Below are positions 1 through 64,000 of a DNA stretch of 64,000 nt, piece by piece; within the stretch, counting starts at the first letter, position 1; each line of letters opens with the position of its first letter. Source of the DNA: Sphingopyxis alaskensis RB2256. Lineage in GTDB: Bacteria > Pseudomonadota > Alphaproteobacteria > Sphingomonadales > Sphingomonadaceae. Below the pieces are notes generated by a model. That model was not told the origin of the DNA and did no database searches. It was given only the letters and a program-made list of their open reading frames with translations. The stretch is taken from NCBI RefSeq assembly GCF_000013985.1, contig NC_008048.1:744001-808000 (forward strand), given 5' to 3'. The translations under genes and the position numbers were made by a program.

Positions 1-37
1 CTGTCGAACCACAGACCGCCGCGATGAAGGATGGACG

Positions 38-1084
38 ATGAAAAAGCTCGGGTTTCTGGCCGCCGGACTGTTTTCGCTTTTCGCGCAAGCGGCCGACGCG
101 AGCGAGCCGCTTTTCGTCCCGGTTCTTACGGTTGATTTTCCCGACCCGTTCATATTGCAGAACGGCAACGAATTTCTGGCCTACGCCACGAACGCCACGG
201 GTGACCGCGCCAATGTCCAGATGGCGCGATCAACCAACCTTGTCGACTGGGTCCAGATTTCGGACGGCAGCAAATTGCACGACGCCATGCCGACAATGCC
301 CGACTGGGCACGCTCAGGATTTACATGGGCGCCCGAAGTGTTGAAAACCGACGCAGGTTTTGTGCTGCATTTTACCGCGCGGGACAAAAGGAGTGACCTT
401 CAATGTTTGGGGGCCGCATTCAGCGCCAACCCTCTGGGCCCGTTTGTCTCGACGGCGAAAGAGCCGCTTGTGTGCCAGACCGACTTGGGCGGCACGATCG
501 ACTCCCACGCCTTTCGCGACGACGACGGGCAGTTATATCTTTACTACAAGAATGACGGCAACAACCCGCAGTTCGGAAAGCCGACCGACATCTACGTCCA
601 GCGGCTTACCGCCGATGGGCTTAACGTTACGGGCGAAGCCGTCAGGCTGCTGCGAAACGATACGCCCTGGGAGGCGCATGTCATCGAAGCGCCGACGATG
701 GTTCGGAAAGATGGAAGCTACACACTTTTCTTTTCGGCCAATCATTTTGGCTGGGAACCGAACCAGCGCCTGTCCCCCTATGCGGTTGGCTATGCCACAT
801 GCGAGGGCCCGATGGGCCCCTGCACCGATGCACCCAACAACCCGATCCTGAACAGCTTTCATGACAAAAGGGCAGGCTGTTTAAGCGGTCCGGGTCATCA
901 GTCGGTGTTCGATGTGGGTGATCGTTCGTTTGTGTCGTTTCACGCGTGGGCGGCCACCAGCGGTTGCCGCAAGTTTGATAACAAACGTTATATGTATATC
1001 GCGCCGCTGCTGTGGGGGGATGGCAAGCCGCAGCTCGGCGTCAGCCTGAGATCGCCTCCGGTGCAAGGCAAGCGCGCGAAATAA
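38..1084 (+). CDS. Secreted GH43-family glycoside hydrolase
   Basis: A 348-residue protein with an N-terminal signal peptide (about residues 1-20), so probably periplasmic or exported. The five-bladed-propeller GH43 hallmarks are in order: D36 in a PDPF motif (catalytic base), FTWAPE at 95-100, D155 in IDSH (pKa modulator), and E217 in IEAP (catalytic acid). GH43 enzymes are mostly arabinofuranosidases, arabinanases, xylosidases or galactanases. The galactose catabolic genes nearby suggest arabinogalactan or galactan side-chain trimming, but the substrate cannot be read from sequence. An AAGGA ribosome-binding sequence precedes the ATG. The 3' end overlaps the convergent halogenase-like gene by 44 nt. 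Family is secure; specificity is not. Confidence 0.88.
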   Translation: MKKLGFLAAGLFSLFAQAADASEPLFVPVLTVDFPDPFILQNGNEFLAYATNATGDRANVQMARSTNLVDWVQISDGSKLHDAMPTMPDWARSGFTWAPEVLKTDAGFVLHFTARDKRSDLQCLGAAFSANPLGPFVSTAKEPLVCQTDLGGTIDSHAFRDDDGQLYLYYKNDGNNPQFGKPTDIYVQRLTADGLNVTGEAVRLLRNDTPWEAHVIEAPTMVRKDGSYTLFFSANHFGWEPNQRLSPYAVGYATCEGPMGPCTDAPNNPILNSFHDKRAGCLSGPGHQSVFDVGDRSFVSFHAWAATSGCRKFDNKRYMYIAPLLWGDGKPQLGVSLRSPPVQGKRAK

Positions 1085-2558
1085 AATCCCAATGCGGCGG
1101 CATATGCTCGGCCATTTGTCGATAGCTTGATCGCATTTTGTCAAGCATGTCGCGTGCAATGTCGGGATCGATCGCATTCACCGCCGGGTCGGTTTCGGCG
1201 GGACGTATGCCTTGTCCCAACAGCACGGCAACCCAACTGGCGGTTCCGAACAATTCTCTCCCTTCGCGAAACAGGCGCCCTTTCGATTGCCAAAGCCCGA
1301 ACTTTGCAGCCAGACCATCGGGGACATCCATCGTCCGGCAATCGTTCCAGAAATCGGAATCGTCACGCCGGGTCGCCTTGTAATGCAGGATTATGAAGTC
1401 GCGGGCGTCTTCGAATACATCGGCCATCTGACGGTTATATTCGTTCCTTTCGACGGGATCGAAGCGCCGGTCGGGAAACAGGGCAAGCAGCTTGGCGATT
1501 CCGCTCTGAATGAAATGGATGCTGGTTGATTCAAGCGGTTCGACAAAGCCGCTCGACAATCCCAGGGAAACGACATTGGCGTTCCAGGCCTTGCGGCGCC
1601 GTCCGGCGGTGAAGGACAGATGTTTTGGATCGGCAAGACCTTTGCCTTCAAGGTTGGCGACGAGCAGATCCTCGGCTGCGCGGCGCTCCAGATGTGCGCT
1701 CGAATAGACGAGACCATTGCCCATGCGGTGCTGAAGGGGGATGCGCCACTGCCAGCCGGCCGATCGCGCGGTGGAGCGGGTAAACGGCTCGGGAGGGCTT
1801 GCCAGGCCGCATGGTACGGCGACGGCGCGATCGCAGGGCAGCCAGTGGCTCCAGTCTTCATAGCCCGTACCGAGTTGCTCCTCGATCAGGAGGCCGCGAA
1901 ATCCGGAGCAATCGATGAACAGATCGCCTGCGATATCGTTTCCATTGGCCAGTTTGACCGACCTGACGTGCCCGCTTTCGGGATTCAGTGATGCGTCAAC
2001 CAGCTTTCCCTCGATACGGATCACCCCGTTCTTTTCCGCATAGCTGCGCAGAAATCGCGCATAGAGACCGGCGTCGAAATGGAAGGCGTAGGCCAGCTGC
2101 GAGAGGGGAGGGCGCGCAGTGGGTCCGGGGCGGGCAAAGCGACCAAGCTCTGCCGCGGTCGCACTCATCGACCAGTGCCGAATGTCGGGCAGGGGCTGCC
2201 TCGCCGTCTCGCGCAGGTAAAGTTGGTGGAATGCAACACCGCGAAAATCCTGGCCATGGGGGCCGAACGGATGGAAATAGCGTTCTCCGACCGCGCCCCA
2301 GTCGACGAACTCAATACCGAGCTTGAACGTATCGCGCGTCGCGGAGAGAAATTCATCCTCGTTGATACCGAGCATGGAGTTGAATGCAATCAGCGGCGGA
2401 ATGGTCGCCTCGCCGACCCCGACCGTGCCGATCTCGTCGGATTCGACCAGGATGATTTCGATCGATCGCTCCAGCAAAGCTGAAAATGCCGAGGCCGCCA
2501 TCCATCCCGCGGTTCCGCCGCCGACTATGACGATTTTGCGAATGGCGTGGTCAGACAT
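1041..2558 (-). CDS. Flavin-dependent tryptophan-halogenase-family protein
   Basis: A 505-residue FADH2-dependent halogenase homologue. It shows the FAD-binding GGGTAGW (residues 13-19), the lysine that forms lysine chloramine in PrnA (K79, same number here), the family WxWxIP motif (W269-P274) and the acidic residue in PLEST (E343). The catalytic set therefore looks intact, but no flavin reductase or biosynthetic gene lies nearby. In sphingomonads and xanthomonads such genes recur beside TonB-dependent receptors and their role there is unsettled. The start is set at the ATG at 2558, preceded by GAGG; an upstream ATG at 2591 is possible. It is 80 nt downstream of the receptor gene and probably co-transcribed with it. 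Confidence 0.88.
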   Translation of the reverse strand: MSDHAIRKIVIVGGGTAGWMAASAFSALLERSIEIILVESDEIGTVGVGEATIPPLIAFNSMLGINEDEFLSATRDTFKLGIEFVDWGAVGERYFHPFGPHGQDFRGVAFHQLYLRETARQPLPDIRHWSMSATAAELGRFARPGPTARPPLSQLAYAFHFDAGLYARFLRSYAEKNGVIRIEGKLVDASLNPESGHVRSVKLANGNDIAGDLFIDCSGFRGLLIEEQLGTGYEDWSHWLPCDRAVAVPCGLASPPEPFTRSTARSAGWQWRIPLQHRMGNGLVYSSAHLERRAAEDLLVANLEGKGLADPKHLSFTAGRRRKAWNANVVSLGLSSGFVEPLESTSIHFIQSGIAKLLALFPDRRFDPVERNEYNRQMADVFEDARDFIILHYKATRRDDSDFWNDCRTMDVPDGLAAKFGLWQSKGRLFREGRELFGTASWVAVLLGQGIRPAETDPAVNAIDPDIARDMLDKMRSSYRQMAEHMPPHWDFISRACLAPEAISG

Positions 2559-2638
2559 GCCCTCAGTTCCCGGCCACGGCCCGAAATGCATCGGCGATTT
2601 CGTCGGTCATTGGCGAAGTCGCGGCCCGGCCGCTTCGC

Positions 2639-5395
2639 TCAGAACCGAAACCGGACCCCACCCGACAATACCGACTCCTCAAACCGGGTTACCATCGGAA
2701 AAATCTCCGGGTCGCTTGGAATGCCACCCGGATAATTGATCCGAACGATGTCGGACTGGAATGGGTTGTCGAGGATATTGGTCCAGTCGAAAAATACGGT
2801 GAAATTGTCCGTAAAGGCGTAGCTGCTCGACAAATCCAGTCGCGATACCGAGTTGCCTCGACCTTGCAGCGTGAAGAAGCCATCGCGCTCGGCGCGATCC
2901 GCTTCGGGGAAGCTGCTGCGGTAATTATAGGCCAGGCGCACAGAGAGCCCGCCACGCTCGTACAAGCCAACGAGATTATATGTCCATTTCGACACATCGG
3001 GGATTCGTGTCCGCAATGTGGCCGCATTGGGCGCTCCCGGCCCTGCCACGCAATCCGCATTGGCGGTCGTGGGACAGAAGAAACCGAAGTCCGCCTTGGC
3101 GTCGAGATAAGTGACGTTCGCCTGCGCTCCCAATCCGCTCAGCGCGCCGGGCAGAAAATCGAAGAAGCCTGAAATCTGCGCCTCGACACCCTTGATCCGC
3201 GCATTGCGTGTGTTGACCGGTCCCGAAATGACCAGAGTGCGGCCGGTTTCAGGGTCTGGCTCGGGAAATTCGAAGGCGCGATTGGCAATGAAGCCCTGCA
3301 TATCGCGGCGAAATACGCCGATCGAGGCGAATCCGGTCCGCGAGAAATAATATTCGAGGCTTGCGTCATAATTGTCGGAGTCGAGCGGTTTCAGGAACGG
3401 GTTCCCGCCCGACCCGGTGCGAATGCAGTCGGTCTGGCCCGGGGCGCAAGGCGTTGCGGGCGAAAGCCTGAGCGCCGGATTGAGCTGCGCGAAGCTTGGC
3501 CGGGTGCGCGTTTGCGTAAAGGCGAAGCGCGCCTGCACCTCGGGTGAAAATTGAACCCGCAGGTTGGCGCTCGGCAGCCAGTCGGTATAGGCATTTTTGA
3601 AGTTGACGGGGACGGGCCCCGCTGTGGTGAAAAGCGTGCCGGAGGTTTTCGTTTCGGTGCGGACGGCGCGCAGGCCGATCTGACCGTCGATCGTCGTTTC
3701 TCCCAGCGCGAGTTCGTAATTGGCACTGACATAACCGGCGTAGGATTTTTCGTTTATGTCGAACGTTCTGCCAGCATCTATTGGGGGACCGTCAACCGAA
3801 CCAGCGCCGGTAAGGTCGATGTTGAACTGGCGAAGTTCGATCAGGTTATCGTGCACGCTGGCAAATGTCGGGCCAAACCAGCTGACCGGGAAGGGCGCAT
3901 TCTTGTCACCACGGAAACCGCGGGGCTGAAGCACATAATCGAGCGGTACGGCGCTAATCGGAATGCCGCGGTCGCGCAGGTTCCAGTAAAAGTCGCCCGC
4001 CCGCGCGGACGCGTCGCGGTCGACGAAGCGAACGCCCCAGTGGAGCGCGGGAATGAAACTGATACCGGTCGGCTCATACTGAAAATCCAGCCGTGCCTGC
4101 CAGTCGTCACCGCTTGCGGTCAGATGATCTTCGTAGAAACCCCGGTAGTTGTAGATACCGGGATTGGTTGGATCGATCCCTCGAACCTGGAAGGTCAGTC
4201 CGGAACCACCCGGCTTGCCGGTGAACCAGTCGACCGAGTAATCATTAGTATTGATCTCGTAATCAACACTTTCGGTCCGGAGATCGAATGTACTGTCGGT
4301 GCGGGCGACATCAGCGGTGATCCGCAGCGGCCCCACATCCCAGCGACCGCCGACGGCGAACTGGTACGTGTTCGTGTCGCGCTTGGTCGCGCCCTGGAAA
4401 CCCCACGTCTGATTGCCGCCACAGCATGCCGTTGGCCGATTGACGGTACCGCTGATGATCTGGTTACCATCGAGGACGATATTCTCGTAAGACGCGCCGC
4501 CCCAGAGCGGCTGTGCCCACATCCGGTCGGTCGCCCGTTCGCGAAAGCCTTGCCAAAGACCTTCGACATAGATTTCGAGGTCGGGCGAGGGACGCCACTG
4601 GAGGGCGCCATTTATCGAGGGTCGCCATCTCTCCGCTTCGGCATACTGGATTTCAGGCCAGTCAGGCGAACGCGCCCCGGCGAGGTCGGCAATGAAGAAG
4701 CCGTGACGCCGCACCGAGTCACGATAGTGCATGCGTGTGTAGGAGAAATTGATCAAAGCCCCGATCTCGCCCTCGCCGACGTCCCAGCGATCTGAAAGAA
4801 GCAGCTGGGCATTGGGCTCGAGATCGCGAGACTTATCCGGATATACGCCCCATACCGAGCCTGCAATTTCGGAGTCGGCGAAATCGAAAGGCCGTCGTGA
4901 GCGCACGTTGACCAAACCGGCGATGCCCGGCTCGACAAGCTCGGCACTCGATGTCTTGAAAACGTCGATCGCACTTATCCCGCCCGCCGGGAAATCCTGC
5001 AGCGCGACCGACCGTGTTTCGGCGGTGAAGATCTCGCGACCATTATAGGTTGTCGTGTAGTTGAAGCGGTCAAGTCCGCGAACGAGCACGCGATTGGCCT
5101 CGCCGCCCCGGCGCTCCACCTGGACACCTGGAATGCGCGCGGCGGTGTCAGAAACTGCGATATCCGGCAATTTGCCAATATCTTCGGCCACGATCGAGTC
5201 GACAATTTTGTCGGAGCGTTGCTTTGTGCTCTGCGCCGACTGAAGCGAAGCGCGGAAACCGGTGACGACGATAGCGTCCCCTTCGCTGTCGGCAGAATCC
5301 TGCACGGGAGGGGCGTCCTGCGCCGAGGCGACAGTCGCACACAAAGACATCACTGCCAGCGATGCCGTGCAGCGAGCGATTGTCCTGTAGCGCAT
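2639..5395 (-). CDS. TonB-dependent outer-membrane receptor
   Basis: A 918-residue outer-membrane transporter expected to import an oligosaccharide with energy from TonB-ExbBD. It has a signal peptide ending near SAQ (residue 26), a TonB-box-like AIVVTGFRASL (41-51), a plug domain (KIVDSIVAEDIGKLPD, then PGVQVERRGG and RVLVRGL) and a long beta-barrel ending in aromatic RFRF, as barrel proteins do. The start at 5395 was preferred over an upstream in-frame ATG at 5506 because GGGGGAGAAG lies just before it and signal-peptide-like sequence follows at once. A good promoter with a candidate operator in its spacer lies about 80-110 nt upstream. The ligand is inferred from context to be a galactose-containing glycan. 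Confidence 0.93.
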   Translation of the reverse strand: MRYRTIARCTASLAVMSLCATVASAQDAPPVQDSADSEGDAIVVTGFRASLQSAQSTKQRSDKIVDSIVAEDIGKLPDIAVSDTAARIPGVQVERRGGEANRVLVRGLDRFNYTTTYNGREIFTAETRSVALQDFPAGGISAIDVFKTSSAELVEPGIAGLVNVRSRRPFDFADSEIAGSVWGVYPDKSRDLEPNAQLLLSDRWDVGEGEIGALINFSYTRMHYRDSVRRHGFFIADLAGARSPDWPEIQYAEAERWRPSINGALQWRPSPDLEIYVEGLWQGFRERATDRMWAQPLWGGASYENIVLDGNQIISGTVNRPTACCGGNQTWGFQGATKRDTNTYQFAVGGRWDVGPLRITADVARTDSTFDLRTESVDYEINTNDYSVDWFTGKPGGSGLTFQVRGIDPTNPGIYNYRGFYEDHLTASGDDWQARLDFQYEPTGISFIPALHWGVRFVDRDASARAGDFYWNLRDRGIPISAVPLDYVLQPRGFRGDKNAPFPVSWFGPTFASVHDNLIELRQFNIDLTGAGSVDGPPIDAGRTFDINEKSYAGYVSANYELALGETTIDGQIGLRAVRTETKTSGTLFTTAGPVPVNFKNAYTDWLPSANLRVQFSPEVQARFAFTQTRTRPSFAQLNPALRLSPATPCAPGQTDCIRTGSGGNPFLKPLDSDNYDASLEYYFSRTGFASIGVFRRDMQGFIANRAFEFPEPDPETGRTLVISGPVNTRNARIKGVEAQISGFFDFLPGALSGLGAQANVTYLDAKADFGFFCPTTANADCVAGPGAPNAATLRTRIPDVSKWTYNLVGLYERGGLSVRLAYNYRSSFPEADRAERDGFFTLQGRGNSVSRLDLSSSYAFTDNFTVFFDWTNILDNPFQSDIVRINYPGGIPSDPEIFPMVTRFEESVLSGGVRFRF

Positions 5396-5477
5396 ATATC
5401 TTCTCCCCCAAAAGTTTGGGCCGCATTCCCGGCTCTTGCGAAGGCTATAATCGATCGATCCGCCTATCAGCAAGTCA

Positions 5478-5506
5478 TTTGTATGATTTATATTATCCAA
5501 GGTCAA
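5478..5506 (-). promoter_or_regulatory. Promoter of the TonB receptor with candidate operator in the spacer
   Basis: On the minus strand, TTGACC (5501-5506) and TACAAA (5478-5483) are separated by exactly 17 nt. The spacer contains ATTTATATTATC (plus-strand 5486-5497), a 12-mer found identically at 15033-15044 and with small changes at 6700-6711 and 15926-15937. A protein bound there would block RNA polymerase. The GntR-family gene at 9326 is the obvious candidate. Promoter and operator are inferred from sequence only. Confidence 0.6.
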
Positions 5507-5521
5507 TTTTTGAGGCGACTG

Positions 5522-6658
5522 TCACCATTCTGCCACGCTGCCATCTGCATGCCGCCAGATTGGATTCCGCCAGCGATGACGGTTTTTGGCGGCTTCGCGC
5601 ACTTTTATCTCGTCGATTTCAATGCCGAGGCCCGGTCCTTCCGGAATAGCCAGGAAGCCCTCTTCTGGCGTCAGAACGTCCGGATTTGCGCAAAAGCTGA
5701 GCAGGTCGTGCGTTTCATTATAGTGGATGCCCAACGACATTTCCTGGATGATGACGTTGGGCGTGCAGGCCGCGAGCTGAAGGCATGCTCCGAGCGCAAG
5801 AGGACCAAGCGGGCAATGCGGGGCCACCGCCACGTCGTAAGACTCGGCCATTGCCGCAATCTTGCGGCATTCGGTCAAACCACCGGCATGGCTCAGGTCG
5901 GGCTGGATGATATCGACAGCGCCACTCGCGAGGAAAGGTTTGAAGTCCCAGCGCGAATAAAGGCGTTCGCCCACCGCGATCGGGGTACTCACAAGTCCGG
6001 CCAGCTGCGAGAGCGCCTCGGGATTCTCGGATAATATGGGCTCCTCGATGAACAGAAGTCCAAGCGGTTCGAGCAGTTTTGCGAGCTGCTTGGCCATGGG
6101 TCTGTGGACCCGACCATGAAAATCCACGCCCACGTCGAGCCCTTCATTCTGGGCCGCACGAACACGCTCCACCACGTCATCGAGTTTGGGCGCGGTCAGA
6201 TAATCGATCTCGGACGTGGCGTTCATTTTTATTGCCGTGAATCCCTGTTGTCGCCGAGCCTTGGCCGCGTTGGCGATATCATCGGGTCGATCGCCGCCGA
6301 TCCACGCATATGCGCGCACCTTGTCGCGAACCTTGCCGCCAAGCATCTCCCACGCCGGAAGCCCGTAATGTCGTCCCTTTAGATCCCACAAAGCCTGATC
6401 AAGGCCAGCGAGCGCCGACATCAGGACCGGCCCACCCCGATAAAAGCCTCCCCGATACGCGACTTGCCAGATATCCTCTATTTTCCGGGGATCCGCGCCG
6501 ATGAATCGATCCCGCATCGCGTCAAGTGCGCCGTCCACGGCTTCGGCATGGCCTTCCAGGCTGGCTTCGCCCCATCCGATTGTGCCGTTGTCGGCTTCAA
6601 TTCGTACAAACAGCCAGCGTGGCGGGACATGAAATGTTTCTATTCGGGCAATTTTCAT
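5522..6658 (-). CDS. dgoD: D-galactonate dehydratase
   Basis: A 378-residue enolase-superfamily enzyme that dehydrates D-galactonate to 2-keto-3-deoxygalactonate. From memory it matches E. coli DgoD over its whole length, including the N-terminal MKI start, GFYRGGP, VGGDRP-like IGGDRP, the DFHGRVHRP segment (metal ligand D179 and catalytic H185), EEP (E205), GER (E231), the APHCPLGP segment (H281) and the C-terminal WRNPxWRH...VAEW. This is the third step of the De Ley-Doudoroff pathway. It is transcribed away from dgoK across an intergenic region holding a candidate operator, and it lies upstream of the TonB receptor, which has its own promoter. Confidence 0.94.
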   Translation of the reverse strand: MKIARIETFHVPPRWLFVRIEADNGTIGWGEASLEGHAEAVDGALDAMRDRFIGADPRKIEDIWQVAYRGGFYRGGPVLMSALAGLDQALWDLKGRHYGLPAWEMLGGKVRDKVRAYAWIGGDRPDDIANAAKARRQQGFTAIKMNATSEIDYLTAPKLDDVVERVRAAQNEGLDVGVDFHGRVHRPMAKQLAKLLEPLGLLFIEEPILSENPEALSQLAGLVSTPIAVGERLYSRWDFKPFLASGAVDIIQPDLSHAGGLTECRKIAAMAESYDVAVAPHCPLGPLALGACLQLAACTPNVIIQEMSLGIHYNETHDLLSFCANPDVLTPEEGFLAIPEGPGLGIEIDEIKVREAAKNRHRWRNPIWRHADGSVAEW

Positions 6659-6693
6659 AAAGACGGGCTCGCTTCCATCACGACAAACGCGGA

Positions 6694-6722
6694 TTGCACA
6701 TTTATATGATAATACATATAGC
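6694..6722 (+). promoter_or_regulatory. Candidate dgoK promoter/operator, also facing dgoD
   Basis: TTGCAC (6694-6699) and TATAGC (6717-6722) are 17 nt apart, and the spacer begins with ATTTATATGATA (6700-6711), a copy of the motif shared by four intergenic regions of the locus. The same stretch holds a perfect inverted repeat, TATATG (6703-6708) and CATATA (6715-6720), around six bases. Its position between divergent dgoD and dgoK would let one bound repressor control both. The promoter hexamers are only fair matches. Confidence 0.5.
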
Positions 6723-6802
6723 GCAATAGATATCGGGATTTCGTGCCAGCGACGGCGGCGACATCGAACGCGATCTCTAACGAATGAAATGGAGCAGGTC
6801 GC

Positions 6803-7702
6803 TTGGACTGGAATGAAAAATATATCGCGGTCGACTGGGGGACGACCAACAGGCGCGCGTGGCTCGTCGACCCTAGCGGCAATGTCTCTGCCCGGTTCGC
6901 GGACAATTTGGGGTTAATGGCGGTTCCACCTGGCGGCTTCGAGGCCGCCGCGGCCGATATCCGGCAACAACTCGGACCCTGGCCGATGTTGCTCGCGGGG
7001 ATGGTGGGTTCGGATCAGGGCTGGCAGCAGGCGCCTTATGTCGCCTGTCCGGCGAGCGCGAAGATGCTCGCCGACAATATCGTCTGGATCGACGACAATC
7101 GCAGCGGAATCGTGCCGGGTGTCTGCCAGACTTCCGGCCATCCGGACGTGATGCGGGGCGAAGAGGTGCAGGCAATCGGTGCTGTGAACGGCAGCCTTGT
7201 GTCGCCGGACGCTTACATCTGTCATCCGGGAACCCATGCGAAATGGATCCGGTTGGAGCGTGGGCAAATAGCCGGATTCACGACGATGATGACCGGCGAG
7301 TTATTCAATCTGCTCCGGACGGGCAGCATATTGTCACCGCAAATGCAGTCGGAGGCCGTAGACGGGGATCCGTTTCGAGCAGGCTTGGACGCAGCGTTCA
7401 GCGGAGCATCGCTGTCGTCGGCCCTCTTCACCGTGCGCGCGCAATATCTGTTGTCGAATAGGCCGGGCGACGGCGCCTCCTATGCCAGCGGGCTGCTTAT
7501 TGGCAGTGACGTAAGAGCCGGTCTGGCTCAGGCCAGCCCCGGCGAAGAAATCGCCCTCATCGGGCGTGCCGACCTGACCCGTCTCTATGCTCTGGCCATC
7601 GAATCGGCAGGACATGGATACCGGCTCATCGATGGCGATCGGGCCTTCCTGGCCGGTATCGCGGCCATTGTCCCGTATCTTGAAAAGGAGCGAATTTCGT
7701 GA
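6803..7702 (+). CDS. dgoK: 2-dehydro-3-deoxygalactonokinase
   Basis: A 299-residue sugar kinase that phosphorylates KDGal on O6 with ATP. The DgoK signature is clear: an N-terminal phosphate-binding VDWGTTNRRAW, LAGMVGSDQGW, MRGEEVQ and CHPGTHAKW. The start is a TTG at 6803, placed 9 nt after GGAG; nearby ATGs at 6784 and 6789 are out of frame. It heads a tightly packed five-gene operon (kinase, aldolase, dehydrogenase, regulator, lactonase), and its GTGA stop overlaps the aldolase start. Expression is probably set by the operator region at 6694-6722. Confidence 0.93.
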   Translation: MDWNEKYIAVDWGTTNRRAWLVDPSGNVSARFADNLGLMAVPPGGFEAAAADIRQQLGPWPMLLAGMVGSDQGWQQAPYVACPASAKMLADNIVWIDDNRSGIVPGVCQTSGHPDVMRGEEVQAIGAVNGSLVSPDAYICHPGTHAKWIRLERGQIAGFTTMMTGELFNLLRTGSILSPQMQSEAVDGDPFRAGLDAAFSGASLSSALFTVRAQYLLSNRPGDGASYASGLLIGSDVRAGLAQASPGEEIALIGRADLTRLYALAIESAGHGYRLIDGDRAFLAGIAAIVPYLEKERIS

Positions 7703-8343
7703 GCCCAGCCGTCGAAGCATTCCATCGTTACCGCGTTGAATGCCCCATCATTGCCATTTTGCGCGGCATTGCGCCGGACGAGGTTGTTCGGGTCGGCGAG
7801 GCCCTCCTTTCCGCTGGAATCCGGATTATCGAGATACCCTTGAATTCGCCCGATCCGTTCGAGAGCATTCGACGCCTTTCAAAATCAGTGGGTGGCCAAG
7901 GTCTGGTGGGTGCGGGAACGGTGCTGGACGTCGATCAGGTCGCGCGTGTGGAGGAAGCAGGGGGGCGGCTCGTCGTGTCACCCAACACCGATGCGGCCGT
8001 GATCAAAAAGACTGTTGTTGCCGGACTGGTGTCCGTCCCCGGTTATTTCACGCCGTCGGAAGCGTTTGCGGCCATTGCCGCTGGCGCGCACGGCATCAAA
8101 TTATTTCCGGCCGAGGCTGCCACGCCCGCGGTGGTGAAGGCGCAGCGTGCGGTATTGCCGAACGATGTGCCGCTGCTCGTCGTCGGCGGCGTGACCGCGG
8201 ACGACTTTGGCCGATGGCTGGCGGCAGGCGCTGACGGCTTTGGCCTTGGCGGTGCTCTCTATCGCGCGGGCGACACAGTGACTCAGGTTCATCAACGCGC
8301 GGCCCGGTTTGTGGCTACGCTCAAACCGGGGGCGCGCCAGTGA
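7699..8343 (+). CDS. dgoA: 2-dehydro-3-deoxy-6-phosphogalactonate aldolase
   Basis: A 214-residue KDPG/KDPGal-type class I aldolase that splits KDPGal into pyruvate and glyceraldehyde 3-phosphate, the last step of the pathway. The features are PIIAILRG near the N terminus, EIPLNSP, GAGTVL, SPNT, VPGYFTPSEAF, and the Schiff-base lysine in GIKLFPAE (K130 by my count). The GTG start at 7699 lies within the kinase stop (GTGA overlap) and is preceded by AAAAGGAG eight bases upstream, so the pair is translationally coupled. KDPG and KDPGal aldolases are hard to separate by sequence; the neighbours favour the galactose isomer. Confidence 0.92.
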   Translation: MSPAVEAFHRYRVECPIIAILRGIAPDEVVRVGEALLSAGIRIIEIPLNSPDPFESIRRLSKSVGGQGLVGAGTVLDVDQVARVEEAGGRLVVSPNTDAAVIKKTVVAGLVSVPGYFTPSEAFAAIAAGAHGIKLFPAEAATPAVVKAQRAVLPNDVPLLVVGGVTADDFGRWLAAGADGFGLGGALYRAGDTVTQVHQRAARFVATLKPGARQ

Positions 8344-9260
8344 CCCTCCGCATTGCGCTGATCGGCTTCGGCAAAATCGCGGAAGACCAGCATCTCCCGG
8401 CCATCGCTGCCAACCCCGATTTCGAACTCGCGGCGATCGTTTCGCTCAACCGTCCCAGCCATATTCGATGTCCCGTCTTTTCCACGGTTGGCGACATGTT
8501 TGCGGGCCTGCCAGGGGGCATCGACGCCGTCGCCATTTGCACCCCGCCAGTTCCGCGCTTTGCAATTGCGTGCGAGGTCATCACTGCGGGTCTCCCCGTG
8601 CTGTTCGAAAAGCCGCCCACCGCCACCCTGGGGGAACTCGACTATCTGATTGCGCTTGCCCGCTTGCGAAACGTTCCGATCTTTACAGCTTGGCATTCGC
8701 AATATGCAGCCGGCGTGCCGGTCGCCGCGCGGGCCCTGAAAGGGGAGGCCGTTACAAGTCTTACAATGCTGTGGCGCGAAGATGTCCGCAAATATCATCC
8801 CGGACAGCAATGGATATGGCAGCCAGGAGGGTTTGGCGTGTTCGATCCCGCGATCAATGGTTTTTCGATCCTCAACAACATCCTGGACGAGCCGCTCCTG
8901 GTCAACCGGGTATCGATGCTGTTCCCGGCAAACCGGCAAACGCCCATTTCGGCCGAAGTTCTTTTCCATGGAGACGATCGCAAAGCCATACTGGACTGGC
9001 GTGGCGGGGATGAAGATGAATGGAAGATCCAGATTGAAACGGCGTCGGGCAAGTCGGTTCGCCTGATGGAAGGGGGCGCTCAACTCGAGATCGACGGCGC
9101 GCCGCGAAGTTTGCCGCCGCGCAGCGAATATCGCGCCATCTATGAGGATTTCGCCGACGTCGTGCGTCGCCGGTGCAGCAAGATCGATCGGGATCCGCTG
9201 CGTATCGTTGCTGACTGCTTTCTGGCCGCCGAACGAAATGCGGGGGACGATTTTGCCTGA
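8340..9260 (+). CDS. Gfo/Idh/MocA-family sugar dehydrogenase, probably D-galactose 1-dehydrogenase
   Basis: A 306-residue NAD(P)-dependent oxidoreductase with an N-terminal Rossmann motif (IALIGFGKIAEDQHLPAI), CTPP, and EKPPTATLGEL, which carries the conserved catalytic lysine region of the family. Its length and features resemble Pseudomonas D-galactose dehydrogenase and Azospirillum L-arabinose 1-dehydrogenase, related enzymes that can accept either sugar. It would oxidise galactose to galactonolactone, the first pathway step. It starts with GTG overlapping the aldolase stop by 4 nt. No arabonate dehydratase or 2-keto-3-deoxyarabinonate gene lies here, so galactose is the better-supported substrate. 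Confidence 0.85.
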   Translation: MTLRIALIGFGKIAEDQHLPAIAANPDFELAAIVSLNRPSHIRCPVFSTVGDMFAGLPGGIDAVAICTPPVPRFAIACEVITAGLPVLFEKPPTATLGELDYLIALARLRNVPIFTAWHSQYAAGVPVAARALKGEAVTSLTMLWREDVRKYHPGQQWIWQPGGFGVFDPAINGFSILNNILDEPLLVNRVSMLFPANRQTPISAEVLFHGDDRKAILDWRGGDEDEWKIQIETASGKSVRLMEGGAQLEIDGAPRSLPPRSEYRAIYEDFADVVRRRCSKIDRDPLRIVADCFLAAERNAGDDFA

Positions 9261-9325
9261 AATTGGCCCTCCCTTTCAATGTTTTCGGTTGTATGCATGT
9301 CCGCGAAGAGCTGGAGGGCAGTTGA

Positions 9326-10051
9326 GTGACTGAGCAAACGGGATTGAACACGTCGTCGGCGATGGGTCGAAACCTGACCTACGGCATGCTGGATCTGCTG
9401 GGTAAAGCGATCGTAACCGGCCAATATGACGACAGGGTCTTTCCGACCGAAGCCGAACTGGCGAAGCAATATGACGTGAGCCGTTCGGTCGTTCGCGAAG
9501 CGGTGAAGATGCTGGGTGCAAAAGGACTGCTCACGGCGCGGCCGCGCAAGGGAACGACAATCCAGTCGACCGACCGCTGGAACCTGTTCGATATCGATGT
9601 GCTGCGCTGGCTGCTGGACCGGAAGTTCTCGCTCAGCCTCTTGCGGCAATTCTCGGAATTGCGCGAGGCCATTGAACCGGCTGCTGCGGCGCTCGCGTCG
9701 AGCGCGCATTCTCCGGAAGGTCTTGCGGCAATCGAGGCCGGTTACGCGCGAATGGAAGCCGCGGAGCGGAACGAAGACGACCCTCTGGAGGCGGACATCG
9801 CGTTCCATGTCGCGATTTTGCAAGCTTCGGCCAATCCCTTCTACGCGCAGTTTCGCGATGTCGTCACCACGGCGCTTCGAACGTCGATCCGGTTCACCAA
9901 CCGGTTCAAAGGGCGAACCGCAAGTCTGCCGCAGCACAAAGCCGTGCTTGACGCGATCGCCAATCGCAGACCGTCCGAAGCCAAGGCGGCCATGGCAGCG
10001 CTGATTGCAGATGTCATGGTGCTGATCGCCGAAGCCGAAAGAAACGGATAG
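9326..10051 (+). CDS. FadR-subfamily GntR transcriptional regulator (DgoR-like)
   Basis: A 241-residue regulator with an N-terminal winged helix (PTEAELAKQYDVSRSVVREAVKMLGAKGLL, about residues 41-70, in segments) and a C-terminal FCD ligand-binding domain with the expected metal-site pattern (DIAFHVAIL and a later QHKAVLDAI). In E. coli the equivalent protein, DgoR, represses dgo genes and is relieved by galactonate. Here the gene sits inside the operon it probably controls. The likely site is the ATTTATAT(T/G)AT motif at 5486, 6700, 15033 and 15926. The GTG start at 9326 follows GGAGGG at a 7-nt distance and is preferred over a later in-frame ATG at 9362. Confidence 0.9.
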   Translation: MTEQTGLNTSSAMGRNLTYGMLDLLGKAIVTGQYDDRVFPTEAELAKQYDVSRSVVREAVKMLGAKGLLTARPRKGTTIQSTDRWNLFDIDVLRWLLDRKFSLSLLRQFSELREAIEPAAAALASSAHSPEGLAAIEAGYARMEAAERNEDDPLEADIAFHVAILQASANPFYAQFRDVVTTALRTSIRFTNRFKGRTASLPQHKAVLDAIANRRPSEAKAAMAALIADVMVLIAEAERNG

Positions 10052-10906
10052 ATGCGCTGCGCTGCCAATGTGGGCGCCATTCTGGGCGAGGGCCCTTGCT
10101 GGGTTGTGCGCGAGCAAAGCCTTTTTTGGACTGATATCAACCAACCCTGTCTTTTCCGCTGGAACGAAGCCGAGGGCGTCACGCGCCTGCCGATGACGGA
10201 GCGAATTTGTTCGATCGTTCCGCGCGCCTCCGGCGGATATTTTGGCGCTGGATATAATGGCTTGCTCGCGATCGACGCGAAATTTGTCGCAACGCCCGTC
10301 GGCAATCCCGAAGCTGATCTGACCGATAACCGCTTCAACGACGGCAAGGTTGACCGCGCCGGCCGCTTCTGGGCCGGGACGATGGACAGCAAGGAAGTGC
10401 ATCCCAGCGGCACGTTATATCGGGTCGATTTCGATCTCAGCTGGAAAGCAATCGACACCGGCTATCGCGTCACCAATGGCCCGGCATTCAGCGTTGATGG
10501 CCGGACGATGTATCATACCGATAGCGCGATGCAGAAAGTTTACCGCTTTGCGATCGATGCCGAGGGCAATGCAGCCGAACGCGAGACATTCCTGCAGTTC
10601 AGTCATCACGACGGATATCCTGACGGCATGACGATTGACGCCGAGGATTGTCTCTGGATCGCCTTTTGGGATGGCTGGTGTATCCGTCGGTTCTCGCCAG
10701 ATGGCAAACTTCTCGCCGAGATTCCGGTTCCTGTGGCGAGGCCCACGAGCGTTGCCTTCGGTGGCGCGCAGCTCGACCAGATCTTTATAAGCACGGCATC
10801 GCGGGATCTGACCGAAGCAGAGCTGGCGGGTCAGGCGAACGCAGGCGGACTATTTACCGTTCGTCCGGGTGTCCGGGGCGTTGCCGAACTACCGTTCGCC
10901 GGTTGA
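10052..10906 (+). CDS. SMP-30/gluconolactonase-family aldonolactonase
   Basis: A 284-residue six-bladed-propeller lactonase. Expected metal and active-site positions are visible: E in GEGPCW near the N terminus, N in FNDGKVD, GRFWAGTM, N in VTNGPAFS, YHTDS and DGMTID. It would hydrolyse galactono-1,4-lactone (or arabinolactone) to the aldonate used by DgoD. Its ATG directly abuts the stop of the GntR gene. Its last 53 nt overlap the convergent gene for the ABC binding protein. Family assignment is firm and the lactone follows from context. Confidence 0.88.
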   Translation: MRCAANVGAILGEGPCWVVREQSLFWTDINQPCLFRWNEAEGVTRLPMTERICSIVPRASGGYFGAGYNGLLAIDAKFVATPVGNPEADLTDNRFNDGKVDRAGRFWAGTMDSKEVHPSGTLYRVDFDLSWKAIDTGYRVTNGPAFSVDGRTMYHTDSAMQKVYRFAIDAEGNAAERETFLQFSHHDGYPDGMTIDAEDCLWIAFWDGWCIRRFSPDGKLLAEIPVPVARPTSVAFGGAQLDQIFISTASRDLTEAELAGQANAGGLFTVRPGVRGVAELPFAG

Positions 10907-12215
10907 TCTCCTGCATTTCCGCCAGGAGTTCGTTTACCCGTCGCTCGGCATGGGCCAGTGCAACGCTCACCGGCTTGGTTCCCGCCACCGCCGCTTCGAG
11001 TTCCTCTCCGATCAGCCCTTGGATTGCGGACTGGCGCTGCACGAAATCGGGCAATTGCTGGCCGGTCGCGGCCATTGCCGCAATGTCCCTGCGATGCGGT
11101 TGTGACGTAAACGAAGGCGAAACGAGCACGTCGCGAAATGCGGGAAGATGACCGGTGCGAACCCAGTCACCGTTATATTTGGCGATGAAAGCGAGAAAAC
11201 GAGCAATTGCACGGCGTTCAGCAACGCTCCGCTCGTCAGCAGGCACCACCCAGGCATGTCCATCGACAAACGCCGCATTCTTTCCCCAAAGCCGCGGGAA
11301 CGGAGCCACGGCATAGCCGTCGAGCCGCGAACCAGGCGCCTTGGACGCTTCATGATAGGGTCCGATCATCCAGGTTCCGGTCGGGAAGATGCCTCCCTCG
11401 CCGTTGAGGAAACTGGCTGTCGCTCCGGGAAAATCCTGGGATGTCGTCAGCTTCTCGGCGTTGAGTGCGCGATACATTTCGACGATCTCGCGCGCCTGCG
11501 GCGTGTTGAGTCGGATATGACGGCTGTCGGGAAAAATGACAGCGTCCTGCGCGAGCAAATAGGTGTAGAGATTTGCTACGAGATAGTCGGGTGCGCTCAC
11601 CTGCGCCTGAATGAGATAAGGCTTGCCGGTAGCCCGTTTGAATTTGCGCGCCTGATCGAGCAGTTCCGCAGGCGTATTGGGCAGTACCGGCCTGCCATCG
11701 GCCATAAGGCCGGCCTTTGCCATCAAGCCAGTGTTGATGTGCCACAGCCGCCCAATAGTGTCCCATGGCAGCGCATAATATCTGCCGTTTTTCATTGCGC
11801 CGCGTTGCGCCGCCGGGGTGAGGGTGCCCGTGTCTATTTTGGCCTCGGCCAAGAGGTCGTCCATCGGTGCGAGCAATCCCCTGGCCTGGTAATCGGAGAT
11901 TACGGATTGGTGCATCGTCACCAGATCGGGCGGATCGCCCGCGGCAATCTGGGCGGCCAACTGCGGATAACCCGGCCAGGCAACGACGTTGACCTTTACA
12001 TGGATGTCCGGGTTTTCGATCACGAACCGGTTGAGAATCGTGGTCAATATCCCGCATTCGGTTTCGGCCTTGGCGACGTCGGTGGCGGTTCCGTAGATTG
12101 CGCCGCATTCGCCGAAAAAACGCTGGATGACCAACGTCGGCCGGTCATCGGTCTGGCCGCAACTACCGGTCAGAAGCACTGCAAGCGCGGCCAGAACGAT
12201 ATTCGCGCGCCTCAC
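10854..12215 (-). CDS. ABC transporter extracellular sugar-binding lipoprotein
   Basis: A family-1 solute-binding protein of 453 residues. The start is placed at GTG 12215, which overlaps the upstream permease stop (GTGA). The first residues then form a lipoprotein signal ending LLTGSCG, a lipobox-like site with the cysteine near residue 20. A long in-frame upstream extension to 12413 would lie inside the permease gene and is rejected. Typical features follow: IAAGDPPDLVTMH, YYALPWD, GGIFPTGTWMIGP and a C-terminal helical region. It would deliver sugar or oligosaccharide to the two permeases upstream. It is last in the four-gene transporter operon. Confidence 0.87.
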   Translation of the reverse strand: MRRANIVLAALAVLLTGSCGQTDDRPTLVIQRFFGECGAIYGTATDVAKAETECGILTTILNRFVIENPDIHVKVNVVAWPGYPQLAAQIAAGDPPDLVTMHQSVISDYQARGLLAPMDDLLAEAKIDTGTLTPAAQRGAMKNGRYYALPWDTIGRLWHINTGLMAKAGLMADGRPVLPNTPAELLDQARKFKRATGKPYLIQAQVSAPDYLVANLYTYLLAQDAVIFPDSRHIRLNTPQAREIVEMYRALNAEKLTTSQDFPGATASFLNGEGGIFPTGTWMIGPYHEASKAPGSRLDGYAVAPFPRLWGKNAAFVDGHAWVVPADERSVAERRAIARFLAFIAKYNGDWVRTGHLPAFRDVLVSPSFTSQPHRRDIAAMAATGQQLPDFVQRQSAIQGLIGEELEAAVAGTKPVSVALAHAERRVNELLAEMQEINRRTVVRQRPGHPDER

Positions 12216-13048
12216 CGGGTCGCCGCCCCGGCCATCGCGCCGACAATCTGTTTCTGAAAAATGATGTAAACGATCAGGATCGGGATGGATGCAAAAACGG
12301 CTTGCGCCATCAGAAAGCCCAGCCCGCTGGTTTGCGCATAGTTCATCTGCGCCGATGCCAACCCGACGGTCAGCGTGTATTTGTCGCTGGTGGTGGCGGA
12401 GATGAGCGGCCACCAGTAATCGTTCCAGGATCCGAGGAAGGTGAAGACGCCCAGCGTCGCCTGTGCCGGAAACGACAGAGGCAGCAGAACCTTCCAGAAA
12501 ATCGCGATCCGCGAAGCCCCGTCGAGCATTGCCGCCTCATCGAGATCCCTGGGAATCGCACGGAAATACTGGGTCATGAAAAACACCCCGAAGGGCGCGG
12601 CCAGCCCTGGAAAAATCAGGCCGGGATAGCTGTTGTGCCAACCGAGCGCCGCAAATAACTGGTGGCGCGGAAGGATCACCGCCTGTTCGGGGATGGCAAG
12701 CCCCAGCAACACAAATATGAACAGCGTCCGGCGAAAGGGAAAGTCGAGGCGCGCAAAGCCGTACCCGGCCAGCGAGCAAAGCATCAATACGCCGACAGTT
12801 GTGCCAGTCGAAACGATCAGGCTGTTGAGCAACCAGCGCGGCACATCAGACCCGGTCATTATGTCGCGGTAATTGTCGAGCGTGTAGGGCAGGGACAGGG
12901 CGGATGCACTGTCGCGCATGAGATCGCTGTTGCTCTTGAGCGACAGCAGCAGCGTCCAAACCAGCGGCGCAACCATGATGGCTGCGCCCAGCAACACGCC
13001 GACCAAAGCGGGCCATGGGAGGCGATTGCGATCGTTCGCCGCGCTCAT
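12212..13048 (-). CDS. Carbohydrate ABC transporter permease (MalG/UgpE type)
   Basis: A 278-residue inner-membrane permease with six predicted hydrophobic spans, the first at about residues 13-33. The coupling loop carries the EAA motif of sugar permeases (DEAAMLDGASRIAIFWKVLLPLS, about residues 171-193, in segments). It pairs with the permease at 13045-13917 to form the channel. Its ATG overlaps the upstream stop by 4 nt (ATGA) and its stop overlaps the start of the binding-protein gene, so translation is coupled along the operon. Confidence 0.92.
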   Translation of the reverse strand: MSAANDRNRLPWPALVGVLLGAAIMVAPLVWTLLLSLKSNSDLMRDSASALSLPYTLDNYRDIMTGSDVPRWLLNSLIVSTGTTVGVLMLCSLAGYGFARLDFPFRRTLFIFVLLGLAIPEQAVILPRHQLFAALGWHNSYPGLIFPGLAAPFGVFFMTQYFRAIPRDLDEAAMLDGASRIAIFWKVLLPLSFPAQATLGVFTFLGSWNDYWWPLISATTSDKYTLTVGLASAQMNYAQTSGLGFLMAQAVFASIPILIVYIIFQKQIVGAMAGAATR

Positions 13049-13917
13049 CGAGACGCCCCTTCATCGCGCGTGCCGAACCAATATTGTCCCAGTGTCAGCG
13101 CGAGAACCAGCACGAACAGGACTTCGGCGGCGGCGACGGCGTAGCCAAGTTCCCATCGGCCGAACGCAATTTCATAGATGTAGAGAACGATCGGCCGCGA
13201 ACTGCCGCTTGGTCCGCCCGATGTAAGCAACTGCGCCTGCCCGAATATCTGTAGCTGGGCAGCGGTCTGCAACATGACCACCAAAATCGTGGTGCGGCGA
13301 AGCGAGGGAAGCGTGATCCGGCGAAACACGGTCCATCGACTGGCGCGATCCAGCGCCGCCGCCTCGTACATGTCCTGCGGAATCTGCTGCAAGCCTGCCA
13401 GAAACAACATCATTGGCAGCCCCAGGCCCCACCAGATCGTGGTGAGCGCGATCGCAGGGACGACCAGATCGGGGTGACTGAGAAATGGCAGCGGCTCCAT
13501 CCCCAATGCGGTTAGCAGCTTCGCGATCAACCCGGCGTCCGGGGTCAGGACAAAGCGCCAGATCAGGGTGACGATCGTGACCGAAAGCACCGACGAGGAG
13601 AAGAACAACCCCCGAAATATTGCCGCCGCACGCGTTGCCCGGTTCAGCGCCAGCGCAAGCATCAAGGTGATGATCGTCAGCGCCGGCACGATCATCAGGG
13701 CCAGCAGGAATGTCGTTCCCATCGCCTGGTAGAAGACCGGGTCGCCGAAGAGGCGGGCGTAGTTATCCAATCCGATCCATTGGCGCGCCCCGAAAAGATC
13801 GGCGCGGTGGAAACTGATCCACGCGCCCATGATAAAGGGGACGATCAGCAGGAAGCTGTACGCCGCCACGAACGGCAGGACGAAGGCATAACCCCCGAGC
13901 CGGTCGCGCGCCGTCAT
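13045..13917 (-). CDS. Carbohydrate ABC transporter permease (MalF/UgpA type)
   Basis: A 290-residue inner-membrane permease with six hydrophobic segments and the EAA loop (YEAAALDRASRWTVFRRITLPSL, in segments). The early RADLFGARQWIGLDNY stretch is typical of UgpA-like sugar permeases, where an N-terminal periplasmic loop follows the first helix. It starts with ATG inside the ATPase stop (ATGA), second in the operon order ATPase, permease, permease, binding protein. Substrate is inferred from the galactose genes on either side. Confidence 0.92.
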   Translation of the reverse strand: MTARDRLGGYAFVLPFVAAYSFLLIVPFIMGAWISFHRADLFGARQWIGLDNYARLFGDPVFYQAMGTTFLLALMIVPALTIITLMLALALNRATRAAAIFRGLFFSSSVLSVTIVTLIWRFVLTPDAGLIAKLLTALGMEPLPFLSHPDLVVPAIALTTIWWGLGLPMMLFLAGLQQIPQDMYEAAALDRASRWTVFRRITLPSLRRTTILVVMLQTAAQLQIFGQAQLLTSGGPSGSSRPIVLYIYEIAFGRWELGYAVAAAEVLFVLVLALTLGQYWFGTRDEGASR

Positions 13918-15011
13918 GCAGGCGTGCCTGCATGATGACCCGTGCCATCCTGTGCGAACAGATGCGCACTGGCGCCATCGATCAGCAGGCCGATGCGGTC
14001 GCCCATCCGTATCATGCTGTCGCCCCGATCGACGGCAGTGATTTCCGACCCGTCGGCGAGCTGTGCGTAAACAAGGGTGCGGTCGCCCAGCCGTTCAACG
14101 ATGATCGCCACGCCGTCGAGGGTGCCGGTGCCAGGCGCGGAAATGGTCACGGATTCGGGCCGCAGTCCCAGCTCGATATTTTGATCGTCACGAATAGCGT
14201 CACAGGCCACCAGGGTCGCAACCTTCGTGCCGTCTGCAAACCGGACGATGGCAGTCTCGCCGCTGGTCGGGTCAAGCGAAACCGGCAGCATGGTCATCGC
14301 AGGCGAGCCGACGAAGCGCGCGACGAAGCGGTTGGCGGGGCGGCTGTAAATGTCCATCGGCGTGCCGATCTGCTGGATTCTCCGGTCGTTCATCACCACA
14401 ATACGATCAGCCAGCGTCATCGCTTCGGCCTGATCGTGCGTCACCATGATCACGGACGCATCGACCCGCTGGCGCAACTGGGAAAGCTCGACGCGCGTGC
14501 GGTTGCGAAGCGCGGCGTCAAGATTGGACAGCGGCTCGTCGAGAAGGAACAGCTTGGGCGCTTTGACAATAGCCCGGCCAATTGCCACCCGCTGACGCTG
14601 GCCGCCCGAAAGCTGGCCAGGCTTTCGGTCGAGCAACCGGTCGATCTCGAGCGTTGCCGCGACCGTTTCAATTCGGTCGGTTATTTCATTTGCCGGCACC
14701 TTGGCGTTGCGAAGCCCGAACGCCATATTCTCGCGTACGGTCATATGCGGATACAGCGCATATTGCTGGAAAACGAGCGCCACACCGCGATCACCCGGAG
14801 CCAGCCTGTCGATCCGCGTGCCATCGAGCCACACTTCGCCGCTATCCGCTGTTTCCAATCCGGCGATGATGCGCAGCAAAGTCGATTTGCCGCTGCCCGA
14901 CGGTCCCAGAAATGCAATGAACTCCTTGCGCTCCATTGCAAGCGACACGCCGTCGAGCACATGAATGCTACCGTAGCTTTTGCACACGTCGATCAGCGAA
15001 AGACAGGTCAA
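13914..15011 (-). CDS. ABC transporter ATP-binding protein (UgpC/MalK type)
   Basis: A 365-residue ATPase of the CUT1 sugar-importer class. It shows Walker A GPSGSGKST (36-44), LSGGQRQR signature (from 134), Walker B FLLDEP (155-160), the H-loop VMVTHDQAEAMTL and a C-terminal regulatory TOBE-like domain from about residue 240. The start is TTG at 15011, five bases after GGGGAG; no better ATG is nearby. It is the first gene of the transporter operon. A candidate operator (15033-15044) lies between a TTGACG-type promoter and the start codon. Confidence 0.92.
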   Translation of the reverse strand: MTCLSLIDVCKSYGSIHVLDGVSLAMERKEFIAFLGPSGSGKSTLLRIIAGLETADSGEVWLDGTRIDRLAPGDRGVALVFQQYALYPHMTVRENMAFGLRNAKVPANEITDRIETVAATLEIDRLLDRKPGQLSGGQRQRVAIGRAIVKAPKLFLLDEPLSNLDAALRNRTRVELSQLRQRVDASVIMVTHDQAEAMTLADRIVVMNDRRIQQIGTPMDIYSRPANRFVARFVGSPAMTMLPVSLDPTSGETAIVRFADGTKVATLVACDAIRDDQNIELGLRPESVTISAPGTGTLDGVAIIVERLGDRTLVYAQLADGSEITAVDRGDSMIRMGDRIGLLIDGASAHLFAQDGTGHHAGTPA

Positions 15012-15032
15012 ATCCGCTCCCCAATTTATCGT

Positions 15033-15044
15033 ATTTATATTATC
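15033..15044 (+). promoter_or_regulatory. Candidate operator upstream of the ABC transporter operon
   Basis: ATTTATATTATC, identical to the 12-mer in the TonB receptor promoter spacer (5486-5497). On the minus strand a possible promoter, TTGACG, lies about 20 nt upstream, and the motif overlaps or follows its TAATAG -10-like element, a position suited to repression. It is one of four copies in the locus, each in an intergenic region and none seen inside genes. Confidence 0.5.
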
Positions 15045-15068
15045 TATTATCGAGCGTAGATATGTTCG

Positions 15069-15923
15069 TCAATAACCGTCGACCACCGGTTCGATCAATC
15101 CGTCGATGACATGGTATTGGCGTACGCAACCAATCTGCTCGACCACGCGTCCATTGAACCGGCCTTTCAAGACTGGCGGCAAACTTGCTTCGAAGGCGCG
15201 GGTCATCTGCAAATCATGGTGAGCGGAATTGGCAGCGTCAGGACCATCGACGCCGATGACGAGCACCGGCCTCGCTTTGTCGGATCGGTTTGCCGTCCCG
15301 CGATGAATGGTGAGTGCCGAACGGGCTGAAATCGTTCCGCGCTGGGCGAGTTTCGCGACCCCAAGTCTTTCATAACGCGGCCAGCGAGAACGATCGGGAA
15401 ACATGCCGTGCGGGCATTCGTCGATTGCATCCCACTGCGTTCCGGGCGCGATCTCGAAAGGGCCCATATCCGGTGTCGTGTCGACCGCAGTGAGATTGAA
15501 CGCGAGCGACGTTATGCGGCGTCCTCTGCTGGTTGCCTCGGGGGATCTGAAATCGCGATGCCATGGTTGCATCGTCGCGCCAGGAAAGGGGATGTCAAAT
15601 CCTACTTCGACTATTCGCCATTCGGGACCGAGTATCGCCTCATTCACAGCCAGGAACCAGGGGTGAGACACGATGTCGGCGAAGGCGTCGATTCGTTCCG
15701 GCGCGACCTCGACATACCATCTTTCCGGCCCCCGTGGCAGGATCCCATGATCCGTCTGCCGCGCTTCGGCATATAGCAGCTCTATGCTCGCGCGCATCTT
15801 GTCGACCAGCGCAACCTCATAGGCATTGGTCAACGAAATATAGCCATCGCCATATATGCCCGCCATTATCTCAGCGGTTTCATAAAGCGGGTCCTCGGTC
15901 ACCCAGCGCCTCCCTTTCGCCAT
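15069..15923 (-). CDS. Phytanoyl-CoA-dioxygenase-family Fe(II)/2-oxoglutarate oxygenase
   Basis: A 284-residue PhyH-family protein. The facial-triad candidates are H122 and D124 in WHRD and a distal H207, with a downstream arginine (R218) for 2-oxoglutarate. Such enzymes hydroxylate small molecules and the substrate cannot be deduced. It lies between the transporter operon and a divergent GH43 gene and shares the locus operator motif, so it is probably part of the regulon, perhaps modifying an unusual sugar or substituent. The ATG at 15923 has no ribosome-binding sequence and directly follows the operator motif. Either the mRNA is near-leaderless or translation begins at the ATG at 15866 (residue 20). 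Confidence 0.82.
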   Translation of the reverse strand: MAKGRRWVTEDPLYETAEIMAGIYGDGYISLTNAYEVALVDKMRASIELLYAEARQTDHGILPRGPERWYVEVAPERIDAFADIVSHPWFLAVNEAILGPEWRIVEVGFDIPFPGATMQPWHRDFRSPEATSRGRRITSLAFNLTAVDTTPDMGPFEIAPGTQWDAIDECPHGMFPDRSRWPRYERLGVAKLAQRGTISARSALTIHRGTANRSDKARPVLVIGVDGPDAANSAHHDLQMTRAFEASLPPVLKGRFNGRVVEQIGCVRQYHVIDGLIEPVVDGY

Positions 15924-15925
15924 TT

Positions 15926-15937
15926 AATCATATAAAT
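15926..15937 (-). promoter_or_regulatory. Candidate operator between PhyH-type gene and cytosolic GH43 gene
   Basis: On the minus strand this reads ATTTATATGATT, one to two bases different from the copies at 5486, 6700 and 15033. It ends two bases before the annotated start of the PhyH-type gene and lies about 50 nt upstream of the divergent GH43 gene. It could control both. The copy is in opposite orientation to the other three. Confidence 0.45.
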
Positions 15938-15985
15938 CTTATTTAGCCCCTTCCCTCGGATTTTGCGAGTCGGTAATGCGGCGCG

Positions 15986-17383
15986 ATGAAATCGAATCAG
16001 CAAATTGTCGTTGATGCCGTGGCCGAAGGCGATGGCGTCAGGCTTTCGATCACAGCCGATGGGCGGACACGTGAATATACGATCGCAGGCAGCAGCCACG
16101 CGGACTACCAGGCATTTTTTTCCCGGCTGGCAGACGATATCGGCTCACGCGCTCCGCATGTGTTTGACGGGCCTGGCGTAGAAACGACCGACTCGGGCGT
16201 TTGGAAACCGCTGATCACCCAGAATCTGAGCCCGCTGACCAGCGCCGGCTATGGTGACCCTGCGGTGCTCAAGACGGACGAAGGTTATTACCTTGTCGCC
16301 ACGTCCAACGATGCCCCCGACGCCTTTCCGATTCTGTTCAGTGCCGATCTCGAACATTGGGAGCATAAGGGATTTGTATTTGCCGAAGGGCATGCGCCCG
16401 AATGGACTGCGCATGGTCGTCATGTCGGGGATTATTGGGCACCCGAAATGGCCAGAGTGGGCGATGAATACTGGCTGGTGTATACCGCTCGCCAGCACAA
16501 CAATGCTCTTGCGATCGGAATGGCCAAAAGTAATCATCCTGAAGGTCCGTGGCGCGACCTCGGGCGACCTCTTATTGCCGGTTTTGCTTATAACACCACA
16601 GGAATGACCCAAGACGGCACACAGCCGGTCATGAGCGGCGGCGTCATCGACAGCCATATCTTCATCGACCGAAATGGCGACCGCTACCTGTACTGGAAAA
16701 GGGACACCAACGGCGTCTGGCCGCGTCCGTTAGCCGGATTGATCGGCAAACGACCCGAACTGATCGAGCAGCTGTTTTCTGCGCCGGCAGACCGCAAAAC
16801 GGCGGCCGTCGCCGCCGCTCTGCTTCCCTTCGCCCAGACACGGCGCCCGATGGAACGTTTCTTCTTCATGCAGCCGTTGATTGAGGCGGTGATTGATAAC
16901 TGGCGTCATGTGAAGGCGACGCTCGCAAGCTATCCCGATGCATCACTGATTTGTGAGGCCATGAGCACACCAATATACGCTCAGCGAATGTCGGAAACCG
17001 GGGAGTTGGTCGGCGACAAGACCGTTGTTCTTGTGAACGATCTTGACTGGGAGGGGCACCTGATCGAGGGTCCGTGGGTTACGTTGCAGGAAAATCGATA
17101 CTGGCTTTTTTACGCCGGAAACGATTTCGGCACACCAGCCTATGGCATCGGTGTCGCGGTTGCCGACCACCCGCTGGGACCATATGAGAAGCAGCCGGAG
17201 CCGTTGCTCAGGTCCAGACCCGATTGGTGGGCGCCGGGGCACGCATCCGTTGCTTCGGGACTCGACGGTAAGCCGCAGTTGTTCTTCCATGCGTTTTTTC
17301 CGAACACGGGCGGATACAACACTTTCAGGGCGCTATTGACGGCAGAATTAACATTCGACCATAAAAAGGTAAGCTTGAAGTAA
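15986..17383 (+). CDS. GH43-like glycoside hydrolase without signal peptide
   Basis: A 465-residue protein with all three GH43 acidic residues: D91 in YGDP, D222 in VIDSH and E361 in IEGPW, plus YWAPE (150-154). It lacks a signal peptide and has about 85 extra residues before the first propeller motif. A mainly helical stretch of about 80 residues (roughly 245-325) is inserted between the second and third catalytic motifs, where ordinary GH43 enzymes have a short loop. It probably acts in the cytosol on imported oligosaccharides. It is transcribed alone, divergently from the PhyH-type gene, with a shared operator candidate between them. The 294 bases after its stop hold no recognisable gene. 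Confidence 0.82.
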
Positions 17384-17677
17384 AACAAAGAATCCAGGTC
17401 GTCGGTAGCGTGACAGATCGTATCGCTCGACGGACTGCCTCTGTCGTGCGGGCGCTCCCGTGTAAAAGCTGGCCCATATCCCTCCCGCTGTGACGATGAC
17501 AATCCTGCACCATCCATGCTGGGACTGAACATTTAGTGGATGAAACATCCGCTCCGCTCCAGGTTCGTATCTTTCCGCATCGAGGACCAGCCTTTGCAAC
17601 GGTCGACAGGGGTGGCCCCCGTGCGCCCCGTGCCAGCCCCTTTCCACTTGCCCTGTCACCTGCTAGGCGCCCGCGCC

Positions 17678-19270
17678 ATGTCCAAGCACCCCGAACGCCG
17701 CACCTTCGCCATCATCTCGCACCCCGACGCGGGCAAGACGACGCTGACCGAGAAACTGCTCGTCGCGGGCGGCGCGATCCACATCGCGGGCGAGGTGAAG
17801 GCGCGCGGCGCGGCACGGCGCGCGCGGTCGGACTGGATGAAAATCGAGCAGCAGCGCGGCATTTCGGTGACGTCTTCGGTGATGACCTTCGAACATGCCG
17901 GGCTGATCTTCAACCTGCTCGACACGCCGGGGCACGAGGATTTCAGCGAGGATACCTATCGCACGCTGACCGCGGTCGACAGCGCGGTGATGGTGATCGA
18001 CGCCGCCAAGGGCATCGAGCCGCAGACGCTGAAGCTGTTCGAGGTGTGCCGCCTGCGCTCGGTGCCGATCATCACCTTCATCAACAAGGTCGATCGCGAG
18101 GGGCAGACGCCGTTCGAGCTGCTCGACGAGATCGCCGACCGGCTCGCGCTCGACGTCTGCCCGATGAACTGGCCGGTCGGCATGGGCGGGCAGTTCGAGG
18201 GGATTTACGACCTGGCCGATCCGGCGCTGATGGTGCCCGGCGGCGATGCGTCGCGCATGTATGAGGGCGAGCGGATCGCGGTTGCGGGACTGGACGATCC
18301 CCGGCTCGCCCAACGCTTGAGCCCCGACGGGCTGGCGCTTTTGAAAGAGGAGACCGAACTCGCGTCGGCCTGTTATGCGCCGTTCGACGTCGCGGCCTAT
18401 CGCGGCGGCGACCTGACGCCGGTGTTTTTCGGGTCGGCGCTCAAGGAGTTCGGCGTCACCGACCTGCTCGCGGGGCTCGCCAGCCACGCGCCGGGACCGC
18501 AGCCGCAACCCGCCGAACCCGCGCCGGTGCGCCCCGACGACGATGCCGTCACCGGCTTCGTGTTCAAGGTACAGGCGAACATGAACCCCGCGCACCGCGA
18601 CCGCATCGCTTTCATGCGGCTCTGTTCGGGCAAGTTCGAGCGCGGGATGCGGTTGATGCAGGGCGGGACCGGCAAGGCGATCGCGATCAGCCGCCCGATG
18701 CTGTTCCTCGCGCAGGACCGCGAAATGGCCGAGGAGGCTTATCCCGGCGACATCATCGGCATTCCGAACCATGGCACGCTGCGCGTCGGCGATACGCTCT
18801 CCGAACGCAGCGACATCATGATCACTGGCCTGCCCAATTTCGCGCCCGAGATCCTGCGCCGCGTCGCGCTGGTCGATCCGACCAAGACCAAGCAGCTGAG
18901 GAAAGCGCTCGACGACATGGCCGAGGAGGGGATCATCCAGGTCTTCTATCCCCAGATCGGCGCCAACATGATCGTCGGCGTCGTTGGCCAGCTGCAACTC
19001 GACGTGCTGATCAGCCGGCTGGAGGCCGAATATAAGGTCGAGGCGAAGCTCGAGGCGTCGCCGTGGGAGACCGCGCGCTGGATCGCGAGCGACGATCCGG
19101 CGGCATTGAAGGCGTTCCAGGCTGACAATCGCGGCGCCGGGGCGATCGACCGCGACGGCGCGCCGGTGTTCATGGCAAAGGATGCGTGGGAGGTCGGCTA
19201 TGTCACCCAGCGCAATCCCGCGATCCGCTTCACCGCGACGAAGGAACGGGTTTTCGCTCCCGCGGGTTGA
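17678..19270 (+). CDS. prfC: Peptide chain release factor 3
   Basis: A 530-residue translational GTPase that recycles RF1/RF2 from the ribosome after termination. G-domain motifs are clear: SHPDAGKTT (G1), DTPGHEDF (G3) and NKVD (G4), followed by EF-G-like domains II and III. An in-frame upstream extension from 17540 is rejected because the conserved N terminus begins at MSKHPERRTFAIISHPDAGK and family length fits this start. It is the first core gene after the galactose locus, and GC content is visibly higher from here on, suggesting the locus boundary lies at 17384-17677. Confidence 0.96.
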   Translation: MSKHPERRTFAIISHPDAGKTTLTEKLLVAGGAIHIAGEVKARGAARRARSDWMKIEQQRGISVTSSVMTFEHAGLIFNLLDTPGHEDFSEDTYRTLTAVDSAVMVIDAAKGIEPQTLKLFEVCRLRSVPIITFINKVDREGQTPFELLDEIADRLALDVCPMNWPVGMGGQFEGIYDLADPALMVPGGDASRMYEGERIAVAGLDDPRLAQRLSPDGLALLKEETELASACYAPFDVAAYRGGDLTPVFFGSALKEFGVTDLLAGLASHAPGPQPQPAEPAPVRPDDDAVTGFVFKVQANMNPAHRDRIAFMRLCSGKFERGMRLMQGGTGKAIAISRPMLFLAQDREMAEEAYPGDIIGIPNHGTLRVGDTLSERSDIMITGLPNFAPEILRRVALVDPTKTKQLRKALDDMAEEGIIQVFYPQIGANMIVGVVGQLQLDVLISRLEAEYKVEAKLEASPWETARWIASDDPAALKAFQADNRGAGAIDRDGAPVFMAKDAWEVGYVTQRNPAIRFTATKERVFAPAG

Positions 19271-19327
19271 TTACGCGCGCCACTTTCGCCACCATGACGT
19301 CACCTTTGTTGGGCGGTGGGGGTGACG

Positions 19328-19798
19328 ATGCGCGGATGGATAGTGGTGCTGGCGGCGGCCGCGGGCAGTGCGTCGGCAATGGCGCAGTCGGCGATCAAAT
19401 TGCCGATCGCGTCCGGGTTCTGGACCAACGACGACCAGCAATGCGCGACGGCGCGCTATGGCTATATCTTTGACGGCAGGCGTTGGGGCTCGGTCTATTA
19501 TTACGGGCCGACGGGCAATCTCGGCCCCGCGGCCGAGTTGCAAGCGATCACCCAGACGCGCGCGGTCGGGGGCGGCTTTACCCAGATGCAGTTCGGCGGC
19601 TTTGACGGTGCGGGCTATTTCCGCATCAAGGCGACCGGCACCGATCGCGCGCTCTACCGTGTCGGCGCGCCTTTTCGCGACGAGATTCAGGTCGCCGATG
19701 AGAGGCTGATCCGCTGTTCCTATCAGGCGATGTCGCCCAAGATGAAGGCCGCGATGCGGCGTTTCGCGCCCGCGCTCGCTAGGGTCAGGACCCATTAA
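19328..19798 (+). CDS. Secreted protein of unknown function, 3' end formed by a repeat element
   Basis: A 156-residue protein with a signal peptide (cleavage after SAMAQ, about residue 20). No family recognised. The mature part contains a short aromatic propeller-like segment (GYIFDGRRWGSVYYYGP) and two cysteines. The last residues, RVRTH, and the stop are encoded by the left terminal inverted repeat of the 268-bp element at 19780-20047, so the original C terminus has probably been replaced. An ATG at 19328 preceded by GGTGGGGG is chosen over the GTG at 19316. Confidence 0.6.
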   Translation: MRGWIVVLAAAAGSASAMAQSAIKLPIASGFWTNDDQQCATARYGYIFDGRRWGSVYYYGPTGNLGPAAELQAITQTRAVGGGFTQMQFGGFDGAGYFRIKATGTDRALYRVGAPFRDEIQVADERLIRCSYQAMSPKMKAAMRRFAPALARVRTH

Positions 19799-20047
19799 TT
19801 ACCCGTTCGAGGTTTGAAGCGATTTTGCTCAGGGCGAGGAGAAAAGGCGCAGGAATATAGATATATTTCAAGACTTTTCGACGCTGCCATGGGCAAAATC
19901 GGTCAAATCCCGAAGGGACGCCGAAATGGCTTCAATCTCGGACCTTCGCGGCCTTGCGGGTAGCGATGCTACCCGCCGCACCCGCCAAGGCCCGATATCT
20001 TCGCCATTTCGACGCCTCGAACGGGTAATTAATGGGTCCTGACCCTA
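19780..20047. mobile_element. MITE-like element with perfect 33-bp terminal inverted repeats
   Basis: The first 33 bases (19780-19812, beginning TAGGGTCAGGACCC and ending CGTTCGAGG) are repeated as an exact reverse complement at 20015-20047. The 268-bp unit has no ORF of note. It contains an internal perfect hairpin, GCGGGTAGC (19956-19964) and GCTACCCGC (19968-19976), nested in a longer GGCCTTG/CAAGGCC stem. Both ends finish in TA, compatible with a TA target duplication as made by IS630/mariner-type transposases. That would make it a non-autonomous element. It supplies the stop codons of both flanking genes. Confidence 0.75.
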
Positions 20048-21175
20048 AATAAGGCTGAGCAGGTCGGCGGGGGCGGGGGCTTCGTCCCCCTCCTCCTCTT
20101 CGCCCTCGAACTTGCTCAGCGTGACACCGAGCAGGCGGATGCCCTGTTCGCTGGGCAGCAGGGGAGCCAGGATTGCCTCGCCCACCGCGAGCAGGCTGGC
20201 GCCATCGCGGATCGGCGAAGGCACCGACTTCGCGCGCGTGATCGTGCGGAAATCGGCGTAGCGCAACTTCAGCGTCACCGTGCGCCCGCGTGCGCCCTTT
20301 TTCACCGCGCGGTCCCATACCACGGTGCAGACATGCGCCAGCGCCTCGCGGATTTCGGTATCGGTGATCAGGTCGTTGAAGAAGGTGCGCTCGCCGCCCA
20401 AGGATTTGAGCGGCCGGTTCGACTTGACGCGGCGATGGTCGATCCCGCGGGCAAGGTTATAGAGCCATTCGGCGCTGTTGGCGAAATGCTCGGCGAGCCA
20501 CAACGGATCTTTCGCGGCTAGGTCGGCGCCCGAAAAGACGCCGAGCCCCTCCATTTTTGCCGCGGTAACAGGGCCGATGCCGTGGAAACGACGGATCGAC
20601 AGCGTCTGGACAAAGGCGGCGCCCTTGCCCGGCGGGATGACGGTGAGGCCGTCCGGCTTGTTCTGGTCCGACGCCAGCTTGGCGATGAACTTGTTATAGG
20701 ATACCCCGGCCGAGGCGGTGAGCCCGGTTTCTTCGCGGATGCGGCGGCGGATCAGCCGCGCGGTCGCGGTCGCGCTGCCGAGTCCCGCCTTGTCGGCGCT
20801 GACGTCGAGATAGGCCTCGTCGAGCGACAGCGGCTCGACCTCGTCGGCATAATCGCGGAAAATCGCGCGGATCTGATGCGACACCTCGCGGTAAACCTCG
20901 AAACGCGGCGGCACGAAGATGAGGCCGGGGCACTGGCGCTTCGCGGTAATGCTGGGCATTGCCGAGCGTACGCCGAACCGCCGCGCCTCATAGGAGGCGG
21001 CCGCAACGACGCCGCGCCGCGACGATCCGCCGACCGCAACCGGCTTGCCGCGGAGCGCGGGATCGTCGCGCTGTTCGACCGAAGCGTAAAAGGCGTCCAT
21101 GTCGACGTGGATGATCTTGCGGACCGGGGGCGGGTCCGCGCCGTCGTCGAGGCCATGATCGTCGCTGTCGTCCAC
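20045..21175 (-). CDS. dinB: DNA polymerase IV (Y family)
   Basis: A 376-residue translesion polymerase. Motifs include HVDMDAFYASVE (first catalytic aspartate), SLDEAYLDVS (second and third acidic residues), GVSYNKFIAKLASDQNKPDG, GIGPVTAAKM (helix-hairpin-helix) and a little-finger domain with TVTLKLRYADF. An acidic linker (EGEEEEGDE) leads to a terminal LLSLI. The stop codon TAG is within the right inverted repeat of the 268-bp element, so the last residues, where Pol IV normally carries its beta-clamp-binding peptide, may have been altered or shortened by insertion. The catalytic part is complete. Confidence 0.95.
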   Translation of the reverse strand: MDDSDDHGLDDGADPPPVRKIIHVDMDAFYASVEQRDDPALRGKPVAVGGSSRRGVVAAASYEARRFGVRSAMPSITAKRQCPGLIFVPPRFEVYREVSHQIRAIFRDYADEVEPLSLDEAYLDVSADKAGLGSATATARLIRRRIREETGLTASAGVSYNKFIAKLASDQNKPDGLTVIPPGKGAAFVQTLSIRRFHGIGPVTAAKMEGLGVFSGADLAAKDPLWLAEHFANSAEWLYNLARGIDHRRVKSNRPLKSLGGERTFFNDLITDTEIREALAHVCTVVWDRAVKKGARGRTVTLKLRYADFRTITRAKSVPSPIRDGASLLAVGEAILAPLLPSEQGIRLLGVTLSKFEGEEEEGDEAPAPADLLSLI

Positions 21176-21276
21176 AACGCAAAGCTATCATGTTGCCATG
21201 ATGTTCTCAATGGCGCGCGTGACGTCGCGCTTGACGGCGACCGATCAAAATGGCAATCGCCGCCGACCTTGGACGA

Positions 21277-21350
21277 GCGGGTATAGCATAGTGGTAATGC
21301 TCTAGCCTTCCAAGCTAGCTAGGCGGGTTCGATTCCCGCTACCCGCTCCA
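21277..21350 (+). tRNA. tRNA-Gly (anticodon UCC)
   Basis: A cloverleaf with acceptor GCGGGTA paired to TACCCGC, discriminator T and an encoded CCA (21348-21350). The anticodon stem CTAGC/GCTAG encloses loop CTTCCAA with anticodon TCC. The T arm GCGGG-TTCGATT-CCCGC is perfect. It stands alone between dinB and the EF-hand gene. Confidence 0.97.
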
Positions 21351-21424
21351 CCGCCATCAGTTATCAAGATGGGTGCTCGGCGTTTGGCCATTTCCCTTGC
21401 ACCGCGATGAATGGCGGCGCCTTA

Positions 21425-21444
21425 TTGCGACAATTTGCGACAAT
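21425..21444 (+). promoter_or_regulatory. Tandem 10-bp direct repeat, probable response-regulator site
   Basis: TTGCGACAAT occurs twice head to tail (21425-21434 and 21435-21444), about 100 nt before the EF-hand gene start. The hexamer GCGACA repeats with 10-bp period, the usual layout for OmpR/PhoB-type regulators. An equivalent GCGACAC repeat lies before the RcnB-like gene at 43281-43300. The OmpR-type regulator at 22297 is the nearest candidate ligand. Confidence 0.5.
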
Positions 21445-21544
21445 TTTTCGGCAACCCGGCACGGCGTTGGGACAAATCGCGACTAAAAACCCTTCATCGC
21501 GAGCGCGGGCCTTTTCCTCGCATCGCCACGAAGGAGTTTTGGAC

Positions 21545-22156
21545 GTGAACAGAAAGATCGCTCTATTGACGCTGGGCGCTGCCTTGATCGCGGTGCCCGG
21601 CTTTGCCGCCGCTGGCGGCGGCCCGCGCGGCGACGCCGATGGTAATGGCACGTTGACGCGCGCCGAGGCCGAGGCCCACGCGACCCGGGCGTTCGCGCGG
21701 ATGGATACGAACAAGGACGGTAAGCTCGACGCCGCCGACCGCACCGCCAAGCGCGCCGAAATGCAGGCCAGGATGTTCGAGCGGATCGACGCCGACAAGG
21801 ACGGCAATATCAGCCGCGCCGAATGGGATCAGCATGGCGCCGATCGTGCGGCGAAGCGCGCCGAACGCGGCGAGAAACGCGCCGCAGCGGGCGAAGACGG
21901 CAAGGGCAGGCGCCACGCGATGCGCGGCCATCACGGCAAGCGCGGCGGCCATCACGCGATGATGATGGCCAGGGCCGATACCGACGGCGACAAGGCGATC
22001 AGCCAGGCCGAGTTCCAGACGGCTGCGCTCGCGCGTTTCGACGCCGCCGATGCGAACAGGGACAAGCAGGTAACCGCCGAGGAACGCCAGGCCGCCCGCG
22101 AGGCGAAACGCGCCGAATGGCGCGCCAAACGCGCGGCCGCCGCGACCGGCGAGTAA
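21545..22156 (+). CDS. Exported EF-hand protein with a His/Met-rich segment
   Basis: A 203-residue protein with a signal peptide (about residues 1-23) and five EF-hand-type loops beginning at residues 30, 54, 82, 145 and 169 (for example DTNKDGKLDAAD and DADKDGNISRAE). Between loops three and four lies a His/Met-rich stretch (124-141) likely to bind transition metals. It would sit in the periplasm as a Ca2+ or metal buffer or sensor. The GTG at 21545 is chosen because AAGGAG lies eight bases upstream and the signal peptide starts there; a longer in-frame version is rejected. The two-component genes begin 140 nt downstream. A tandem direct repeat at 21425 suggests regulated expression. Confidence 0.83.
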   Translation: MNRKIALLTLGAALIAVPGFAAAGGGPRGDADGNGTLTRAEAEAHATRAFARMDTNKDGKLDAADRTAKRAEMQARMFERIDADKDGNISRAEWDQHGADRAAKRAERGEKRAAAGEDGKGRRHAMRGHHGKRGGHHAMMMARADTDGDKAISQAEFQTAALARFDAADANRDKQVTAEERQAAREAKRAEWRAKRAAAATGE

Positions 22157-22241
22157 GCCATTCTGGCAAGGGCGACGGGCGGCGCGATGCTTCCTCCCCC
22201 CCCTCCCGGCATTGCCTTTGCCGCCGGTCCCTGCCAGCTAT

Positions 22242-22271
22242 CGCCCACCGGTCGTTCGCGGTCGGTGGGCG
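22242..22271. other. Intergenic hairpin between the EF-hand gene and the response regulator
   Basis: CGCCCACCG (22242-22250) and CGGTGGGCG (22263-22271) form a perfect 9-bp stem with a 12-base loop. There is no following T run, so it is not a classical intrinsic terminator. It may protect the upstream mRNA end or attenuate read-through into the two-component genes. Confidence 0.4.
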
Positions 22272-22296
22272 AACCAGCTTGAGTGACGGAACCCCG

Positions 22297-23031
22297 ATGA
22301 CCGATAGCGACATGCCGCGCATCCTGCTGATCGACGACGAACCGTCGATCCGCGAGCCGCTGGGCGAATATCTGACCGCGCAGGGCTTTGCCGTGACCGA
22401 TGCCGCGAGCGCCGCCGAGGCGCGATCGGTGCTGCGCGCCAAATCGGTCGACCTTGTGGTCAGCGACATCATGATGCCCGGCGAGGACGGACTCTCGCTC
22501 ACCCGCCACCTGCGCGAGACGAGCAGCATCCCGGTCATCCTGCTGACCGCGCGCGCCGAGGATACCGAACGGATCATCGGACTGGAGATCGGCGCCGACG
22601 ATTATGTCGTCAAACCCTTCAACCCTCGCGAACTGGTCGCGCGCATCCGCACGGTGCTGCGCCGGACGCAGCAGAACGGGCGCTCGCTCGACGCGGGCGG
22701 CACCTGCTATGCCTTTGGCGACTGGGTGCTTCGCGAAGTCGAGCGCGTTCTGGTCGATGGAAAGGGGAGCGAAGTCGCGCTGTCGTCGGGCGAATATCAC
22801 CTGCTCCACGCGCTGGTGCGCCACCCGCGGCAGGTGATGAGCCGTGACCGGCTGCTCGATCTGGTGCGCGGGCGCGAGGCCGATATTTTCGATCGCGCGA
22901 TCGACAATCTGGTCAGTCGGCTGCGCAAGAAGATCGAGGCCGATCCCGCGCATCCGCAGATCGTCAAGACCGTCTGGGGCGGGGGTTATACGCTCGCGTG
23001 CGAGGTCAAGCGACTGGGCCCCGCTGCGTGA
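22297..23031 (+). CDS. OmpR-family response regulator
   Basis: A 244-residue two-component regulator. The receiver domain has the acidic pocket DDE (13-15), phosphoacceptor D57 in VVSDIMMPG, T in LLTARAE and K in VVKPF. The C-terminal winged helix (about 140-235) contains VALSSGEYHLLHALVRHP and a recognition region ending TVWGGGYTLA. The ATG at 22297 is used; an earlier in-frame extension is out of line with the family. It overlaps the kinase start by 4 nt (GTGA). The direct-repeat boxes at 21425 and 43281 fit the binding style of this class, but the target is unproven. Confidence 0.93.
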   Translation: MTDSDMPRILLIDDEPSIREPLGEYLTAQGFAVTDAASAAEARSVLRAKSVDLVVSDIMMPGEDGLSLTRHLRETSSIPVILLTARAEDTERIIGLEIGADDYVVKPFNPRELVARIRTVLRRTQQNGRSLDAGGTCYAFGDWVLREVERVLVDGKGSEVALSSGEYHLLHALVRHPRQVMSRDRLLDLVRGREADIFDRAIDNLVSRLRKKIEADPAHPQIVKTVWGGGYTLACEVKRLGPAA

Positions 23032-24377
23032 GGCTGCGACTTTGGCCCCGCAGCCTGATCGGGCAGCTGGTCTTCGCGGTCGCGGTGATGCTGTTCGTCG
23101 CGCAGGCGGTCAATTTTGCGCTGCTCGTGCGCGGACAAAAGCAACAGATGCTCGCGCATGGCGGCGGCATGGCGGTGGCGCGGATCATCGATGCGATCGA
23201 CCGCCACGAAAGCGGCCGGATCGCGGCGATGCCCGATCGCCGCCAGCGTTCTGGCCGGGCGCGCATCCCGAAACTCTGGGTCGGCGCCAGCGCGCCGCCG
23301 GTGCCCGAGCGCGCGGTCGCGCTGCCGGCGATGGCGGACTATGTGCACGACCTGCTCGCCGAGGCCGAGGTCGATGCCGCAGCCGTCACCGCGTGGGCCT
23401 TGCCGCAGCGGCCGCGGCTGGGGCGCACACGGCTGCCCGGTCGCACCGTGCTCGTCGTCGCCGAGGTGGATGGGCGCTTCTATGGCGTACGCACCCGCGT
23501 CGCGCCCGACGGTCGCCGCTTGCAGGGCTTCCTCGTCTGGCAGACGCTGTCGCTCTACCTCTTGCTGCTGATCCCGATCCTCGTGATCGCGTGGCGCGTC
23601 GCCGCGCCGCTCCGCGACCTGACGCGCGCGGCGCGCGCCAGCCCTGCGCTGCACGAGGCGGTGCCGCTCGCGGAGGCGGGACCGTCGGACGTGCGCGACC
23701 TGATTGCGGCTTTCAACGCCTATCGCGCGCGCATCGCGGCGATGCTGGCCGACAAGGACCGGATGCTCGGCGCGGTCGGGCATGACTTGCGCACCCCGCT
23801 TGCCAGCCTGCGCGTCCGCGTCGAGCAGGTCGAGGATGATCGGCTGCGCGACAAGATGATCGCCAGCATCGACGAAATGACCGCGATGCTGACCGATATA
23901 TTGGCGCTGGCGCGGTCGGGCGCGGGGACCGAGGCGGTCGGGGCGCTCGCACTGGACGAACTCGTCGGCGAAATCATTGCCGACTATCGCGAGCGCGGCA
24001 AGGATGTCGCGGCGGGGGCGTTGGCCCCGGCGACGGTGCACGCGCGGCCGATGCTGCTGAAGCGCGCGGTGCGCAACCTCGTCGACAATGCCGTCGCCTA
24101 TGGCGTGCGCGCGCGGCTGTCGGTGATGGTAGAGGGCGGCAAGGCGCGGATTATCGTGTCGGACGACGGCCCCGGCCTGACCGACGAGCAGATCCGTACG
24201 CTGGTCGAACCCTTCGCGCGTGGCGAGTTGTCGCGCAACCGTGCGACTGGCGGTGCTGGCCTGGGCCTGTCGATCGCCCGCGAAATTGCGGAGGGCGAGG
24301 GAGGAACGCTGACACTTGCGAACCGCGCGGGCGGCGGGCTCGATGCGGTGATCGCGTTGCCGGTTCAGGGGCGGTGA
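23028..24377 (+). CDS. EnvZ-type sensor histidine kinase
   Basis: A 449-residue inner-membrane kinase partner of the preceding regulator. It has a first membrane helix (about 11-34), a periplasmic domain of about 140 residues, a second helix (about 172-193), a HAMP linker, an H box with H252 in GHDLRTPLASLR, an N box (RNLVDNAVAYG), G1 (SDDGPGLTDEQ) and G2 (GGAGLGLSIA). The start GTG at 23028 lies in the regulator stop, so the pair is translationally coupled. The periplasmic domain has no family I recognise. The nearby exported metal-binding EF-hand protein hints at a cation or envelope signal. Confidence 0.93.
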   Translation: MRLRLWPRSLIGQLVFAVAVMLFVAQAVNFALLVRGQKQQMLAHGGGMAVARIIDAIDRHESGRIAAMPDRRQRSGRARIPKLWVGASAPPVPERAVALPAMADYVHDLLAEAEVDAAAVTAWALPQRPRLGRTRLPGRTVLVVAEVDGRFYGVRTRVAPDGRRLQGFLVWQTLSLYLLLLIPILVIAWRVAAPLRDLTRAARASPALHEAVPLAEAGPSDVRDLIAAFNAYRARIAAMLADKDRMLGAVGHDLRTPLASLRVRVEQVEDDRLRDKMIASIDEMTAMLTDILALARSGAGTEAVGALALDELVGEIIADYRERGKDVAAGALAPATVHARPMLLKRAVRNLVDNAVAYGVRARLSVMVEGGKARIIVSDDGPGLTDEQIRTLVEPFARGELSRNRATGGAGLGLSIAREIAEGEGGTLTLANRAGGGLDAVIALPVQGR

Positions 24378-24487
24378 GCCGCCATAGCCCGCGCCCCTGA
24401 AGGGAAGAGAACCACTTTGACCGCCTTTGAACCTTCCCACTCGATGCAAATGGCGTCGCAAAGCCGGACGTCCCCAATCGTCCCCAA

Positions 24488-25288
24488 TCAGACGTAGATC
24501 GCGATCGCCTGGCTGCCGCTGAGGATCGGCTGGCCCGCGCGGTTCCACAGCATCATGTCCTGCACCGACAGGCCGTGGCGCGCATAGCCGGTCTTCGCCG
24601 AGAGCAGCCACCAGCCGTCATCGGTAGCGGGCGCGGCAGTCAGCATGTTGACCGTCCAGTTCATCGAGCTGATCGGCCCGAACTGGCTGAACAGCGCCAT
24701 CGCCGCGGGGGGCAGTGCGTCGCCCATGGCGAGCAGCGCGACCGTGGGGTGGCATTGCGGTTCCTGGGCGAAGCGCACCCAGGTCAGATATTCGCCCACA
24801 TCGCTTTTCCACCCAAAGCGCGGCCCCGTCGTCGGGCGCATGTCGAAATGGCGGGTGAAGGCAGGGCGCGCATGATGTTCGGGCACCGGCGCCAGCGTTT
24901 CGGGGGCGGGGGCGTCCGGCATCGTCAGCCGGTCATGGTCGACATGGCTCGGCCGGTCGGGGGAGAAGGCGAAGACTGCCGCGGTGCCGAACCCCATGTC
25001 GCTCGACACACCGGCGTCGATGAACAGCGACGATTTCGACTGACGCAGCACGCGCGTCTCGACCGTACAATCGCCGCCGACGGGACCGACGAAGCTGATC
25101 TGCGCATAGCGCAGCGGTGCCTCGGTCGGGTGGAGCGCCATCGCGCCCGCGAGCGCGACCGCCGAGCTGATCCCGCCATAGGCGGTACGGCCCTGCATCC
25201 AGCCTTCGTCGATATGCGCCTTGGCCACGCCCTCTTCGGTGCGCAGCGTCGCGAGCAGCGCGTCGAGCGCGCCGGGAGAGGTCGTCAT
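24488..25288 (-). CDS. Acyl-CoA thioesterase-like protein (TesB/4HBT_3 type)
   Basis: A 266-residue protein resembling double-hotdog thioesterases that hydrolyse acyl-CoA. The N-terminal half has GWMQGRTAYGG and the pattern APLRYAQISFVGPV; the C-terminal half has MNWTVNML, SAKTGYARHGLSVQDMMLWNRAGQPILSG and SQAIAIYV, typical of the family end. It lies eight bases downstream of the saccharopine-dehydrogenase-like gene and is probably co-transcribed with it, consistent with lipid metabolism. The substrate chain is unknown. Confidence 0.8.
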   Translation of the reverse strand: MTTSPGALDALLATLRTEEGVAKAHIDEGWMQGRTAYGGISSAVALAGAMALHPTEAPLRYAQISFVGPVGGDCTVETRVLRQSKSSLFIDAGVSSDMGFGTAAVFAFSPDRPSHVDHDRLTMPDAPAPETLAPVPEHHARPAFTRHFDMRPTTGPRFGWKSDVGEYLTWVRFAQEPQCHPTVALLAMGDALPPAAMALFSQFGPISSMNWTVNMLTAAPATDDGWWLLSAKTGYARHGLSVQDMMLWNRAGQPILSGSQAIAIYV

Positions 25289-25295
25289 TCTGTTG

Positions 25296-26468
25296 TCATT
25301 CCTCGATCTGAAAGGTCAGTCCGGCGTTGGCAGTCAGCCGGTCGATCAGCGCCTGGCCAAGCAGCGCGCCCGGCGTCCATACGCCGCCCGCGCCCTTGTT
25401 CTCAAGCAATGCCATGCCCGTTTCGGCAAGCATCTTCGATGTCGAGCCATAGCCGGGGTCGCGGTCGCCCTGCACGCTGGCGCGCAGCGTCGTGCCGTCG
25501 GGATATTCGCCGATGAACAGGATGTCGTAAAAGCCGTTTTCGCGCTCCTCCTTGCTCGGGCCTTCGCCGGGCCGGAGCTTGGAATCGCCGAACGGATTGG
25601 CCTTGGCCATCGCTTCGGCCATCGCCTTGCCCGCGTCGCCGATCGTCGTCATCACCATCTCGTCATAGACGAGGTCGGCGCCCCATTTGTGGCCGAGCAG
25701 ATAATTGGTGCGGTGGACATTTTTGGTGTTGATCGGCGCCATGACGAAGGGCGCGGTCCAGGTGCCCGTCGCCCCGTCATATTCGGGGATCAGCCCGCTT
25801 GGCTGCGCCGGACCCTCGAAGCCGGGCGTGAGTGCAAAGGAGGATTTGAGCAGCAGCGCGAGCGACGGCTTTTTCGCGACGGCTTTCAACGTCTCGGTCA
25901 GGCTGGCGATCGTGCCGCCCGACGCGCCGCCCGCCATCTTGCGCACGCGGCCCTTGACCCGTGGCGCGGGCTTGCCGTGGCGGCGCACCGCCTCCTCCTG
26001 AAGGAACAATACGCCGAGGTCGAAGGGGATCGAGTCGAATCCGCAGCTGAAGGTGATCCGCGCGCCCGATGCCTTTGCCGCATCTTCGTGCGCGTCGATC
26101 ATCTCGCGCATCCAGCCGGGCTCGCCGCACAGGTCGGCATAGGCGGTGCCCGCGCGGACGCACGCGGCGACGAGATCGCTGCCGTATAGCTGATAGGGAC
26201 CGACGGTGGTCAGCACCACCTGCGTCCGCGCCGCCATCGCGTCGAGGCTCGCGCGATCGCTGGCGTCGGCGACGATCAGCGGCGTGTCGGCGGGCGCGCC
26301 GACCAGGTCGCGCACCTCGGCGAGTTTGACAAGGCTGCGCCCCGCCATCGCCCATTTGGGCGCATCCTTGCGGTCCTTGTAGTGGTGCGCGAGATATTCG
26401 GCGACGAGGCGGCCGGTGAATCCGGTGGCGCCATAAACGATGATGTCGAGATCGCGTGCGCTGGCCAT
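25296..26468 (-). CDS. Saccharopine-dehydrogenase-family NAD(P)-binding protein
   Basis: A 390-residue protein with an N-terminal Rossmann motif (IVYGATGFTGRLVAEYL), TVGPYQLYG, and CGEPGWMREMIDAHEDAAKASGARI-type segments that match the saccharopine-dehydrogenase-like or trans-acting enoyl reductase group, not true lysine-pathway enzymes. A later GFDSIPFDLG is diagnostic of this group. Proteins of this kind are linked to lipid or polyketide double-bond reduction in other bacteria. Co-transcription with the downstream thioesterase-like gene fits that. The exact reaction is not known. Confidence 0.82.
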   Translation of the reverse strand: MASARDLDIIVYGATGFTGRLVAEYLAHHYKDRKDAPKWAMAGRSLVKLAEVRDLVGAPADTPLIVADASDRASLDAMAARTQVVLTTVGPYQLYGSDLVAACVRAGTAYADLCGEPGWMREMIDAHEDAAKASGARITFSCGFDSIPFDLGVLFLQEEAVRRHGKPAPRVKGRVRKMAGGASGGTIASLTETLKAVAKKPSLALLLKSSFALTPGFEGPAQPSGLIPEYDGATGTWTAPFVMAPINTKNVHRTNYLLGHKWGADLVYDEMVMTTIGDAGKAMAEAMAKANPFGDSKLRPGEGPSKEERENGFYDILFIGEYPDGTTLRASVQGDRDPGYGSTSKMLAETGMALLENKGAGGVWTPGALLGQALIDRLTANAGLTFQIEE

Positions 26469-26582
26469 CGAGCCTCTCCCTTTACGTAAACGTCAAGTGG
26501 AGGCTAGCGCAGATGGAGGGCGGTGCCAAGGGGGGCGGGGGCCATGACGGAATCGGCAACCGAAAGGCGACATTTCGCTCAT

Positions 26583-26611
26583 CGTCATGCTGAAACAAGT
26601 TCAGCATGACG
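26583..26611. repeat. Intergenic palindrome, CGTCATGCTGAA family
   Basis: CGTCATGCTGAA (26583-26594) and its exact complement TTCAGCATGACG (26600-26611) flank ACAAG. It lies in the 200-base space between two minus-strand genes. It is one of several unrelated palindrome families in the window that share a CGTCAT...ATGACG border. Confidence 0.75.
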
Positions 26612-26668
26612 CACAGGCCAAGGGCAGCTCACCACCCCAAGACGGCGATCTTTCGCGGTGCAATCGCC

Positions 26669-27223
26669 CTACAGCTTCGGCAGCGTCACGCCCTTCTGCC
26701 CCATATATTTGCCCGCGCGGTCGGCGTAGCTCGTCTCGCACGGTTCATTGCCCTGAAGGAAGAGGAACTGGCAGGCGCCTTCATTGGCGTAAATCCTGGC
26801 GGGCAGGGGGGTGGTGTTCGAAAACTCCAGCGTCACATGCCCCTCCCACCCCGGTTCCAGCGGGGTGACGTTCACGATGATACCGCAACGCGCATAGGTC
26901 GATTTGCCAAGGCAGATGACGAGCACATCGCGCGGGATGCGGAAATACTCGACGGTGCGCGCGAGGGCGAAGCTGTTCGGCGGGATGATGCAGACGTCGG
27001 TTTCGCGGTCGACGAAATTCTTGGGATCGAAATCCTTGGGATCGACGATGGTGCTGTCGACATTGGTGAAAATCTTGAACTCGGGCGCGACGCGCGCGTC
27101 ATAGCCGTAGGAGGAGAGGCCATAGCTGATGCAGCCATCGCGCCGCTGCGCCTCGACAAAGGGTTCGATCATGCCCTGCGTCCGGGCGGCTTCGCGAATC
27201 CAGCGATCGGAAAGAATGGCCAT
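26669..27223 (-). CDS. dcd: dCTP deaminase
   Basis: A 184-residue trimeric enzyme converting dCTP to dUTP for thymidylate synthesis. Features are MAILSDRWI, the [11 protein letters not shown] motif, [10 protein letters not shown] (a signature near the active-site glutamate region), [10 protein letters not shown], the [28 protein letters not shown] block in segments, and a C-terminal [11 protein letters not shown]. Length is normal. It lies 39 nt downstream of cdd, so the two pyrimidine deaminase genes are probably expressed together. Confidence 0.97.
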
Positions 27224-27262
27224 GCGTGTCTCTTGTCGGGATGGGAGGTGTTGCGCAAGCGG

Positions 27263-27718
27263 TCAGTCGATCAGCCCCAGATCCTTCGGCCCGAACGCTG
27301 CGGGAAGCAGCTCGCTGAGCTTGTACGTTGCGACCGCGCTGTCGTCGCCCGAGGCGCAATGGACCAGGATGTCGGTCTGCGATCGTTCGGCGGCCTCGTT
27401 CAATATCTGGCGGCAGCGCCCGCAGGGATGGACGGGATCGCTGCCGGTCAGCGCCTCGCCGTCGGGACGGCCGCCGACAATCGCGACTTCGGCCAGTTCA
27501 CCGATCCAGCCTTCGTTCGCGATCTTCGCCACCGCGGCGGTTTCGGCGCAGAGCGTCAGCCCATAGCTCGCATTTTCGACATTGGCGCCGGTCACGACAT
27601 CGCCATTTTTGAGCAGCAGCGCGGCGCCGACATGAAAGCCCGAATAGGGCGCGTAGGCGCGGCTCGCGGCATCGCGCGCGGCGGCGATCAGCGCGTTGCG
27701 GGTCGTCGTGTCGGTCAT
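27263..27718 (-). CDS. cdd: Cytidine deaminase
   Basis: A 151-residue homotetrameric-type cytidine deaminase for pyrimidine salvage. Zinc and catalytic motifs are complete: C-A-E in TLCAETAAV and PCGRCRQIL. The substrate-loop FHVGAALL and NVENASYG are also present. The ATG overlaps the stop of the GH25-like gene by 4 nt. Confidence 0.96.
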   Translation of the reverse strand: MTDTTTRNALIAAARDAASRAYAPYSGFHVGAALLLKNGDVVTGANVENASYGLTLCAETAAVAKIANEGWIGELAEVAIVGGRPDGEALTGSDPVHPCGRCRQILNEAAERSQTDILVHCASGDDSAVATYKLSELLPAAFGPKDLGLID

Positions 27719-28470
27719 CGCATCTCTCCACCTGCGCGCAGCACGTTCCAGCCGACGGTGCCGTCGGCGCCCGACAGGCGGACATAATCATTCGCCTGCC
27801 ACATCGTCCAGGGATGCGCGCCATAATCGGGCTCGAAGAAATCGCGCCGCAGCCAGGTCGTGCGCGCGATGCCGCGTGTCACGCGGTAATCGGCCTCGAA
27901 CGCCGGCCCCGGCGCGATCAGGCTCTGCTTGCCCATATGCGTCTCGATCTGCGCGAGGAAGGTCGCGAGTTCGGACAAGAGCAGCGCGCGCGTCGGCCGG
28001 TCGGGGCAGCGGTCGTCATAATCGAGCCAGACCACGGCCGGCAGCATGTCGGCGCGGCGCGGGACGTGGCGGATGAAATTGGCGGCCTGGTCGGTCGCGA
28101 GGTGGCAGAGGCTGTAGCGGTGTATCGGGCCTGCCTGCACCCCCGCATCGCGCGCGCGCGACAGGTTGCGCGCGAACCGCGCGTCGACGCCTGCGGTGCC
28201 ATCGGTCGCGGCGATATAGGCGAAATCGGCGCCCGCGGCCTTGATCGATCCCCAATGGACCTCGCCGTTGTCGGCGTCGATCGTGACGCCCTGCACGGGA
28301 TAGATGGCGCGATCGGGCGTCCAGCGCGCCGCCCACCAGAGTGCGAGGCCCGTCGCGAGGAGGAGGAGCACCGCCGCGGCGCCGATACGGCGGAGGAAGC
28401 GCGCAGCCGCGCCGCGCCAGCCGTTGCTGCGCCCCGCTTTCTGCTCGCCCCCGATGGCCCGCAGCTTCAT
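27715..28470 (-). CDS. Membrane-anchored GH25-like protein with altered catalytic residues
   Basis: A 251-residue protein with a basic N terminus, one hydrophobic helix (about 29-47) and a GH25 (Chalaropsis-type lysozyme) fold beginning near residue 60, so it probably faces the periplasm. The usual G-[IV]-D-V-S first strand is GVTID here, so the first aspartate is a threonine, and the usual D-x-E pair is LDYDD, with aspartate replacing the catalytic glutamate. KATEG is AATDG. It may be a carbohydrate-binding or otherwise repurposed lysozyme relative. It lies 2 nt after UPF0262 and overlaps cdd, making a UPF0262-GH25-cdd-dcd unit. Confidence 0.75.
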   Translation of the reverse strand: MKLRAIGGEQKAGRSNGWRGAAARFLRRIGAAAVLLLLATGLALWWAARWTPDRAIYPVQGVTIDADNGEVHWGSIKAAGADFAYIAATDGTAGVDARFARNLSRARDAGVQAGPIHRYSLCHLATDQAANFIRHVPRRADMLPAVVWLDYDDRCPDRPTRALLLSELATFLAQIETHMGKQSLIAPGPAFEADYRVTRGIARTTWLRRDFFEPDYGAHPWTMWQANDYVRLSGADGTVGWNVLRAGGEMR

Positions 28471-28472
28471 CG

Positions 28473-28970
28473 TCAGCCCTTGATGTGGAGCACACAGATC
28501 AGCGTGAACAACCGTCGCGCGGTATCGAAATCGACCGCGATCTTGCCGTCGAGCCGGTCCATCAACATCTCCGCCGCCTCATTGTGCAGCGCGCGGCGCG
28601 CCATATCGACCGTCTCGATCTGCTGCGCGGTCGAGGTCTTGATCGCCTGATAATAGCTGTCGCAAATCGCGAAATAATCGCGGATCGGGCGGCGGAAGCG
28701 GCCGAGGCCGAGGATGACCGCCTCCAGCGGCGATCCGTCTTCGCGCGCGATTTCAAAGATCAACCGCCCGTCCTCGACTCGCAGCTTCAGGCGATAGGGT
28801 CCGGCATAGCCGTCGGGGTGACCGCGCTGCGGCACGAACCTGTTTTCTTCGATCAGGTCGAAGATCGCGACGCGCCGCTCCTGCTCGACATCGGGGTTGC
28901 GCCAGACGATTGAGCCTTCGTCGAGCTCGACCGAAATGATGCGCTGCAGGGAAGGATCGGCGTCGGACAT
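28473..28970 (-). CDS. UPF0262 family protein
   Basis: A 165-residue conserved alphaproteobacterial protein of unknown function. It shows the family pattern: [14 protein letters not shown] at the N terminus, [32 protein letters not shown], and a C-terminal [16 protein letters not shown]. No membrane segment or signal peptide is seen. It is the first gene of a tight unit with the GH25-like gene and the two deaminase genes. Confidence 0.9.
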
Positions 28971-29027
28971 GCTGACCGTGCTTCTACTTGGGCTGTGGCG
29001 AAGGGCAAGGGGGCGGCAACATCATCA

Positions 29028-29101
29028 TCATCCCGGCGAAGGCCGGGATCTCGCCGGTGCGTTCTGCAGATAGGTCGAGATCCCGGCCTTCGCCGGGATG
29101 A
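29028..29101. repeat. Paired CCCGGCGAAGGCCGGGATC palindromic repeats
   Basis: A 25-bp sequence (29028-29052, TCATCCCGGCGAAGG...) recurs as an exact reverse complement at 29077-29101, each arm itself containing a short palindrome. The same family is at 42512-42589. It fills the 250-base space before dnaB, which otherwise shows no gene. It is a REP-type element and could act as an mRNA 3'-end stabiliser. Confidence 0.85.
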
Positions 29102-29220
29102 CGATCAAAGGAGGCAAGCGATAATTGCAGCGAAATTATCCCCAGAAGCACCCCCGGCCGGGATGGATCGGAATCGCCAATCCGGTTGCGCGCAACGGGT
29201 GATCAGCGCATGATGACGCC

Positions 29221-30732
29221 ATGCCCGAACTCGCCCTTATTCCGACCCCGGCAACCGCCGGGGATGAGCGCCAATTACCACGCAATATCGAGGCCGAGGC
29301 CGCGTTTCTGGGCGCGATCCTGATCGACAATCGAGTCGTCGAGGATCTGCCCGTCCAGCTCACCCCCGACCATTTCTTCGAACCACTGCACGGCCGCATC
29401 TTTCAGCAGACGATGGCGCTGATCGAACGCAACAGCATTGCAACGCCGGTGACGCTCAAGCCCTATTTCGAGGCCGACGAGGCGATGAAGGCGGTTGGCG
29501 GCGTCGGCTATCTGGCGCAGCTGACGGGCAGCGGCGCGGGGCTGATCGGCGCGCGCGATTTCGCCAAGCAGATTTACGACCTCGCGCTGCTTCGCGAACT
29601 CGCGGGGGTCGGGCGGACGCTCGTCGAGAATGCGCTCGACACCAGCGAGCGTGTCGATCCGCAGGCGCAGATCGAGGAGGCCGAGACGGCGCTTTATCGC
29701 GTCGCGGGCGGCGAGGCCGAAATGGGGTCGGTCAAAAGCTTCAGCCAGGCGAGCCTCACCGCGCTGCAGGCGGCCGAGCGCGCGCTCAATTCGGGTGGCC
29801 ATCTGTCGGGCATCACCACCGGCATCGCGAGCATGAACGCCAAGATCGGCGGGATGCACAATTCCGACCTGATGATCCTCGCGGGGCGGCCCGGCATGGG
29901 CAAGACGTCGCTCGCGACCAACATCGCCTATAATGCCGCCGAACGCTGGCGCCGCGACGAGGAAGACGGCATTCCGCCCGAAAAGAATATGGGCGCCAAG
30001 GTCGCTTTCTTCAGCCTCGAAATGTCCGCCGACCAGCTGGCAACGCGCGTGCTCGCCGAACAGTCGGGGGTGTCGGGCGAGGCGCTGCGCATGGGCAAGA
30101 TCAGCAAGGAACAGTTCCAGCAGCTGTCGCGCGCCGCACAGACGCTCCAGACGCTGCCGCTGTATATCGACGACACGCCCGGCCTGACGATCGCGGGGCT
30201 GCGCACGCGCGCGCGGCGGCTCCAGCGGCGCCACGGCATCGGCTTCATCATCGTCGATTATCTTCAGCTGTTGCAGGGATCGTCGCGCAGCGGCGACAAC
30301 CGCGTGCAGGAAATATCAGAAATATCCCGCGGTTTGAAGACGTTGGCGAAGGAACTCAATGTCCCGGTGATGGCGCTGTCGCAGCTGAGCCGCCAGGTCG
30401 AAAGCCGCGAGGACAAGCGCCCGCAACTCTCCGACCTGCGTGAATCGGGGTCGATCGAGCAGGATGCCGACATGGTGCTCTTTGTGTTCCGCGAGGATTA
30501 TTATGTCGCGGCGCGCGAACCCAAGCGCCCGGTCGAGGGCGACGATGTGAAGATACACGCGGCGCACGAGGAATGGGCGGCCGAAATGGAGCGCGTCTTC
30601 GGCCTCGCCGAAGTCATCGTCGCCAAATCGCGTCACGGTTCGACCGGCAAGATCCGCCTGCACTTCGAGGCGAAGACGACGAAGTTCAGCGACCTCGCCG
30701 ACGACAGCATGGCGTATGAGGATTATGAGTGA
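29221..30732 (+). CDS. dnaB: Replicative DNA helicase
   Basis: A 503-residue hexameric helicase that unwinds DNA at the replication fork. The N-terminal domain has PRNIEAEAAFLGAIL and ERNSIATPVTL; the RecA-type C-terminal domain has Walker A GRPGMGKTS, AFFSLEMSADQLATR (H1a/Walker-region pattern), Walker B GFIIVDYLQLL, and the DRESGSIEQDAD-type motif SDLRESGSIEQDADMVLFV with the arginine finger KSRHGSTG. It has no intein. A palindromic repeat follows 18 nt after the stop. Confidence 0.97.
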   Translation: MPELALIPTPATAGDERQLPRNIEAEAAFLGAILIDNRVVEDLPVQLTPDHFFEPLHGRIFQQTMALIERNSIATPVTLKPYFEADEAMKAVGGVGYLAQLTGSGAGLIGARDFAKQIYDLALLRELAGVGRTLVENALDTSERVDPQAQIEEAETALYRVAGGEAEMGSVKSFSQASLTALQAAERALNSGGHLSGITTGIASMNAKIGGMHNSDLMILAGRPGMGKTSLATNIAYNAAERWRRDEEDGIPPEKNMGAKVAFFSLEMSADQLATRVLAEQSGVSGEALRMGKISKEQFQQLSRAAQTLQTLPLYIDDTPGLTIAGLRTRARRLQRRHGIGFIIVDYLQLLQGSSRSGDNRVQEISEISRGLKTLAKELNVPVMALSQLSRQVESREDKRPQLSDLRESGSIEQDADMVLFVFREDYYVAAREPKRPVEGDDVKIHAAHEEWAAEMERVFGLAEVIVAKSRHGSTGKIRLHFEAKTTKFSDLADDSMAYEDYE

Positions 30733-30750
30733 GTGACGTCTGCGTTAAAT

Positions 30751-30778
30751 CGTCATCCCAGCGAAAGCTGGGATCGCT
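30751..30778. repeat. Left 28-bp palindromic repeat flanking the GIY-YIG gene
   Basis: CGTCATCCCAGCGAAAGCTG followed by GGATCGCT. Internally CCCAGC and GCTGGG form a hairpin. The exact reverse complement is at 31143-31170 on the far side of the GIY-YIG gene. Confidence 0.85.
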
Positions 30779-30826
30779 CGCGGGATAAAATGAATGATGG
30801 CGGGCCCGGCGTTCGCCGGGGCGACT

Positions 30827-31117
30827 TCAAAGAATATTGGGTGCCAGATCATCCCAATTGGGATTGCTTGCTTCGATCAGTTCGATCTTCCACTGCCGCT
30901 TCCAGGCTTTCATTGCTTTTTCACGCGCGATCGCCTCTTCGATCGTTGGATATTCCTCGGCGAGTACGAGCATCGTTAGCCCGCATTTTCGGCAGAAAGC
31001 TGATCCTCGTCCCGTTTTGTGCTGAAAAATGCGTGCCGCAATGTCGGCGGTGACTCCAATGTAGAGTACGCCGCCACGTTTGTTGGTCATAATATAGACA
31101 TATCCGCCCCGGCCCAT
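30827..31117 (-). CDS. GIY-YIG nuclease-family protein (UPF0213 type)
   Basis: A 96-residue single-domain protein. It has the GIY-YIG pattern as YVYI...LYIGVT, the conserved arginine in AARIFQH (R30 or near), a lysine/glycine loop (HKTGRGSAF) and the catalytic glutamate region in EEAIAREKAMKAW. Stand-alone members of this family cut DNA in vitro in some cases, but their cellular role is poorly known. The start at 31117 (MGRGGYVYI) is preferred to 31135. It is bracketed by perfectly inverted copies of a 28-bp palindrome, an arrangement suggestive of a mobile or domesticated unit. Confidence 0.85.
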   Translation of the reverse strand: MGRGGYVYIMTNKRGGVLYIGVTADIAARIFQHKTGRGSAFCRKCGLTMLVLAEEYPTIEEAIAREKAMKAWKRQWKIELIEASNPNWDDLAPNIL

Positions 31118-31142
31118 GCTGACAGCGTAGCGCAAGATGGCC

Positions 31143-31170
31143 AGCGATCCCAGCTTTCGCTGGGATGACG
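31143..31170. repeat. Right 28-bp palindromic repeat flanking the GIY-YIG gene
   Basis: The exact reverse complement of 30751-30778. It lies between the GIY-YIG start and the cysH stop at 31176 and may also serve as the transcript end for cysH. Confidence 0.85.
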
Positions 31171-31175
31171 TTTAC

Positions 31176-32054
31176 TCAAAACGCCGGGTCGTTCGCCGGA
31201 TCGTCGCCCAGCGGCGTCACCGCTTCGTGGATGCCGCATTCGGTCTTGTCCCAGCCGCGCCAGCGGCCCGAGCGCGGGTCTTCGCCCGGCTTCACCTTCG
31301 ACGTGCAGGGCGAACAGCCGATCGAGGGATAGCCTTGCGCTTCCAGCGGATGGCGCGGCAGGTCGTGCTCGGCGAAATAGGCGTCGAGCATCTCGCGCGT
31401 CCAGTTGGCGAGTGGATTGAACTTCAGGCGGCCGGTGGTTCCGTCGAGTTCGAAGCGCGGCAAGCCCTGCCGCGTCGCCGACTGAAAGCCCTTGCGGCCG
31501 GTGATCGACGTGTCGAAATCGGTCAGCGCCTTTTCGAGCGGCTTTACCTTGCGGATTTCGCAGCAGCCGTCGGGATCGTACGACCAGCGAAGCTCGGTGG
31601 CGTCCTTTTTTGCCAGTTCGTCGGGATCGGGCGTCAGATTGACGATATTGAGCCCCAGCTGCGCCGCCAGTTCGTCGCGATAGGCGAGCGTTTCGGGGAA
31701 ATGCTTGCCGGTATCGAGGAAAAGCACCGGCATGTCGGGCGCAACGCGGCTGACAAGATGGAGCAGCACCGCGCTTTCGGCGCCGAAGCTCGACACGATC
31801 GCCGTCTCGCCGAGCAAACCGGCGCCGATCACACTCGCGACGACCTCGGCGGCGTCCTGGCCGCGGAAAAGGTTGTTGAGGCGGATGACGTCCGCCTGGG
31901 TGAAGCGCGGCGCGACGTCGATGCGGTCGCGCCGACGATCATTCCCAATTCCGTTCGCATCGAGCGAAGTCGAGATGCCCATCGTGGGTGCATGCCCTCT
32001 CGGTGTCTCGACTTCGCTCGACACGAACGGGATTTTAGGATCAGGTTTAGCCAT
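31176..32054 (-). CDS. cysH: Assimilatory adenylylsulfate (APS/PAPS) reductase
   Basis: A 292-residue reductase that converts activated sulfate to sulfite using thioredoxin. The paired cysteines C164-C165 and C247...C250 would hold a [4Fe-4S] cluster, a mark of APS-reducing types, and C273 in ECGIH is the catalytic cysteine. SSFGAESAVLLH is the nucleotide-binding segment. The recognisable domain begins near residue 47; residues 9-35 are encoded by a pair of palindromic repeats (31951-32030) translated in frame. The ATG overlaps the DUF934 stop by 8 nt, supporting this start. It is last in the sulfate reduction operon. Confidence 0.93.
   Translation of the reverse strand: MAKPDPKIPFVSSEVETPRGHAPTMGISTSLDANGIGNDRRRDRIDVAPRFTQADVIRLNNLFRGQDAAEVVASVIGAGLLGETAIVSSFGAESAVLLHLVSRVAPDMPVLFLDTGKHFPETLAYRDELAAQLGLNIVNLTPDPDELAKKDATELRWSYDPDGCCEIRKVKPLEKALTDFDTSITGRKGFQSATRQGLPRFELDGTTGRLKFNPLANWTREMLDAYFAEHDLPRHPLEAQGYPSIGCSPCTSKVKPGEDPRSGRWRGWDKTECGIHEAVTPLGDDPANDPAF
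31951..32030. repeat. Pair of palindromic repeats inside the 5' coding part of cysH
   Basis: Two inverted units, about 31955-31978 and 32002-32030, share the core TCGAGCGAAGTCGAGA and the border CCGTTCG. Each unit folds on itself, one through GCATC/GATGC and the other through GTGTC/GACAC, so the differing bases change in pairs. They encode residues 9-35 of CysH. Confidence 0.75.
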
Positions 32055-32493
32055 GCCTTAATTTCCATATCGGCACCGCGCCGTCGGCGGCGGTCTGATA
32101 ATGTTGGGGCCAGCGCGTCAGCGCCGCCTCGACATCGGCGGGATTGAGCGGTTTTTCGGGCGCGAAACTGTCGAAGCCGCAGCGCTTCATAAAGGCGATC
32201 TGGTCGACGAGCACGTCGCCCTGTGCGCGCAGTTCGCCGACATAGCCCGCCTCGCGCAGGATGCGCGCCGACGAATAGCCGCGGCCGTCACGAAAGGCGG
32301 GAAAGGCGATCTCGATCAGCTTCAATCGGTCGAGATAGGGGATCAGCGCGCGGGCATCCTCGTCGCTCTCAAGCCGCACTGCGGTGGCATTCGACTGCGC
32401 GAGGAAGGCGTCGAGCGTGACGCAGGGTTCCTCGCCGTCGCTGTGCCACCCTTCCGCTTGCGGAAGGGACTGATTATCGGAGCGTTCAACCAT
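32047..32493 (-). CDS. DUF934 family protein (sulfite-reductase-associated)
   Basis: A 148-residue protein of a family repeatedly found between cysI and cysH in proteobacteria, with a presumed accessory role in sulfite reduction. Typical segments are RALIPYLDRLKLIEIAFPAFRDGRGYSSARILRE (about 46-79, in segments) and ELRAQGDVLVDQIAFMKRCGFDSF. The ATG at 32493 follows GGAGG at six bases and overlaps the cysI stop. A longer in-frame reading inside cysI is rejected. Residues 9-15 are encoded by a perfect hairpin (32449-32468), another repeat absorbed into coding sequence. Confidence 0.88.
   Translation of the reverse strand: MVERSDNQSLPQAEGWHSDGEEPCVTLDAFLAQSNATAVRLESDEDARALIPYLDRLKLIEIAFPAFRDGRGYSSARILREAGYVGELRAQGDVLVDQIAFMKRCGFDSFAPEKPLNPADVEAALTRWPQHYQTAADGAVPIWKLRHG
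32449..32468. repeat. Perfect 9-bp hairpin within the DUF934 coding sequence
   Basis: CCCTTCCGC (32449-32457), a TT loop, and GCGGAAGGG (32460-32468). It falls 25 bases after the start codon, in the part of the protein upstream of the recognisable domain. It could also affect translation by folding near the start. Confidence 0.7.
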
Positions 32494-34117
32494 AGATCGC
32501 CTCCTTGAACGGGGCCATGCCGACGCGGCGGAAGGTGTCGACGAAACGTTCGCCCTCGGTCCTTGTCGCGAGATATTTGTCGGTGACGCGCTCGATCGCA
32601 TCGACGATGCCGTCCTCGTCGAAACCGGGGCCGGTGATCGTGGCGAGCGACACATCCTCTGCGCCCGATCCGCCAAGCAGCAGCTGGTAGTTTTCGGTGC
32701 CCTTGCGATCGACGCCGAGGATGCCGATGTGGCCGGCGTGATGGTGGCCGCAGGCATTGATGCAGCCCGAAATCTTGAGCTTCAATTCGCCCAGTTCCTT
32801 CTGACGGCCAAGATCGGCAAAGCGCATCGCGATCTTCTGCGCGACCGGGATCGAGCGCGCATTGGCAAGGCTGCAATAATCGAGGCCGGGGCAGGCGATG
32901 ATGTCGCTGATGAGGTCGAGGTTGGGTGTCGCAAGCCCCGCTTCGTCGAGCTTTTGCCAGATGGCGTAAAGGTCGGCCTTGCGGACGTGCGGAAGCACGA
33001 TGTTCTGCGCGTGGGTGACGCGCAACTCGTCCTGGCTATAGCGTTCGGCCAGATCGGCCATCAGGTCGATCTGCGCCGAACTGGCGTCACCGGGGATGCC
33101 GCCGACGGGCTTCAGGCTGATGTTGACGATCGCATGGCCGGGCACCTTGTGCGCCGCCACATTCTGGTCGACCCAGACCGCGAAATCGGGATCGCTGCGG
33201 TCGATCGCGTCGGGCGCCGATGCGTCGAGCGGTGGCGGCGCGAACTGCGCGGCGATGCGGTCGAACTCGGCCTTTGGCGGGTCGATGCCGAGCGATTTCA
33301 CATGCGCGAACTCTTCCTCGACCTGGCGGCGATATTCGTCGGCGCCCAGTTCGTGGATCAGGATCTTGATCCGCGCCTTGTAGATATTGTCGCGGCGGCC
33401 ATAGCGGTTGTACACGCGCAGGCACGCCTCGGCGTAGCTGAGCAGATCGTCGAGCGGCACAAAATCCTTGATCAGCGGCGCAATCATCGGCGTGCGGCCC
33501 ATGCCGCCGCCGACGTAGAAGGCGGCGCCGTGAACGCCATCGCGTTCGACGATCTGGATGCCGATGTCGTGGAGGCGCATCGCGGCGCGGTCTTCGTCGG
33601 CGGCGATCACGGCGATCTTGAACTTGCGCGGCAGATAGCTGAATTCCGGATGAAAGCTCGACCATTGGCGCAGCAATTCGGCCCATGGACGCGGATCGGT
33701 GATCTCGTCAGCGGCGGCCCCGGCCCACTGGTCCGAGCTGATGTTGCGGATGCAATTGCCGCTTGTCTGGATCGCGTGCATTTCGACCGACGCCAGATCG
33801 GCGAGGATCGCGGGGGCATCCTCCAGCTTGATCCAGTTGTACTGGATATTCTGGCGCGTGGTGAAATGGCCGTAATCGCGGTCATATGTGCGCGCGATGT
33901 GCGCGAGCATCCGCATCTGCCGGCTGTCGAGCGTCCCGTAGGGCACCGCGACGCGCAGCATATAGGCGTGGAGCTGGAGATAGAGGCCGTTCATCAGCCG
34001 CAGCGGCTTGAACTGGTCCTCGGTGATTTCGCCCGCGAGGCGGCGGCGCACCTGGTCGCTGAACTCGGCGACGCGCGCCTCGACCATCGCCTGATCATAT
34101 TCGTCATATTTATACAT
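32486..34117 (-). CDS. cysI: Nitrite/sulfite reductase hemoprotein (assimilatory sulfite reductase)
   Basis: A 543-residue siroheme and [4Fe-4S] enzyme reducing sulfite to sulfide. The duplicated ferredoxin-like and catalytic halves are visible. TSGNCIRNISSDQWAG is in the first half, and the cluster cysteines appear as CPGLDYC and CINACGHHHAGHIG in the second. Arginine- and lysine-rich active-site segments such as FTTRQNIQYNW are present. A two-domain protein of this length is normal. The start is one base after the DUF2849 stop. The adjacent siroheme methyltransferase gene supports the cofactor. Sulfite is favoured over nitrite because of cysH. Confidence 0.94.
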   Translation of the reverse strand: MYKYDEYDQAMVEARVAEFSDQVRRRLAGEITEDQFKPLRLMNGLYLQLHAYMLRVAVPYGTLDSRQMRMLAHIARTYDRDYGHFTTRQNIQYNWIKLEDAPAILADLASVEMHAIQTSGNCIRNISSDQWAGAAADEITDPRPWAELLRQWSSFHPEFSYLPRKFKIAVIAADEDRAAMRLHDIGIQIVERDGVHGAAFYVGGGMGRTPMIAPLIKDFVPLDDLLSYAEACLRVYNRYGRRDNIYKARIKILIHELGADEYRRQVEEEFAHVKSLGIDPPKAEFDRIAAQFAPPPLDASAPDAIDRSDPDFAVWVDQNVAAHKVPGHAIVNISLKPVGGIPGDASSAQIDLMADLAERYSQDELRVTHAQNIVLPHVRKADLYAIWQKLDEAGLATPNLDLISDIIACPGLDYCSLANARSIPVAQKIAMRFADLGRQKELGELKLKISGCINACGHHHAGHIGILGVDRKGTENYQLLLGGSGAEDVSLATITGPGFDEDGIVDAIERVTDKYLATRTEGERFVDTFRRVGMAPFKEAIYG

Positions 34118-34118
34118 G

Positions 34119-34415
34119 TCAGATCACCCAGTCGCCGGCCGTCGGATCGGCGGGTTTCAATGTCAGGTCGGGGCGCACGGTCGGCCCCAACGCGCGGATG
34201 CGGTCCTTGATATGCGCGGGGCGCGGACCGTCGGGGGTCATCTCGCCCGCGATGATATAGGGCGCGTTGACGCGGCGCGCGGCCTCCTCGACGGCGAGGA
34301 TCGCCTCGCCATGCTCGCCGACGTCGGCGGCATCCTCGACATGGATCGACCAGTCGTGGCCGGTCCACCAGATGACGGCGCCGCTTTTCAGGTCGTTGCC
34401 GGTGAGCAATTTCAT
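34119..34415 (-). CDS. DUF2849 domain protein
   Basis: A 98-residue alphaproteobacterial protein of unknown function that is commonly found between a siroheme methyltransferase gene and cysI. Recognisable segments are LLTGNDLKSGAVIWWTG, EDAADVGEHGEAILAVEEAARR and a C-terminal region after VNAPYIIAGE. No catalytic motif is obvious. The ATG overlaps the cobA-type stop by 4 nt (ATGA) and the stop is one base from the cysI start, so it is translated as part of the operon. Confidence 0.88.
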   Translation of the reverse strand: MKLLTGNDLKSGAVIWWTGHDWSIHVEDAADVGEHGEAILAVEEAARRVNAPYIIAGEMTPDGPRPAHIKDRIRALGPTVRPDLTLKPADPTAGDWVI

Positions 34416-35200
34416 GTGAAATCCCTTATTTGAGCGGCGACGCCAGGCGCGCCGAGGCAGTCGAGCGCATCGGCGCGCGCCGCGACCTTGCCGACGATGA
34501 TCAGCGCCGGGCTTTGCACCCGTTCGCGCGCGATGAGGTCGCCGAGGTCGGTGAGCAATGTGCGCAGCACGCGCGCGTCGGCAGTGGTGCCGCGCTCGAC
34601 CACCGCGACCGGCAGGCCCGGCGAAACGCCGTCGGCAATCAGCTTGTCGGCAATGGCGGATGCGGTCGCGAGGCCCATGTAGATGACGAGGGTACGGCCA
34701 TGCCCGGCCAACCCCGACCAGTCCTGATCGGTCAGATCCTTGCACTGACCCGCGACGAAGCTGACCGCGCTGGCATCTTCGCGGTGGGTGAGGGGGAGGC
34801 CGGCCTGCGCCGCGCAGCCTGCGGCGGCGGTGATGCCGGGGACGACCTCGACCGCGATGCCCGCCTCGCGCGCGGCATCGAGTTCCTCGCCGCCGCGGCC
34901 AAAGATGAAGGGATCGCCGCCCTTCAGGCGCACGACCTGCTTTCCGGCAAGCGTTTCGCGGACGAGCAACTCGTTGATCGATTCCTGCTTCATCGTGTGA
35001 CGGCTGCGCTGCTTGGCGACCGAAATCCGCGTCACATCTGCCGGAATCAAGGCAAGCACGCCTTCGCCGACCAGCCCGTCGTGGACCACAAGGTCGGCGC
35101 TTTCGAGCAGCCGCGCGGCGCGCAGCGTCAGCAGGTCAGGATCGCCGGGACCGGCGCCGACGAGCCACAGCTTGCCCGCAGAGAGAGTCGTCTGTTCCAT
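34412..35200 (-). CDS. cobA: Uroporphyrinogen-III C-methyltransferase (siroheme branch)
   Basis: A 262-residue SAM-dependent enzyme making precorrin-2, the precursor of the siroheme needed by CysI. Motifs are VGAGPGDPDLLTLRA, DLVVHDGLV, KGGDPFIFGRGGEE, PGITAAAGCAAQAGLPLTHR and IYMGL. It lacks the CysG N-terminal dehydrogenase/ferrochelatase half, so that function must come from elsewhere. The ATG at 35200 is used because the conserved N terminus begins there; an upstream in-frame region translates a palindromic repeat and is rejected. It is the first gene of the sulfate assimilation operon. Confidence 0.94.
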   Translation of the reverse strand: MEQTTLSAGKLWLVGAGPGDPDLLTLRAARLLESADLVVHDGLVGEGVLALIPADVTRISVAKQRSRHTMKQESINELLVRETLAGKQVVRLKGGDPFIFGRGGEELDAAREAGIAVEVVPGITAAAGCAAQAGLPLTHREDASAVSFVAGQCKDLTDQDWSGLAGHGRTLVIYMGLATASAIADKLIADGVSPGLPVAVVERGTTADARVLRTLLTDLGDLIARERVQSPALIIVGKVAARADALDCLGAPGVAAQIRDFT

Positions 35201-35287
35201 GCTGCGAACATGGTTTGCGCGTCCCGAAAGCGCAAAGCAGGCTTTATTGACGGTGATGAAGGTAAAATTGCCCCGCCATGTTTCCCC

Positions 35288-35317
35288 CGTCATTGCTTCG
35301 CTACGCTCGCAATGACG
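35288..35317. repeat. Single palindrome of the CGTCATTGC family
   Basis: CGTCATTGC (35288-35296) and GCAATGACG (35309-35317) enclose a short GC-rich loop. It lies between the cobA promoter region and the end of astD, so it may serve as the astD transcript end. Longer paired members are at 46192-46286 and 55092-55186. Confidence 0.7.
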
Positions 35318-35322
35318 TGGTC

Positions 35323-36768
35323 TTAGAGATACTTCTTCGTCACCAATTGCGACCCTTCGGGATCGCGCAGGCCCACGCCGATCGAGGCACGCAGCGCGTC
35401 GCTTTCGGCGCTCGCGACGGGATAGGCGCAATAATCGGCGGCGTAGAAGGCGCTGGGGCGATGATTGCCGGACAGGCCGACGCCGCCGAAAGGCGCCGCC
35501 GACGAGGCGCCGTTGGTCGGACGGTTCCAGTTGATCACGCCCGCGCGCGCATTGGCCCAGAATTGATCATATAGTTGCGGCGTGCCGCCGATCAGCGCCG
35601 CCGACAGGCCAAAGGCGGTGTTGTTCGCCTCGGCGATCGCGGCCTCGAACGTCTCGACGCGGATGACCTGGAGCAGCGGGCCGAACAGCTCGACATCGGG
35701 GCGTTCCGCCATTGTCGTCACATCGATGATGCCGGGGGTCAGGAAGGGGCGGCCGGCAACGGGGCGCGTCATGTGACGGATCACCTGGCCGCCGTTCGAC
35801 ATGAGGACGAGGAAGCTTTCGGTGAGGCCGTCCGCCGCCTCATTGTCGATCACCGGTCCCATATAGGGCGCGGGGTCGGCGTGCGGATGATCGACGATCA
35901 GCCGGTTGGCAAGCTCGCGCACTTCGGCGATCAATGCGTCGGCGAGGCTGTCCTTGACGATCAGCCGCCGGGCGTTGCTGCATCGTTGCCCGGCGCTGAG
36001 AAAGGCCGACTGGACGATGAGGATCGCGGCGGTGCGGATGTCGGCGGTGTCCCATGCGACGATCGGATTGTTGCCCCCCATCTCGAGAGCGAGCATCTTG
36101 CCCGGCTGTCCCGCGAACTGGCGGTTGAGCGCAAGCCCCGTGCGCGCCGATCCGGTGAAGAGCAGTCCGTCGATGCCCGGATGCGCGGCGAGCGCCTTGC
36201 CCGTGTCGGGGCCGCCGACGACGAGGCGCAGCACCTCTTGCGGCACTCCCGCGCTGTGGAGCAGCTCGACGAGCTTCGCCCCGACCGCCGGGGTTTTTTC
36301 GGATGGTTTGAAAACGACCGAATTGCCCGCGATCAGCGCGGGGACGATATGGCCGTTCGGCAGATGCGCGGGGAAATTATAGGGACCGAGCACCGCCAGC
36401 GCGCCGTGTGGTTTGTGGCGCACCGCGCTCCGCAGCCCCATCGCGCCTTCGATGCGGCGGTTGGGGGTGCGTTCGGCATAGGCCTTGACCGAAATATCGA
36501 CCTTGTTTGCGACCGATTCGACCTCGGTGCGCGCTTCCCATAGCGGCTTGCCCGTTTCGCGTGCGATCAGGTCGGCGAACGCTTCGCTCTCCGCCTTCAC
36601 CCGGTCGGCAAAGCGGCGGAGCGTTTCGGTGCGGAAGGTGACGGGCTTTGCCGCCCATTCGGGCCACGCGCGGCGGGCAATCTCAACCTCGGCGTCGACG
36701 TCGCTCACCTTCCCGCGCCAAAGCTGTTCGCCGGTGGCAGGCTCAAAGGAAAGCAACTCTTCGCTCAT
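35323..36768 (-). CDS. astD: N-succinylglutamate 5-semialdehyde dehydrogenase
   Basis: A 481-residue NAD-dependent aldehyde dehydrogenase of the arginine succinyltransferase (AST) pathway. Conserved features are LGPYNFPAHLPNGHIVPAL, KPSEKTP, the cofactor-binding LLFTGSARTG, the glutamate in ALEMGGNNP and the catalytic cysteine in SAGQRCSNARR. The pattern around these motifs is AstD-like and not general ALDH. The reading frame continues far upstream through the opposite gene, but the conserved start is MSEELLSFEP at 36768. No other ast genes are in the window, so it is separated from its pathway or acts alone. Confidence 0.88.
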   Translation of the reverse strand: MSEELLSFEPATGEQLWRGKVSDVDAEVEIARRAWPEWAAKPVTFRTETLRRFADRVKAESEAFADLIARETGKPLWEARTEVESVANKVDISVKAYAERTPNRRIEGAMGLRSAVRHKPHGALAVLGPYNFPAHLPNGHIVPALIAGNSVVFKPSEKTPAVGAKLVELLHSAGVPQEVLRLVVGGPDTGKALAAHPGIDGLLFTGSARTGLALNRQFAGQPGKMLALEMGGNNPIVAWDTADIRTAAILIVQSAFLSAGQRCSNARRLIVKDSLADALIAEVRELANRLIVDHPHADPAPYMGPVIDNEAADGLTESFLVLMSNGGQVIRHMTRPVAGRPFLTPGIIDVTTMAERPDVELFGPLLQVIRVETFEAAIAEANNTAFGLSAALIGGTPQLYDQFWANARAGVINWNRPTNGASSAAPFGGVGLSGNHRPSAFYAADYCAYPVASAESDALRASIGVGLRDPEGSQLVTKKYL

Positions 36769-36882
36769 GGTCGTCCCGCTCTTATCGGCGAAAACGTGCG
36801 GCGGCAACCGCCACGGGCGTCTTCGCGACGGATGGCTTGCGCCGATGCGCCGGGTTGGCGATAGACGGGCGCGACTCCCGCA

Positions 36883-37818
36883 TTGCATGAGCGGGTGCCT
36901 GCGAAACCAAGGGGACAATCGATTCTGGCCAGAGACGACATCCGCCGCGAATGGGCCGATCATTATTGGTGGTCGCAGGACGGCGTCCGGCTGCACGCGC
37001 GCGTCTATCCCGCGGTTGATGCAAGTGAAAGCTCCCCGCCGATCCTGTGTATGCCAGGACTGGCGCGCAACGCGCGCGATTTCGAGGATTTGGCCCCGCA
37101 TCTCGCGCAGCGGCGCCAGGTTATCGTGATCGAGTTTCGCGGTCGCGGCGAGAGCGCCTATGCCAGGGATCCGATGACCTATGTGCCGCTCACCTATGTG
37201 CAGGATGTCGTGGCGCTGCTGGACGATTTGGGCATTGCGCGCTTTGCGACGATCGGCACCTCGCTCGGCGGACTGGTGTCGATGCTGATGGCGGCGAGCC
37301 TGCCGGGGCGGATCGTCGGCGCGGTGCTCAACGATGTCGGACCCGAATTGCAGACCGCGGGGCTGGATCGCATCCGCGATTATATCGGCGCGGGCGGCAG
37401 TCAGCCGACATGGATGCACGCGGCGCGCGCCTTTGCCGAACTCAACGGCGCCATCTATCCGAACTATGGCATTCACGACTGGCTGCGGCTCACCAAGCGC
37501 ACGCACAAGCTGACCCCCGAAGGGCGGATCGTTACCGATTATGACAAGCAGATCGCGGCGCCGCTGCGGGTGCCGAACGGCGGCGACGCGGGCCTCGACC
37601 TGTGGCCCGCCTATCGCGCGCTCGGCGCGGTGCCGCTGCTGATCCTGCGCGGTGCGCTGTCGGACATACTGGCGCGCAGTGCGGCGGAAAAAATGGCTGC
37701 CGAACTGCCCGGCGCGCGCTTCGTCGAGGTGCCGGGCGTCGGCCACGCACCGACGCTGGACGAGCCCGAAGCCCGCACCGCGATCGACGCATGGATGGCG
37801 GAGTTGCCGCGCGCGTGA
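36883..37818 (+). CDS. Alpha/beta hydrolase
   Basis: A protein of up to 311 residues with a typical alpha/beta hydrolase core. It has the oxyanion region CMPGLARNARDFEDLAPHLA, the nucleophile elbow GTSLGG (serine), an acid in the LRGALSDIL region, and a terminal histidine in VPGVGHAPTLDEP. The first codon is unclear: TTG at 36883 and GTG at 36895 are the options and neither has a strong ribosome-binding sequence. The homologous part begins near residue 25 (WADHYWWSQDGVRLHARVY). Its stop overlaps the start of the glycosyltransferase gene (GTGA), so the two are co-translated. The substrate is unknown. Confidence 0.84.
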   Translation: MHERVPAKPRGQSILARDDIRREWADHYWWSQDGVRLHARVYPAVDASESSPPILCMPGLARNARDFEDLAPHLAQRRQVIVIEFRGRGESAYARDPMTYVPLTYVQDVVALLDDLGIARFATIGTSLGGLVSMLMAASLPGRIVGAVLNDVGPELQTAGLDRIRDYIGAGGSQPTWMHAARAFAELNGAIYPNYGIHDWLRLTKRTHKLTPEGRIVTDYDKQIAAPLRVPNGGDAGLDLWPAYRALGAVPLLILRGALSDILARSAAEKMAAELPGARFVEVPGVGHAPTLDEPEARTAIDAWMAELPRA

Positions 37819-38987
37819 ACGCCGACCCACCCGAAAGATTGCGGCCGGTTCATATCCTGCACCTTCATTCGAGCTTCGCGCTCGGCGGCAAGGAGGCGCG
37901 CGCGGTCCGCCTGATGAACCTGATGCGCGCGCGTGCGGCGCACACGATATTGTCCGCTGTTCCGGGCGCGCTCGGCGCGCGTGACGCCATCGATTCCGGC
38001 ATTGACGTGGACTTTCCCGCCGACGCGCCGCCGCTTCACGGAAAGCCGGGGCTGATCCGATACGGCAGGCTTGCGCATTACATGGGCCGCTTCGACCTTG
38101 TGCTCACCTATAATTGGGGGGCGATGGACGGAGTAATGGCCCATCGTTTGTGGGCGCCGTTCATGCGCCTGCCGCCGCTGATCCATCACGAGGACGGCTT
38201 CAACGAGGATGAAAGCATCCGGCGCGATTGGAAGCGGAACCTCTTTCGCCGCCTTGCGCTGCCGACCGTAGAGGCGCTCGCGGTACCCTCCGCCCTGCTG
38301 GAGCGCATCGCGGCCGACGAATGGGGCGCCCGCGAACGGACGGTGGTGATCCGCAACGGCATCGATACGGCATCCTACGAGGCTCCGCCTTCTGTCGCGA
38401 TTCCGGGGCTGGAACGCCGTCCGGGCGATGTGGTGATCGGGACCATCGCCGGGCTGCGCAAGGTCAAGGATCTGCCGCGGCTGGTCCGCGCGGTCGCCAC
38501 CCTGCCACCGAATGTCCGGCTGGTCATCGTTGGCGAAGGCCCCGAACGCGACGCGATCAGGGCGGCGGCGGCGACGTGCGGCCTGGCGGAGCGGCTCGTG
38601 ATGCCCGGCTTCATGCCTGAACCTGCGCGCTGGATCGGCCATTTCGACCTGCTCGCGCTGTCGTCGCTCAGCGAACAGGCGCCGATTGCAGTGATCGAGG
38701 CGATGGCGGCGGCGCTGCCGGTGGTCAGCCCGGCGGTCGGCGACGTCACCGCGATGGTCTCCGATATGAACCGCCGTTTCATCACCGATGACGAGGCGGG
38801 CTTTCGCGCCGCGCTTGCCCGCATGGTGGGTGACAGCGCGTTGCGCAGGGCGGTCGGAGAGGAAAACCGGCGCGTCGCGACCGAATACTTCGACGAATCA
38901 ACGATGGCCGCCGCCTATGAAAAGCTCTATGCTCGCGCACTCGAAGGCTATGGCCTGTTCAGCGGGCGCCGGATCGGCGTCGATTGA
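37815..38987 (+). CDS. Glycosyltransferase family 4-like protein
   Basis: A 390-residue GT-B-fold glycosyltransferase. The N terminus has LHLHSSFALGGKEARAVRLMN, the acceptor-side glycine loop, and the C-terminal domain has VIRNGID, TIAGLRKVKDLPRLVRA, VIVGEGPERD, VMPGFMPEP and the donor-binding SLSEQAPIAVIEAMAAALPVV with the E-x7-E pattern. Start GTG 37815 overlaps the hydrolase stop. No signal or membrane segment is present. It may act in a surface polysaccharide or glycolipid, but no other such genes lie beside it. Confidence 0.87.
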   Translation: MNADPPERLRPVHILHLHSSFALGGKEARAVRLMNLMRARAAHTILSAVPGALGARDAIDSGIDVDFPADAPPLHGKPGLIRYGRLAHYMGRFDLVLTYNWGAMDGVMAHRLWAPFMRLPPLIHHEDGFNEDESIRRDWKRNLFRRLALPTVEALAVPSALLERIAADEWGARERTVVIRNGIDTASYEAPPSVAIPGLERRPGDVVIGTIAGLRKVKDLPRLVRAVATLPPNVRLVIVGEGPERDAIRAAAATCGLAERLVMPGFMPEPARWIGHFDLLALSSLSEQAPIAVIEAMAAALPVVSPAVGDVTAMVSDMNRRFITDDEAGFRAALARMVGDSALRRAVGEENRRVATEYFDESTMAAAYEKLYARALEGYGLFSGRRIGVD

Positions 38988-39071
38988 CAAAGGAGCCCGA
39001 TATCCGCTTACGGAAAGGGCAAAGGGGGTCGGCGCGCGCTCGCGCACCGGCGGAGAGAGAGAAGGTTTAGC

Positions 39072-40475
39072 GTGTTCAAAGGTTTGAAGCCCATCCTTTA
39101 CGGCGGGCGTGAAGTGTGGCCGCTGGTCGAAGGCGGCAAGGGCGTGTCGGCGACGAACCACAGGTCGAGTGGCGCCTGGGCCGCGGCGGGCGGCATCGGC
39201 ACCGTTTCGGCGGTCAACGCCGACAGCTATGACGCCGAAGGCAAGATCATACCGCAAATCTATCGCGCGCTCACCCGCAAGGAGCGGCACGAAGAGCTGA
39301 TCGCCTACGCCATCGACGGCGCGGTCGAGCAGGTCAGGCGCGCGCACGACATCGCGGGCGGCAAGGGCGCGATCAACATCAACGTGCTGTGGGAAATGGG
39401 CGGAGCGCAGCAGGTGCTCGAAGGCGTGCTCGAACGCGCCAGGGGCCTCGTCACCGGCGTCACCTGCGGCGCGGGGATGCCCTATAAGCTCAGCGAGATC
39501 GCGGCGCGGCACAATGTTCATTATCTGCCGATCATCTCGTCGGCGCGCGCCTTTCGGGCGCTGTGGAAGCGCGCCTATCACAAGGTCGCCGACCTGATGG
39601 CGGCGGTGGTCTATGAAGACCCGTGGCTCGCGGGCGGGCACAACGGCCTGTCGAACGCCGAAGACCCGCTGAAGCCCGAGGCGCCCTATCCGCGCGTCAA
39701 GGCGCTGCGCGACACGATGCGCGCCGAGGGGATTTCGGACGATGTGCCGATCGTGATGGCGGGCGGCGTCTGGTATCTGCGCGACTGGGACGACTGGATC
39801 GACAACCCCGAACTCGGCCAGATCGCGTTCCAGTACGGCACGCGGCCGCTGCTGACCGAGGAAAGCCCGATCCCGCAGGCGTGGAAGGACCGCCTTCGCA
39901 CCCTCGACGAGGGCGACGTGCTCCTCCACCGCTTCTCGCCCACCGGATTCTATTCGAGCGCGGTGCGCAATCCCTTCCTGCGCGACCTCGAAGCGCGCTC
40001 GGAACGCCAGATTCCCTATTCGAAGCAGGAAGCGGGCGACCATGTCGTGCAGCTCGACGTGGGCGTAAAGGGCAAGAATTTCTGGGTGACGCCGCATGAC
40101 CGCGACCGCGCGCGCGACTGGTATGCCGAAGGTTATACCGAGGCGCTGAAAACCCCCGACAATACGGTGGTGTTCGTGACCGAGGCCGACAAGGCGACGA
40201 TCCGCAAGGACCAGGCCGACTGCATGGGCTGCCTGTCGCACTGTGGCTTTTCGGCGTGGAAGGACCATGACGATTACACGACCGGCTACCTCGCCGATCC
40301 GCGCAGCTTCTGCATCCAGAAAACGCTGCAGGACATCGCGCACGGCGGCGACGTCGAACAGAATCTGATGTTCGCTGGCCACGCCGCGTTCAATTTCAAG
40401 ACCGATCCCTTTTATTCGAACAACTTCACACCAACGGTGAAGCAGCTGGTTGACCGGATTCTGACGGGGGACTGA
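39072..40475 (+). CDS. NMO/2-nitropropane-dioxygenase-like flavoprotein with a C-terminal Cys cluster
   Basis: A 467-residue TIM-barrel flavin enzyme of the nitronate monooxygenase group, shown by GGIGTVSAVN, GVTCGAGMPYKLSEIA, PIISSARAF, GGHNGL and VMAGGVW. It is longer than most members. Near the end it carries C384, C387 and C391 (CMGCLSHC) with a further C414, an arrangement that could hold an Fe-S cluster or zinc. The GTG start at 39072 is preceded by a purine-rich GGAGAGAGAGAAGG. The substrate is unknown; it may be a distinct alphaproteobacterial subgroup. Confidence 0.83.
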   Translation: MFKGLKPILYGGREVWPLVEGGKGVSATNHRSSGAWAAAGGIGTVSAVNADSYDAEGKIIPQIYRALTRKERHEELIAYAIDGAVEQVRRAHDIAGGKGAININVLWEMGGAQQVLEGVLERARGLVTGVTCGAGMPYKLSEIAARHNVHYLPIISSARAFRALWKRAYHKVADLMAAVVYEDPWLAGGHNGLSNAEDPLKPEAPYPRVKALRDTMRAEGISDDVPIVMAGGVWYLRDWDDWIDNPELGQIAFQYGTRPLLTEESPIPQAWKDRLRTLDEGDVLLHRFSPTGFYSSAVRNPFLRDLEARSERQIPYSKQEAGDHVVQLDVGVKGKNFWVTPHDRDRARDWYAEGYTEALKTPDNTVVFVTEADKATIRKDQADCMGCLSHCGFSAWKDHDDYTTGYLADPRSFCIQKTLQDIAHGGDVEQNLMFAGHAAFNFKTDPFYSNNFTPTVKQLVDRILTGD

Positions 40476-40516
40476 CGAGCGTCTTCCCTTTCCACGAGCG
40501 GACGGAACATGGTGAC

Positions 40517-40840
40517 ATGAAGCGCATCTGGCGAATGGCGGCGGTCGCTGCGGTGTTGGCGATCGGCCCGTTCGGCTCGGATGGCGCGCGTGCGGAAACG
40601 CCCGCCGAGCGGGCGTGGCGAAACTATGAGCAGCTTCGCAGCGGTGCAAAGAAGCCAAGCGATCTGAGCGACGTCGAGCGACGCGAAATCATGGCTCTCT
40701 TGCAACGGATGCGTAAAGATCGGGATGCCGACCGGCGCACGCCGCGACAACGCTGTATCGATGAAGAAATCGAACGCGAAGGCGGAAGTCCAAGCGACTT
40801 GGCGATGCGGGTGATCGACCTCAAATGTAGTCAGCGCTAA
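40517..40840 (+). CDS. Small exported protein of unknown function
   Basis: A 107-residue protein with a signal peptide (cleavage after GARA, about residue 26). The mature part is highly charged and predicted helical, with RAWRNYEQLRSGAKKPSDLSDVERREIMALLQRMRKD and two cysteines (one in QRCIDEE, one in LKCSQR) that could form a disulfide. No family recognised. It lies 41 nt downstream of the NMO-like gene, so it may share its transcript. Confidence 0.62.
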   Translation: MKRIWRMAAVAAVLAIGPFGSDGARAETPAERAWRNYEQLRSGAKKPSDLSDVERREIMALLQRMRKDRDADRRTPRQRCIDEEIEREGGSPSDLAMRVIDLKCSQR

Positions 40841-40879
40841 GTCCCAAACGGGAAAGCGAATTGGGACTGGATGGTGGGC

Positions 40880-41878
40880 TTAGGCCCACCCCTCCAGCAC
40901 CTGATCGGGCGGCCGGTGCCCGTCGCACCAGGCGCGGATATTGGCGATCACCTTTTCGCCCGACGCTTCGCGCCCCTCGATCGTCGCTGAACCCAGATGC
41001 GGGAGCAGCACGACATTCTGGAGCGCGAGCAGCGCGGGATCGACCGCGGGTTCGTGGGTATAGACGTCGAGCCCGGCCCCGGCGATGCGCCCGGTCTGGA
41101 GCGCCGCGATCAGCGCCTTTTCATCGACGATCTCGCCACGCGCGGTGTTGATGAGGTAGGCGGTCGGTTTCATCGCGCCGATGCGCGCGGCGTTGACCAT
41201 CTCGTGCGTTTCGGCGGTGTGCGGACAGTGGATCGTCACCACGTCGCTGATGCGCAGCAGCGTATCGACGCTGGCATGATAGCTCGCGCCCAGCTCTTCC
41301 TCGATCGCCTCAGGCAGGCGCCGACGGTTGTGATAATGGATCGACAGGCCGAACGCGCGCGCGCGCCGCGCGACCGCCAGGCCGATGCGTCCCATGCCGA
41401 TGATCCCGAGCAATTTGCCGCCGACGCGGTGACCCAGCATCGCGCTCGGCGCCCAGCCGGCCCACTTGCCCGACCGCATCAGCTTTTCGCCCTCGGCCAG
41501 GCGGCGCGGAACGCTGAGGATCAGCGCCATCGTCATGTCGGCGGTGTCCTCGGTAAAGACGCCGGGCGTATTCGACACCATGATGCCCTTCGCGCGCGCT
41601 GCGGCGAGGTCGATATGGTCGACCCCGGCGCCGAAATTGGCGATCAGCTTCAGCCGGTCGCCCGCCGCCCCGATCACTTCGGCGTCGATCGTGTCGGTCA
41701 CCGTCGGCACGAGCACGTCGCAATCGGCGACCGCGGCCTTCAGCTCGTCCTTTGTAAAGGCATGGTCGTGCGCCGACAGTGCGACATCGAACAATTCGGC
41801 CATGCGCGCCTCGACATGCGGCATCAACTGGCGGGTGACGATGACGCGCGGGCGTTTCGGGCGGGAAGAATCGGGCAT
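40880..41878 (-). CDS. D-2-hydroxyacid dehydrogenase (glyoxylate/hydroxypyruvate reductase type)
   Basis: A 332-residue NAD(P)H-dependent reductase. Features are NFGAGVDHIDLAAARAKGI, the Rossmann GIIGMGRIGLAVARRA, the catalytic arginine in NTARGEIVDE, glutamate in HEPAVDP and histidine in LLPHLGSATIEGR. The set matches GhrB-like reductases. The start is the ATG at 41878, where homology begins; an in-frame upstream stretch is discarded. It converges with the small exported protein gene and faces the SH3-domain gene. Confidence 0.9.
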   Translation of the reverse strand: MPDSSRPKRPRVIVTRQLMPHVEARMAELFDVALSAHDHAFTKDELKAAVADCDVLVPTVTDTIDAEVIGAAGDRLKLIANFGAGVDHIDLAAARAKGIMVSNTPGVFTEDTADMTMALILSVPRRLAEGEKLMRSGKWAGWAPSAMLGHRVGGKLLGIIGMGRIGLAVARRARAFGLSIHYHNRRRLPEAIEEELGASYHASVDTLLRISDVVTIHCPHTAETHEMVNAARIGAMKPTAYLINTARGEIVDEKALIAALQTGRIAGAGLDVYTHEPAVDPALLALQNVVLLPHLGSATIEGREASGEKVIANIRAWCDGHRPPDQVLEGWA

Positions 41879-42004
41879 GGCCGCCGATAGAGCGCGCCAG
41901 CGTGGAGGGGTCAAGGGGGCAGGCGGGGTCAAGCCTGTGGACGACCGGCTTTGTGTCCCATGCGGCCGGTTGATAATGCGCTGCGACTTTGACAAGGGAA
42001 GGCG

Positions 42005-42463
42005 ATGACCAGCCGAAAACTCGCCCTGATCTTGTTCTGCCTTGCCGCCGCGGCACCGGCATCGGCGCAATCAGACCCCGAATTACCCTATTGGGCCTCG
42101 ATCAGCGTCGACGAGGCGCGGATGCGCAAGGGACCGTCAATCGACGTGCCCGTGCTATGGGAGTATCGCCGCAAGGATTTGCCGGTGAAAGTGATCGCGC
42201 GTCACGAAAACTGGCGCCGCGTCGAGGATCCCGACGGCGCGCGCGGCTGGATGGCGGCGCGGCTTCTGAGCCGCACGCGTACCGCGATCGTCACCGGCGC
42301 GATCCGCCCGATGCGTGAGGAACCGAGTACGACCGCGGCGGTCGCCTATCGTGCCGCACCCGGCGTCGTCGGTCGGATAACCGATTGCCAGAACGGCTGG
42401 TGCCGCTTCGACGTCAAGGGGCGCAAGGGCTGGATCCAGACCGATCATATCTGGGGTGATTGA
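42005..42463 (+). CDS. Exported SH3-domain protein
   Basis: A 152-residue protein with a signal peptide (cleavage after ASAQ, about residue 22) and two bacterial SH3-like repeats. The first is RMRKGPSIDVPVLWEYRRKDLPVKVIARHENWRRV with GWMAARLL; the second is PMREEPSTTAAVAYRAAPG with GWCRFDVKGRKGWIQTDHIWG (both given in segments). Such domains bind peptidoglycan or peptide ligands in the periplasm. It is separated from the next gene by a large palindromic repeat. Confidence 0.85.
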   Translation: MTSRKLALILFCLAAAAPASAQSDPELPYWASISVDEARMRKGPSIDVPVLWEYRRKDLPVKVIARHENWRRVEDPDGARGWMAARLLSRTRTAIVTGAIRPMREEPSTTAAVAYRAAPGVVGRITDCQNGWCRFDVKGRKGWIQTDHIWGD

Positions 42464-42511
42464 CGGCAGCGGGGTGTGGGGGTTTCGACCGATTGCGGAC
42501 CTTTATTCCAT

Positions 42512-42589
42512 CGTCATCCCGGCGAAGGCCGGGATCTCACCCTTTCGGTTTGCCGCACCGGCGAGATCCCGGCCTTCGCCGGGATGACG
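42512..42589. repeat. Paired CCCGGCGAAGGCCGGGATC palindromic repeats
   Basis: A 27-bp arm (42512-42538, beginning CGTCATCCCGGCG) and its exact reverse complement (42563-42589) surround 24 bases. It belongs to the same family as the pair before dnaB. It sits between convergent genes and could close both transcripts. Confidence 0.87.
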
Positions 42590-42694
42590 AACAGGGAAAG
42601 GTTGGGAATCCAATCCAAAGCAGTCATCAAACCCGCCGACAAAAAAGAATGCCGGACGGTCGCCCGCCCGGCCCTCTTCGTCATCCGCAGGGAC

Positions 42695-43162
42695 TCAACG
42701 CCAGCGGAAATGGTTGCGATAGAGGCGGATCACCTTGCCGCTGCGCACATTGACCAGCAACAGGTCATTATAGTGGCGCACATAGACCAGGTTGCGGCCC
42801 GCGCGTGGCACGCCCCAGCGGCTGTCCCACGCGGGGCGATAGGCGGGCGCATAATAGGCGGGGCGCAGCGTCGTGCCGATGCGGAACGACTGATAGCGGA
42901 AAGGCGCGCGGTAATGCTGGTAGCGTTTGTCGCGGCGCCAGTCGCGCTGGCTGTCGCGCAGGTCGCGGCGCGCGTCATTATATTCGCGCCGTTCCTCGCG
43001 GATGTCGCCGCGGTCGCCATAGCGCAGCGCATCACGATATTCGCGCCGCTCCTCGCGCACTTCGCGGCGGTCTTCGCGGATTTCGCGGGTCTGCGCCTGC
43101 GCTGCGGCCGGAACGATCATCGCGGCGATCAGGCCGGCGGCGAGATATTGCATCTTCTTCAT
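42695..43162 (-). CDS. RcnB-family exported protein
   Basis: A 155-residue protein with a signal peptide (about residues 1-23). An Arg/Glu/Asp-rich helical region (24-80) with repeated RREVREERREY and RREYNDARRD units, probably a coiled coil, leads to a C-terminal RcnB-like domain (about 100-153) ending VYVRHYNDLLLVNVRSGKVIRLY. RcnB in E. coli is periplasmic and linked to nickel/cobalt homeostasis, but many relatives are uncharacterised. A GCGACAC direct repeat lies 119 nt upstream, like that before the EF-hand gene, suggesting shared control. Confidence 0.78.
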   Translation of the reverse strand: MKKMQYLAAGLIAAMIVPAAAQAQTREIREDRREVREERREYRDALRYGDRGDIREERREYNDARRDLRDSQRDWRRDKRYQHYRAPFRYQSFRIGTTLRPAYYAPAYRPAWDSRWGVPRAGRNLVYVRHYNDLLLVNVRSGKVIRLYRNHFRWR

Positions 43163-43280
43163 GGTGCCATTCCTTTCAAATCCGTCAGGGGGGAGACAGG
43201 ATCTGCCCGACGACGGATGGAGGAATAGGTGATTCGATTTGAACGGACGCGGAATGCGCCGTTTATCTTCAGGACATTAG

Positions 43281-43300
43281 TGTCGCAAAGTGTCGCGGGA
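43281..43300 (-). promoter_or_regulatory. Direct repeat box upstream of the RcnB-like gene
   Basis: On the minus strand GCGACACTTT is followed at 10-bp period by GCGACACTAA (plus-strand TGTCGC at 43281-43286 and 43291-43296). It closely matches the GCGACAATTT pair at 21427-21446 before the EF-hand gene. The spacing and direct orientation fit an OmpR-family dimer. Confidence 0.45.
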
Positions 43301-43349
43301 ATAGGGATGGGAAGCACCGCGCCCGACTGTCGCCGCTGACCACAGCCGC

Positions 43350-43369
43350 GCCCCTGCCTTTGCAGGGGC
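43350..43369. repeat. Hairpin downstream of the thiolase gene
   Basis: GCCCCTGC (43350-43357), loop CTTT, and GCAGGGGC (43362-43369), ending 10 bases from the thiolase stop. No U run follows on the minus strand, so it is more likely an mRNA-stabilising palindrome than an intrinsic terminator. The rest of 43163-43349 holds only the direct-repeat box. Confidence 0.6.
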
Positions 43370-43379
43370 ACGGGCCAAT

Positions 43380-44567
43380 TTACACCAGCTCGATCGCCAC
43401 CGCGGTCGCTTCGCCGCCGCCGATGCACAGGCTGGCGATGCCGCGTTTTTTGCCGTGGCGTTGCAGCGCCGCGATCAGCGTGGTGATGATGCGCGTGCCG
43501 CTGGCGCCGATCGGATGACCGAGCGCGGTCGCGCCGCCGTGGACGTTGATCTTGTCGTGCGGAATGCCCAGGTCGTGCATCGCGAACATCGCCACACACG
43601 CGAACGCTTCATTGACCTCGAACAGGTCGACGTCGCCGATCGACCAGCCAGTCCTGGCGAGCAGCTTGTTGATCGCACCGACGGGGGCGACGGTGAAATC
43701 CTTGGGCTCCTGGGCGTGCGCGGCGTGCGCGACGAGCCGCGCGACGGGCTTTGCGCCCTTGGCGTCGGCGACCGACTGGCGCGTCAGCACGACCGCGGCG
43801 GCGCCGTCCGAAATCGACGAACTGGTCGCCGCGGTGATCGTACCGTCCTTGGCAAAGGCGGGCTTGAGCGTCGGGATCTTGTCGGGCATCGCCTTGCCCG
43901 GCGCTTCGTCGGTGTCGACGACGACGTCGCCCCTGCGGCCCGAAATCGTCACCGGGGCGATTTCGGCGACGAAGGCGCCTTCGGCGATCGCGGCCTTGGC
44001 GCGGCTCAGCGACGTCAGCGTGTAATCGTCCATCGCCTGGCGGCTGAGCTGATAGGCGTCGGCGGTGTCCTGCGCAAAGGTGCCCATTGCGCGGCCCGCG
44101 TCATAGGCGTCCTCCAGCCCGTCGAGGAACATATGGTCATAGGCCGTATCGTGGCCGATGCGCGCGCCCGAGCGATGCTTCTTGAGCAGATAGGGTGCAT
44201 TGGTCATCGACTCCATGCCACCCGCGACGATCAACTCGACGCTGCCCGCGGCGAGCGCTTCGGCGCCCATGATGACCGTTTGCATCCCCGAACCGCAGAC
44301 CTTGTTCACGGTCGTCGCCTGCACCGATTTGGGCAGGCCTGCCTTGATCGCGGCCTGGCGCGCGGGCGCCTGACCCAGCCCGGCGGGGAGGACGCAGCCC
44401 ATATAGATGCGCTCGATGTCGTCGCCGCTGACGCCTGCGCGCTCGACCGCCGCCTTCACCGCGGTCGCGCCGAGGTCGGTCGCGCTCGCATCCGACAGGC
44501 TGCCTTGCATGCTGCCCATCGGGGTGCGCGCATAGGAGAGGAAAACGACGGGATCGGTGGCGGTCAT
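43380..44567 (-). CDS. Acetyl-CoA C-acyltransferase (thiolase)
   Basis: A 395-residue thiolase that condenses or cleaves acyl-CoA. The catalytic cysteine is in NKVCGSGMQ, and the C-terminal GGATALGHPIGASG histidine and CIGGGEATA cysteine are present. NEAFA is the conserved substrate-site motif. The start at 44567 (MTATDPVVFLS) is preferred to an in-frame ATG at 44666, since GGAG lies a few bases before it. Whether it is biosynthetic or beta-oxidative cannot be decided from sequence. It is divergent from the aldehyde dehydrogenase gene. Confidence 0.92.
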   Translation of the reverse strand: MTATDPVVFLSYARTPMGSMQGSLSDASATDLGATAVKAAVERAGVSGDDIERIYMGCVLPAGLGQAPARQAAIKAGLPKSVQATTVNKVCGSGMQTVIMGAEALAAGSVELIVAGGMESMTNAPYLLKKHRSGARIGHDTAYDHMFLDGLEDAYDAGRAMGTFAQDTADAYQLSRQAMDDYTLTSLSRAKAAIAEGAFVAEIAPVTISGRRGDVVVDTDEAPGKAMPDKIPTLKPAFAKDGTITAATSSSISDGAAAVVLTRQSVADAKGAKPVARLVAHAAHAQEPKDFTVAPVGAINKLLARTGWSIGDVDLFEVNEAFACVAMFAMHDLGIPHDKINVHGGATALGHPIGASGTRIITTLIAALQRHGKKRGIASLCIGGGEATAVAIELV

Positions 44568-44723
44568 GGCAAAAGACTCCGTAAGGGAAAGCAATGTCGG
44601 AGGCCCGATTAGCGGCTTTGCTGCAATTGCGAAAGGGGCAGCGCCAAGATGGGAAGCGCGTTTCATCTTGCAACCCGCCGCGCGCCATGGTCAAACATGC
44701 CGAAATCAATGGGGAGACGGGTC

Positions 44724-46178
44724 ATGGCTACCGCAGTCAGGCAGGATATCGCGGGCGAAACGGCGCGGATGCAGGCGGTTCTCGCGGCTCAGAAGGCGAG
44801 CTTTACCGCGGCGATGCCCGAAAGCCTTGCGGTTCGCACCGACCGTATCGACCGTGCGATCGCTTTGCTGGTCGATCATGCCGAGGATTTTGCGAGGGCG
44901 GTGAGCGAGGATTTCGGCCACCGCAGCCGCGAGCAGACGCTGATGACCGACATCATGCCCTCGGTCAGCGCGCTCAAACATGCGAGAAAACACATGGCAA
45001 GCTGGGCGAAGGGCGAAAAGCGCAAGCCCATGTTCCCGCTCGGCCTGCTCGGCGCGAAGGCCGAGGTCGTCTATCAGCCGAAAGGCGTCGTCGGGGTCGT
45101 CGCGCCGTGGAACTTCCCCGTCGGCATGGTGTTCGTGCCGATGGCGGGCATCCTCGCGGCGGGCAACCGCGCGATGATCAAGCCGTCGGAGTTCACCGAA
45201 AATGTTTCGGCGCTGATGGCGCGGCTCGTCCCCGACTATTTCGACGAGAGCGAGATGGCGGTGTTCACCGGCGATGCCGAGGTGGGGATCGCCTTTTCCA
45301 GGCTCGCCTTCGACCATATGATCTTCACCGGCGCGACGAGCGTGGGGCGCCACATCATGCGCGCCGCGGCCGATAATCTTGTCCCCGTGACGCTCGAACT
45401 CGGCGGCAAGTCGCCGACCTTCATCGGGCGCAGCGCGAACAAGGAGCTGGTCGGCCAGCGCGTCGCGCTCGGCAAGATGATGAACGCGGGGCAGATATGC
45501 CTTGCCCCCGACTATCTGCTCGTCGCCGAGGATCAGGAGGGCGAGGTGATCGACAGCGTGGCCAGGGGCGCCGCCGCGCTCTATCCGACCTTGTTGTCGA
45601 ACGACGATTATACGTCGGTGGTGAACACCCGCAATTACGACCGCCTGCAATCCTATCTCGCCGACGCGCGCGACAAGGGCGCCGAGGTGATCGAGGTCAA
45701 TCCGGGGCAAGAGGATTTCGCGAGCGCCAATGGCCACAAGATGCCGCTTCATATCGTGCGTGGCCCCACCGACGAGATGAAGGTGATGCAGGAGGAAATC
45801 TTCGGTCCCATCCTGCCGGTCAAGACCTACCGGAATATCGACGAGGCCATCGACTATGTGAATGCGCACGACCGTCCCTTGGGCCTCTATTATTTCGGGC
45901 AGGACAAGAGCGAGGAGGAGCGCGTGCTCACCCGCACCATCTCGGGCGGGGTGACGGTCAATGACGTGCTGTTCCACAACGCGATGGAGGATCTGCCCTT
46001 TGGCGGCATCGGTCCGTCGGGCATGGGCAATTACCACGGGATCGACGGTTTTCGCACCTTCAGCCACGCGCGTGCCGTCTATCGCCAGCCGAAGCTCGAC
46101 GTCGCGGGCCTTGCGGGGTTCAAGCCGCCCTATGGCAAGGCAACGGCAAAGACGCTGGCAAAGGAATTGAAGAAGTAG
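44724..46178 (+). CDS. Coniferyl-aldehyde-dehydrogenase-like aldehyde dehydrogenase
   Basis: A 484-residue NAD(P)-dependent aldehyde dehydrogenase. It has VAPWNFPVGMVFVPMAGILAAGNRAMIKPSE, FTGATSVGR, the glutamate in TLELGGKSP and the catalytic cysteine in NAGQICLAPDY. The LAPDY after the cysteine and the C-terminal hydrophobic tail suit the CalB/long-chain fatty aldehyde subgroup. The start at 44724 follows GGGGAG at seven bases; the longer reading from 44649 is rejected. The substrate is an inference. Confidence 0.88.
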   Translation: MATAVRQDIAGETARMQAVLAAQKASFTAAMPESLAVRTDRIDRAIALLVDHAEDFARAVSEDFGHRSREQTLMTDIMPSVSALKHARKHMASWAKGEKRKPMFPLGLLGAKAEVVYQPKGVVGVVAPWNFPVGMVFVPMAGILAAGNRAMIKPSEFTENVSALMARLVPDYFDESEMAVFTGDAEVGIAFSRLAFDHMIFTGATSVGRHIMRAAADNLVPVTLELGGKSPTFIGRSANKELVGQRVALGKMMNAGQICLAPDYLLVAEDQEGEVIDSVARGAAALYPTLLSNDDYTSVVNTRNYDRLQSYLADARDKGAEVIEVNPGQEDFASANGHKMPLHIVRGPTDEMKVMQEEIFGPILPVKTYRNIDEAIDYVNAHDRPLGLYYFGQDKSEEERVLTRTISGGVTVNDVLFHNAMEDLPFGGIGPSGMGNYHGIDGFRTFSHARAVYRQPKLDVAGLAGFKPPYGKATAKTLAKELKK

Positions 46179-46191
46179 AGGGCCTCCGTCT

Positions 46192-46286
46192 CGTCATTGC
46201 GAGGAGCGAAGCGACGCGGCAATCGCCAGCCATCGGGATGCGCTGGCACGTTATCCGGAGATTGCTTCGCTTCGCTCGCAATGACG
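46192..46286. repeat. Paired CGTCATTGCGAGGAGCGAAGCGA palindromic repeats
   Basis: The unit CGTCATTGCGAGGAGCGAAGCGACGCGGCAATC (46192-46224, given in two parts elsewhere) is matched by an inverted, slightly different copy ending GCTCGCAATGACG at 46286. It fills the convergent gap between the aldehyde dehydrogenase and AI-2E permease genes. The same family is at 35288 and 55092. Confidence 0.8.
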
Positions 46287-46305
46287 CAGTATCAGGCAGT
46301 TGGCC

Positions 46306-47403
46306 TCAATCCGCTCCCGCGATCTTGATGTCCTTGCCCAGCAAGGTCTTCACATAGACCCGCTGCACCAGCACAAAGACCACCACCGTCAGCGGCGCGG
46401 CAAGCAGCACGCCGAGGAAGCCGAACAGCAGGCCCGCCGCGACGACCGCAAACAACAACACGGCGGGCGGCACGTCGACCGCCTGTTTCTGGATCATCGG
46501 TTGCAGGAAATTGCCCTGGAGCTGCTGGATGACGAGGAACAGGATCAGCGTCCACAGCGCGGTCATCGGCGACACGGTGAAGGCGAGCAGCACGGCGGGA
46601 ATGCCAGCGATGATCGGCCCGATCATCGGGATGACGTCGAGCAGGCCGGCGATCAGGCCGAGCCCACCCGCCGCGGGCACACCGAGCAGCGCAAGCCCGG
46701 CCCATGTCAAAGCCGCGACGACGAGCGAGGATACCGCCTGTCCGATCATCCAGCCCTTCAACCCGCGCGCGGCATCATCGAGCGCCAGCGCGGCGGTCGC
46801 TTCGGCCCGCGCGGGCACCAGCAACAGCAGGCCGCGGCGATAGGTCGCGGGATCGCTGGCGAGGAAAATCCCCGCGACGAGGACGAGCACGAAATCGGCG
46901 ATGCCGCTGCCCGCGGCGAGCGCATAGCCCCCGGCTTGCGAGACGAGCTGCGAAATATCCTCGCTCCCCACTTCGGCGAGTTCGCGCACGCGCGCGCCGA
47001 GGCCATAGCGGTCGAGGAAGGCCTCGACCCCGCGCAGCGCTTGCGGCACCTGCTCGCGGATTGTGTCGATCTCGCGCGCGAGCTGCGATCCGAAGAGGAT
47101 GAAGGCGCCGGCAAAGACGGCGACGATGCCCGCGACCGACAGCGCGAGGGCGATGCCGCGCCCGACGCGCGCGCGGCGCACGAGCCAGCTCGCGATCGCA
47201 TCGAATACCGCACCGAGCACGACCGCGGCGAACACCAGCATGAAAAAGCGCGTCAGGCTGACCGCGAGCCACGCCACCCCTGCGATGGCGATCACGATCA
47301 CCGCCGCCATCGCGACGCGGCCAGCGCTGACAGCGGGCGCGGGCGACGCCTTGGCGCGCGCGGCGGCGGACGGGGCGAGGGACGCCTTGATCTTATCGGT
47401 CAT
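46306..47403 (-). CDS. AI-2E family transporter (PerM/TqsA type)
   Basis: A 365-residue inner-membrane protein with about eight hydrophobic segments arranged as two N-terminal helices, a long cytoplasmic or amphipathic middle region (REIDTIREQVPQALRGVEAFLDRYG), and a C-terminal group of helices containing GLIAGLLDVIPMIGPIIAGIPAVLLAF, the conserved family block. Members export diverse small molecules or ions, including autoinducer 2 in E. coli. The ligand is unknown here. The N-terminal Ala-rich tail is not conserved. Confidence 0.9.
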   Translation of the reverse strand: MTDKIKASLAPSAAARAKASPAPAVSAGRVAMAAVIVIAIAGVAWLAVSLTRFFMLVFAAVVLGAVFDAIASWLVRRARVGRGIALALSVAGIVAVFAGAFILFGSQLAREIDTIREQVPQALRGVEAFLDRYGLGARVRELAEVGSEDISQLVSQAGGYALAAGSGIADFVLVLVAGIFLASDPATYRRGLLLLVPARAEATAALALDDAARGLKGWMIGQAVSSLVVAALTWAGLALLGVPAAGGLGLIAGLLDVIPMIGPIIAGIPAVLLAFTVSPMTALWTLILFLVIQQLQGNFLQPMIQKQAVDVPPAVLLFAVVAAGLLFGFLGVLLAAPLTVVVFVLVQRVYVKTLLGKDIKIAGAD

Positions 47404-47521
47404 GCGCCTCTCTTATGCACGAAGCCGCTTATCCACTAGACGAAAAGCATCTTTCTGTGGCAACGGCGGCCCGCAGCGTCGAAAGCGCGGGAATCACCGT
47501 CCGCGCCAATGCTGTCCACGG

Positions 47522-47606
47522 GCCCCTGTGGTGAAATTGGTAGACGCGCTCGACTCAAAATCGAGTTCCGCAAGGAGTGCTGGTTCGAGTCCGGCCAGGG
47601 GCACCA
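47522..47606 (+). tRNA. tRNA-Leu (anticodon CAA)
   Basis: A type II tRNA with acceptor GCCCCTG paired to CAGGGGC, discriminator A and encoded CCA (47604-47606). The anticodon stem CTCGA/TCGAG encloses CTCAAAA, giving CAA. A variable arm (TTCCGCAAGGAGT region) and a T arm with TTCGAGT follow. The copA start lies 42 nt after its end. Confidence 0.96.
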
Positions 47607-47647
47607 CCGCCGCCGTCAGTCGCGGCGGAGAGTTTCCAGTTATCGGG

Positions 47648-49426
47648 ATGGATATGCAGATCGACAGACGCGGGTTCGTGAACGGGGCGCTCGGTGGTGG
47701 GGCGCTCGCGGCGCTCGCGGCCTGCTATCCGGCGTGGGCGCAGCCGGTATCGGCTGGGATCGCGCCGCCGCTGCCCAGCGTGTCGGGCACCGACATCCGG
47801 CTGCGCATTGCGCGTCAGACGCTGCGCGTCGACGGCAAGGTCACGCGGGCGATCGGCATCAACGGCACCGTGCCGGGTCCGCTGATCCGGCTGAAGGAGG
47901 GGCAGCAGGCGCGGCTCACCGTCGTCAACGACCTCGACGAGGATAGTTCGATCCACTGGCACGGGCTGATCCTGCCCTTCCACATGGACGGCGTGCCGGG
48001 GGTGAGCTTTCCGGGCATCAAGCCCCGTTCGACCTTCGTTTACGAGTTTCCCGTCGTCCAGTCGGGGACCTATTGGTATCACAGCCATTCGGGGTTGCAG
48101 GAACAGCTTGGCCATTATGGTCCGATCGTCATCGACCCCGCCGATGCCGATCCTGTCGCCTTCGATCGCGAGCATGTGATCGTCCTGTCGGACCACAGCC
48201 GCCTGTCGCCGCACGAAATCTTTCGCAAGCTCAAGGTCAATCCGGGCCATTTCAACATGCAGCGTCAGACGCTCGCCGGATTGCTCGCGGGGGAGGACCA
48301 GCCGCTGAAGGAACGGCTGGCGTGGGGCGCGATGCGGATGGACCCCACCGACGTCGCCGACGTCAACGGTTCGACCTATACATTCCTCGTCAACGGCTAT
48401 GGTCCGCAGGACAATTGGACCGCGCTGTTCCGCCCCGGCGAGCGCGTGCGGCTGCGCATCGTCAACGCTTCGGCGATGACGATCTTCAACGTTCGCATTC
48501 CGGGGCTGGCGATGACGGTGGTGCAGGCCGACGGGCTGAACGTCCGTCCCGTCGATGTCGAGGAGTTTCAGATCGGCGTTGCCGAAACTTATGATGTCGT
48601 CGTCACGCCCGTCGAGGACCGTGCCTATACGCTAGTCGCCGAGGCGAACGACCGCTCGGGGATGGCGCGCGCGACGCTGACGCCGCGCGCCGGGCTGTTC
48701 GCGCCCGTTCCCGCGTTGCGCGCCCGCCCGCTGGCGACGATGAAGGATATGGGAATGGGCAGCATGGCGGAGAGCGGCGGCGGCGATGGCGCCTGCACCG
48801 CCGAACATGCCGCGATGGGCCATTGCACCCCCGCGGGCGAGGGCGCGCACGCCGGTCATGGCGGCATGGACCACAATATGCGCGATTTCTCGGTTGCGCC
48901 GCAGGTCAAACGCGATCCCGGCGTCCAGTCGATTTCTCCCATGCCCGTCGACCGGATGGGCGAGCCGGGGCAGGGGCTGGAGGATGTCGGGCACCGCGTG
49001 CTCACCTATCACGACCTCGTCGCGCTCGACCGCAATCCCGATGTGCGCGCGCCTTCCCGCTCGCTCGACATCCACCTCACCGGCAATATGGAACGTTTCA
49101 TGTGGTCGTTCGACGGGGTCAAGATGTCCGACCATCACGAGCCCATTCCCTTCACCCTGGGCGAGCGCGTGCGCGTGAACCTCATCAACGATTCGATGAT
49201 GAGCCACCCCATTCACCTGCACGGTCACTTCTTCGAACTGGTGACGGGCAAGGGCGACCATGCGCCGCGCAAGCATACGGTGATAGTCCAGCCGGGCGGG
49301 ATCGCGACCTTCGACTTCACCGCCGACGCGCTCGGCGACTGGGCCTTCCACTGCCACCTTCTCTATCACATGCACGCGGGCATGATGCGCGTCGTCAGCG
49401 TGCGGCCGAAGGGAGAGGCGGCGTGA
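47648..49426 (+). CDS. copA: Periplasmic multicopper oxidase CopA
   Basis: A 592-residue copper-resistance oxidase that oxidises Cu(I) in the periplasm. A Tat signal (DRRGFVNGALGG, from residue 6) directs folded export. Copper ligands are HWHG (103-106), YHSHSG (144-149), HPIHLHGHF and HCHLLYHMHAGM near the C terminus. Between domains is a Met/His/Cys-rich linker (about 365-411) including CTAEHAAMGHCTPA (383-396). The ATG at 47648 is used; an ATG at 47654 is equally possible. Reading frame upstream runs through tRNA-Leu and is spurious. It is translationally coupled to copB. Confidence 0.93.
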   Translation: MDMQIDRRGFVNGALGGGALAALAACYPAWAQPVSAGIAPPLPSVSGTDIRLRIARQTLRVDGKVTRAIGINGTVPGPLIRLKEGQQARLTVVNDLDEDSSIHWHGLILPFHMDGVPGVSFPGIKPRSTFVYEFPVVQSGTYWYHSHSGLQEQLGHYGPIVIDPADADPVAFDREHVIVLSDHSRLSPHEIFRKLKVNPGHFNMQRQTLAGLLAGEDQPLKERLAWGAMRMDPTDVADVNGSTYTFLVNGYGPQDNWTALFRPGERVRLRIVNASAMTIFNVRIPGLAMTVVQADGLNVRPVDVEEFQIGVAETYDVVVTPVEDRAYTLVAEANDRSGMARATLTPRAGLFAPVPALRARPLATMKDMGMGSMAESGGGDGACTAEHAAMGHCTPAGEGAHAGHGGMDHNMRDFSVAPQVKRDPGVQSISPMPVDRMGEPGQGLEDVGHRVLTYHDLVALDRNPDVRAPSRSLDIHLTGNMERFMWSFDGVKMSDHHEPIPFTLGERVRVNLINDSMMSHPIHLHGHFFELVTGKGDHAPRKHTVIVQPGGIATFDFTADALGDWAFHCHLLYHMHAGMMRVVSVRPKGEAA

Positions 49427-50388
49427 CGCGCGCGCTGCTGCTGGCCGGTCTGTCGCTTGGCATTTTTACCGCGTCCGCCGCGGCGCAGTCGCCCCATGGG
49501 GGGCATCATGCGCCGACTGCCGGGCCCAGCGCGGCGGCCGGGCAGACCGATCCGCTCTGCACTCCCGATCATGCCGCGATGGGGCATTGCACCCCGGCCG
49601 CCGACTCGCCCGCCGACACTTCGGGGGGAGCGGGCACCGACCTTCCTGCCGGGAACGCCCCGGCGCCGCCGCCGCCGCGCGACTGGTATGCCGACCGCTA
49701 TTTCCCGAAAGCCGAGATGGATCATGCGCGCCACGCGATGATGGTCGAAAACGGCGGCCAGAGGGTCGGCTTCGTCAGCCTGAACCTTGCCGAATATCAG
49801 GCGCGCAAGGGCCGCGACGCTTTCCGCTGGGAGGGCGAGGCGTGGTATGGCGGCGACATCCACCGGCTGACCATCAAGAGCGAGGGCGAAACGGTGTTCG
49901 GCGAAGGCGTCGAAGCTGCCGAGGCGCAACTGCTCTACAGCCGCGCGATCGGACCCTATTTCAACGCGCAGGCGGGGATCAGGCAGGATTTCGGGCATGG
50001 CGCCGACCGCACCCATGCGGTGATCGGGGTCGAAGGACTGGCGCCTTACTGGTTCGAGGCCGAAGGGGCGCTGTTCCTGTCCGACAAGGGTGACCTCACC
50101 GCGCGGATCGAGGGCAGCTACGACCAGCGGATCACACAGAAGCTGATCCTCCAGCCAATGGCGGAGGTCAATCTCGCAGCGCAGGATGCCCCCGAAAGCG
50201 GGATCGGCGCGGGTCTGTCCGAAATCGAACTGGGCCTTCGCCTCCGCTACGAGATCGTCCGCGAGATCGCGCCCTATGTCGGCTTCGAATGGGCGCACAA
50301 GATCGGCGCGTCGGCGCGGTTTGCGCGCGCCGATGGTGAAGAGGTCGACAGTTTGGGCATCGTCGCCGGGGTGAAGCTCTGGTTCTGA
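49423..50388 (+). CDS. copB: Outer-membrane copper resistance protein CopB
   Basis: A 321-residue protein with a signal peptide (about residues 1-21), a His/Met/Cys-rich N-terminal segment that includes CTPDHAAMGHCTPA (46-59), nearly the same as a segment of CopA, and a C-terminal beta-barrel from about residue 83 ending in VKLWF. Aromatic/charged alternation and the terminal phenylalanine fit an outer-membrane barrel. The GTG start lies in the copA stop (GTGA). It acts with CopA in periplasmic copper tolerance. No cop regulator lies next to the pair. Confidence 0.93.
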   Translation: MTRALLLAGLSLGIFTASAAAQSPHGGHHAPTAGPSAAAGQTDPLCTPDHAAMGHCTPAADSPADTSGGAGTDLPAGNAPAPPPPRDWYADRYFPKAEMDHARHAMMVENGGQRVGFVSLNLAEYQARKGRDAFRWEGEAWYGGDIHRLTIKSEGETVFGEGVEAAEAQLLYSRAIGPYFNAQAGIRQDFGHGADRTHAVIGVEGLAPYWFEAEGALFLSDKGDLTARIEGSYDQRITQKLILQPMAEVNLAAQDAPESGIGAGLSEIELGLRLRYEIVREIAPYVGFEWAHKIGASARFARADGEEVDSLGIVAGVKLWF

Positions 50389-50420
50389 GACGCTGTGCGC
50401 GCTGCCGCGTCGTGTGTCCC

Positions 50421-50450
50421 AAAAAAGGGCGGCCCGTTACCGGACCGCCC
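50421..50450 (-). terminator. Intrinsic terminator of rpsD
   Basis: GGGCGGCCCG-TTA-CGGACCGCCC (50427-50450) forms a strong stem with one mismatch pair. On the minus strand it is followed by six U (50421-50426), giving a classical terminator for rpsD. It also lies 32 nt after the copB stop and may end that transcript too. Confidence 0.8.
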
Positions 50451-50476
50451 CTTTGGTTCCGCAATGATCCGCCCGA

Positions 50477-51088
50477 TCAGCGCGAATAGAATTCGACGAC
50501 CAGATTAGGCTCCATCTTCACCGGATAAGGCACTTCGTCGAGCGTCGGCACGCGGACATAGGTGGCCTTGGTGCCGTCGACCGCCAGATATTCGGGCAGG
50601 TCGCGCTCGGGCAGGCTCTGCGCTTCGGCGACGAGCGCCATTTCCTGCGCCTTCTTGCCCAGGGTGATTTCGTCACCCGGTTTCACGAGGCGGCTGGCAA
50701 TGTTGCACTTGACGCCGTTGACATAGACGTGGCCGTGACTGACGAGCTGGCGCGCCGAGAAGATGGTCGGCGTGAACTTGGCGCGATAGACCACCGCATC
50801 GAGGCGGCGTTCGAGCAGGCCGATCAGGTTCTGACCGGTATCGCCCTTCATCCGCGACGCTTCGATATAATTCTTCTTGAACTGCTTTTCGGTGATGTCG
50901 CCGTAATAGCCCTTGAGCTTCTGCTTCGCGCGGAGCTGGATGCCGAAGTCCGACATCTTGCCCTTGCGGCGCTGGCCGTGCTGGCCGGGGCCATATTCGC
51001 GGCGGTTGACCGGGCTCTTCGGGCGACCCCAGATATTTTCGCCCATCCGGCGGTCGAGTTTATACTTGGCGCTCTGGCGCTTCGACAT
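50477..51088 (-). CDS. rpsD: 30S ribosomal protein S4
   Basis: A 203-residue ribosomal assembly protein. The N terminus [21 protein letters not shown] and the block [20 protein letters not shown] are characteristic of alphaproteobacterial S4. The S4 RNA-binding domain contains [29 protein letters not shown] and VKPGDEITL. It ends [13 protein letters not shown], as in the family. The start at 51088 is preferred over in-frame sequence further upstream. A strong terminator follows it. Confidence 0.98.
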
Positions 51089-51287
51089 TGTCGTCTCCAA
51101 TTTGCTGTTTGCCGAGGGATTTCGGCGGTTCCCGGGTCGCACCGCACGGGCCGGGCCGTGCGCGACCACCGCTTCACCGGGGTGCGGGGTCAATTTGCGA
51201 AGGCGCGCGGTTAGACGGGACGCGTCGCAAAGTCAAGCGCTGCGCCCGCGCTCGACAGTGGCGAAAAAGCCGCTAAAGGCTGCGCGC

Positions 51288-51602
51288 ATGACGACCGCCA
51301 AACCTCCCGATCAATGCGAATCCATGGCCGATGTCCGCGCCGGGGTCGATGCGGTCGATCGCGACCTCGTCGCGCTGCTGGTTCGCCGCTTCGCCTATAT
51401 GGACGCCGCGGCGCGGATCAAGACCGACCGCGGCACCGTCCGCGACGAAGCGCGCAAGGCGGAAGTGCTCGACAATGTCGCGCGCGCGGCCGAAGCCGCG
51501 GGACTGGAACCCGCGCGGCTGCGCGCGGTGTGGAACGAGCTGGTCGAACAATCAATCGCCTATGAGGCGGTTCAGTGGGATCGCCTGCGCGCCGATAACT
51601 GA
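51288..51602 (+). CDS. Monofunctional chorismate mutase (AroQ class)
   Basis: A 104-residue all-helical enzyme converting chorismate to prephenate. The motifs RAGVDAVDRDLVALLVRRFAYMDAAARIK, VRDEARKAEVLDNV and WNELVEQSIAYE match the AroQ fold, including the catalytic arginine and lysine region. The ATG at 51288 is chosen because homology begins there. PchB-like isochorismate-pyruvate lyases share this fold, so that activity cannot be excluded. Confidence 0.87.
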   Translation: MTTAKPPDQCESMADVRAGVDAVDRDLVALLVRRFAYMDAAARIKTDRGTVRDEARKAEVLDNVARAAEAAGLEPARLRAVWNELVEQSIAYEAVQWDRLRADN

Positions 51603-51614
51603 GCGGTTTTCGCT

Positions 51615-52361
51615 TCAGCGCGTTCTTGGCGCCCGGCCAAGAGCCACAATGATTCCGTGCATCATCCGGATGTCGTTGTGCGACCAGCCCGTCTTGGTGA
51701 GCGTCGTGCGCAGCGCGCGGAGCGTCGCGTCGCGGCGTTCGGGCGGGAAAAAATAGCCGCTCTGGTCAAGGTCGCGCACGAAGTGCCCGATCAGCTCTTC
51801 GAGCTCGCCGTGCGGGGCGGGCGGATCGAGCGGCACTTCGGGCGGGCTGGCGAGCGCAACATGGCCGTCGCCGGGCACATGTTTCGACCATTCATAGGCG
51901 AGCAGAATGACCGCCTGCGCCAGATTCAGCGAACCGAAGGCCGGATTGATCGGCACCGTGACGATCGCGTGCGCCAGTGCGACATCGTCGGTTTCGAGCC
52001 CCGATCGTTCGGGGCCGAAGACATAGGCCGAACGCCCCGGCTGGGCGTGGACCTTCTGCGCGGCCGCTTCGGGCGTGAGCACCGCTTTGGTGACGCCGCG
52101 CTTGCGCACCGTGGTGGCATAAATGTCCGTGCAGTCGGCGACCGCCTCGGCCAGCGTTTCAAAAACCCTTGCGCCCGCAAGCACGACGTCGGCCCCGGCT
52201 GACGCAGGCCCGGCATCTGGATTGGGCCAGCCGTCGCGCGGGCTGACGAGGCGCAGTTCGGTCAGCCCGAAATTGAGCATGGCCCGCGCCGCCTTGCCGA
52301 TATTCTCGCCAAGCTGCGGTCGGACGAGGACGATGACGGGGGGCGGGGCAGCCGCGGTCAT
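51615..52361 (-). CDS. trmJ: SpoU-family RNA 2'-O-methyltransferase (TrmJ-like)
   Basis: A 248-residue SPOUT methyltransferase. Motif 1 is [34 protein letters not shown] (in segments), motif 2 is VFGPERSGL and motif 3 is [21 protein letters not shown], which form the SAM-binding knot. TrmJ modifies tRNA position 32. A C-terminal extension (about residues 170-248) is typical of TrmJ. The start overlaps the nrdR stop by 4 nt, and it is last in the rpiB-glyA-nrdR unit. Target RNA is inferred from the subfamily. Confidence 0.87.
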
Positions 52362-52825
52362 TTGATCGGCCGCGCCGCCTCGGTGATCGTCGAGGCGAAC
52401 TCTTCGAAATCCCTGGCTTCGGTGAAATCGCGGTAGACGCTGGCGAAGCGGATATAGGCGACATTGTCGAAGCCCTTGAGCGCTTCCATCACCATCGCGC
52501 CGATCTGCGATGCCTGCACCTCATTCTCGCCCGATGTTTCGAGCTGGCGCTGGATGCCCGATACCAGCCGTTCGATCCGCGCGCCGTCGATCGGGCGCTT
52601 GCGGCATGCGATCTGGACGCTGCGCATCAGTTTTTCGCGATCGAACGGCTCGCGCGTCCCGCCGGCCTTGATCACCACGACCTCGCGCAGCTGGATGCGC
52701 TCGAACGTCGTGAAGCGCGCGCCGCAATCCTCGCACTGGCGGCGGCGGCGGATCGCCGCGCCATCTTCGGTCGGACGGCTGTCCTTGACCTGGCTGTCTT
52801 CATGGCCGCAATAAGGACACCGCAT
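52358..52825 (-). CDS. nrdR: Transcriptional repressor of ribonucleotide reductase genes
   Basis: A 155-residue ATP-cone repressor. The N-terminal zinc ribbon has CPYCG and CEDCG, with [15 protein letters not shown] between. The ATP-cone includes [31 protein letters not shown]. Length and the [14 protein letters not shown] tail are normal. NrdR binds paired NrdR boxes before nrd operons, which are not in this window. It lies between a small membrane protein gene and trmJ. Confidence 0.96.
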
Positions 52826-52828
52826 GGG

Positions 52829-53047
52829 TCAGCGCTTCACCCGCGTATAAAGCGCGATGGCCGCACCCGCGAACAGGCCGACGGGCCAGCTCACCACCGG
52901 TAGCACCGCACCCGCAACCGCACCGACCACACCGCCGGTCAGCACGGTGGGCGTCGAGGGGTGCTTCATCCCCTGCTTGCCCATCGCCTTCACCTCTTCG
53001 ATCGTCAGTTCGACGAGCGTGGGTTCCTCCGGCTGCTGGCGCGCCAT
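52829..53047 (-). CDS. Small membrane protein of unknown function
   Basis: A 72-residue protein with a soluble acidic N terminus (EEPTLVELTIEEVKAMGKQG) and one long or two short hydrophobic segments (about 38-67, VLTGGVVGAVAGAVLPVVSWPVGLFAGAAIALY in segments), ending in basic residues. No family recognised. It lies between glyA and nrdR with only a few bases on either side, so it belongs to this operon. An ATG at 53047 with GAGGGCG upstream is preferred to TTG at 53056. Confidence 0.6.
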   Translation of the reverse strand: MARQQPEEPTLVELTIEEVKAMGKQGMKHPSTPTVLTGGVVGAVAGAVLPVVSWPVGLFAGAAIALYTRVKR

Positions 53048-53052
53048 CGCCC

Positions 53053-54360
53053 TCAACCCTGATAGATGGGGAAGCGTTCGCAGAGCGCGCGGACGCGACC
53101 GCGGACATCGGCCTCGACATCGGCGTCGCCATGCTCGCCCTTGTCGCGCAATGCATCGAGCACGTCGGCGACCATGTCGCCGATCGCCTCGAACTCGGCG
53201 ATGCCGAAACCGCGCGTCGTGCCCGCGGGCGATCCGACGCGGATGCCGCTGGTCTTGACCGGCGGCAGCGGGTCGAAGGGCACGCCGTTCTTGTTGCAGG
53301 TGATCGCGCTGCGCTCGAGCGCTTCGTCGGCGTCGCGCCCGGTGATGCCGAGCGGGCGCAGGTCGATCAGCGCCAGATGCGTGTCGGTGCCGCCTGCGAC
53401 GATGTCGGCGCCGCGCGCCTTCAGCCGGTTCGCGAGCGCCTGCGCGTTAGCGATGGTGGCTTTTGCATAATCCTTGAACTCGGGGCGCAGCGCTTCGCCG
53501 AACGCGACGGCTTTCGCGGCGATGACGTGCATCAGCGGTCCGCCCTGCAGGCCGGGGAAGACCGCCGAGTTGATGCGCTTGGCGATCGCCTCGTCATTGG
53601 TCAGGATCATGCCGCCGCGCGGGCCGCGCAGCGTCTTGTGCGTGGTCGTGGTGACGACATGCGCGTACTGCATCGGCGAGGGATGCGCGCCGCCCGCGAC
53701 GAGCCCCGCGAAATGCGCCATGTCCACCATCAGCAACGCGCCGACATCGTCGGCGATGGCCCGGAAGCGCGCGAAATCGAGCGTGCGCGGATAGGCCGAA
53801 CCGCCCGCGATGATGAGGGCAGGGCGATGCTCCCTCGCCAGCGCCTCGACCTGGTCGAAATCGACGAGATGATCGTCGGCGCGCACGCCATATTGCACCG
53901 CGTTGAACCATTTGCCCGACATCGCGGGCGGCGCGCCGTGGGTCAGGTGTCCACCGGCGTCGAGGCTCATGCCGAGGATCGTAGCGCCGGGCTTGGTCAG
54001 CGCGAGCATCACCGCGCCGTTCGCCTGTGCCCCCGAATGCGGCTGGACGTTCGCATAACCGCAATCGAACAACTGTTTCGCGCGGTCGATCGCAAGCTGT
54101 TCGACCTCGTCCGACGGCGCGCAGCCCTGATAATAGCGGCGACCCGGATAGCCTTCGGCATATTTATTGGTGAAGACCGATCCCTGCGCTTCGAGCACCG
54201 CCCTGGAAACGATATTCTCGCTCGCAATCAGTTCGATCTGATATTGCTCGCGTTCGAGTTCGCGGGTCATCGCCGCCGCGACCGCGGGGTCGACGATGGC
54301 GACACCATCGGTGAAATAGCCGGCCGATTTGATGGGCTTGTCTAGCGTTTCGGTGGTCAT
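53053..54360 (-). CDS. glyA: Serine hydroxymethyltransferase
   Basis: A 435-residue PLP enzyme interconverting serine and glycine with tetrahydrofolate, the main source of one-carbon units. It has [66 protein letters not shown] and the PLP-lysine region [16 protein letters not shown]. Length is normal. The ATG overlaps the rpiB stop by 4 nt. It precedes the small membrane protein gene and nrdR, linking folate, nucleotide and RNA functions in one transcript. Confidence 0.98.
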
Positions 54361-54809
54361 CGGCTGGTCTCCAGTTGCGGCGGGTTAGAGAGTTTGTCGA
54401 CGCGGCGCGCGTGGCGGTCGCCGGCGAAATCGGTGGTCAGGAAAGCGTCGAGGCACGCCTTGGCCATGTCGATACCCGTGAGGCGCGCACCCATGGCGAT
54501 CACGTTCGCGTCATTATGCTCGCGCGCCAGCTTCGCCGACAGCGGCTCGGACACCAAAGCGCAGCGCGCGGCGGGGTTGCGGTTGACCGAGATCGAGATG
54601 CCGATGCCCGATCCGCACAGGGCAACGCCGCGGTCGGCGCGGCCGTCGGCGATCGCACCGCCCAGCCGATAGCCATAATCGGGATAATCGACGCTGTCGG
54701 GGCCGTTGGTGCCCAGATCCTCGACCTCGTGTCCCTTTTCGCGCAGCCAGTCGGCGAGCAGGGCTTTCAGTTCATAGGCGGCGTGGTCGGCGGCGATGGC
54801 GATGCGCAT
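54357..54809 (-). CDS. rpiB: Ribose-5-phosphate isomerase B
   Basis: A 150-residue isomerase of the RpiB/LacAB family, interconverting ribulose and ribose 5-phosphate. Conserved segments are [39 protein letters not shown], the catalytic cysteine in [14 protein letters not shown] and [15 protein letters not shown]. The ATG at 54809 is chosen over one 21 bases upstream because the conserved N terminus starts there. It is first in the unit with glyA. LacA/B-type galactose-6-phosphate isomerase activity is not expected. Confidence 0.94.
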
Positions 54810-54921
54810 GGTGCGGCTCCCGCGGGGCATAAGGGAATCGATGAGCGCGCTTTAGGCGAAGGCGCCGGACTTTGCCATAAGCGAGGTGGCAAATTTGTGA
54901 CGCCGCCGGTAAAGCCGCGCC

Positions 54922-55086
54922 ATGTCCGACACGATCATCTCGATCCTGATGCTCACCGGCGTCGTGCTGACCGGCGGTGCGGCCTATGTGTTCCGCAAGG
55001 GTGATCGTCGTCGCGCGCTGCTGATGCTCGTCGCGGCGCTGGTGATGTTCGCCAATGTCGCGGTGTGGCTCGTGCCGGTGAAATAG
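54922..55086 (+). CDS. Small two-helix membrane protein
   Basis: A 54-residue ORF divergent from rpiB, beginning MSDTIISILMLTGVVLTGG. It has two hydrophobic stretches (about 4-24 and 33-52) separated by a basic loop FRKGDRRR, predicting a two-span inner-membrane protein. GCCGCGCC precedes the ATG and no strong ribosome-binding sequence is seen. Coding potential is supported by the clean hydrophobic/basic pattern and the repeat placed right after the stop. Function is unknown. Confidence 0.55.
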   Translation: MSDTIISILMLTGVVLTGGAAYVFRKGDRRRALLMLVAALVMFANVAVWLVPVK

Positions 55087-55091
55087 CACTT

Positions 55092-55186
55092 TGTCATTGC
55101 GAGGAGCCGAAGGCGACGCGGCAATCTCCAGCCGGCGTCGACCCTGGCCGATAGCCGGAGATTGCTTCGCTCCGCCCGCAACGACG
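55092..55186. repeat. Paired TGTCATTGCGAGGAGCCGAAGGCG palindromic repeats
   Basis: A member of the family at 46192-46286. The left arm reads TGTCATTGCGAGGAGCCGAAGG with GCGACGCGGCAATCTCC, and the right arm GGAGATTGCTTCGCTCCGCCCGCAACGACG is its approximate inverse, ending at 55186. It fills the convergent space between the small membrane protein and the alpha/beta hydrolase genes. Confidence 0.78.
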
Positions 55187-55192
55187 GTGATG

Positions 55193-55849
55193 TCACCGGA
55201 TCGGCGAATCGGGCGCGAGCCGCATGTCCAGATAATTGTCGAGCGACTTCATCAGCTGATCGAGCTCATGCTCGAAGAAATGGTTGGCGCGCGGGATTTC
55301 GTCGTGATGGATGGTGATGCCCTTTTGCGTGCGCAGCTTGTCGACCAGCTTCTGCACCGCGGACGGCGGCACGATCTCGTCCTGCCCGCCCGCGACGATG
55401 ATCCCCGATGACGGGCAGGGGGCGAGGAAGCTGAAGTCGTACATATTCGCCGGCGGCGCGACCGAGAGGAAGCCGCGGATTTCGGGGCGGCGCATCAGCA
55501 ATTGCATCCCGATCCAGGCGCCGAAGCTGAACCCCGCCACCCAGGTGGTTTGCGCCTCGGGATGGATCGACTGCACCCAGTCGAGCGCCGATGCGGCATC
55601 GGACAGTTCGCCGATACCATTGTCGAAGGTGCCCTGACTGCGGCCGACGCCGCGAAAGTTGAAGCGTAGCACCGCGAAACCGCGCGCGACGAAGCTCTTG
55701 TACATCGCCTGCGTGATGCGGTCGTTCATCGTGCCGCCGCCCTGCGGGTGCGGGTGGAGGATCAGCGCAACCGGCGCGCGCGGACGCGGCGGGGGCGAGA
55801 AACGGCCTTCGATGCGGCCCTCGGGGCCGGGGAAAATGACGTCGGGCAT
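55193..55849 (-). CDS. Alpha/beta hydrolase (YhiN/dienelactone-like)
   Basis: A 218-residue serine hydrolase-fold protein. It has the N-terminal ALILHPHPQGGGTMNDRITQAM, FRGVGRSQGTFDNGIGE, the nucleophile elbow in AGFSFGAW (serine in GFSFG) and a later ARANHFFEHELDQL histidine, matching the conserved COG2945-type hydrolases. The start is ATG 55849 with GAAGG upstream; ATG 55864 is also possible. The function is unknown, and members are often annotated generally. It is divergent from the cysteine desulfurase gene. Confidence 0.82.
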   Translation of the reverse strand: MPDVIFPGPEGRIEGRFSPPPRPRAPVALILHPHPQGGGTMNDRITQAMYKSFVARGFAVLRFNFRGVGRSQGTFDNGIGELSDAASALDWVQSIHPEAQTTWVAGFSFGAWIGMQLLMRRPEIRGFLSVAPPANMYDFSFLAPCPSSGIIVAGGQDEIVPPSAVQKLVDKLRTQKGITIHHDEIPRANHFFEHELDQLMKSLDNYLDMRLAPDSPIR

Positions 55850-55989
55850 CAAAGCACCTTCCATGTATCGGGGCTTGCCAGTGATTCGCCATGGGGCGGG
55901 GTGGCGGAGCGAAGACACGCGCCTATATAGAAAAAAGGTCGCAACTTGCAACTTTTGCGAATTGTTCGCAATAAGGACTCCGTCGCCGA

Positions 55990-57081
55990 ATGATTTACCT
56001 CGATTATCAAGCCACTACGCCGCTCGCCCCCGAGGCGCGCGATGCGATGTTGCGCTGGCTCGACGGACCGGGAGAGGGCGACGGTTTCGCCAACCCTTCG
56101 AGTACGCACAAGGCGGGCCGTGCCGCCGCCGCGGCGGTCGAGGTCGCGCGCGATCAGGTTGCGGCGCTGCTGCCAGGGGGGGGGCGCGTCTTCTTCACCT
56201 CGGGCGCGACCGAGGCGCTCAACTGGGCGCTGCTGCGCGGCGCCGAGGCGATGCCGGGCGGCGTCGCGGGGCTCAGCATCGAACATGCGGCGTCGCTGCA
56301 ATGCCTTGAGCGGCTCGATGCGGCGATTTTGCCGGTCGATGGCGCGGGGCTGGCCTTGCCGCCCGATGCGGCGCTGATCCCCGAAAATGGCATCGTCGCG
56401 ACGATGCTGGTGAACAATGAGGTCGGCACGATCCAGCCGGTTGCCGACTTCGCTGCGGCCGCGCACGCCAAGAACAGCCTGCTGCTGTGTGATGCGGTGC
56501 AGGGTTTCGGCCGGATCGCGATTCCCGAAGGCCCCGACCTGATCGCCGTGTCGGCGCACAAGATTCACGGTCCCAAGGGGGTCGGTGCGCTGTGGGTGCG
56601 TGACGGGGTCGAGCTTGAACCGCTGATGTTTGGCGGCGCGCAGGAACAGGGGATGCGTTCGGGCACCGTCTCGCCGGCGCTCTGCGCCGGGTTCGGCGCT
56701 GCCGCCGCGGTCGCGGCCGAGCGCCTGGACAAGGATGCAAGCCATGTCGAGCGCCTCTGGTCGCTCGCGCGCGATATGCTGCCCGAATGGACGATCAACG
56801 GCGCCGAAAGCCCGCGCTATCACGGCAATCTCAATATACGTCGCGAGGGCGTGAACGGCCTGCGCCTGATGTCCGACGCGCGCGATGTCGCCTTTTCGCT
56901 CGGCAGCGCGTGCGGCAGCGGATCGGGCAAGGTCAGCCATGTGCTGCGCGCAATGGGGGTGAGCGAGGCCGACGCGCGCGCCTCGCTCCGCCTCGGCTGG
57001 GGGCGCTATACCAGCGAACAGGAGTTGCGCGACGGCCTGAACGCGATCAAGGACGCTGCCAGGCTTCAAGGGGTTAACTGA
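55990..57081 (+). CDS. Cysteine desulfurase (NifS/IscS type)
   Basis: A 363-residue PLP enzyme that removes sulfur from cysteine for Fe-S or thiolation pathways. It shows YLDYQATTP, FANPSSTHKAGRAA, TSGATEALN, VNNEVGTIQPV, K191 in SAHKIHGPKG (PLP lysine) and catalytic C308 in SACGSGSGK. The C-terminal loop is short, as in NifS-type rather than long-loop IscS. The stop overlaps the first base of the ferredoxin gene (TGATG), so the two are co-translated. Confidence 0.92.
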   Translation: MIYLDYQATTPLAPEARDAMLRWLDGPGEGDGFANPSSTHKAGRAAAAAVEVARDQVAALLPGGGRVFFTSGATEALNWALLRGAEAMPGGVAGLSIEHAASLQCLERLDAAILPVDGAGLALPPDAALIPENGIVATMLVNNEVGTIQPVADFAAAAHAKNSLLLCDAVQGFGRIAIPEGPDLIAVSAHKIHGPKGVGALWVRDGVELEPLMFGGAQEQGMRSGTVSPALCAGFGAAAAVAAERLDKDASHVERLWSLARDMLPEWTINGAESPRYHGNLNIRREGVNGLRLMSDARDVAFSLGSACGSGSGKVSHVLRAMGVSEADARASLRLGWGRYTSEQELRDGLNAIKDAARLQGVN

Positions 57082-57416
57082 TGCGCGTCACTTTCATCCA
57101 CGCTGACGGCAAGGGGCGCACCGAGGCCGAAGCCGAGCCGGGCTCGACCCTGCTCGACGTCGCGCAGGCGCATCTGATACCGCTCGAAGGGACCTGCGAA
57201 GGCCAGATGGCCTGCTCGACCTGTCATGTCGTCGTCGAAAGCCAGGATTTCGACCGTCTGCCGCCCGCGAGCGAGATGGAGGAGGACATGCTCGATCTCG
57301 CCGCCGGCGCGCGACGGACGAGCCGCCTGTCGTGCCAGATCGTCCTGACCGAAGATATGGACGGGCTGACCGTGCGTATTCCCGCGGAGAGCCGTAATAT
57401 GCAGGGGGTGCGCTGA
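57081..57416 (+). CDS. fdx: [2Fe-2S] ferredoxin, adrenodoxin type
   Basis: A 111-residue ferredoxin. The cluster ligands are C39, C45, C48 and C85, in CEGQMACSTC and LSCQI. The N terminus (MRVTFIHADGKG) and the acidic ELDMLDLA-like segment (EEDMLDLAAGARRTSR) are those of ISC-associated Fdx proteins. It would donate electrons for Fe-S cluster assembly with the preceding desulfurase. Its ATG overlaps the stop of that gene by 1 nt. Confidence 0.95.
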   Translation: MRVTFIHADGKGRTEAEAEPGSTLLDVAQAHLIPLEGTCEGQMACSTCHVVVESQDFDRLPPASEMEEDMLDLAAGARRTSRLSCQIVLTEDMDGLTVRIPAESRNMQGVR

Positions 57417-57530
57417 CCGGTTTCTTTCGCCCGGACGACCGATAGGCCGAGGGCGGACCCCACGCCGAAGCCGGCCGGATTCCGGTGAATCGCCGCGGCC
57501 TTGCATTTCATGCCATCCCTCGCCATATGC

Positions 57531-57628
57531 GCCGCGGGAGTCGGGCGGACGCAGCCTTCGCCAACCCGGTCAGGTCCGGAAGGAAGCAGCCGCAACGAAT
57601 TCGCTGCGGGTCGTTCCGGCTCCCACCC
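57531..57628 (+). ncRNA. ffs: Signal recognition particle RNA (4.5S-type)
   Basis: The universally conserved apical domain GGTCAGGTCCGGAAGGAAGC (57568-57587) is present, with the symmetric internal loop and the GGAA tetraloop region of the SRP54-binding hairpin. Flanking GGGAG and CTCCC pair to form the long stem. The ends are approximate. It lies between the ferredoxin gene and dnaX. Confidence 0.9.
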
Positions 57629-57673
57629 ATTTCCCCCTTCGACAAGACCGCGGCGTCCCCCTAAGACGGGGCC

Positions 57674-59371
57674 ATGAGCGATTCCGCCCACGACGAAACC
57701 CCGATGCTGGGCATGGACCTGCCCGAGGCACCTGCGCCCGCGGCATCGTCCGGCCCTTACCGTGTTCTGGCACGCAAATATCGCCCGCAAACCTTTGCGG
57801 AGCTGATCGGGCAGGATGCGATGGTGAAGACGCTGGGCAATGCGATCGCGCGCGACCGGCTGGCGCACGCCTTCCTGATGACCGGGGTGCGCGGGGTCGG
57901 CAAGACATCGACCGCGCGGCTGATCGCCAAGGCTTTGAACTGCATCGGCCCCGACGGGCAGGGCGGGCCGACGATCGACCCCTGCGGCGTGTGCGAACCG
58001 TGCCGCGCGATCACCGAGGGTCGCCACATCGACGTCATCGAGATGGACGCCGCGTCGAACACCGGCGTCGACGATGTGCGCGAGATTATCGAGGCGGTGC
58101 GCTATGCTGCGGTGTCGGCGCGCTACAAGATCTATATCATCGACGAAGTGCATATGTTGTCGCGTAATGCCTTCAATGCGCTCCTGAAAACGCTCGAAGA
58201 GCCGCCGCCGCACGTCAAGTTCCTGTTCGCGACCACCGAGGTCAACAAGGTGCCGGTGACGGTGCTGTCGCGCTGCCAGCGGTTCGACCTGCGCCGCATC
58301 ACCCCCGACATGCTGTTCGCGCATTTCAGCGCGATTTTGCAGAAAGAGGGCGTCGAGGCCGAGGCGCCCGCGATCTGGCTGATCGCCAATGCCGCCGAAG
58401 GATCGGTGCGCGACGGCCTGTCGATCCTCGACCAGGCGATCGCCCACGCCGATCTGGACGGCGGTGGCAAGGTCAGCGCCGAACAGGTGCGCGCCATGCT
58501 CGGCCTGTCCGATCGTTCGTCGATCGCCGGGCTGATGGCGGCGATTCTCGAGGGGAACAGCGGCGGCGCGATCGACCTTGCGCGCGCGCAATATGCGCTG
58601 GGGATCGAACCCGTCGCGATGGTGCGCGGCCTGATGGAGCTGACCCATGCGATCACGCTCGCGAAGGTATCGCGCCACGACGATCCCGCGCTCGCCGTGG
58701 CCGACCGCGAACGCATCACCGACTGGGCGCAAAAGCTGGGCTTTGCTCCGTTGAACCGGCTGTGGCAATTGCTGCTCAAGGGCCATGACGAGGTGCTGCG
58801 CGCGAACAATCCGCTCGAACATCTCGAAATGCTGCTGCTGCGCGTCATCTATGCCGCGTCGTTGCCCGATCCGGGTGAGCTTGCGAAATTGCTCGAATCG
58901 GGCGGCATACCGGCGATGCCCGTCGCAGCCGCCGCGGCGGCGACAGGGTCGGAACGCGCCGCGGCGGACCCTGCGCCCGCAGCCGGGCCCACCACAGGCG
59001 CGCTCACCATCGCACAGATTCACCGGCTCCTCGAAAGCACGGGACATCATCAGCTTGCGCGGCAGGTTTACGACGATCTCCGGATTCTGGAGCTGGAGCC
59101 GGGTCGCCTTGTCTATGCACCCGTCTCCGCGCTCGACGGCGATTTTGCGCGACGGCTCGGCGAAGCGCTGTTCGGTCAGACGGGCAGCCGCTGGCAAGTG
59201 CGCGAAGGCACGGGCGAGGGGCGCCCCAGCCTGGCGCAGATGAAGGCGGCGCAGCGCGCCGATAATGAGGCACGCATTCGCGAACTGCCCGTCGTGAAGG
59301 CCGCGCTGGCGGCCTTTCCCGACGCGCGGCTTGTCGAAGGCGACAATAATCAGCATAGGTCGAACCCATGA
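57674..59371 (+). CDS. dnaX: DNA polymerase III subunits gamma and tau
   Basis: A 565-residue clamp-loader ATPase. It has YRPQTFAELIGQD, Walker A GVRGVGKTST, the zinc cysteines around CGVCEPC, Walker B IIDEVHMLS, the sensor region FLFATTEVNKVPVTVLSRCQRF and a C-terminal tau-type region. A long Ala/Pro-rich linker (about 415-440) precedes the tau domain. It overlaps ybaB by 4 nt. No obvious programmed frameshift site was confirmed by eye. Confidence 0.96.
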   Translation: MSDSAHDETPMLGMDLPEAPAPAASSGPYRVLARKYRPQTFAELIGQDAMVKTLGNAIARDRLAHAFLMTGVRGVGKTSTARLIAKALNCIGPDGQGGPTIDPCGVCEPCRAITEGRHIDVIEMDAASNTGVDDVREIIEAVRYAAVSARYKIYIIDEVHMLSRNAFNALLKTLEEPPPHVKFLFATTEVNKVPVTVLSRCQRFDLRRITPDMLFAHFSAILQKEGVEAEAPAIWLIANAAEGSVRDGLSILDQAIAHADLDGGGKVSAEQVRAMLGLSDRSSIAGLMAAILEGNSGGAIDLARAQYALGIEPVAMVRGLMELTHAITLAKVSRHDDPALAVADRERITDWAQKLGFAPLNRLWQLLLKGHDEVLRANNPLEHLEMLLLRVIYAASLPDPGELAKLLESGGIPAMPVAAAAAATGSERAAADPAPAAGPTTGALTIAQIHRLLESTGHHQLARQVYDDLRILELEPGRLVYAPVSALDGDFARRLGEALFGQTGSRWQVREGTGEGRPSLAQMKAAQRADNEARIRELPVVKAALAAFPDARLVEGDNNQHRSNP

Positions 59372-59703
59372 AATCCATCGAAGAAATGATGAAGGCGGCG
59401 CAGGAAGCCGCCGCCGCCGTGCAGGCACAGATGCAGGAGGCGCAGGCGAGGCTCGACAGCGTCGAGGTCGAAGGCGTCTCGGGCGGCGGCCTTGTGAAGA
59501 TCAAGGCGACCGCCAAGGGTCGGATCAAGGCGATCCACATCGACGACAGCCTGATCGTCCCCGCCGACAAGCAGATGCTTGAGGATCTGCTCGCCGCCGC
59601 GTTCAACGACGCGCGCGAAAAGGCCGACGCGGCGAGCAATGAGGAAATGGGCAAGATGACGAGCGGCCTGCCGCTTCCGCCGGGGTTCAAGCTCCCGTTC
59701 TGA
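59368..59703 (+). CDS. ybaB: YbaB/EbfC nucleoid-associated protein
   Basis: A 111-residue dimeric DNA-binding protein of the YbaB/EbfC family, typically encoded after dnaX. The recognisable pattern is a helical N terminus (EEMMKAAQEAAAAVQAQMQEAQ), VEGVSGGGLVKIKATAKGRIKAIHID and LEDLLAAAFNDAREKADA. Its ATG overlaps the dnaX stop. A recR gene, often next, is not present. The following 203 bases hold an imperfect hairpin at 59768-59799 and the lon leader. Confidence 0.95.
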   Translation: MKSIEEMMKAAQEAAAAVQAQMQEAQARLDSVEVEGVSGGGLVKIKATAKGRIKAIHIDDSLIVPADKQMLEDLLAAAFNDAREKADAASNEEMGKMTSGLPLPPGFKLPF

Positions 59704-59906
59704 GATAAATGCTTCTCCCCGTCGCGTGGCGATGGCGCGGGCGACCGCCGACGCAGGCGGTGGTCGAGAGGGGCAGCGACGTCTGCGCCGTCGCCCCTCC
59801 GTGAGCACTCCTGCATTGAATGCGCGGCAAGTTACGCCATATTAGCGTGGACCACCCTATAAGTAACGACGGTGCGCCCGGTCGCGGCGCTCGTCGAGGA
59901 GCCGTA

Positions 59907-62303
59907 ATGACGCAATCCTATCCCCTTCTGCCGCTGCGTGACATCGTCGTTTTCCCGCACATGATCGTGCCGCTGTTCGTCGGTCGCGACCGTTCGGTGG
60001 CCGCGCTCGAAGCCGCGATGGAGGCGGGCAAGGAGATATTCCTCGTCGCCCAGCTCGATCCGGGCGAGGACGATCCGCAGCGCGACGACCTTTACGACGT
60101 CGGCGTGATCGCGACGGTGCTCCAGTTGCTCAAGCTGCCCGACGGCACCGTTCGCGTGCTCGTCGAGGGCAAGGAACGCGCGAAGCTCCTGGCGCTCACC
60201 GACGAGGACAGGGCGGTGATGGCGAGCGTCAAGCCGATCGCCGACACCGTCGACGACAGCGTCGATACTGCGGCGCTGATGCGCTCGGTCGTCGACCAGT
60301 TCGAAAATTATGCCAAGCTCAACAAGAAGATGCCCGCCGAAACCGCGGTGCAGCTGTCCCAGATCGACGACGCCTCGCGCCTCGCCGATTCGGTTGCCGG
60401 CAATCTCAACATCAAGGTTGCCGACAAACAGGCTTTGCTCGTCGAGGATGCGCCGTCGAAGCGGCTCGAAATGGTGTTCGCCTTCATGGAAGGCGAGCTC
60501 GGCGTGCTGCAGGTCGAAAAGAAGATCCGCGGCCGCGTGAAGCGCCAGATGGAAAAGAGCCAGCGCGAATACTACCTCAACGAACAGTTGAAGGCGATCC
60601 AGCGCGAACTCGGCAACGACAATGGCGAAGGCGGCGACGACCTTGCTGAACTGCAACTCAAGATCGACAGCCTCAAAATGTCGAAGGAGGCCAGGGCCAA
60701 GGCGAATGCCGAGCTGAAAAAGCTGCGCGCGATGGCGCCCATGTCGGCCGAGGCGACGGTGGTGCGCAACTATCTCGACACGCTGATCGGCCTGCCGTGG
60801 GGCAAGAAATCGAAGCTCAAGAAGGATATCGCCAAGGCGCAGGCGATCCTCGACGACGACCATTATGCGCTGGAGAAGGTCAAGGACCGGATCGTCGAAT
60901 ATCTCGCGGTGCAGGCGCGCACCAACAAGCTGAAAGGCCCGATCCTCTGCCTCGTCGGCCCGCCGGGCGTCGGCAAGACTTCGCTCGGCCGTTCGATCGC
61001 GAAGGCGACGGGCCGCGAGTTCGTGCGCCAGTCGTTGGGCGGCGTGCGCGACGAAGCCGAGATCCGCGGCCACCGCCGCACCTACATCGGTTCGCTGCCG
61101 GGCAAGATCGTGACCAATCTCAAAAAGGCGGGCACGATGAACCCGCTGTTCCTGCTCGACGAGATCGACAAGCTGGGGCAGGATTTCCGCGGCGATCCGG
61201 CGTCGGCGCTGCTCGAAGTGCTCGACCCCGAACAGAATGCGAAGTTCCAGGATCATTATCTGGAAATCGACGTCGACCTTAGCGACATCATGTTCGTGAC
61301 GACGGCGAACTCGCTCAACCTGCCGCAGCCGCTGCTCGACCGCATGGAGATCATCCGGCTCGAAGGCTATACCGAGGATGAGAAGGTCGAGATCGCGAAG
61401 CGCCACCTGATCGCCAAGCAGGTCGAGGCGCACGGGCTCAAGGATGGCGAGTTCGAACTGACCGAGGACGGTCTGCGCGATCTCATCCGCTATTACACGC
61501 GCGAGGCGGGCGTCCGCACGCTCGAGCGCGAGATAGCGCGTCTTGCGCGCAAGGCGCTGCGCAAGATACTCGAGGGCAAGGCGGAAAGCGTGACGATCAC
61601 GCCCGAAAACCTGTCCGACTTTTCGGGCGTGCGGAAGTATAGGCACGGCATCAGCGATCTCGAGGATCAGGTCGGCGCCGTGACCGGCCTTGCCTGGACC
61701 GAGGTCGGCGGCGAATTGCTGACGATCGAGGCGGTCACCGCATCGGGCAAGGGGCAGGTCAAGACGACCGGCAAGCTCGGCGAAGTGATGACCGAGTCGG
61801 TGCAGGCCGCATTGTCCTTCGTCAAAGCACGCGCGCCCGCCTATGGCATCAAGCCCAGCCTGTTCGCGCGCAAGGACATCCACATCCACCTGCCCGAAGG
61901 CGCGGTACCCAAGGACGGGCCTTCGGCGGGCGTCGGCATGGTCACCGCGATGATCTCGACGCTCACCGGCATCGCCGTGCGCAAGGATGTCGCGATGACC
62001 GGCGAGGTCACACTGCGCGGCCGCGTGCTCGCGATCGGCGGACTCAAGGAAAAGCTGCTTGCCGCGCTTCGCGGGGGCATCAAGACGGTGCTGATCCCCG
62101 AGGAGAATGAAAAGGATCTCGTGGAAATCCCGGCGAACATAACGAGCGGGCTCAAAATCATTCCGGTCAGCCACGTCGACCAGGTGCTTGCCGAAGCGCT
62201 CGTTTCGCCGGTCGAACCGATCGAATGGACCGAGGCGGACGAGCTTGCCGCCTCGCCGCCGATCGGCGTCGGCAGCGATCCCGAAAGCGCGATTCGCCAC
62301 TGA
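59907..62303 (+). CDS. lon: ATP-dependent protease Lon
   Basis: A 798-residue AAA+ serine protease. The N-terminal LON domain begins [27 protein letters not shown]; the ATPase has Walker [12 protein letters not shown] and Walker [11 protein letters not shown]; the protease domain has the catalytic serine in [11 protein letters not shown] and a lysine about 40 residues later. The ATG at 59907 follows GAGGAG at five bases; a longer in-frame reading from 59820 is rejected. It precedes the HU gene, a common neighbour in proteobacteria. Confidence 0.98.
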
Positions 62304-62382
62304 GTCGCCCGCAGCGGACGGTTATTCGCCCCAGCTTCGTCGCAAAATCGGCGTTTCGGGGGGATTTTCTCCCTTTTTTGCT

Positions 62383-62411
62383 TTGACAAGCCGGGGGCAA
62401 ACATCGTTAGT
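62383..62411 (+). promoter_or_regulatory. Possible promoter of the HU gene
   Basis: TTGACA (62383-62388), a consensus -35 element, is followed after 17 bases by GTTAGT (62406-62411), a weak -10. It lies 60 nt before the HU start codon. The preceding T-rich stretch (TTTTCTCCCTTTTTT) may mark the end of the lon transcript. Confidence 0.45.
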
Positions 62412-62470
62412 GACGCGCCATGGCTTCGGGCCATGAGAATCATCCAACCAAATGCAGGGGTTCCTTAGGC

Positions 62471-62743
62471 ATGAACAAACAAGACCTGATCGCCGCCGTC
62501 GCCGATTCGAGCGGCCTGACCAAGGGTGATGCCAGCAAGGCCGTCGAGGCCGTCTTCGACGCGATCACGGGCGCGCTGAAGAAGGGCGGCGAAGTCCGTC
62601 TCGTCGGCTTCGGCACCTTCGCGGTCAGCAAGCGCAAGGCATCGACCGGTCGCAACCCGCGCACCGGCGAAACGATGACCATCGCGGCGTCGAACCAGCC
62701 GAAGTTCAAGGCCGGCAAGGCCCTCAAGGACGCCGTCAACTAA
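62471..62743 (+). CDS. hupB: DNA-binding protein HU
   Basis: A 90-residue HU-family architectural protein with the N terminus MNKQDLIAAVADSSGLTKGD, GEVRLVGFGTFAV and the DNA-intercalating arm TGRNPRTGETMTI. The ATG at 62471 is preferred to upstream in-frame sequence by homology. It is followed after 30 nt by an intrinsic terminator. Confidence 0.97.
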   Translation: MNKQDLIAAVADSSGLTKGDASKAVEAVFDAITGALKKGGEVRLVGFGTFAVSKRKASTGRNPRTGETMTIAASNQPKFKAGKALKDAVN

Positions 62744-62773
62744 GGTCGGCGGCCCTCTTGCTGAAGAACAACT

Positions 62774-62803
62774 CGGGCCGTGGCGCAAGCTGCGGCCCGT
62801 TTT
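62774..62803 (+). terminator. Intrinsic terminator after the HU gene
   Basis: CGGGCCG (62774-62780) and CGGCCCG (62793-62799) form the main stem around GGCGCAAGC-type inner pairs, followed by TTTT (62800-62803). Confidence 0.78.
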
Positions 62804-62924
62804 GCATTGGAGTCCACCCGACTCTCCCGACCGGATTTTCGGGCAAATGGGCGTTGCAATCGCCGCGCCAGCGGCTATGGACGTCCGGCTTTCGGATGGC
62901 GGGCCCTCGGGTCCGAGCCGGGAC

Positions 62925-62999
62925 GGGCGCGTAGCTCAGCGGTAGAGCACACCCTTCACACGGGTGGGGTCACAGGTTCAATCCCTGTCGCGCCCACCA
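62925..62999 (+). tRNA. tRNA-Val (anticodon CAC)
   Basis: Acceptor GGGCGCG pairs with CGCGCCC, followed by discriminator A and encoded CCA (62997-62999). The anticodon stem CACCC/GGGTG encloses TTCACAC, giving CAC. The T arm ACAGG-TTCAATC-CCTGT is perfect. Confidence 0.97.
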
Positions 63000-63097
63000 T
63001 GGCCCCGGCGCCATGGCAAAGTCGGTTCCGATACCCGAACCGCGGATGACGCGGCCATTCATCGGCTATTCAATGCTTTCGCGTTAGAGACACGGCC

Positions 63098-63406
63098 ATG
63101 TTCCGCACCCTGACCCTTCCGCTTTGCTCCGCGCTGCTGCTTTCGATGGCTGCGCCGGCGGTCGCGCGCGGCGATCGCGACCATGAACATCTGCGCGAAG
63201 CGGCGGCGCAGGGGCAGGTCGTGCCGCTGGGCAAGCTGATCGCCGAAGTCCGCTCGCGCCCGCCGTACAGCGACATGACCTATCTCGGTGGGCCGCAGTT
63301 CGACGCGGGGCGGATGATCTACAAGCTCAAGTTCATGGACGGCAGCCAGGTTGTCGTCGTCTATGTCGATGCGCGCACCGGCCGGATCGTCGGCCGCAAT
63401 CCCTGA
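63098..63406 (+). CDS. PepSY-like exported protein
   Basis: A 102-residue protein with a signal peptide (cleavage after VARG, about residue 24). The mature part has HLREAAAQGQVVPLGKLIAEVRSR and a C-terminal VVVVYVDARTGRIVG, which matches the PepSY domain pattern. Such genes are often next to response-regulator and kinase genes and may modulate the sensor in the periplasm. It lies 116 nt before the response regulator at 63523. Confidence 0.8.
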   Translation: MFRTLTLPLCSALLLSMAAPAVARGDRDHEHLREAAAQGQVVPLGKLIAEVRSRPPYSDMTYLGGPQFDAGRMIYKLKFMDGSQVVVVYVDARTGRIVGRNP

Positions 63407-63522
63407 CATCAGAGCCAGGCCGTACCGACGCGCAACCAATTTTTTGCGATGAACGTGCGGACTTGATACACAGTCGAAACATGCCACCGGCACCAGTCGG
63501 CGGGCCAAGGAAAGGCGCCTGA

Positions 63523-64000
63523 ATGCGGATCTTGATTGTCGAAGACGAACCCACGCTGGGGCCGCAGCTCAAAGCGACGCTGGAGGGGGCGGGCTATGCC
63601 GTCGACCTCGCGACCGATGGCGAGGACGGGCATTTTCTTGGCTCGACCGAAACCTATGACGCTGCGATTCTCGACCTCGGCCTCCCCGAAATCGACGGAT
63701 TGACCGTGCTCGACCGTTGGCGGCGCGAAAAGCGCAACTTTCCGGTTCTCGTGCTGACGGCGCGCGACAGCTGGTCGGACAAGGTGGCGGGGCTCGACGC
63801 CGGTGCCGACGACTATCTCGCCAAACCCTTCCAGACCGAGGAACTGATCGCCCGCCTGCGCGCGCTGATCCGCCGCGCGTCGGGCAATGCGTCGAGCGAA
63901 CTCACCGCGGGCGATGTCCGGCTCGATACACGATCGGGCCGCGTCACCCTCGCCGGCGAGCCGGTGAAGCTCACCGCGCAGGAATATAAGCTCCTCTCCT
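63523..64000 (+). CDS. OmpR-family response regulator (truncated by window end)
   Basis: The receiver domain is complete: acidic residues in VEDEP, phosphoacceptor D51 in ILDLGLP, threonine in VLTARD and lysine in LAKPF. The winged-helix domain begins (VKLTAQEYKLLS) and is cut off by the end of the window after about 159 residues. The start at 63523 follows AAAGG. A kinase gene probably follows. With the PepSY-like gene it resembles QseB/PhoP-type systems. Confidence 0.92.
   Translation, partial: MRILIVEDEPTLGPQLKATLEGAGYAVDLATDGEDGHFLGSTETYDAAILDLGLPEIDGLTVLDRWRREKRNFPVLVLTARDSWSDKVAGLDAGADDYLAKPFQTEELIARLRALIRRASGNASSELTAGDVRLDTRSGRVTLAGEPVKLTAQEYKLLS

Follow-up and report, generated by a model that had tools for sequence, protein, structure and literature searches.

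Does the AT-rich string that recurs between the genes of a galactose cluster in Sphingopyxis alaskensis RB2256 mark the operators of a single regulon and, if so, which regulator acts there? The cluster was analysed in a window (the whole stretch of DNA considered here, 64,000 nucleotides), and its features are collected in table 1. The initial annotation of this DNA had proposed one regulon, under the GntR-type protein encoded at 9326. Searches of the open-access literature yielded no published description of such a regulon or operator.

Table 1. Genes of the galactose cluster and predicted operators (window positions, unless marked C2)
Feature	Position	Strand	Evidence and remarks
GH43 gene	38..1084	+	PF04616; predicted operator 51 bp before window start
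TonB-dependent receptor	2639..5395	-	PF00593, PF07715; TIGR01782 above cut-off; start set by us at in-frame ATG 5395
Predicted operator before TonB receptor, ATAAATCATACAAAT on receptor strand	5477..5491	-	20.6 bits; overlaps 5486-5497
Weaker overlapping match ATTTATATTATCCAA, with copy at 5486	5486..5500	+	12.3 bits; exact 11-mer
dgoD, galactonate dehydratase	5522..6658	-	NF010624, 606 bits versus cut-off 311
Predicted operator dgoD/dgoK, ATTTATATGATAATA	6700..6714	+	24.3 bits
dgoK, KDPG/KDPGal-type aldolase, Gfo/Idh/MocA sugar dehydrogenase	6803..9260	+	PF05035, PF01081, PF01408
GntR/FCD regulator, putative DgoR-like repressor	9326..10051	+	PF00392 48.5 bits, PF07729 85.1 bits, both above cut-off
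SMP-30/gluconolactonase-like gene	10052..10906	+	PF08450
ABC importer: MalK-type ATPase, two permeases, UgpB-like binding protein	10854..15011	-	PF00005, PF00528; UgpB match weak, below cut-off; binding-protein coordinates rest on provisional start
Predicted operator before malK, first of overlapping pair, ATTTATCGTATTTAT	15024..15038	+	21.7 bits
Predicted operator before malK, second of overlapping pair, ATTTATATTATCTAT	15033..15047	+	22.3 bits; exact 11-mer
PhyH-type dioxygenase gene	15069..15923	-	PF05721
Predicted operator PhyH-type gene/GH43, ATTTATATGATTAAA	15923..15937	-	23.9 bits
GH43 gene	15986..17383	+	PF04616
Predicted operator galM-GH43/GH43, common to both sides, ATTTATATGATAAAC	C2:743949-743963		22.8 bits; outside window

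Motif Copies in the Window and the Genome

The four copies of ATTTATAT(T/G)AT claimed initially are all exact and correctly placed: ATTTATATKAT occurs in the window at 5486-5496 (+), 6700-6710 (+), 15033-15043 (+) and 15927-15937 (-); a further copy, at 5477, has one mismatch. The junctions named for them (before the TonB receptor, between dgoD and dgoK, before the ABC operon, between the PhyH-type gene and GH43) are borne out, as is the 12-base identity of two copies (5486-5497 and 15033-15044). Of the six exact copies in the 3.37-Mb genome, five belong to the galactose cluster. The fifth cluster copy, at C2:743949, lies 51 bp upstream of the window start and adds the junction between galM-GH43 and a GH43 gene; the only stray copy is at C2:71316. 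The five window matches with at most one mismatch compare with a mean of 0.11 in 100 dinucleotide shuffles, none of which reached five, and the reversed pattern, used as a control, has 0 matches in the whole genome, in keeping with the earlier view that a chance origin is unlikely.

A Conserved Inverted Repeat

Learned from relatives with the window excluded, the motif takes the form of an inverted repeat of 15 bp, ATTTAT-(A/C)N(G/T)-ATAAAT, with about 112 sites in 257 regions and a fifth position that is 0.86 A and 0.14 G. Training excluded four loci as duplicates (L043, L045, L046, L047) and did not use L052-L062 or L097-L102; its two control sets were mononucleotide shuffles, searched at width 17 with 8 EM starts, compared with 25 for the real sequences. 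Conservation follows the symmetry ATTTAT-N3-ATAAAT, and the true palindrome therefore differs from ATnATnTAnATnAT, the pattern suggested initially around the first copy, which was rejected (two of its four genome matches fall outside the cluster). At the TonB receptor the exact 11-mer at 5486 (+) stands, while the better-scoring operator is the overlapping one at 5477-5491 on the minus strand (20.6 versus 12.3 bits).

Four kinds of data are independent of training, namely the window, the own-genome counts, the sites outside the training loci and the dgoK loci of genomes without an orthologue of the regulator. Across the 74 kb of home genome scored, the six best matches all lie at cluster junctions. 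Nor are close copies scattered over many unrelated loci of this genome: the galactose cluster holds all three consensus sites that deviate at no more than one base, and 6 of the 17 that deviate at no more than two (reversed control, 7). These counts come from IUPAC searches, used in place of a sequence-profile model (R1) that was insensitive on the genome, with one own-genome match at E 4.7. The exact consensus, searched over 298 genomes, was too strict: it has 0 matches in the home genome and occurs in 20 genomes, in several of which control counts are nearly equal or higher (e.g., G068, G233).

The sites are conserved before orthologous genes, ten syntenic relatives having them at most of the home cluster's junctions; these relatives belonged to the training set, and their counts describe conservation rather than an independent test. 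A site of at least 18 bits precedes the TonB receptor in 10 of 10 relatives, and the dgoD/dgoK site is found in all nine that retain dgoK. The PhyH/GH43 junction has a site in 9 of 10 and the malK junction in 8 of 10. When the junctions were shuffled 1000 times each, the observed score was reached 0, 4, 0, 9 and 0 times over the five, the 4 belonging to the receptor, the 9 to the better of the malK pair and a 0 to PhyH/GH43.

Could the copies then be chance matches, or common promoter sequence such as AT-rich -10 regions? Shuffles this rarely as good, together with the empty reversed control, make that highly improbable, even though every site is AT-rich and near promoters and the PhyH/malK junction was equalled nine times. 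The orientation of the sites relative to the genes also varies, and no match of at least 18 bits was found in 268 kb of homologous coding sequence or in front of any operon-internal gene.

Co-occurrence with the Proposed Regulator

The motif tracks orthologues of the GntR protein more than it tracks galactose genes. Allowing up to one mismatch, the consensus has 77 sites (control 26) in 33 genomes that have an orthologue and 26 (control 15) in 38 that do not; all six further genomes of the genus lack the regulator. Away from the training loci, 15 of 45 sites in the former have an unlinked homologue of a sugar or TonB gene from the cluster no more than 4 kb away, against 0 of 26 in the latter, a contrast weakened by the fact that only 6 of the 38 comparison genomes have dgoK. 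For sugar genes alone, within 1 kb, the difference (4 of 45 versus 0 of 26) is not significant. A dgoK match is present in 32 of 33 genomes with the orthologue versus 50 of 265 without. Among the best 30 dgoK matches of 82 genomes, at a threshold of 18 bits, a site stands near dgoK in five of nine genomes with the orthologue and in none of 21 without; in the other four of the nine, the best dgoK match lacks a site nearby, and one of the 21 (G163) has a 17.3-bit match, just below the line. Sites also lie 5' of gntR itself in 15 of 44 regions from relatives. The strict motif occurs in 22 of 41 orthologue loci and in 2 of 19 neighbourhoods of distant GntR proteins, the latter hand-chosen (L212 53% identical, the others 35-48%) and totalling 196 kb versus 814 kb.

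With the motif so rare at dgoK loci lacking this GntR clade (0 of 21 among those best 30 of 82) and around GntR proteins at 35-53% identity, with sites before gntR, and with a TTRT-N3-AYAA frame that is the operator frame of the FadR subfamily, it is improbable that the sites serve as operators for a different transcription factor, encoded at another locus, with the GntR protein a bystander. What speaks for such a factor is that the palindrome points to a dimeric binder without naming it, that a TetR-like gene (by translation reading only) lies beyond GH43 upstream of the window, and that 30 of the 45 sites outside the training loci adjoin no cluster homologue.

A DgoR-Like Regulator and a Proposed Operator Shift

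The 241-aa GntR protein combines a winged helix with an FCD domain, which places it in the FadR subfamily of the GntR superfamily; none of the NCBIfam models matches it at its cut-off. Sphingorhabdus contaminans, which carries this cluster too, has a regulator that is 86% identical. Its best solved relative is Escherichia coli DgoR (7c7e, E 2.9e-30, 108.8 bits), a protein of the same architecture. The metal triad and R102 of DgoR are retained and invariant across 42 sequences, whereas the alignment has a gap at W181, and Ser200 stands in place of T191. As with DgoR, galactonate catabolic genes are linked to the regulator (dgoK, dgoA, dgoD) and the palindrome has a 3-nt spacer, DgoR's IR1 containing TTGT-AGT-ACAA. 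In contrast, the half-sites here are TTAT/ATAA, with A.T at the usual G.C pair, and the proposed regulon adds receptor, ABC importer, GH43 and galM. Likewise, relative to the FadR-subfamily consensus TKGT-N3-ACMA (PMC4494728), whose boxes may be separated by 3 or by 2 nt, spacing and symmetry are equal, and AT/AT mostly stands in for the conserved GT/AC pair. BioR, an alphaproteobacterial member of the same subfamily (TTATMKATAA), has TTAT/ATAA half-sites flanked by M and K as well, but its printed site has a 2-nt spacer against 3 nt here, ATTTATMNKATAAAT, and it controls biotin genes, where this cluster consists of sugar genes, which rules out a BioR identity.

What was computed directly is the motif with its symmetry, how well it is conserved, how rare it is and that it co-occurs with this GntR clade. 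Together with the sites before gntR and the FadR-type geometry, the co-occurrence supports, at the level of sequence, a single regulon under the protein at 9326, as first proposed, and the motif is very probably the operator of this local DgoR-like repressor. The addition of galM and two further GH43 genes to the proposed regulon is supported. Binding, repression as its sign, promoter overlap and the effector are what we infer from these data.

In the mechanism that we put forward, a GntR dimer would sit on ATTTAT-N3-ATAAAT, each winged helix contacting one of two TTAT half-sites, and would dock at the heads of the cluster's transcription units. Uptake by the TonB receptor and ABC importer would be blocked, as would glycoside cleavage by three GH43 enzymes, mutarotation by galM and the De Ley-Doudoroff steps (dehydrogenase, lactonase, dgoD, dgoK, aldolase). 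With sugar present, a pathway acid, most likely D-galactonate, would enter the FCD metal pocket and the DNA would be released. The operon from dgoK continues into gntR, which would repress itself.

The same regulator and sites could follow another logic, with activation of some promoters or an effector other than galactonate (KDGal, lactone, L-arabonate). The pocket is only partly like that of DgoR, at the two changed positions given above; the Gfo/Idh/MocA dehydrogenase is equally close to L-arabinose and D-galactose 1-dehydrogenases (nearest 6jnj/4ew6); the GH43 matches include arabinanases and xylosidases; the malK sites lie immediately 5' of its start codon; and the abstract of PMC7674646 gives the effect of galactonate on binding in the opposite sense to PMC12288454. 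We nevertheless hold this variant to be possible but rather unlikely, since PMC12288454 presents DgoR, like related GntR proteins for sugar acids, as a repressor that substrate or intermediates release, and the likely dgoK and receptor promoters, read by eye, are filled or overlapped by operator. At dgoK, the site 6700..6714 likely sits within the 17-bp spacer between TTGCAC (6694-6699) and TATAGC (6717-6722). A TTGAC before malK, common to the relatives, was not accepted as a promoter element, since in the window it spans the stop codon of the PhyH-type gene.

Returning to repression by the DgoR-like protein, we favour on balance a scenario in which a sphingomonad clade moved its operator from TTGT-N3-ACAA to TTAT-N3-ATAA, kept the recognition-helix arginines, and came to govern a galactoside regulon reaching from the outer membrane to catabolism. 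If so, it would be a further FadR-subfamily case, alongside BioR, that lacks the usual GT/AC boxes, and the exchange of A.T for G.C at the most conserved operator pair of the subfamily would offer a natural case for a change of DNA specificity. An AT-rich string would also become a testable sphingomonad regulon comprising receptor, importer, glycosidases and the De Ley-Doudoroff route.

Overlapping Sites

Extra boxes beyond the palindrome have been reported for the family (PMC4494728). Here, a second match exactly 9 bp away accompanies 26 of 96 sites, and no other offset tested gave more than 4. A reading of this pattern as a third half-site, in steps of 9 bp, was rejected, as the partners share a half-site; scored alone at a 6-bit threshold, the extra half-site is only weakly favoured, occurring at the expected place in 5 of 192 site ends versus 0-4 elsewhere.

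Gene Content of the Cluster

The gene set of the cluster fits the De Ley-Doudoroff route. DgoD reaches 606 bits where the cut-off is 311, and the nearest relatives of the dehydrogenase are L-arabinose and D-galactose 1-dehydrogenases. The solved relatives of the GH43 proteins do not settle their substrates.

Gene order in the galactose cluster of S. alaskensis RB2256 (window coordinates)
Feature	Position	Strand	Place in cluster
GH43, galM	before window start	minus	first
GH43	38-1084	plus	after the galM-GH43 pair
tryptophan-halogenase-like gene, TonB receptor, dgoD		minus	after GH43 38-1084
dgoK, aldolase, Gfo/Idh/MocA dehydrogenase, gntR, SMP-30 lactonase-like gene		plus	after dgoD
ABC importer (binding protein, two permeases, MalK-type ATPase)		minus	after the lactonase-like gene
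PhyH-type gene		minus	after the ABC importer
GH43		plus	last, after the PhyH-type gene

Of the 298 family genomes, 33 (the home genome among them) encode an orthologue of the GntR protein at 59% identity or more. The six other genomes searched from the home genus lack both this orthologue and dgoK, while distant relatives keep the cluster order. The distribution of the cluster (C2:741811-761383, genome contig numbering) is patchy, and horizontal transfer is perhaps involved.

An Inverted Repeat at the Cluster Junctions

The initial annotation had reported four exact copies of ATTTATAT(T/G)AT in the window, and all four are found where it placed them. Six are present in the 3.37-Mb, two-contig home genome, which has none of the reversed-pattern control. 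The fifth sits between the galM-GH43 pair and the next GH43 gene, 51 bp ahead of the window start, so that five of the six belong to this sugar cluster. The sixth is a stray at C2:71316, beside which no sugar gene was recognised; its full site (C2:71312-71326; 5312-5326 of locus L008) has two mismatches to the full palindrome.

A motif was learned from 257 upstream regions at 43 loci around GntR orthologues, with the cluster genes mapped and the window excluded. This motif, ATTTAT-(A/C)N(G/T)-ATAAAT, is an inverted repeat of 15 bp with about 112 sites and, at width 15, a log-likelihood ratio of 892. At width 17 the ratio is 901 for the real regions and 28.5 and 23.3 for two shuffled sets. Across 74 kb of the home genome, outside the training data, the six top matches (6700, 15923, -51, 15033, 15024 and 5477) score 20.6-24.3 bits, and the next, at window 35562 outside the cluster, 15.5 bits. 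Allowing one mismatch to the consensus, the home genome has three sites, all in the cluster (reversed control 1); allowing two, it has 17, six of them in the cluster (control 7). Per junction, 0, 4, 0, 9 and 0 of 1000 dinucleotide shuffles equalled the observed score.

Conservation of the sites before orthologous genes, whose absence the initial annotation had named as refuting its regulon, holds at most junctions in ten syntenic relatives (L039, L041, L042, L048, L049, L050, L063, L064, L069 and L075), all within the training set. Sites of at least 18 bits precede the TonB receptor in 10/10 of these training loci, dgoK in all nine retaining it, malK in 8/10 and the last GH43 in 9/10, and occupy the galM/GH43 junction in seven of the eight whose contig extends there. 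Over the 257 regions, such sites precede GH43b (7/8), PhyH (6/7), GH43c (10/11), dgoD (8/11), malK (8/15), dgoK (11/25), galM (8/18), the dehydrogenase (8/18), gntR (15/44), the TonB receptor (5/20), the lactonase (2/14) and GH43a (1/4). None was found before the operon-internal genes: aldolase (0/24), permeases (0/10 each), binding protein (0/10) and halogenase-like gene (0/8). Homologous coding sequence (268 kb) likewise has none, against 97 in the remaining 582 kb.

Some 15-30 bp before the GH43c operator, L042, L048, L049, L050, L064 and L040 share a further conserved string, AAAGCGCTTGCCA (AAAGCACTTGCCA in L042), which is absent from the window. Its AGCGCT is a palindrome and could be the site of another regulator.

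The Motif and Its Probable Regulator

Pfam recognised one regulator among the 20 window proteins scanned, the GntR/FCD protein at 9326-10051. With one mismatch to the consensus allowed, the 33 genomes with an orthologue contain 77 sites (control 26), and 38 genomes without one, all from genera that also contain a genome with it, contain 26 (control 15). Of the 77, 45 belong neither to the training loci nor to the home cluster; 15 of these 45, versus 0/26, are within 4 kb of a cluster sugar or TonB homologue (Fisher p 0.0005), a comparison to be read with only 6/38 genomes without the orthologue having a dgoK match. Sugar homologues alone give 9/45 versus 0/26 (p 0.02), and within 1 kb 4/45 versus 0/26 (p 0.29). 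In genome G225, where gntR is on a separate contig, three sites of 20-26 bits in L103 adjoin homologues of the TonB receptor, dehydrogenase, aldolase, dgoK, lactonase and GH43.

The comparison is cleaner near dgoK: among the best 30 dgoK matches, a site of at least 18 bits lies within 1.5 kb in 5/9 genomes with the orthologue versus 0/21 without; four of the five positives are training genomes and the fifth is the home genome, while the 21 negatives are independent. The strict motif occurs at 22/41 loci of GntR orthologues (39 in 814 kb) and at 2/19 loci of GntR proteins of 35-53% identity (2 in 196 kb), several of which include galactose genes. Thus, the motif tracks this clade of GntR proteins rather than the genes for galactose use.

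Operator Frame and Proposed Action

All 42 sequences compared share GntR residues S52, R53, R57 and E58 in the recognition helix and R72 in the wing, together with the equivalents of E. coli DgoR R102, D146, H150 and H195. The roles of the DgoR residues are taken from PMC7674646. Because T191 corresponds to Ser200 here and W181 falls in an alignment gap, the predicted effector is less sure than the operator; in E. coli, D-galactonate releases DgoR (PMC12288454).

FadR-subfamily operators consist of palindromic TKGT/ACMA boxes, with 3-nt spacing for DgoR and others (PMC4494728), and the E. coli DgoR IR1 includes TTGT-AGT-ACAA (PMC12288454). The frame of our motif equals theirs, but A.T replaces their G.C pair (0.86 A and 0.14 G at that position); the nearest precedent for the TTAT boxes is BioR TTATMKATAA. 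The classical TTGT-N3-ACAA form was seen as TTTTGTAGGACAAAT right before dgoK in G163 (L188, 1442-1456), a genome without the orthologue. FadR-subfamily repressors that act on sugar-acid genes through a palindromic operator are a known kind; we found no description of this operator variant or of the breadth of the sphingomonad regulon in an open-access library, and the main text of PMC5343134 does not mention DgoR.

As listed, the TonB-receptor frame (window 2639-5506) opens with a TTG that precedes the operator; the ATG at 5395, in the same frame, makes a better start and puts the operator 82 bp upstream. No convincing promoter was seen at malK. By eye, TTGCAC and TATAGC flank the dgoK operator, which occupies the 17-bp interval separating them, and the receptor operator overlies TACAAA, 17 bp after TTGACC, placements that would suit a repressor.
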